This document shows positions 1 through 19,664 of a DNA stretch of 19,664 nucleotides, in pieces. Both the position numbers and the translations under genes were made by a program. The stretch's first letter is position 1. Each line of letters opens with the position of its first letter. The stretch is taken from contig JAMOMG010000013.1 of assembly GCA_027068695.1 (NCBI GenBank), forward strand, positions 1 to 19,664, in the 5' to 3' direction. Source of the DNA: Flavobacteriaceae bacterium. Lineage in GTDB: Bacteria > Bacteroidota > Bacteroidia > Flavobacteriales > Flavobacteriaceae. The notes beneath the pieces were generated by a model, which made no database searches, was not told the DNA's origin, and saw only the letters and a program-made list of their open reading frames with translations.

Positions 1-49
1 ATAATAGTGCGTCTGATAAATCTTGTTGTCGTAAATTCTTCCAAGCCAT
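1..49 (-). CDS. IS5-type transposase, N-terminal fragment running off the window
   Basis: Read on the minus strand, an ATG at 49 opens a frame that stays open to the window edge and encodes MAWKNLRQQDLSDALL. This looks like the characteristic start of IS5-type transposases (MAW-x-x-L-x-Q-x-x-L-x-D) found in Shewanella and Vibrio IS elements. Only 16 codons are visible, so the catalytic DDE residues cannot be checked, and the family assignment rests on this N-terminal pattern alone. The IS end should lie between here and about position 103, just before the truncated recombinase on the other strand. The two genes are divergent, so the IS probably inserted into, or deleted into, the recombinase gene. 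Confidence 0.55.
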   Translation of the reverse strand, partial: MAWKNLRQQDLSDALL

Positions 50-78
50 AGTATTTTAACTGTTTGTTCTTACTATAT

Positions 79-84
79 ATTATA
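79..84 (-). promoter_or_regulatory. Extended -10 element for the left IS transposase
   Basis: On the minus strand the sequence reads TGTTATAAT, a perfect -10 hexamer with the TGn extension, about 30 bp before the transposase ATG. No good -35 is seen at 16-18 bp. An extended -10 can work without one, and IS elements often depend on flanking DNA for a -35. Confidence 0.35.
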
Positions 85-103
85 ACATTTTTTTAAGCAG
101 TAT

Positions 104-937
104 TTGGAAAAGTTATGCAAAGGTCTCATTTATAAATATAAATTTAATTTATTATGTATTGAAAATAGTATCGAATTAAATAATAGTGAACTTGAAAAGA
201 TTTTTAGGTTTATGCCGATTATTCCAAATAAAAAAATATTTATAAAAGACAACTCCAATGATTATTTTCCAACTAAGAAAGAAGATTTAATTGAGCTTGT
301 TACCAATTATTCTCAAGCATTTCATCTTTCTGAAGGATCAATTGTACAATCTGTTGCCAATCAAATAAAGTCACTAAATCTATCAAGTGATAGGACTACC
401 AACATTAATATTTCTTCTAACAGATTAAGGCATACAATTGGTTCCATGCTAGCTAAGATGGGATATAGTATTGTTACAATATCTCATGTACTTGGGAACA
501 CTCCAAAAGCGGCATGGTATTATGTAGATTTATTGCCTTCTAACAGGCAAGAGATAGATGCTAAATTAACCCCTTTGTTGATTGATGTTGTGAATAAATT
601 TATGGGTACAGTAACAACTAAAATTTCAGATAAAAAAAATCTAATCGCTGAAAGCAAATCTAAATCAATTGGAGAAGTAAAAAATCAACCTACTTGTCTT
701 GCATGTATAGGTGATAGACCATTTGTTTGTTATGGTTGCGAAAATTTCAGACCTTTGGTCGATGCTAATCATCAAGTTCAATTAACGAAAATACAAAATT
801 TGATTACTGAAAAAGTGTCAAACGGTGTAGATGAGGCAACAATTATCCCTCTTAAAGTAATTGAATTTAATATGCAAATGACAATTGTTGCATGCAAAAC
901 TTCTAAAAACATGATACGGAAAAATGTGAATGATTAA
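104..937 (+). pseudogene. 5'-truncated tyrosine recombinase (TnpA/GmtY-like), C-terminal part
   Basis: This is the C-terminal half of a phage-integrase-fold recombinase. The conserved box II region is visible as NRLRHTIGSMLAKMGYS, followed by ISHVLGN and the likely tyrosine nucleophile in AAWYYVDL. A Cys-rich tail follows (CLAC...CYGC...F.P...ANH), as in the large two-recombinase transposition modules, and may bind zinc. The first catalytic arginine region is absent and the usual N-terminal 150-200 residues are missing. The frame is closed by a TAA at 83-85, and the only early start is a TTG at 104; the first ATG is at 212. The minus-strand IS lies immediately upstream, so the gene was most likely cut by that insertion. 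The stop overlaps the next gene by 8 bp, showing the original operon. The remnant is probably inactive, though it could still contribute a DNA-binding or protein-contact domain. Confidence 0.7.
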
Positions 938-3245
938 TCGTTATAAATCCAATATTGATTCTTTTATTATTAAGCAAAAAATTATTCATAATACTAGTAA
1001 AAATATTACTACTATTCTAGGAGCTTGGGACGATATTGCTTGGGGTGTTTCTCCTAACCGCTTCAGGTTTTGTAAATTTGGAAGTAATAAACATTTGTCT
1101 GAGAGAAATATCCCAATCCAATCACATTTATCAGATAACTACATTTACTTTTGTAAAGCATATCTATCTTATATATTTATAGAGCATGGCTCTCAGTATC
1201 CTAGACTTGTAAAAGAAATATCAGCATTAAGGTGCATAGTAAAACTCCTAGAATATAAAAATTTAGAAATTTACCAAATTAATAGAGACTTAATAAACGA
1301 AGTTTTTACTTTAATCAACGACTTTTATATGAAAGGTTCTCAAGAAACGTTAGGGGCTTCCGTTTGTTACCTAATTAAATTTATGACTAGCAAAGAAATG
1401 CTGAATACGTCACTAAATATCACCAACCCTTTTAAATTTAATTCTAATTGTACAGAAGCTTTAATTAAGAATAAAGAAAAGCTTCCTAGTAAAAACGTAA
1501 TATTTGCTATTGCCGATATCTACTATAGAACTATGCCAAAGGATATAAATAAATGTTTAATTTTTGAAAATGTACTAGCAAGAATGGCTTGTTCAATAGC
1601 GTCAATTTTATTTGCCGCACCATCTAGAATTAGCGAATTAGCTTTACTATCAAGAAATAAAGAACCGAATAATAAATCATTTAAGTTTTTAAATGAAATT
1701 AAAGATATTAGTGGCACCTCTTATTCACTAGTATGGAGAGGATCGAAAAAAATGCTAGATAATGAAAAACACATTATTTCTTCCATGGCACCTATTGTAA
1801 ATGATTCATTAAACTATCTAAATAAAATCGGCGAACCTGCTAGGATTTTATGTAAATTTTATGAAGATCCACGCATAATTTTAAAAAATTTACTACCCAG
1901 AAATTATCAAAATAAATCATTAAATTTAAATACGCCAACTCGCTTATTTCAGCTTGGTGGCATTTTAGGTTTTTATTCGACGAGCGACCTAAAAAAAATT
2001 AATAGCTCTATAACACAAGGTCATTATAAGTCAAATAGTAGTGAAAATTTATTAACAACTAGATTTAAAGATTTATTCCCAGAATTCCCCTTAAATTATG
2101 ATGTCAATACGCCTGTATCAACGATTGTGAGAAACAGGTTGCTAGGCCTTCATAAGCAACACAAAATTAAATGGCCCAAAACATATATGACAATAGGTGA
2201 AATAGAAATATTTTGGTGTGCTTATCTAGTTTCCAAGATTGAAACCTTTCCCTATAGAATACGAGGCACCGACAATAAAAAAATATTGTTATCAAACGCA
2301 TTGATTATTTCATGTGGCAAACAAAAAGGAAAAAGGAAAAACTCTACCAAGGGGTTAAGTTCTCTATATGGTATTAATACAGGCGTCGATACAATATTCA
2401 GAACAGCATTCAAAATGGACTCTTCTAACAATTTATTTAAAAAATATGGTTATGATCTTTCAATATTTAGTTTAAATACTCACCAAATTAGGCACTATTT
2501 AGGAACGCAGGTAAGCAAAACAGATTTAACACAGGAAAATATTGCTAAATTATTCGGCAGAAAATCAACTGGACAGAATAAAGTTTATGATCATAGAACA
2601 GATGATGAAAAGCATGCTGAGATTGTATCTGTCTTCCCTAAGAAGAAGTTAAATATAAATCCAATTACTATTAAAGAATTTAAAGATTTGACAGATAAGG
2701 AATATGCTTCTAAAACTTCTACAGGTGTGTGCATACAGTCCCTTCATGTTAGTCCTTGTACATATTTGCAAGTTGGCAAGTCAGGCTGTACTGGTTGTTT
2801 TTCACATTGTTACATAAAAGGAGATGAAAAATCTTTGTCTTATCTTAAGGACGATTTGAAATTTCAAATGAGACGTATTCATGGTGATGAAATGGTGAAT
2901 AGAAACATAAATCAAATAATGAAAAAACAGTTTGACGTTCTCATTAACAATATTCGCTTTCTTCATTCACTTATTGAGATATTAGAAAATGATAAAATAG
3001 AAAATGGTGCAATAATTCGTTTCAGCCACAAAACCACATTTAAGGTTCTTAGTACAGATAAATCTGACTATGAAATTTCTGTAAATTTACAATTGCCTTC
3101 AGAAATAAAAAAAATGTTAGATGATAATAAAATTTCTGTTCCTACAGATGAAAAAAATGAAAATACTGATTTTAACAAGTTATTCAAATCTCTTAATACA
3201 ATGAAGAGCGAGAAAAAGCCACTTGAACTGAAGGTTCTAAAATGA
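930..3245 (+). CDS. Large tyrosine recombinase/integrase (TnpB/GmtZ-like)
   Basis: This 771-residue protein is a second tyrosine recombinase, expected to cut and rejoin DNA for integration and excision of the element. The catalytic set is present in order: Arg233 in APSRISEL, His518-x-x-Arg521 in THQIRHYLG, and a likely nucleophile Tyr553 in NKVYDHR. A Cys-rich segment follows (CIQS...SPC...GCTGCFSHC, about residues 600-635), ending in KGDEKSL. This C-x-n-PC...C-x2-C plus KGD pattern is typical of the large partner in Tn554-type and related two-integrase modules. The length fits that group (TnpB of Tn554 is about 630 residues) and far exceeds simple phage integrases. It begins 8 bp inside the previous gene and ends in an ATGA overlap with the next, so it is translationally coupled on both sides. 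With its partner truncated, this intact enzyme may not be enough for mobility. Confidence 0.8.
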   Translation: MINRYKSNIDSFIIKQKIIHNTSKNITTILGAWDDIAWGVSPNRFRFCKFGSNKHLSERNIPIQSHLSDNYIYFCKAYLSYIFIEHGSQYPRLVKEISALRCIVKLLEYKNLEIYQINRDLINEVFTLINDFYMKGSQETLGASVCYLIKFMTSKEMLNTSLNITNPFKFNSNCTEALIKNKEKLPSKNVIFAIADIYYRTMPKDINKCLIFENVLARMACSIASILFAAPSRISELALLSRNKEPNNKSFKFLNEIKDISGTSYSLVWRGSKKMLDNEKHIISSMAPIVNDSLNYLNKIGEPARILCKFYEDPRIILKNLLPRNYQNKSLNLNTPTRLFQLGGILGFYSTSDLKKINSSITQGHYKSNSSENLLTTRFKDLFPEFPLNYDVNTPVSTIVRNRLLGLHKQHKIKWPKTYMTIGEIEIFWCAYLVSKIETFPYRIRGTDNKKILLSNALIISCGKQKGKRKNSTKGLSSLYGINTGVDTIFRTAFKMDSSNNLFKKYGYDLSIFSLNTHQIRHYLGTQVSKTDLTQENIAKLFGRKSTGQNKVYDHRTDDEKHAEIVSVFPKKKLNINPITIKEFKDLTDKEYASKTSTGVCIQSLHVSPCTYLQVGKSGCTGCFSHCYIKGDEKSLSYLKDDLKFQMRRIHGDEMVNRNINQIMKKQFDVLINNIRFLHSLIEILENDKIENGAIIRFSHKTTFKVLSTDKSDYEISVNLQLPSEIKKMLDDNKISVPTDEKNENTDFNKLFKSLNTMKSEKKPLELKVLK

Positions 3246-3655
3246 AGAGAGTTGGGTCTGAGGGAATGTCAAACAAAGAGATCAGTAGTATTTGTGATTT
3301 AATTATTAATTGGGAAGGTAAATTAACTTGGCAATTATTAACCTCTAAAATTGAAATGAAATTATTGTTTAGGGTTTCTAGACAAACTTTATGTACATAC
3401 TTTGCAATAAAAAAAGAGTTTGATATAAGGAAAAAACAAACTCGTAATGGTAATCCAAGTAATAGAATAACCTTTCATAATTCTCCATCCGATATTAAAA
3501 AATTACAAAATACAATTGATAAGCAAAATAAAAAAATAGAGAGTCTTGAACGATCACTTAGAAAGCAAAGCCAACAGTTGCAGCTCTTTATTCTTAATGC
3601 AATGGATAATCCAAATGTAGATATGTCAACTCTCAACAAACCTAGAAAATATTAA
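3242..3655 (+). CDS. Small coiled-coil accessory protein of the recombinase module (TnpC/GmtX-like)
   Basis: A 137-residue basic protein. The N-terminal half (residues 25-65) holds a predicted helical DNA-binding-like segment around WQLLTSKIE and VSRQTLCTYFAIKKEF. Residues 80-120 form a strongly heptad-patterned coiled coil (KKLQNTIDKQNKKIESLERS). A short tail with DMSTLNKPRKY follows. This layout, a small helical protein with coiled coil directly behind two large tyrosine recombinases, matches the third protein of Tn554-like (TnpC) and gamma-mobile-trio modules. In Tn554, TnpC influences the efficiency and orientation of transposition; a similar role here is inference. The start ATG overlaps the TGA of the recombinase (ATGA), so translation is coupled. 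No catalytic motif is visible. Confidence 0.6.
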   Translation: MKRVGSEGMSNKEISSICDLIINWEGKLTWQLLTSKIEMKLLFRVSRQTLCTYFAIKKEFDIRKKQTRNGNPSNRITFHNSPSDIKKLQNTIDKQNKKIESLERSLRKQSQQLQLFILNAMDNPNVDMSTLNKPRKY

Positions 3656-3664
3656 TATAGTTTC

Positions 3665-4078
3665 ATGCTTAACGGACAACAAAAATCATTCCAAAACATC
3701 GAGTCTTTCATATCTTGGATGGCTTCAACTCAAGATGATTATTTCAAGCAGATTATCTACAGGGGAAAACTCAATCGGAATGAAGTGTCCAAGGGTTGTG
3801 GGTTTTCTAAAAGTGTCTTGTTGCAAAATCCTAAAGTTAAGGAGTTATTGAATGATCTGGAAGATTCCTTGAGAAAACGAGGTGTATTGCCAGATCTTAG
3901 TGATGTTGGTCAATCCAAGTTAATCAATACCAAATCTTATGACAAGAGCTATTCTAAAAATATAAAAGATTCCAAAAGGGTAGCTAATCTTGAGCAAAAA
4001 GTGATTGAGCTTGAAGCTAAATTAAAGCGTTATCAGGAATTGGCTGAAGTTATTACTGATATGGGCATCGATATCTAA
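3665..4078 (+). CDS. VPA1267-like small protein of the mobile module
   Basis: This 137-residue protein resembles the VPA1267 family known from Vibrio genomic islands. The opening MLNGQQKSFQNIESFISWM, the segment RGKLNRNEVSKGCGFSKSVL and the motif LRKRGVLP fit my recollection of that family; no alignment was run. Residues 40-65 read like a helix-turn-helix region (SKGCGFSKSVLLQNPKVKEL). The C-terminal 35 residues form a heptad-patterned coiled coil (VANLEQKVIELEAKLKRY). It starts 9 bp after the preceding gene and its TAA directly abuts the ATG of the helicase, so it belongs to the same operon. A DNA-binding or adaptor role in recombination is plausible, but I know of no biochemical function. 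Confidence 0.6.
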   Translation: MLNGQQKSFQNIESFISWMASTQDDYFKQIIYRGKLNRNEVSKGCGFSKSVLLQNPKVKELLNDLEDSLRKRGVLPDLSDVGQSKLINTKSYDKSYSKNIKDSKRVANLEQKVIELEAKLKRYQELAEVITDMGIDI

Positions 4079-6211
4079 ATGCCGTCCATTGTAAATATGC
4101 GTGTGACCAGTGTTTGGGAATCAACTCGCAAGTGGGTGTGTTTTAGTGGTGTACCAATTGAGGCTAATTCATCCAAAATCACCAGTGGGCGACATATTGT
4201 TATTGTTAAAACAACACCAGAAATCTTACCACTTGAGCCTACCAAGGGACAGCATTGGAAAATTACTGGTGATTTTGAAGAAAGGGAAACTGTTCATGGG
4301 GATTATAAATTAATAGAACAACATTGGTTGGAGCCAGAAAAATGTGAAGTTACATTACCGCATGATGGTGAAAACTTTATTCGGTTCATTGCTTATGAAA
4401 AAGCATTTTCAGGTATTGGAGAGGTTAAGGTCCGTGAGTTATGGTCAAAGTTTGGCAAGGAAACATTCAGCCTATTAGAAAACAAAGATACCAATAAATT
4501 AAAATCTGTATTAACTCCTAAAACAATCAAGAGCTTAATTGCTGGTTTTGAAAAATATGCCAATCTTAAATATTCTACTTGGTTTGCTGACCACAATATT
4601 CCCCCATACATACAACAACGCATATTCAAATACCACAAAGACAGCGCCGTTCAATCAATCAAGGATAATCCTTATAGTTTATTGAGCTTTGGCATGGACT
4701 TTATCAAAGCTGATAAATTAGCTCGAACAAAATTTTATATCTCCCTTGATGATTCTAGACGCTTAATTGCCGCAATAGAGGCCGCACTAAGGAATCATTC
4801 AAAGAATGGACATACATGTGCTGCATATTCCGATTTAAAGCCCTTAGTTGTTAAAATCTTAGGTTCTGAAGAATTGGCAACACTTGCTCTAAAGGAAGGT
4901 CATAATAAATTAGCATTTATACTCAATCCAAAAACTGGTATCTACCACAATACTCCCTTGTTTATTATGGAAAAGGTTGTAGCCAAACGTATCAATAATT
5001 TGTTAACTGATACGAACCCATTAAATCAACAATTTGTAAAAGCTTATCAAAAAGAACTATCAAGAAGCCCTTTTCAATTAACATCAAAACAAAACCAAGC
5101 TGTACAGACTGCATTAGAGAACAAAGTACCCTGTATAACTGGCGGTGCAGGAACAGGCAAAACGACAGTTCTAAGAACCATACTAAAAATATATTATGAT
5201 TGTGGTTATCAAATTTACCCACTGGCATTAGCAGGAAAGGCAGCCATGCGATTGCGAGAAAGTATTGGTTTCACCACTCAAACCATTGCCAAATTTTTAA
5301 TGGAAGAACCGATTGAAAAAGAATCGAAAACCATCATAGTCATTGATGAAGCCAGTATGCTTGATTTGCCAACGATTTATCGTTTGGTTATAAAAACGCA
5401 TCCATCAGTCAGGTTTTTATTTGTTGGTGATCCAAATCAATTACCACCAATTGGAGCTGGTATTGTACTTGCTGATTTGATTAAATCTAAAAAAGTAGCC
5501 AATGTAGAACTTGATATAGTTCAAAGACAAGAAGCATCTACGGGCATTCCAGAATACTCCAAACTAATTAAAGATGGAATTGTTCCACCAAGTCTTGCCT
5601 ATAAGAACATTAGGTTCCATGAGACCAATGATATCTCAATGGCACAACAATGTACCTCGTTATATATACAAGAACCCAAGGACTGCATAATCCTTGCACC
5701 CACAAAAAAGTTAACAAAAGAAATAAACCAATTGTGCCAACAACAAACCAATCAAGAATCCCCAAATCTAAAATTCATTGAGCATGGAGAACACTACACC
5801 ACCGAATTTAAACTCAATGACCCTGTGTTATTCACACAAAACAATTATGATGCTGGTGTTCAAAATGGTAGTTTGGGTAGGTTAATTTCTATTGAGCAAA
5901 ACGAAAAACTATTAGGTATAGTAAAATTGGATGGTTCAAACAAGGAAATCAAAATCAACAAAGTTCTATTGGACTCTCTAGAATTAGGCTATTGTATAAC
6001 ATTACACAAAGCCCAAGGCTCTCAATTCAAACGAGTCATCATTGCCATCAACTTATCACGAATGATTGACAGGGCTTGGATATACACAGCAATTACACGC
6101 AGTGAAGTTGAGCTTCATTTGGTTGGTCAAAAACAGATTGTTGAAAAATCTATTAAAAGAGTCAGTTCTCAATATTTGAGGAAAACTTATTTGTCAGAAT
6201 TGATTATTTAA
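4079..6211 (+). CDS. RecD2-like SF1 DNA helicase
   Basis: A 710-residue SF1 helicase of the RecD/RecD2 type, expected to unwind DNA 5' to 3' using ATP. The N-terminal half carries a helix-hairpin-helix-like stretch (SGIGEVKVRELWSKFG, about residues 118-133), as in RecD2. The motor follows: Walker A GGAGTGKTT (355-363), Walker B VIDEAS with Asp423-Glu424, motif III GDPNQLPPIG, motif V TLHKAQGSQF near residue 645, and motif VI YTAITRS near 667. The length is close to bacterial RecD2 (700-850). Its ATG abuts the stop of the VPA1267-like gene, making it the last gene of the recombinase operon. This suggests a role in processing DNA during transposition or in replicating or repairing the element, although an anti-phage role is possible. 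The region after the stop has no clear terminator. Confidence 0.8.
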   Translation: MPSIVNMRVTSVWESTRKWVCFSGVPIEANSSKITSGRHIVIVKTTPEILPLEPTKGQHWKITGDFEERETVHGDYKLIEQHWLEPEKCEVTLPHDGENFIRFIAYEKAFSGIGEVKVRELWSKFGKETFSLLENKDTNKLKSVLTPKTIKSLIAGFEKYANLKYSTWFADHNIPPYIQQRIFKYHKDSAVQSIKDNPYSLLSFGMDFIKADKLARTKFYISLDDSRRLIAAIEAALRNHSKNGHTCAAYSDLKPLVVKILGSEELATLALKEGHNKLAFILNPKTGIYHNTPLFIMEKVVAKRINNLLTDTNPLNQQFVKAYQKELSRSPFQLTSKQNQAVQTALENKVPCITGGAGTGKTTVLRTILKIYYDCGYQIYPLALAGKAAMRLRESIGFTTQTIAKFLMEEPIEKESKTIIVIDEASMLDLPTIYRLVIKTHPSVRFLFVGDPNQLPPIGAGIVLADLIKSKKVANVELDIVQRQEASTGIPEYSKLIKDGIVPPSLAYKNIRFHETNDISMAQQCTSLYIQEPKDCIILAPTKKLTKEINQLCQQQTNQESPNLKFIEHGEHYTTEFKLNDPVLFTQNNYDAGVQNGSLGRLISIEQNEKLLGIVKLDGSNKEIKINKVLLDSLELGYCITLHKAQGSQFKRVIIAINLSRMIDRAWIYTAITRSEVELHLVGQKQIVEKSIKRVSSQYLRKTYLSELII

Positions 6212-6241
6212 AAAATATCCTAGATTTTTGACATAATAGCT

Positions 6242-6267
6242 TCAAGGCAAACAACTCTTGTCCTTGA
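6242..6267. repeat. Interrupted inverted repeat upstream of the defence operon
   Basis: TCAAGG at 6242-6247 pairs with CCTTGA at 6262-6267. The stem can extend by CAA/TTG across a one-base bulge around a short loop. No T-run follows on the + strand, so it is not a convincing intrinsic terminator. It lies 26 bp before the promoter's -35 and could be an operator or the transcript end of the mobility operon. Confidence 0.3.
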
Positions 6268-6292
6268 TTCAGGAACACTTGATGAATCTCAA

Positions 6293-6320
6293 TTGACAAA
6301 TAAATAAAAGAGCGTATATT
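6293..6320 (+). promoter_or_regulatory. Sigma70-type promoter of the OLD-UvrD-RT operon
   Basis: A perfect -35 TTGACA (6293-6298) is followed after 16 bp by TATATT (6315-6320), five of six matches to the -10 consensus. Transcription would start near 6327, about 33 nt before the ATG of the OLD nuclease gene. It lies in the only gap of more than 100 bp between the mobility operon and the cargo, as expected if the cargo has its own promoter. The ribosome binding site before 6360 is weak (GAG at 6350-6352). Confidence 0.6.
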
Positions 6321-6359
6321 GATAATTAATAAAATGTCCCGTTAAATATAGAGTAACCA

Positions 6360-8417
6360 ATGTACATATCAAAAATACAAATAAGTAATTTTAGAAACTT
6401 CAAAAATAAGGAAGTTATATTCAATGATGGAATAAATGTAATTATTGGTCATAATAATTCTGGTAAAACAAATTTAATTAAAGCTCTTTCCTTGGTAATT
6501 GACAATAACAGATCTAAACGTTTAGATATTGATGACTTTAACAAAAATATAACTTTAGAGGAGCTTAAAAAAAGCCCTCCTAAAATCAGTATTTCTATTT
6601 CAATTACAAAAGGAAAAGAAGAAACACAAGATGATTTGGTTACAATTTCGAATTGGCTAACTAAATTAGATAGTTCATACGAAGCATTGTTAACTTATGA
6701 GTTTTTTTTACCCGAAAATAAACATGAGGTGTATATTAATGCCTTATCTTTTATCACAGATGATACCCCCAATAATTTAGAGCAGGCATGGAAGTTAGTT
6801 AATCAAGATTTTATTCGATTTTATGTGTATAAGATTTGGGGAGGGAAAATTACCAACCAAGCAATTGCTGATTCAGAATCATTACAAAAATTTGATTTTC
6901 AATTTCTAGATGCAATAAGAGATGTTGAAAGAGACATGCTTACTGGTCGGAACACTCTTTTAAGAGAGGTTTTTGATTTCTTTATGGATTATGACATCAA
7001 AATAAATAAAGAAAAAACATCTAAGCAAAAAAGTATTGAGATAAAAGCTAGACAAGAAATGTTTTCAACAAAAGCAGATATTCTAATAGAAGATTTAGAT
7101 GCAAGAATTAAATCAGGAAAACAAGAAATTCTTTCTTATGCTGAAAGAACTGGTGCATCATTTAATAAGGCAAAACCTAATTTTGAAGGAAGTTTTTCAG
7201 AAAATGATATGTATTCAGTTTTAAAACTTATTGTAAAAGATGAGTCTGGTATCAAAATACCTGCAACACATAATGGTTTAGGTTATAACAATTTAATATT
7301 CATGTCTTTGTTACTTGCAAAAATGCAAGTGAATGCGGATGCTGATTATTTAGATACCAATGCTAAAGTGTTTACAACCTTAGCAATTGAAGAACCTGAA
7401 GCACATCTTCACCCATCTATGCAATATAAGTTTCTTAAATTTTTAAATGAAAATAAAAAAGATAAAAAAGTTCGTCAAATATTTGTGACGACTCATTCAA
7501 CCCATATTACTTCAGCAGTTTCTTTAGATGAACTCATTTGTTTACATAATGAAAATGGAGAGACTATTGTAGGATATCCAAGCAAGGTGTTTCCAGATGA
7601 TAAAAATAAAAAATACGTCCAACGATTTTTAGATGCGACAAAATCTGACATGCTTTTTGCACAGAATATTTTGTTTGTTGAAGGTCTCGCCGAACAATTA
7701 TTAATGTCTATTTTTGCTAAATACATGGGCAAATCACTCGAAGATAATCATGTGGCTATTATAAATGTTGGTGGTCGTTATTTTGAGCATTTTCTATATT
7801 TGTTTGATAGCGAAAAAGAAAATACAATTCATAAAAAAGTTGTATGCCTTACTGATAGAGATCCTGAAAGAAAAGAGAAGACTGAAGAAAACTTCAAAAA
7901 ATGTTATCCCTTTGAATATAATTTAGATACAAATTCTTTCGATTATCAAATAAACCCAAATGCTGATAAATATTGTAAAGGTAAGCATAAAAACATTACA
8001 TTATTCAGCCCAGAAGTGAAAAAAGGAAAAACTTTAGAGTACGAATTACTCATGAGCAATCCTTCTTCAAGGTTACTTCTTACAGATTCTATTAGTAATA
8101 AAGAAGAGTTAGAAGAGTTAATGTCCATATTTGAAACTGATGGTTCAACTGTCAAGGACTTGATGGATAAATTAAGAAGTAGTAAAGAAAATGACAGAAT
8201 CATAGATTCAATAAACTCAAATACAGAACTAGACCCTGAAGAAAAGAAAAAATCCATAATTGCATCAAGGTATTTGAATTCAGTAGGTAAAGGAGAGAAT
8301 GCTCTTGAATTATCTTATATTCTATCTCAAAACTTAGAGAAAAAAGATACTGATGAGTTTGTAGAGTTTAATATCCCTCAATATATTAAAGATGCAATAG
8401 AAGAGCTATGTCAATAA
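6360..8417 (+). CDS. OLD-family ATPase/TOPRIM nuclease (GajA-like)
   Basis: This 685-residue protein is an OLD-family nuclease: an ABC/SMC-like ATPase fused to a TOPRIM nuclease. The ATPase shows Walker A GHNNSGKT (30-37), Walker B IEEPEAHLHP with Glu344-Glu345, and the H-loop VTTHSTH (376-382). The TOPRIM domain shows LFVEGLAEQ with metal-binding Glu441 and Glu445, then LTDRDPE with Asp499 and Asp501, then the conserved KTLEYEL. The nuclease residues therefore look intact. In Gabija, GajA (about 580 residues) cuts DNA when phage activity depletes nucleotides; this protein is about 100 residues longer. Its last 10 bp overlap the UvrD-like gene, the class 2 OLD arrangement that defines Gabija. 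It differs from the standard two-gene system in being followed directly by a reverse transcriptase gene. Function is inferred from family. Confidence 0.88.
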   Translation: MYISKIQISNFRNFKNKEVIFNDGINVIIGHNNSGKTNLIKALSLVIDNNRSKRLDIDDFNKNITLEELKKSPPKISISISITKGKEETQDDLVTISNWLTKLDSSYEALLTYEFFLPENKHEVYINALSFITDDTPNNLEQAWKLVNQDFIRFYVYKIWGGKITNQAIADSESLQKFDFQFLDAIRDVERDMLTGRNTLLREVFDFFMDYDIKINKEKTSKQKSIEIKARQEMFSTKADILIEDLDARIKSGKQEILSYAERTGASFNKAKPNFEGSFSENDMYSVLKLIVKDESGIKIPATHNGLGYNNLIFMSLLLAKMQVNADADYLDTNAKVFTTLAIEEPEAHLHPSMQYKFLKFLNENKKDKKVRQIFVTTHSTHITSAVSLDELICLHNENGETIVGYPSKVFPDDKNKKYVQRFLDATKSDMLFAQNILFVEGLAEQLLMSIFAKYMGKSLEDNHVAIINVGGRYFEHFLYLFDSEKENTIHKKVVCLTDRDPERKEKTEENFKKCYPFEYNLDTNSFDYQINPNADKYCKGKHKNITLFSPEVKKGKTLEYELLMSNPSSRLLLTDSISNKEELEELMSIFETDGSTVKDLMDKLRSSKENDRIIDSINSNTELDPEEKKKSIIASRYLNSVGKGENALELSYILSQNLEKKDTDEFVEFNIPQYIKDAIEELCQ

Positions 8418-10108
8418 TATCTATAAACTCTGATTATGAATTAACTAACATTGACCATAATTTCAAAATCTCAGCTGGCCCTGGAGCAGGTAAAACGTAT
8501 TGGTTGGTGAACCATATTAAAAACATTTTACATAATTCGAATAAGTTATCGATAACTAGAAAAATTGCTTGTATTACTTATACAAACACAGCTGTTGAAA
8601 CAATTTATAAACGTTTAGGGACGTCATCTACCCAAGTAGAAGTATCTACAATTCATAGTTTTCTATACAAACACATTGTAAAGCCTTATGCTTCATTTAT
8701 TGCTGATCAATATAATTTAGACATTAGTAAGATGGATGGCCATGACGATATTATACTATCAAATTATAGTTTTTTAAATGAATGGAAAAAGAAAACTAAA
8801 CAACAAAGAATACGTGAAGATGATGTGGTTATAAGAGCTTTTAAAGAATTAAGATGGCAAATAAGTAATGGAGATTTAGTGGTTAAAACTCCATACCCAT
8901 TTATGGTTGAAAAATATGCGATAAAAAATGATTCATATTTTGAATACAAAAAAATGGCTTGGGAGAAAGGGGTAATTCATCATGATGATGTTTTATTTTT
9001 TAGTTATCAAATTCTTAAACAATACCCTTATGTAACAACTGTTTTATTAGCAAAATTCCCATTCCTAGTTATAGATGAATTTCAAGATTGTAACCCTATT
9101 CAAATCGAAATATTTAAATCTTTAGGTTTAGTAGGCATAATAACAGGGGTAATAGGCGATCCTTACCAATCAATATACAAATTCCAAGGAGCAGATTATA
9201 CTCAGTTTGATTTTTTTAATTTGCCTCAAATTCAAGAATATCGTTTAAATGAAAACAGAAGAAGTAGTAACGAAATAGTTGACCTACTTAATCATATTAG
9301 AACTGATATTATCCAAATTCCTTATAGAAATATTTCAATTGACAAACCGAAAATTTTAATTGGTGACATGGCGTTAGCATTGAAAATGTGTAAAGCCCTT
9401 TGTAATCAAGAAATGGTTAACTCACTTTCTAGAATTAATATTACTTCAAATGCAATGAAAGCTGAAATTAGTGGGACTAATTTAGATAGTAAACTACTAG
9501 AGAAATTAGTGTCCACAGATAAGCCTAGTTCTGCGAATAAATATCGTAGTAAATTAATTATGTCTTGTGTTAAATCTATTGCTTATGCAAAAGAAGATAA
9601 ATTTAAAGATGCTATAAAAGAATTAGAAAGATTCTTTAATTATAAAATTGATAAAATAAGGGGTAAACGTAAAGCATTAAAATACATAACTATATTATTG
9701 AATGAATATGATAAATATAAAGATAGTTCACTAATAGAATTTTCGGAATTCGTAAGATTGAACTTAGATTCAAATATTACAAAAGTTAGCAGGGGTGGTG
9801 TAAAAGTGTTTTATGAAAGTTATACTTTTAGTCAACTACTCCTCTGTGTCTCAATACCTGAAGATTTGAGTTTGCATAAAACGATACATAAGTCAAAAGG
9901 TGATCAGTTTAAAAATGTGTTGTTAGTCCTAAAGGAGGAAAACGATATTGATTTTTTACTTAAGCCTGATTTAGAAAGAAATGAAGAACATAGAATATAT
10001 TATGTAGCACTGAGCAGAGCTAGAAATAATCTTTTTATTTCAGTACCGTCACTACATAAAAATAAATATAAATTACTTGAGAAGCATTTTAAGATGGAGA
10101 TTTTTTGA
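8408..10108 (+). CDS. UvrD/PcrA-like SF1A helicase (GajB-like)
   Basis: A 566-residue SF1A helicase of the UvrD/Rep kind. The motifs are Walker A AGPGAGKT (23-30), motif Ia CITYTNTAVE, Walker B VIDEFQD (Asp223-Glu224), motif III GDPYQSIYKFQGAD, motif IV LNENRRSSNEI, motif V HKSKGDQF (Gln500) and motif VI YVALSRAR with the arginine finger at about Arg537. It is shorter than UvrD (about 720 residues) and close to GajB (about 490), which lacks some accessory domains. Starting 10 bp inside the OLD gene, it is the expected Gabija partner. In that system GajB is thought to sense DNA ends or nucleotide loss and to work with GajA. Its TGA touches the ATG of the reverse transcriptase gene, with a good GGAG ribosome site at 10096-10099 inside its 3' end. 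The middle of the protein (residues 300-480) is Lys-rich and poorly conserved. Confidence 0.85.
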   Translation: MSIISINSDYELTNIDHNFKISAGPGAGKTYWLVNHIKNILHNSNKLSITRKIACITYTNTAVETIYKRLGTSSTQVEVSTIHSFLYKHIVKPYASFIADQYNLDISKMDGHDDIILSNYSFLNEWKKKTKQQRIREDDVVIRAFKELRWQISNGDLVVKTPYPFMVEKYAIKNDSYFEYKKMAWEKGVIHHDDVLFFSYQILKQYPYVTTVLLAKFPFLVIDEFQDCNPIQIEIFKSLGLVGIITGVIGDPYQSIYKFQGADYTQFDFFNLPQIQEYRLNENRRSSNEIVDLLNHIRTDIIQIPYRNISIDKPKILIGDMALALKMCKALCNQEMVNSLSRINITSNAMKAEISGTNLDSKLLEKLVSTDKPSSANKYRSKLIMSCVKSIAYAKEDKFKDAIKELERFFNYKIDKIRGKRKALKYITILLNEYDKYKDSSLIEFSEFVRLNLDSNITKVSRGGVKVFYESYTFSQLLLCVSIPEDLSLHKTIHKSKGDQFKNVLLVLKEENDIDFLLKPDLERNEEHRIYYVALSRARNNLFISVPSLHKNKYKLLEKHFKMEIF

Positions 10109-13100
10109 ATGGGACTATTAGATAAAAAATACATTGAGCTAAAGCCTACTGATGAATACTTAACTGATAAAGTGATTTTAGCTCAAGCATGGAAAAAATC
10201 GCAAAATTTTATTCGTTCAACAAATTGGTATGCGAATACGTTTGAACTAGAGCAGTCAATTTTAGCTTTGTCAAGCAATCTTGATAATTGGCAGATTGAA
10301 CTTGAAAGTCATGATTATGTTTTGACTCCATTAAGATTAATTCCTGCTCCTAAGTCAACAAAATGGGAATTTGTTAATATATCACTTTTTCCTCCAGTTG
10401 ATAAAAATGGAATGAATTGGCAATGTTTAGAGGAGGCTTCAGCTAATTTAAATCAAAGTTGGCAGCCTGTGGAAGAACAAGTTGTCGATAACAAAACAAA
10501 TACGCCTGTACTTCAAAGGCAGGTACCTGCATTAAGACCCCTGGCACATGTTCCAATAAAAGAGCAAACATACTTTACTGCTTTAATGATGTGTTTAGCA
10601 AATCAAGTGGAAACCATTCAAGGTGATACATCTACTCATTTAGAACAGGTTCATGAAAAAAACATTGTTAATTATGGCAACCGACTATTCTGTCGGTTTA
10701 TGGAAGATGATGCTAAATTTCCATGGGGAAATAGCACTATTTACAGTAAATACTTTACTGATTATCAAAAGTTCTTGGCACGATCTAATCATTTTGCTAA
10801 ACAAGCTATTCAGCAGAAATCAAATAAAGAGCAAGTATTTGAAGTTCAATTAGATTTAAATCGTTTCTATGATTGTATAAATCGACTAAAATTGAATGAA
10901 AAAATAGTTGAACTTATAAAAGGTAATGATGAAGCAGAACTTTGTGGTATTAAAACTCTTCTTAACAAATTTGAAAACTGGGAATGGGATGATGAATCCA
11001 AATCACTGTATAAAAAAGTATGTCAAAAAGATAGTGAAAAAGCTCCTTTAGGAATACCTCAGGGGTTAGTGGCTGGAGGCTTTTTAGCTAATATATACTT
11101 GCTTGATTTTGATACTAAAATATCTTTTTTAATTAATAACTGTATAAAAGAAAAGCATCTAATAGTAGATTATTCTCGTTATGTTGATGACATGCGTTTG
11201 GTTATTGTTACTGAATCACAAAAACTAGAATTAAAGCAAGACATTGTTGAGTATTTCAACGCAATTTTAAATGAAATTGGTTTATCGTTAAATGATGATA
11301 AAACTAAAGTTGAACTCTTCCAAACTAAAAAAACAGGTATATCTCTCAAGCTTAAATCAATTCAAGGAAAAGTTAGTGGTCCAATTTCCAATCAAGAAAT
11401 TGACGAACAGCTAGGGCATTTAGAGGGGTTAATCAATCTAGCAGATTACATACGTACTATACCTAAAAATGAAATAGGCAATAACCCATTGTCACTTATT
11501 GAAGCACCTAATCATGATGTCCGTGAAGACACATTAATTAGATTTGCAGCCAATAAAATACATAATTTATTAAACCAAAAAAGAAATTTTTATACTCAGG
11601 AATTAGATGAGAATGGAAATTTCGAATCTGGTAGTTGGGACTATTTACAAGAGCGAATGGCTCGCAAGTTTATTGGGTGCTGGACAAAGGATCCATCTCT
11701 AGTCTTGCTCTTAAAAAAAGGCATTGAACTATTTCCAGATACATATATTTTAAAGTCAATTATTTCACAATTTAAATTTGTAATTAATCGTGATGATCTA
11801 AAACAAAGATACTTAATTGAATATTGTTTATGTGAAATTTTTAGACATAGTGCTACGGTTATTCAAAATAAACCTATCAAGGCTTTTCCTTCTCATTCAA
11901 ATAAAGAAGAGTATTTTGAATATTTACAATGTTTAGCAATTGAGATATTGGAAGCCGATAAAAAATATTCTTTAAATGTTAGGGAGCAAGCCAGATTTTT
12001 ACTTTTGGTTAGAAATGATTCTTTGTTGTCATATGAGGATAAAGAAGACGATAACTTCAATATAGTTATGAAATTTATGAAAGGATACCGTTCGATTGCT
12101 AACGATATGTCACATCAGGCTTTCATTTTTAATGCTCTTATTGCATATCAATTTGCGCAATCTCCAAAAGCTGTAATAAGATCTATTTCTAGTTTTTTTG
12201 AAAAAATCAGTAAAAAGAAAGTTAGTAAAAAAAATAGTATTTCGTTAAACAGGGATAATTTGTCAGACTTGTTAAATAATTTGGCTATAGAATCAGATTT
12301 TTTGATTGCTGAGTTGTTGAGCTATGCAAATAAGAACGACTTAAAATGGCATAAAGAGCATACTATTGCTATCAATAAATTAGGTTTAAATCAAAAGCGA
12401 GTTAAAGTCGATGTTAAGCTTAGTAAGAACTATTACTCTCTTTTAGGCGTAATTAAACATAGCGAGAATCCATTTTCACATGAGAATGCAGTGCTTGGAT
12501 TACTTAAAGAATGTTTAAAAAATCATGATTTCGAAAAAGCTATAGATTTAGCAAACTCCAAGATTAATTGTTCTAATTGGGGTGCTATTCAAAGCTTGTC
12601 CCAGGAAATTAATATTAAAATAGAACCTGATGCTAAACCATTATTTGGAGTGCCTGATTGGGTACTTAAAGAGCATAAACCTCTATACCATATTGGTATG
12701 TTTATTCGATCGTGTTTGACTGGTTCAATTGATTGGTCAAATTCATTGGGCAAAGGACAAAGGAAAGTCCCTGGTATTAAATCAGGCTTTGTTAAACGTC
12801 AGTTTGGCATAATGCATTCACCGGAATCTATAATTGGAGAGCATGCACCAATGAGTAGCTGGTTATCTAATCTTTTGTTTCATCTTTTACAATGGCCTGG
12901 TTTACAGCTTTATAATTTTGAAGTGAGTTTGCCTAAGATATGGAGCTTAAAATCCCTTATTCAATTAGTTGACCAACGCATTGATTTCCAAAAAAGCATG
13001 TATTGTCGATTATCAAATATCCCGGGATATGTGGAGAAAGTTAACTTAAAATGGGATAAAGATAAACGTGATCTAGATGTAATATTGGTTCAATCTTTGT

Positions 13101-13921
13101 TACCACAAAAAAAAGACTTTACAGAACATGGTTTAATGTTGAATACGCCAGAATATAAGGTGAAACATAGAAGGCACATCGCTTCTGTTGCAGAATTAAT
13201 TCTCCACAAAAAATACAGTCATGAAACCTTACTTTCTGAAAGAAAGGGTAAAATAGATCTTATTATTTTTCCTGAGCTAGCTGTTAACTCTGATGATATA
13301 GATATATTGAAACGTCTTTCTGATAAGACCGGTGCCATAATATTTGCTGGCCTAAATTTTACTCAAGTACATAACATTGATGGTCCAAACAATGTTGCAA
13401 AATGGATTATTCCAAATAAAAAAACAAGTGGAAGGACTTTCATTGAGCGTTTACAAGGCAAGCATCATATGATGAAAGATGAGAAATCTCATATTAAACC
13501 ATGGAGACCATATCAGTTATTTATTGAGTTAATGCATCCAAACTTTGAAAAAGAACAGGGCTTTCGCTTAACTGGTTCAATATGTTTTGATTCTACTGAT
13601 ATAAATATGAGTGCAGATTTGAAAGGAAAATCGAACGCCTACTTAATTCCATCTTTAAATATGGATGTAAATACATTTGATTCAATGGTGGATGCTCTAT
13701 ATTATCACATGTATCAGCATGTGATTCTAGTAAACACTGGTGAGTTCGGTGGTTCAGTAGCAAAAGCACCATATAAAAAGAGGCATGAAAAGTTAATTAC
13801 TCATGTACATGGAGCGCAACAAGTATCAATATCTAGTTTTAAAATGAATATGTTTGATTTCAGAGATATAAGTTTATCGTATTGTAGTGGTAAAGAAATA
13901 AAAACAAAACCAGCAGGTTAA
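10109..13921 (+). CDS. Reverse transcriptase-nitrilase fusion (UG1 / DRT type 1-like)
   Basis: A 1270-residue defence-associated reverse transcriptase. The polymerase occupies about residues 140-440: a fingers region with ALRPLAHVPIKEQTYF, motif A QLDLNRFYDCI (Asp249), motif B PLGIPQG (317-319) and the catalytic YVDD (358-361), then thumb-like DKTKVELF. The C-terminus (about 1025-1255) is a carbon-nitrogen hydrolase (nitrilase) fold with a plausible triad: Glu1056 in FPELAV, Lys1118 in GKHHMMKDE and Cys1159 in GSICFDST. The 500 residues between are mainly helical and match nothing I recognise. An RT fused to a C-terminal nitrilase is the hallmark of unknown-group 1 RTs, reported as DRT type 1 anti-phage systems. 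The start is fixed by the TGAATG junction with the helicase gene. Its substrate and product are unknown; the intact YVDD and nitrilase Cys suggest both enzymes are active. It is a UG/Abi-type RT rather than a retron or group II intron RT. Confidence 0.88.
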   Translation: MGLLDKKYIELKPTDEYLTDKVILAQAWKKSQNFIRSTNWYANTFELEQSILALSSNLDNWQIELESHDYVLTPLRLIPAPKSTKWEFVNISLFPPVDKNGMNWQCLEEASANLNQSWQPVEEQVVDNKTNTPVLQRQVPALRPLAHVPIKEQTYFTALMMCLANQVETIQGDTSTHLEQVHEKNIVNYGNRLFCRFMEDDAKFPWGNSTIYSKYFTDYQKFLARSNHFAKQAIQQKSNKEQVFEVQLDLNRFYDCINRLKLNEKIVELIKGNDEAELCGIKTLLNKFENWEWDDESKSLYKKVCQKDSEKAPLGIPQGLVAGGFLANIYLLDFDTKISFLINNCIKEKHLIVDYSRYVDDMRLVIVTESQKLELKQDIVEYFNAILNEIGLSLNDDKTKVELFQTKKTGISLKLKSIQGKVSGPISNQEIDEQLGHLEGLINLADYIRTIPKNEIGNNPLSLIEAPNHDVREDTLIRFAANKIHNLLNQKRNFYTQELDENGNFESGSWDYLQERMARKFIGCWTKDPSLVLLLKKGIELFPDTYILKSIISQFKFVINRDDLKQRYLIEYCLCEIFRHSATVIQNKPIKAFPSHSNKEEYFEYLQCLAIEILEADKKYSLNVREQARFLLLVRNDSLLSYEDKEDDNFNIVMKFMKGYRSIANDMSHQAFIFNALIAYQFAQSPKAVIRSISSFFEKISKKKVSKKNSISLNRDNLSDLLNNLAIESDFLIAELLSYANKNDLKWHKEHTIAINKLGLNQKRVKVDVKLSKNYYSLLGVIKHSENPFSHENAVLGLLKECLKNHDFEKAIDLANSKINCSNWGAIQSLSQEINIKIEPDAKPLFGVPDWVLKEHKPLYHIGMFIRSCLTGSIDWSNSLGKGQRKVPGIKSGFVKRQFGIMHSPESIIGEHAPMSSWLSNLLFHLLQWPGLQLYNFEVSLPKIWSLKSLIQLVDQRIDFQKSMYCRLSNIPGYVEKVNLKWDKDKRDLDVILVQSLLPQKKDFTEHGLMLNTPEYKVKHRRHIASVAELILHKKYSHETLLSERKGKIDLIIFPELAVNSDDIDILKRLSDKTGAIIFAGLNFTQVHNIDGPNNVAKWIIPNKKTSGRTFIERLQGKHHMMKDEKSHIKPWRPYQLFIELMHPNFEKEQGFRLTGSICFDSTDINMSADLKGKSNAYLIPSLNMDVNTFDSMVDALYYHMYQHVILVNTGEFGGSVAKAPYKKRHEKLITHVHGAQQVSISSFKMNMFDFRDISLSYCSGKEIKTKPAG

Positions 13922-14081
13922 TAATTAGACAAATCTAAAGAAATTTATAAGACCAAACAACGAAAAAATATGCGTCATTGACTAAATGAAATATATGGTA
14001 GTCAAATTAAGAGCATAGTTATTTAACTAATCACTGGATAGCCGTGTTTTCAATGATCACTGCAACAATTACTTTATCTAA

Positions 14082-14115
14082 AAATAATTATTAATTTGTC
14101 TATAGATAATTATTT
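14082..14115. promoter_or_regulatory. AT-rich inverted repeat upstream of the UPF1-like helicase, possible operator
   Basis: AAATAATTAT (14082-14091) and ATAATTATTT (14106-14115) form a perfect 10-bp inverted repeat around 14 bp, with further partial symmetry (TCTAAA/TTTAGA) outside. It lies in the gap before the helicase gene, where a promoter is expected, and could bind a dimeric regulator. No strong -35/-10 pair is visible, and such AT palindromes also occur by chance in DNA of this composition. The rest of the 13922-14195 gap shows no gene or clear terminator. Confidence 0.3.
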
Positions 14116-14195
14116 AGAAAATCAAATATGTTACGATGGCATTAAGGCTCCTACTAATAATTATTAACGACACAATTCAACGTTGTGAACATCCT

Positions 14196-17100
14196 ATGAC
14201 TAGAATAAAAAATATTACAAAATACTTCCGACAGTCCATTATTGATTCTGAAAGATTAAGCCCTGCTGATAAAGACTTATTACCAATTCTTGGTATACAA
14301 AAAGAGGTTCAAAAATCTACAGATTATGAGAATATACCTATTGAGTCTTGGCTTACTGGAAGGGTTGACCCATCGCTGGCAAAAAAAATAGTACAAAGTA
14401 AACAGATAAAAAACAAGCCTCCTTTGAGGGAAGTGGAGATTGTCATCTTTCCACGAGTAGATTTATTAAAAAGTGATGGTGGTGCTATAACTCAATCTAA
14501 ACGTAGAGTGTTATTACCTTTAGTTGTTTTTGTAAATTTAACAATTGATGGTGAGTTAAAGCCATCTAAGAAGGCACCATGGATACCTCGTGAATGGCTA
14601 TCTCCAAATAACAGAAATAGAGATGGAATTGGGGAATTTTCAAATGTAGATAAATATATCACGCATAACCCTTTTGAAAATGTAGACACATGGGAACAAT
14701 TAATTAAGTATAGTACTTCTTTATTAAGTATGGTTACAGGAAAACCATGTACCAATCAACCTGATTCTGAAGAAGAGCTTATATCTATATATGATTTAAA
14801 GCTACATTCAGATTTTGAATTAAGTCAATTCTGTTTGTTACAAATAACACCACCAATTGTTGGTGCTAAAGCTAAAATTCTTAAGGTTTTAGATCTATTA
14901 ATTGGAAAAGATACATTTCCAAGACTTTATCAAAGCTATTGTAGTGAGATTTCTCCAAAACTTGTTTCATATAAAAATATGGAAAACAATATTAATATAG
15001 CAAAAAATCATATTGCACAAATGACTGGTGAATTTCCGCTTTCCCCAAATCAAAGGAATTCTTTACATCACTTCATAGCACAAAAAAATGGAGAAATTCT
15101 TACTATCAATGGACCGCCTGGCACAGGGAAGACCACCTTGTTGCTCTCAGTGGTTGCCAACCTATGGACACAAGCTGCACTTGATGAAGCCGAAGCTCCA
15201 TTGATAGTAGCAACATCAAACAATAATCAGGCAGTAACAAATATTCTTGAAAGCTTTGCAAAAATTGATGAAGATGGTTTAGACTCGAAATTAAAAGGAA
15301 GATGGATTCCTGAAGTTGATAGCTATGGTCTTTATTGTTGTGCCGGAAGTAAAGCTAATGATAAAAATAACTACATGTATAACGGCCCAAAAGATGAAGG
15401 CCGTATGAAAAAATTTCAAACTCAAGAATATGTTGATTCAGCGAGTTCAGAATTTTTAAAAAAAGCAACTTCTTGGCACCATAGCCCTGTTGAATCCATT
15501 AAGGACGCTAAAGAAAGTCTGTTAAAATCATTGAAGTCTACAAAAAAAGAAATTGCGAAAGGAATTGATAAACTATTAATGTTTTTAGATAAGCATGATT
15601 ACATAGTATCAAAATATGGAAACATAGAATCACTTAATAAATCACATGTTCATATAGAATGCACTGTTGAGTCAACAAAAAAGGATCTAGCATTAGTTAA
15701 ATCACAATTAAAAGAATTCTATTTATTGTGGGAAAATAGGAGTTTATTAATTCAATTACTAATGTGGATACCTCCAATAAGAAAACAAGAATATCATAAG
15801 AATAGACGTTTGATGCTTGATTGGGATGTTGATTGTATTCAATTTGATGATGACTATATTGAAGTATTATTCCTTAAAAAGATTGAACAACTTAAAAGCA
15901 ATATTTCTGACAATGAAAATAAGTTAAGAGTTACTCTTAAACTTCTTAATGAATACCAAAAAGCAGAGTTCGCATTAATTACCTGGATTGAAAAGCATCA
16001 ACCTTCAAATTTAAATTCAAGTTCTTTCATTGATGCCGTTAATGAAATCAATGACCGGGTGTTACGATTTAAAATGTTTAAAATTGCAACTCACTATTGG
16101 GAAGCACGTTGGTTAATTGAAATAAAGGAATTTTTAGATGCAAATGATTCTGATAAGAAATCAGTAATAAAAGTAAAAAGAAAACTAAGAAGATTCTCAA
16201 AGATTACACCATGCTTTGTTTCAACATTTTATATGGTTCCATCTACATTCTTGGCGGGAAGCTATACAGATAATGTGTGGAAAGACATTCCATTGTTTAA
16301 TGAAATTGATCTTCTTATTGTTGATGAAGCTGGCCAAGCACTTCCTGAAGTATCATCTGCAAGTTTTTCATTAGCTAAACGCGCACTAATAGTTGGTGAT
16401 ACCGATCAAATTGAGCCTGTTTGGTCAATACCAGCTAGTATTGATCGATTAAATCTTCAATTGTTTCAGTTAATGAATAGTGAAGAAGAATACCAAAAAT
16501 GGTTAGATAGTGGTTTACTTGCAAGTAGCGGGAATGTAATGAAAGTATCACAAAGGCAATGCCTCTACCATCAGTTTGAAGAGCTACAAAGAGGTTTATA
16601 TCTAACGGAACATAGAAGGTGTTTTGATGAAATTATCGAATACTGCAATAAATTAGTATACAAAGGTATTTTAGATTCTAAGAGAGGGAGCCCTAAATCT
16701 GAAGTTCCTTGGGGTACTATGTCAATGGTTCCTGTTTATGGCCCATCAAAATCATATGGTGGTAGCAGGGGTAATGAAAATGAAGCCACTGAAATTGCTA
16801 GTTGGTTACTACAAGAAAAGAATGTAATTCTAGATTATGCAAAGGAAAATAACCCTAAATGGGTTAATAAAACAGATGAAGAAATTTTCAGCCTTTCAGT
16901 TGGTGTAATAACTCCTTTCAAAAAACAAGCTAATCTAATTCACAATGAACTTAGAAAACAAAACATTCAAAAGATAACTGTTGGTACGGTTCATAGCCTT
17001 CAGGGTGATGAAAGGCTAATTGTGCTATTTTCTAGCGTTTATGGGGAGAATGATAAAGACAGTGGTAAATTCTATGATTTTTCACACAACATGCTTAATG

Positions 17101-17216
17101 TTGCTGTATCACGAGCGAAAGATTCTTTTATAGTATTCGGGCATCCCGATATCTTCGGAATGGCAAATAAAGGGAATCCTTCTGGCATGTTGAGGTTGAG
17201 TTTATCAACCCTTTAA
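14196..17216 (+). CDS. UPF1/DNA2-like SF1 helicase
   Basis: A large SF1B helicase of the UPF1/DNA2/SMUBP type. From the ATG at 14196 (1006 residues) the motor motifs are Walker A NGPPGTGKTT (305-314), Walker B IVDEAGQALPE (Asp710-Glu711), motif III GDTDQIEP, motif IV EHRRCFDEI, motif V GTVHSLQGDE (Gln936) and motif VI NVAVSRAK (Arg973). About 250 residues (400-680) with coiled-coil-like stretches sit between motifs Ia and II. Residues 1-280 have no recognised domain, and no C-terminal nuclease is seen. An upstream ATG at 14136 adds 20 residues with no ribosome site. I prefer 14196 because MTRIKNITKYFRQSIID reads as a natural N-terminus, but that site too lacks a clear ribosome binding site. 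Similar helicases occur in several defence systems. Same strand as the RT operon but 274 bp away, so it is either a fourth component or an independent cargo gene. Confidence 0.8.
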   Translation: MTRIKNITKYFRQSIIDSERLSPADKDLLPILGIQKEVQKSTDYENIPIESWLTGRVDPSLAKKIVQSKQIKNKPPLREVEIVIFPRVDLLKSDGGAITQSKRRVLLPLVVFVNLTIDGELKPSKKAPWIPREWLSPNNRNRDGIGEFSNVDKYITHNPFENVDTWEQLIKYSTSLLSMVTGKPCTNQPDSEEELISIYDLKLHSDFELSQFCLLQITPPIVGAKAKILKVLDLLIGKDTFPRLYQSYCSEISPKLVSYKNMENNINIAKNHIAQMTGEFPLSPNQRNSLHHFIAQKNGEILTINGPPGTGKTTLLLSVVANLWTQAALDEAEAPLIVATSNNNQAVTNILESFAKIDEDGLDSKLKGRWIPEVDSYGLYCCAGSKANDKNNYMYNGPKDEGRMKKFQTQEYVDSASSEFLKKATSWHHSPVESIKDAKESLLKSLKSTKKEIAKGIDKLLMFLDKHDYIVSKYGNIESLNKSHVHIECTVESTKKDLALVKSQLKEFYLLWENRSLLIQLLMWIPPIRKQEYHKNRRLMLDWDVDCIQFDDDYIEVLFLKKIEQLKSNISDNENKLRVTLKLLNEYQKAEFALITWIEKHQPSNLNSSSFIDAVNEINDRVLRFKMFKIATHYWEARWLIEIKEFLDANDSDKKSVIKVKRKLRRFSKITPCFVSTFYMVPSTFLAGSYTDNVWKDIPLFNEIDLLIVDEAGQALPEVSSASFSLAKRALIVGDTDQIEPVWSIPASIDRLNLQLFQLMNSEEEYQKWLDSGLLASSGNVMKVSQRQCLYHQFEELQRGLYLTEHRRCFDEIIEYCNKLVYKGILDSKRGSPKSEVPWGTMSMVPVYGPSKSYGGSRGNENEATEIASWLLQEKNVILDYAKENNPKWVNKTDEEIFSLSVGVITPFKKQANLIHNELRKQNIQKITVGTVHSLQGDERLIVLFSSVYGENDKDSGKFYDFSHNMLNVAVSRAKDSFIVFGHPDIFGMANKGNPSGMLRLSLSTL

Positions 17217-17363
17217 AGTCAAAGTAACAAGTAAGGCAGACCATATGATTAACAAATTAAGTCATATAGATGCTGTGCTGCAATATACTGCTAGTACAAA
17301 AAACATACTTGAATGACACTGTTCAGGACATGAATGTTTCACATGTTCCACCCCAATAGTAAT

Positions 17364-17380
17364 AATGACCTTGAGTCATT
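17364..17380 (+). terminator. Weak intrinsic terminator candidate downstream of the UPF1-like helicase
   Basis: AATGAC (17364-17369) pairs with GTCATT (17375-17380) around a 5-base loop, followed by a T-rich run broken by GTGG (TTATGTGGTTTTATATTTT). It is the first stem with T-rich DNA after the helicase stop. The low G+C stem makes its efficiency doubtful. Confidence 0.3.
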
Positions 17381-17449
17381 TTATGTGGTTTTATATTTTA
17401 AATGAAGTGTTGAAATTCTTGAAACCACAATCTGTTGTCAACACCAACC

Positions 17450-17464
17450 CCTAATGAGATTAGG
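17450..17464. repeat. Short perfect inverted repeat CCTAAT-gag-ATTAGG
   Basis: A 6-bp perfect stem with a 3-base loop, in the gene-free interval behind the helicase. It has no T-run, so it is unlikely to be a terminator. It could be a protein site or part of a transposable end. Confidence 0.3.
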
Positions 17465-17554
17465 CGTACTGATAAAAAATCATCATCAATTTTCTCACTT
17501 TTGATTTAATATAATTATTGAATAATACCCATTGTTAACAACATTTACTTAATT

Positions 17555-17573
17555 GAGGTGTTGAATACACCTC
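17555..17573. repeat. Perfect 7-bp hairpin GAGGTGT-tgaat-ACACCTC
   Basis: GAGGTGT (17555-17561) pairs exactly with ACACCTC (17567-17573) around a 5-base loop. It lacks a T-run on either strand. Its position between the helicase and the small RNA candidate suggests an operator or element-end structure, but no role can be assigned. Confidence 0.35.
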
Positions 17574-17637
17574 ATCAGGTAAATTGAAAAGTCATTTTTG
17601 CTGCATTTAAAAAATAAAAATGTAGGCTAGAAATAAC

Positions 17638-17762
17638 AAAGGCTCCTACGAGGGAGCCTTCGCCAAGATTTATTCTTGGTATTCAGTTCACCATTACCGG
17701 GCATAGCCTCGACCCCTTCGGTTGTGTGACGTCATGATAAATCATGTCTGCTATTCGTCATG
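17638..17762 (-). ncRNA. Candidate structured small RNA (minus strand, about 125 nt)
   Basis: Read on the minus strand, this has every part of a small RNA gene. A promoter-like pair TTGAAT-17-TATCAT lies just upstream (17768-17796). The predicted 5' stem-loop has outer arms TGACG/CGTCA and an inner CATGAT/ATCATG stem. A middle stem TCTTGG/CCAAGA (17663-17679, given in + strand order as CCAAGA...TCTTGG) follows, then a terminator. Its local base composition is clearly more G+C-rich than the surrounding intergenic DNA, and no reading frame explains it. It does not match tRNA, tmRNA, 6S, SRP RNA or a retron msr-msd that I can recognise. It could be an independent regulatory RNA, an RNA linked to the island, or a folded transposable end. 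Confidence 0.5.
17639..17660 (-). terminator. Rho-independent terminator of the small RNA candidate
   Basis: A perfect 8-bp stem AAGGCTCC/GGAGCCTT with a 6-base loop (17639-17646 and 17653-17660). On the minus strand it is followed by TTTGTTATTT, a T-rich tract. On the + strand it is followed by CGCC, so it terminates minus-strand transcripts only. Confidence 0.6.
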
Positions 17763-17767
17763 AACCT

Positions 17768-17796
17768 ATGATAAACCTTTGGTTGTCAAAATTCAA
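17768..17796 (-). promoter_or_regulatory. Promoter candidate for the small RNA
   Basis: On the minus strand TTGAAT (17796 down to 17791, four of six to consensus) is followed after exactly 17 bp by TATCAT (17773 down to 17768, five of six). The predicted start is near 17761, giving a transcript of about 125 nt to the terminator. A TTGACA also overlaps at 17789-17784 but has no -10 at proper spacing. Confidence 0.4.
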
Positions 17797-18103
17797 TGAA
17801 AACATATTTCAAAGGTATTAGGGGGATTAAGTAGAATTAGTGAACAGCAAATTCAAAAATTATGGAATCAACAACGCTAGTTACCACTAGTGCACCTTTC
17901 ATGAGGAGACCTTTAATTGCATAGACCCCTTAGCAATGTTTCTCTAAAGGTAGCTTAATGAGTATTTTATTCTTAAGAATGACAGGTATAGTAACACTTG
18001 TACTAGTACTAAAATATTCAGTAGTTTTGTGAATTATGCGACTCAACTCACCCGAACGATAACAATATTCATTATTAAGTGTTCCTGCTGTATTGTCAAA
18101 TGC
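17797..18103. other. Intergenic region between the small RNA candidate and the nucleotidase gene
   Basis: No gene longer than 24 codons is supported here. A short hydrophobic open frame at 17958-18032 is listed separately. The + strand holds a small ACTAG-type inverted repeat near 17878-17890. Nothing else of note was found. Confidence 0.35.
17958..18032 (+). CDS. Possible 24-residue hydrophobic peptide
   Basis: An ATG at 17958 with a ribosome-site-like AAAGGTAG four bases upstream opens a frame encoding MSILFLRMTGIVTLVLVLKY and four further residues. It ends with TGA at 18030-18032. Most of it could form one membrane helix, as in small toxic or regulatory membrane peptides. The reading frame is short enough to arise by chance, and no promoter is clear, so this is a low-confidence call. 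Confidence 0.2.
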   Translation: MSILFLRMTGIVTLVLVLKYSVVL

Positions 18104-18568
18104 TTATAACTGAAGCGTTAAATACTTTCTAACCGCTTCCCATGTTGGATACTGCTTGCTTCCAAACTGAATTAGCTCACCTTCAAAGTTTTCCTGTCCT
18201 CTACCTTCTATATAATCATCAATCAGTATTGCCCCTTTCATTAATCCCTTATTTGAGCAGATAATTAATCGCTCAACAAAATCTATTCCAAAGTAATGTT
18301 CAATCCAGACTCTTTTTTCTGTATATGAAAAAGGATTCATCACAGATGGTGCTGTCAGTATATATGGGATAAAATTTTCAGAATCAATTAATGCTTCGAC
18401 AGCTTCAATGGCTCCATCTATCGGTCTGAGTTTTTGATAAAACCCATATTGCGACTGAGGAAATAGAATTCCAGGGTTTGATTTTATATCTTGTTCCTGA
18501 GCTTCTGTGAAGTGACAGATAACATCATCCATATCTATGTAAATTATTTTTGTATTTTGTTTATTCAA
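18104..18568 (-). CDS. HAD-superfamily 5'-nucleotidase (NT5C-like)
   Basis: A 154-residue protein of the 5'(3')-deoxyribonucleotidase group of HAD phosphatases, expected to remove phosphate from nucleoside monophosphates. HAD motif I appears as IIYIDMDDVI, with nucleophile Asp12 and acid-base Asp14. Motif II is probably the Thr in YILTAPS, and motif IV is ILIDDY. The small size with a short cap is normal for bacterial members (about 160-200 residues). The start is a TTG at 18568, supported by AGAGAGGT 8 bp upstream; no ATG lies near. It follows the unknown gene by 23 bp on the same strand, so the two are probably co-transcribed. It could be a housekeeping gene next to the island or a nucleotide-modifying accessory gene. 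Its 3' end faces the small RNA region. Confidence 0.75.
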   Translation of the reverse strand: MNKQNTKIIYIDMDDVICHFTEAQEQDIKSNPGILFPQSQYGFYQKLRPIDGAIEAVEALIDSENFIPYILTAPSVMNPFSYTEKRVWIEHYFGIDFVERLIICSNKGLMKGAILIDDYIEGRGQENFEGELIQFGSKQYPTWEAVRKYLTLQL

Positions 18569-18591
18569 AATGAATTACCTCTCTAGATTTA

Positions 18592-19491
18592 TCACTCTTT
18601 GGTGTAAAAACTTTCTAATGTTTCACTCCAGAATACTTTAGGTGACTCTGTAAAACCTTCATCATCTTTTTCTATAATTAATTCATAATAAATACTACTT
18701 AAGGTTGACCTTGGAATACTATCATTTCGACTATTCTTTGTGAGAACTTTTTTGTTTATTTTAGTCTTTTCCGACATTTTCAACATTCTTTCAGGAATTG
18801 AATGTCCGAAGTGTTCCTTGTTCATTTTAATGTTTGAATAATAGAAATAATCTTCTTCAACTGCTTGATCAATAAAATTATATATTTCTGATACAGAAAA
18901 ATTATTTAATATTTGATAAATGAATATTAAAGTTCTATCTCCAGCCCCATAAACAAATCCTAGTTCCTCACATCTGTATTGTAGATAAATTAGAGCTTCG
19001 TTGTACGCAAGAGTATATGTAAAACTATAAATTTGAGTATTTTCATCAAAGTATATATTGTTCACTATGTCATTATATGTTGTTCTGTAACTTTCATACA
19101 GTGGTTGTCTTTCTCCTTCAGTGCCAATGTTCACAATCCAATTGACCTCCTCACTATCAAAGTCATTTGTGATTTTATTATTTTTAAAATTAAAAGCCTC
19201 TATTTTAGAGCTGGGGTCAACTAGTATAATGCCTTTTGTATAAAGACAATTAAGTACATCTAAATCCATAGCTTTAGTTGGAGATAAGCACTTATCATGT
19301 TTAATCGAATTTAATGGTATTATTACTTCAAATGCTTCATCTGTAAGAACTCTAAAGATTGCTAATAGATATATCTTATTATTATAGCTTAAATCATTGT
19401 AGTTAACTGGCTTATGATTTAAATCGTACTTAGCACTAATAAGTTCTCTCTTTTTCTTTGTTGTTAATGATTGTTTTGTGGTGCTACTCAT
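18592..19491 (-). CDS. Protein of unknown function, upstream partner of the nucleotidase
   Basis: A 299-residue protein that I do not recognise. It begins MSSTTKQSLTTKKKREL and is hydrophilic, rich in Tyr, Asn and Glu, with no signal peptide or membrane helix. Residues 35-85 include NKIYLLAIFRVLTD and LDVLNCLYTKGIIL, which look like a winged-helix or helical fold. Near the C-terminus, GHSIPERMLKMSEK and SIPRSTLSSIYYELII resemble a repeated helix pattern. The start is the ATG at 19491 with AGAGG about 9 bp upstream. A longer frame from a GTG at 19569 enters the neighbouring IS and is rejected. Any original promoter more than about 50 bp upstream has been replaced by the IS21-like end, so expression may be altered. 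A cargo role is inference from position only. Confidence 0.6.
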   Translation of the reverse strand: MSSTTKQSLTTKKKRELISAKYDLNHKPVNYNDLSYNNKIYLLAIFRVLTDEAFEVIIPLNSIKHDKCLSPTKAMDLDVLNCLYTKGIILVDPSSKIEAFNFKNNKITNDFDSEEVNWIVNIGTEGERQPLYESYRTTYNDIVNNIYFDENTQIYSFTYTLAYNEALIYLQYRCEELGFVYGAGDRTLIFIYQILNNFSVSEIYNFIDQAVEEDYFYYSNIKMNKEHFGHSIPERMLKMSEKTKINKKVLTKNSRNDSIPRSTLSSIYYELIIEKDDEGFTESPKVFWSETLESFYTKE

Positions 19492-19541
19492 ACAATTATA
19501 CCTCTGACTTCCCAACTCTTTACTGCAAAGAATAACATAAT

Positions 19542-19664
19542 TGTTACCAACAATGCAAAAATGAGCCACATCAACAGTTGAAAAGTGAGCCAGTTATATA
19601 ACAATGGTACTTTTTAATTAAAGTGCCTATGATTACAACTGAAGAACTCATGAAAATAAAGATA
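19542..19664 (+). mobile_element. IS21-like element, left end
   Basis: The DNA from about 19542 begins TGTTACC and carries two copies of a GAGCCA repeat, AAATGAGCCA (19559-19568) and AAGTGAGCCA (19583-19592). IS21-family ends typically have such multiple internal repeats for transposase binding. An IstA-like reading frame starts 37 bp later. The outer boundary is inferred; the element runs off the window. Confidence 0.5.
19629..19664 (+). CDS. IS21-type transposase IstA, N-terminal fragment
   Basis: An ATG at 19629 encodes MITTEELMKIKI and stays open to the window end. This resembles the start of IstA proteins (MI-x-x-E-x-x-x-x-I), which continue into a helix-turn-helix. Only 12 codons are seen, but the flanking GAGCCA repeats support the call. 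No catalytic residue is inside the window. Confidence 0.45.
   Translation, partial: MITTEELMKIKI

What the first reader, a model, noticed from the sequence alone, without database searches (positions are those of the whole stretch)
6360..13921. OLD nuclease, UvrD helicase and RT-nitrilase encoded in one coupled operon
Seen: the OLD and UvrD genes overlap by 10 bp, and the UvrD and RT genes abut as TGAATG, behind one good promoter. Known: OLD plus UvrD is the Gabija arrangement (GajA/GajB), and RT-nitrilase fusions are DRT type 1, each described as defence systems in their own right. Inference: translational coupling suggests fixed stoichiometry and a single composite system, in which the RT might make a DNA that the nuclease/helicase pair senses or cuts, or the nitrilase might alter the nucleotide pools that GajA senses. 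I cannot say whether this three-gene arrangement has already been described.
Basis: partly seen in the sequence, partly recalled or inferred. Interest (0 to 1): 0.82.

Follow-up and report, generated by a model that had tools for sequence, protein, structure and literature searches.

The report
Gabija operon with DRT1 tail gene
A two-gene bacterial anti-phage nuclease system (Gabija) has a separate, probably self-sufficient anti-phage reverse transcriptase gene (DRT1) joined directly to its end; many relatives of that gene are joined in a similar way to other defence operons, so it looks like a movable second line of defence rather than a part of one new machine.

Summary
In detail: gajA (6360-8417), gajB (8408-10108, 10-bp overlap) and an RT-nitrilase gene (10109-13921) that starts on the base after the gajB stop, behind one good promoter. 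PADLOC scores are 995, 730 and 1366 bits. A dedicated three-gene system is not supported: 0 of 73 other DRT1 loci with at least 600 bp upstream have Gabija there, and 0 of 8 related gajAB loci have a DRT1. The two halves have different nearest kin. The RT's clade instead tends to follow type I restriction-modification genes: 15 of 32 loci directly, 2 at wider gaps; 7 of 14 junctions read are TAAGGA-N5-7-ATG. Four loci keep the RT behind a mere remnant. The window's RT nests in this clade, so its upstream operon was probably exchanged. A published relative defends alone. Best reading: DRT1 is an autonomous abortive back-up that docks on the 3' end of other defence operons, here Gabija in a GInt-like island. 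New variant of known defence-operon embedding.

The parts
6293..6320 (+). sigma-70-type promoter TTGACA-N16-TATATT, 11 of 12 matches, probable promoter of gajA-gajB-drt1
6360..8417 (+). gajA: OLD-family ATPase + Toprim nuclease; PADLOC GajA PDLC00069, 995 bits; E441 aligns with catalytic E379 of B. cereus GajA
8408..10108 (+). gajB: UvrD-like SF1 helicase; PADLOC GajB PDLC00119, 730 bits; overlaps gajA by 10 bp
10096..10099 (+). GGAG Shine-Dalgarno-like motif inside the gajB 3' end, 9 nt before the RT start
10109..13921 (+). drt1 (UG1 RT-nitrilase), PADLOC Drt1a PDLC03745, 1366 bits; YVDD D360/D361 = D324/D325 and C1159 = C1116 of the solved DRT1 (9YFD)
14136..17216 (+). Mokosh type II (MkoC)-like helicase, 214 bp downstream, perhaps a separate transcription unit (PADLOC MkoC PDLC03924, 942 bits)
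104..4078 (+). GInt-like integration module: two integrase-like genes (weak family matches, both below NCBIfam cut-offs; the first apparently cut by the contig end), a small protein, and a VPA1267-family protein (148 bits, cut-off 90)
4079..6211 (+). RecD2-like helicase (393 bits, below the cut-off of 500) of the same mobile module; same order in a Photobacterium plasmid, L140

Best explanation
Two complete anti-phage systems share one transcription unit. Gabija (gajA-gajB) is a first-line DNA-cutting system. DRT1 is a self-contained abortive system: by analogy with the solved relative it primes short DNA on its own serine, forms dormant filaments, and frees its nitrilase when phage replication proteins appear. 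The drt1 gene is placed so that gajB translation runs into its start, so it takes its promoter and its ribosomes from the operon in front. This is a tendency of its clade, which often docks in the same way on the 3' end of type I restriction-modification operons; here the host operon was exchanged for Gabija inside the cargo of a GInt-like island. Shown: gene order, junction, families, catalytic residues, nested phylogeny, partner variety, scars. Inferred: co-expression, translational coupling, independent action, layered first-line/back-up benefit.
For: Family scores for all three proteins. Gabija absent upstream of the RT in 73 of 73 other DRT1 loci with at least 600 bp upstream. Type I RM gene or scar directly upstream in 15 of 32 clade loci, 2 more at wider gaps (families). 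The window RT is sister to L001 (GHKL-type ATPase upstream, support 0.999) and then L031 (HsdS, support 1.0). TAAGGA-N5-7-ATG (stop and Shine-Dalgarno overlapping) at 7 of 14 junctions read, scar L009 included. In-frame hsdR-hsdS scars in L009 and L026 keep the RT at 10 and 3 bp after the restriction enzyme is gone. Named nearest relatives of GajA and GajB are Bacteroidota, those of the RT Gammaproteobacteria. DRT1 alone protects E. coli MG1655 (PMC13275509); GajA and GajB together protect and in PA14 are non-abortive (PMC12407980).
Against: Only one Gabija-DRT1 locus is known here, so its stability is unknown. 13 of 32 clade loci have no tight same-strand neighbour, so docking is a tendency, not a rule. 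Outside the clade only 2 of 41 loci have HsdS directly upstream (L077, L116) and 2 a IIG-type methylase; one tight neighbour there is a housekeeping gene (L067, ketol-acid reductoisomerase). G+C content does not clearly separate the parts (gajA 29.0%, gajB 28.2%, drt1 31.7%). The PA14 paper says that its non-abortive result contradicts earlier data that Gabija is abortive, which blurs the first-line/back-up split. The DRT1 authors say that drt1b may be essential where present. Coupling and co-expression are inferred from sequence; a link specific to Gabija is not excluded.
Confidence: 0.68

Rival explanations
1. True composite system: DRT1 makes DNA adducts or its nitrilase changes nucleotide pools that GajA senses, so the three proteins act as one machine with fixed stoichiometry.
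For: Zero-spacer junction and shared promoter. B. cereus GajA is described as suppressed under normal conditions and activated by depletion of NTP and dNTP (PMC8136825, passage); the DRT1 nitrilase substrate is unknown and ATP, GTP or NAD are discussed (PMC13275509, section 10). An OLD nuclease working with an RT exists in retron-Eco8 (PMC12887533, passages).
Against: No other such locus among 73 DRT1 loci or 8 gajAB loci; different nearest kin of the two parts; the RT clade uses other partners and even bare scars; the studied DRT1 works without a partner; no retron RNA family match.
Confidence: 0.1
2. Neutral juxtaposition: a deletion or recombination in a defence island happened to bring drt1 against gajB, and the coupling has no selective meaning.
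For: Single example; defence islands shuffle; a MkoC-like gene lies next door. 13 of 32 clade loci have no tight neighbour.
Against: Tight 3'-end docking recurs across the clade, with a shared stop/SD/start junction at 7 of 14 junctions read, and two scars keep it in frame, which suggests it is maintained for expression. The window drt1 has a good SD within gajB.
Confidence: 0.2
3. A retron-like system with a missed non-coding RNA: OLD nuclease, helicase and RT kept silent by an RT-made DNA.
For: Retron-Eco8 pairs an OLD protein with an RT.
Against: RT is Drt1a, 1366 bits; GajA matches the Gabija type and scores 47.7 bits against a cut-off of 250 for the Eco8 effector model; no Rfam match at gathering scores; no spacer between the genes for an msr-msd.
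Confidence: 0.02

Closest known systems
Gabija (GajA/GajB)
   Same: Two-gene operon, GajA and GajB families at 995 and 730 bits, short overlap, conserved Toprim glutamate
   Different: A third gene is joined to the gajB stop codon with no spacer; not seen in 8 related gajAB loci
DRT1 (UG1 RT-nitrilase, PDB 9YFD)
   Same: Same two-domain protein, RT aspartates and nitrilase cysteine conserved
   Different: Placed in a Gabija operon; no small gene follows within 200 bp, where about 18% of drt1 genes are reported to have drt1b
Defence genes embedded in type I RM operons (DarTG2, PMC12255303; TgvAB, PMC11411939; passages read)
   Same: One defence system sits inside the operon of another
   Different: There the host operon is type I RM and the guest lies within it; here the guest is DRT1 at the 3' end and the host is Gabija; in its clade the commonest host is type I RM
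Retron-Eco8 (OLD + RT + ncRNA, PMC12887533; passages read)
   Same: OLD nuclease and RT in one operon
   Different: Class 3 OLD, retron RT and msDNA; none of these was found here
GInt genomic islands (PMC5385486; passages read)
   Same: Integrase-like genes, small gene, then variable cargo directly after them
   Different: Contig starts inside the integrase genes, so the full set and the ends cannot be seen

Membership tests
Gabija | GajA-family OLD protein with ATPase and Toprim domains | tested here: met
   PADLOC PDLC00069 995 bits, residues 1-685 of 685; AAA_15 and OLD-like_TOPRIM
Gabija | Toprim catalytic residues | tested here: inconclusive
   E441 aligns with E379 of B. cereus GajA; D499/D501 align with a DxD there; counterparts of D511 and K541 could not be aligned; the structure model was too poor
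Gabija | GajB UvrD-like helicase encoded next to gajA | tested here: met
   PADLOC PDLC00119 730 bits; genes overlap by 10 bp
Gabija | GajA-GajB ring complex that blocks phage | not testable with these tools
   needs protein and phage work
DRT1 | UG1 RT fused to C-terminal nitrilase | tested here: met
   PADLOC Drt1a 1366 bits over residues 8-1270; 9YFD E 9.8e-149
DRT1 | RT and nitrilase catalytic residues (D324/D325, C1116 of 9YFD) | tested here: met
   D360/D361 and C1159 align
DRT1 | priming serine S402 | tested here: inconclusive
   S402 falls in an insertion of the profile alignment, two residues after the one aligned with S423; S423 is invariant in 25 aligned homologues and is the likely counterpart
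[quoted passage not shown]
   published for a relative (PMC13275509), needs bench work here
Single Gabija-DRT1 composite system | conserved three-gene order in relatives | tested here: not met
   0 of 73 DRT1 loci with at least 600 bp upstream, 0 of 8 gajAB loci, contig-length join of the best 120 each shares only the window
Retron (Eco8 type) | msr-msd non-coding RNA and retron RT with class 3 OLD | tested here: not met
   no Rfam match at gathering scores; RT is Drt1a; Eco8 effector model far below cut-off
GInt island | ginABCD operon followed by cargo, flanked by direct repeats | tested here: inconclusive
   integrase-like genes, small gene, VPA1267 and RecD2 in the same order as Photobacterium L140; left end missing, repeats not tested

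The most novel reading that the evidence does not exclude
DRT1 of this clade is a plug-in terminal module: it docks by translational coupling on first-line DNA-cutting operons (type I RM, and here Gabija) and acts as a dead-man switch, its dormant filaments being tuned by co-synthesis with the upstream enzyme and released when phages overcome that enzyme. Here this would mean that a phage able to inhibit or evade GajAB triggers the RT-nitrilase.
Probability: 0.15. Interest if true: 0.75.

Novelty: new variant of a known kind. Interest (0 to 1): 0.45.

Why it matters
It replaces the idea of a new three-part machine with a rule that can be tested: one defence gene repeatedly docks on the tail of other defence operons, keeps the coupling even where those operons are reduced to scars, and can change host operon. 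That bears on how multi-layer bacterial immunity is assembled and regulated, and on whether an abortive system is wired to the failure of a first-line nuclease. It also warns that tight gene overlap in defence islands is not by itself evidence of a joint mechanism.

Tried and rejected
Viral contigs: the RT alignment found 2 loci; GajA and GajB single-sequence scans found none; the GajA alignment found 1 locus, L120, without a DRT1. Phage records: 1 partial RT match; no GajB at E<=1e-60. Near-identical DNA of the window in plasmids: none.

GajA in 369 genomes of the class of G001 at E<=1e-100: none (the tool warns that an empty answer without a positive genome shows nothing). GajA family PDLC00069 at E<=1e-120 in 395 genomes of the phylum of G375: 3; in 395 genomes of the order of G389: 3, one shared. 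So close gajAB is rare in these samples, and 8 loci are a small base for saying that DRT1 does not follow it. In 6 genomes that hold a DRT1 locus the best GajA-family match is 167 bits, far from the window's 995.

AlphaFold2 of GajA from 13 sequences gave mean pLDDT 52, too low to use; no fold search was run.

Literature: the UG/Abi survey of 2022 (recalled; doi 10.1093/nar/gkac467) was not held, so whether it already notes hsdS next to UG1 RTs could not be checked. Searches for Gabija with DRT1 or RT, and for hsdS with RT/nitrilase/DRT1, showed no paper that describes either arrangement: 1 paper, passages read; 2 papers; passages of one read, the other seen in the listing only; none; 1, passages read; 42 papers, 20 listed, judged by title and start of abstract. 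Open-licence papers only.

How the counts were made: 82 distinct loci besides the window. Left out before: five of the 82 loci whose RT is short or has no closed ORF in the locus (L024, L028, L034, L039, L078) and eleven duplicates (L094-L096, L103-L108, L117, L118). 9 of the 82 have under 600 bp upstream, leaving 73. 'Tight' means a same-strand ORF of 60 aa or more within 60 nt. Upstream classes were given by hand; L017 was put under HsdS on tblastn, since the ORF caller had chosen an opposite-strand ORF; the tight 63-aa ORF of L093 is probably spurious (the record's upstream gene is qatD, 284 bp away). Of 10 plasmid RT hits 3 were fetched.
Full report
Observation. The intergenic stretch before the first gene holds the best promoter-like site of the region, 11 of 12 matches; simulated sequence of the same length and composition gives such a site in 0.5-0.6% of trials. 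Between the RT gene and the next gene there are 214 bp, so the likely operon is gajA-gajB-drt1. A GGAG stands 9 nt before the RT start, inside gajB. No non-coding RNA family (gathering scores) or tRNA matches.

Identity. The first two proteins match PADLOC GajA (995 bits) and GajB (730 bits) over nearly their whole length, and the third matches Drt1a (1366 bits); the next gene downstream matches MkoC of Mokosh type II (942 bits). E441 of GajA aligns with E379 of the B. cereus enzyme, which is needed for its nuclease activity (PMC8136825, passages); two other needed residues, D511 and K541, could not be placed. The RT has a solved relative, PDB 9YFD (E 9.8e-149). Its RT aspartates D324/D325 and nitrilase cysteine C1116, both needed for defence (PMC13275509, section 5), are D360/D361 and C1159 here. 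The priming serine S402 falls in a loop that aligns with a small shift; S423, invariant in 25 homologues, is the likely counterpart. The proteins look intact.

Is it one system? I collected 80 loci from genome contigs and 2 from viral contigs, plus three plasmid loci and two from further genomes. After five short or unclosed RT loci and eleven duplicates were dropped there were 82 distinct loci besides the window, 73 of them with at least 600 bp upstream. None carries GajA or GajB upstream of the RT by tblastn or HMM; one weak helicase match lies about 4 kb downstream in L052. In eight related gajAB loci none has an RT downstream; seven have 2.7 kb or more to look at, L115 has only 246 bp. Among the best 120 RT and best 120 GajA proteins (of 775 and 4095 hits), the only shared longest-contig length is the window's own; GajA and GajB share 53 of 119, which shows that the join works. 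The named nearest relatives of GajA are Bacteroidota at 80-81% (Aureibaculum, Labilibaculum, Psychroserpens, Dokdonia; recalled to be marine), with a Psychrobacter at 74%; the named nearest of GajB are Bacteroidota too. Those of the RT are Gammaproteobacteria at 63-68%. The two halves have different nearest kin, although their G+C contents are close.

What the RT often follows. In the RT's clade the gene directly in front is often the last gene of a type I restriction-modification operon. Of 32 clade loci with at least 600 bp upstream, 9 have HsdS within 60 nt, 2 HsdR within 60 nt, 4 only a remnant of such a gene or operon, and 2 an HsdS or HsdR at 178 or 448 bp; 2 have another tight neighbour (one of them, L093, probably a spurious ORF) and 13 none. 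Over all 73 loci the numbers are 11, 2, 4, 2, then 2 type-IIG-like methylases (L044, L056), 13 other tight and 39 none. Two further genomes added one HsdR case (L132, 43 bp) and one negative (L133). Of 14 junctions read, 7 (L002, L003, L031, L011, L017, L042 and scar L009) have TAAGGA-N5-7-ATG, stop codon and Shine-Dalgarno overlapping; L001, L004, L013, L014, L026, L027 and L080 do not. In L009 the first 36 residues of HsdR are joined in frame to the last 37 of HsdS, and in L026 residues 6-71 of HsdR to the last 48 of HsdS, both followed by the RT at 10 and 3 bp. In L014 an HsdS tail, and in L043 an HsdR C-terminal piece of 214 aa, stands directly in front; what lies further upstream of those two was not worked out. 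So the RT and its place can outlive the enzyme in front.

Exchange of the host operon. On the RT tree (79 sequences, FastTree, midpoint root) the window is sister to L001 (GHKL-type ATPase upstream; support 0.999). The next branch is L031 (HsdS; 1.0), then L002 and L003 (HsdS) and L036 (PD-Lambda-2 component, 226 bp; 0.893), then L004 (HsdS; 0.975). A change from restriction operon to Gabija on the window's branch is the simplest reading. GajB ends at its native length, but its last residues (KMEIF) differ from the usual DIEN[IVL], and this is where the GGAG lies; that the tail was reshaped to serve the RT is a guess.

Mechanism. The studied DRT1 gives protection by itself in E. coli MG1655, by abortive infection, with dormant DNA-adduct filaments, and T4 escapes it by mutating the helicase Dda; a drt1b neighbour is reported in about 18% of cases and may be essential there (PMC13275509, abstract, sections 5, 7, 9, 10 and passages). 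Gabija defends without any RT and in P. aeruginosa PA14 does so without killing the cell, against earlier reports of abortive action (PMC12407980, abstract and section 5). The most likely working is thus layered: Gabija acts first on phage DNA, DRT1 acts later as suicide back-up, and both are made from one message.

Setting. To the left lie two integrase-like genes, a small gene, a VPA1267-family gene and a RecD2-like helicase. The same order, RecD2 included, stands in a Photobacterium plasmid. This resembles GInt islands, whose cargo begins at the end of the integrase operon (PMC5385486, passages). The contig is cut at its left end, so this assignment is open.

Known or new. Embedding of one defence system in the operon of another is established, for example DarTG2 in a type I RM operon (PMC12255303, passages) and TgvAB (PMC11411939, passages). 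I found no description of DRT1 at the tail of Gabija or of type I RM operons in the searches listed, but the main UG/Abi survey was not held. The bold reading leans on PrrC, which I recall, without a call, to sit in a type I RM operon and to fire when the enzyme is inhibited; a passage in PMC12255303 says that Gabija itself is activated by the T7 anti-restriction protein Ocr, so cross-talk between anti-restriction and such layers is not far-fetched. Verdict: known parts in an unusual, informative arrangement; a new variant of a known kind.

Noticed in passing
L002, L003, L031, L011, L009, L017, L042 (just upstream of the RT start): Shared junction TAAGGA-N5-7-ATG in which the hsdS stop overlaps the Shine-Dalgarno of drt1; 7 of 14 junctions read.
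   Followed up: yes
L009:9748-9990, L026:9668-9997, L014:9802-10014, L043:9295-9939: Remnants of type I RM genes directly before the RT; in L009 and L026 the start of hsdR is joined in frame to the end of hsdS.
   Followed up: partly
L005, L006, L011, L035, L093, L098, downstream of the RT: A gene of 149-168 aa overlaps the RT stop by 4 bp in these Gammaproteobacteria; possibly drt1b, missing in the window.
   Followed up: no
L044:307-3333, L056:6234-9989: Type-IIG/PglX-like methyltransferases end 2 bp before or overlap by 4 bp the RT gene in distant DRT1 loci.
   Followed up: partly
window 10084-10108: The gajB tail (KMEIF) departs from the usual DIEN[IVL] of its relatives exactly where the RT ribosome-binding motif lies.
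   Followed up: no
window 104-6211; L140: GInt-like mobile module with VPA1267 protein and a RecD2-like helicase, same order in a Photobacterium toruni plasmid.
   Followed up: partly
window 18592-19569: 325-aa minus-strand ORF with no Pfam or PADLOC match; function unknown.
   Followed up: no
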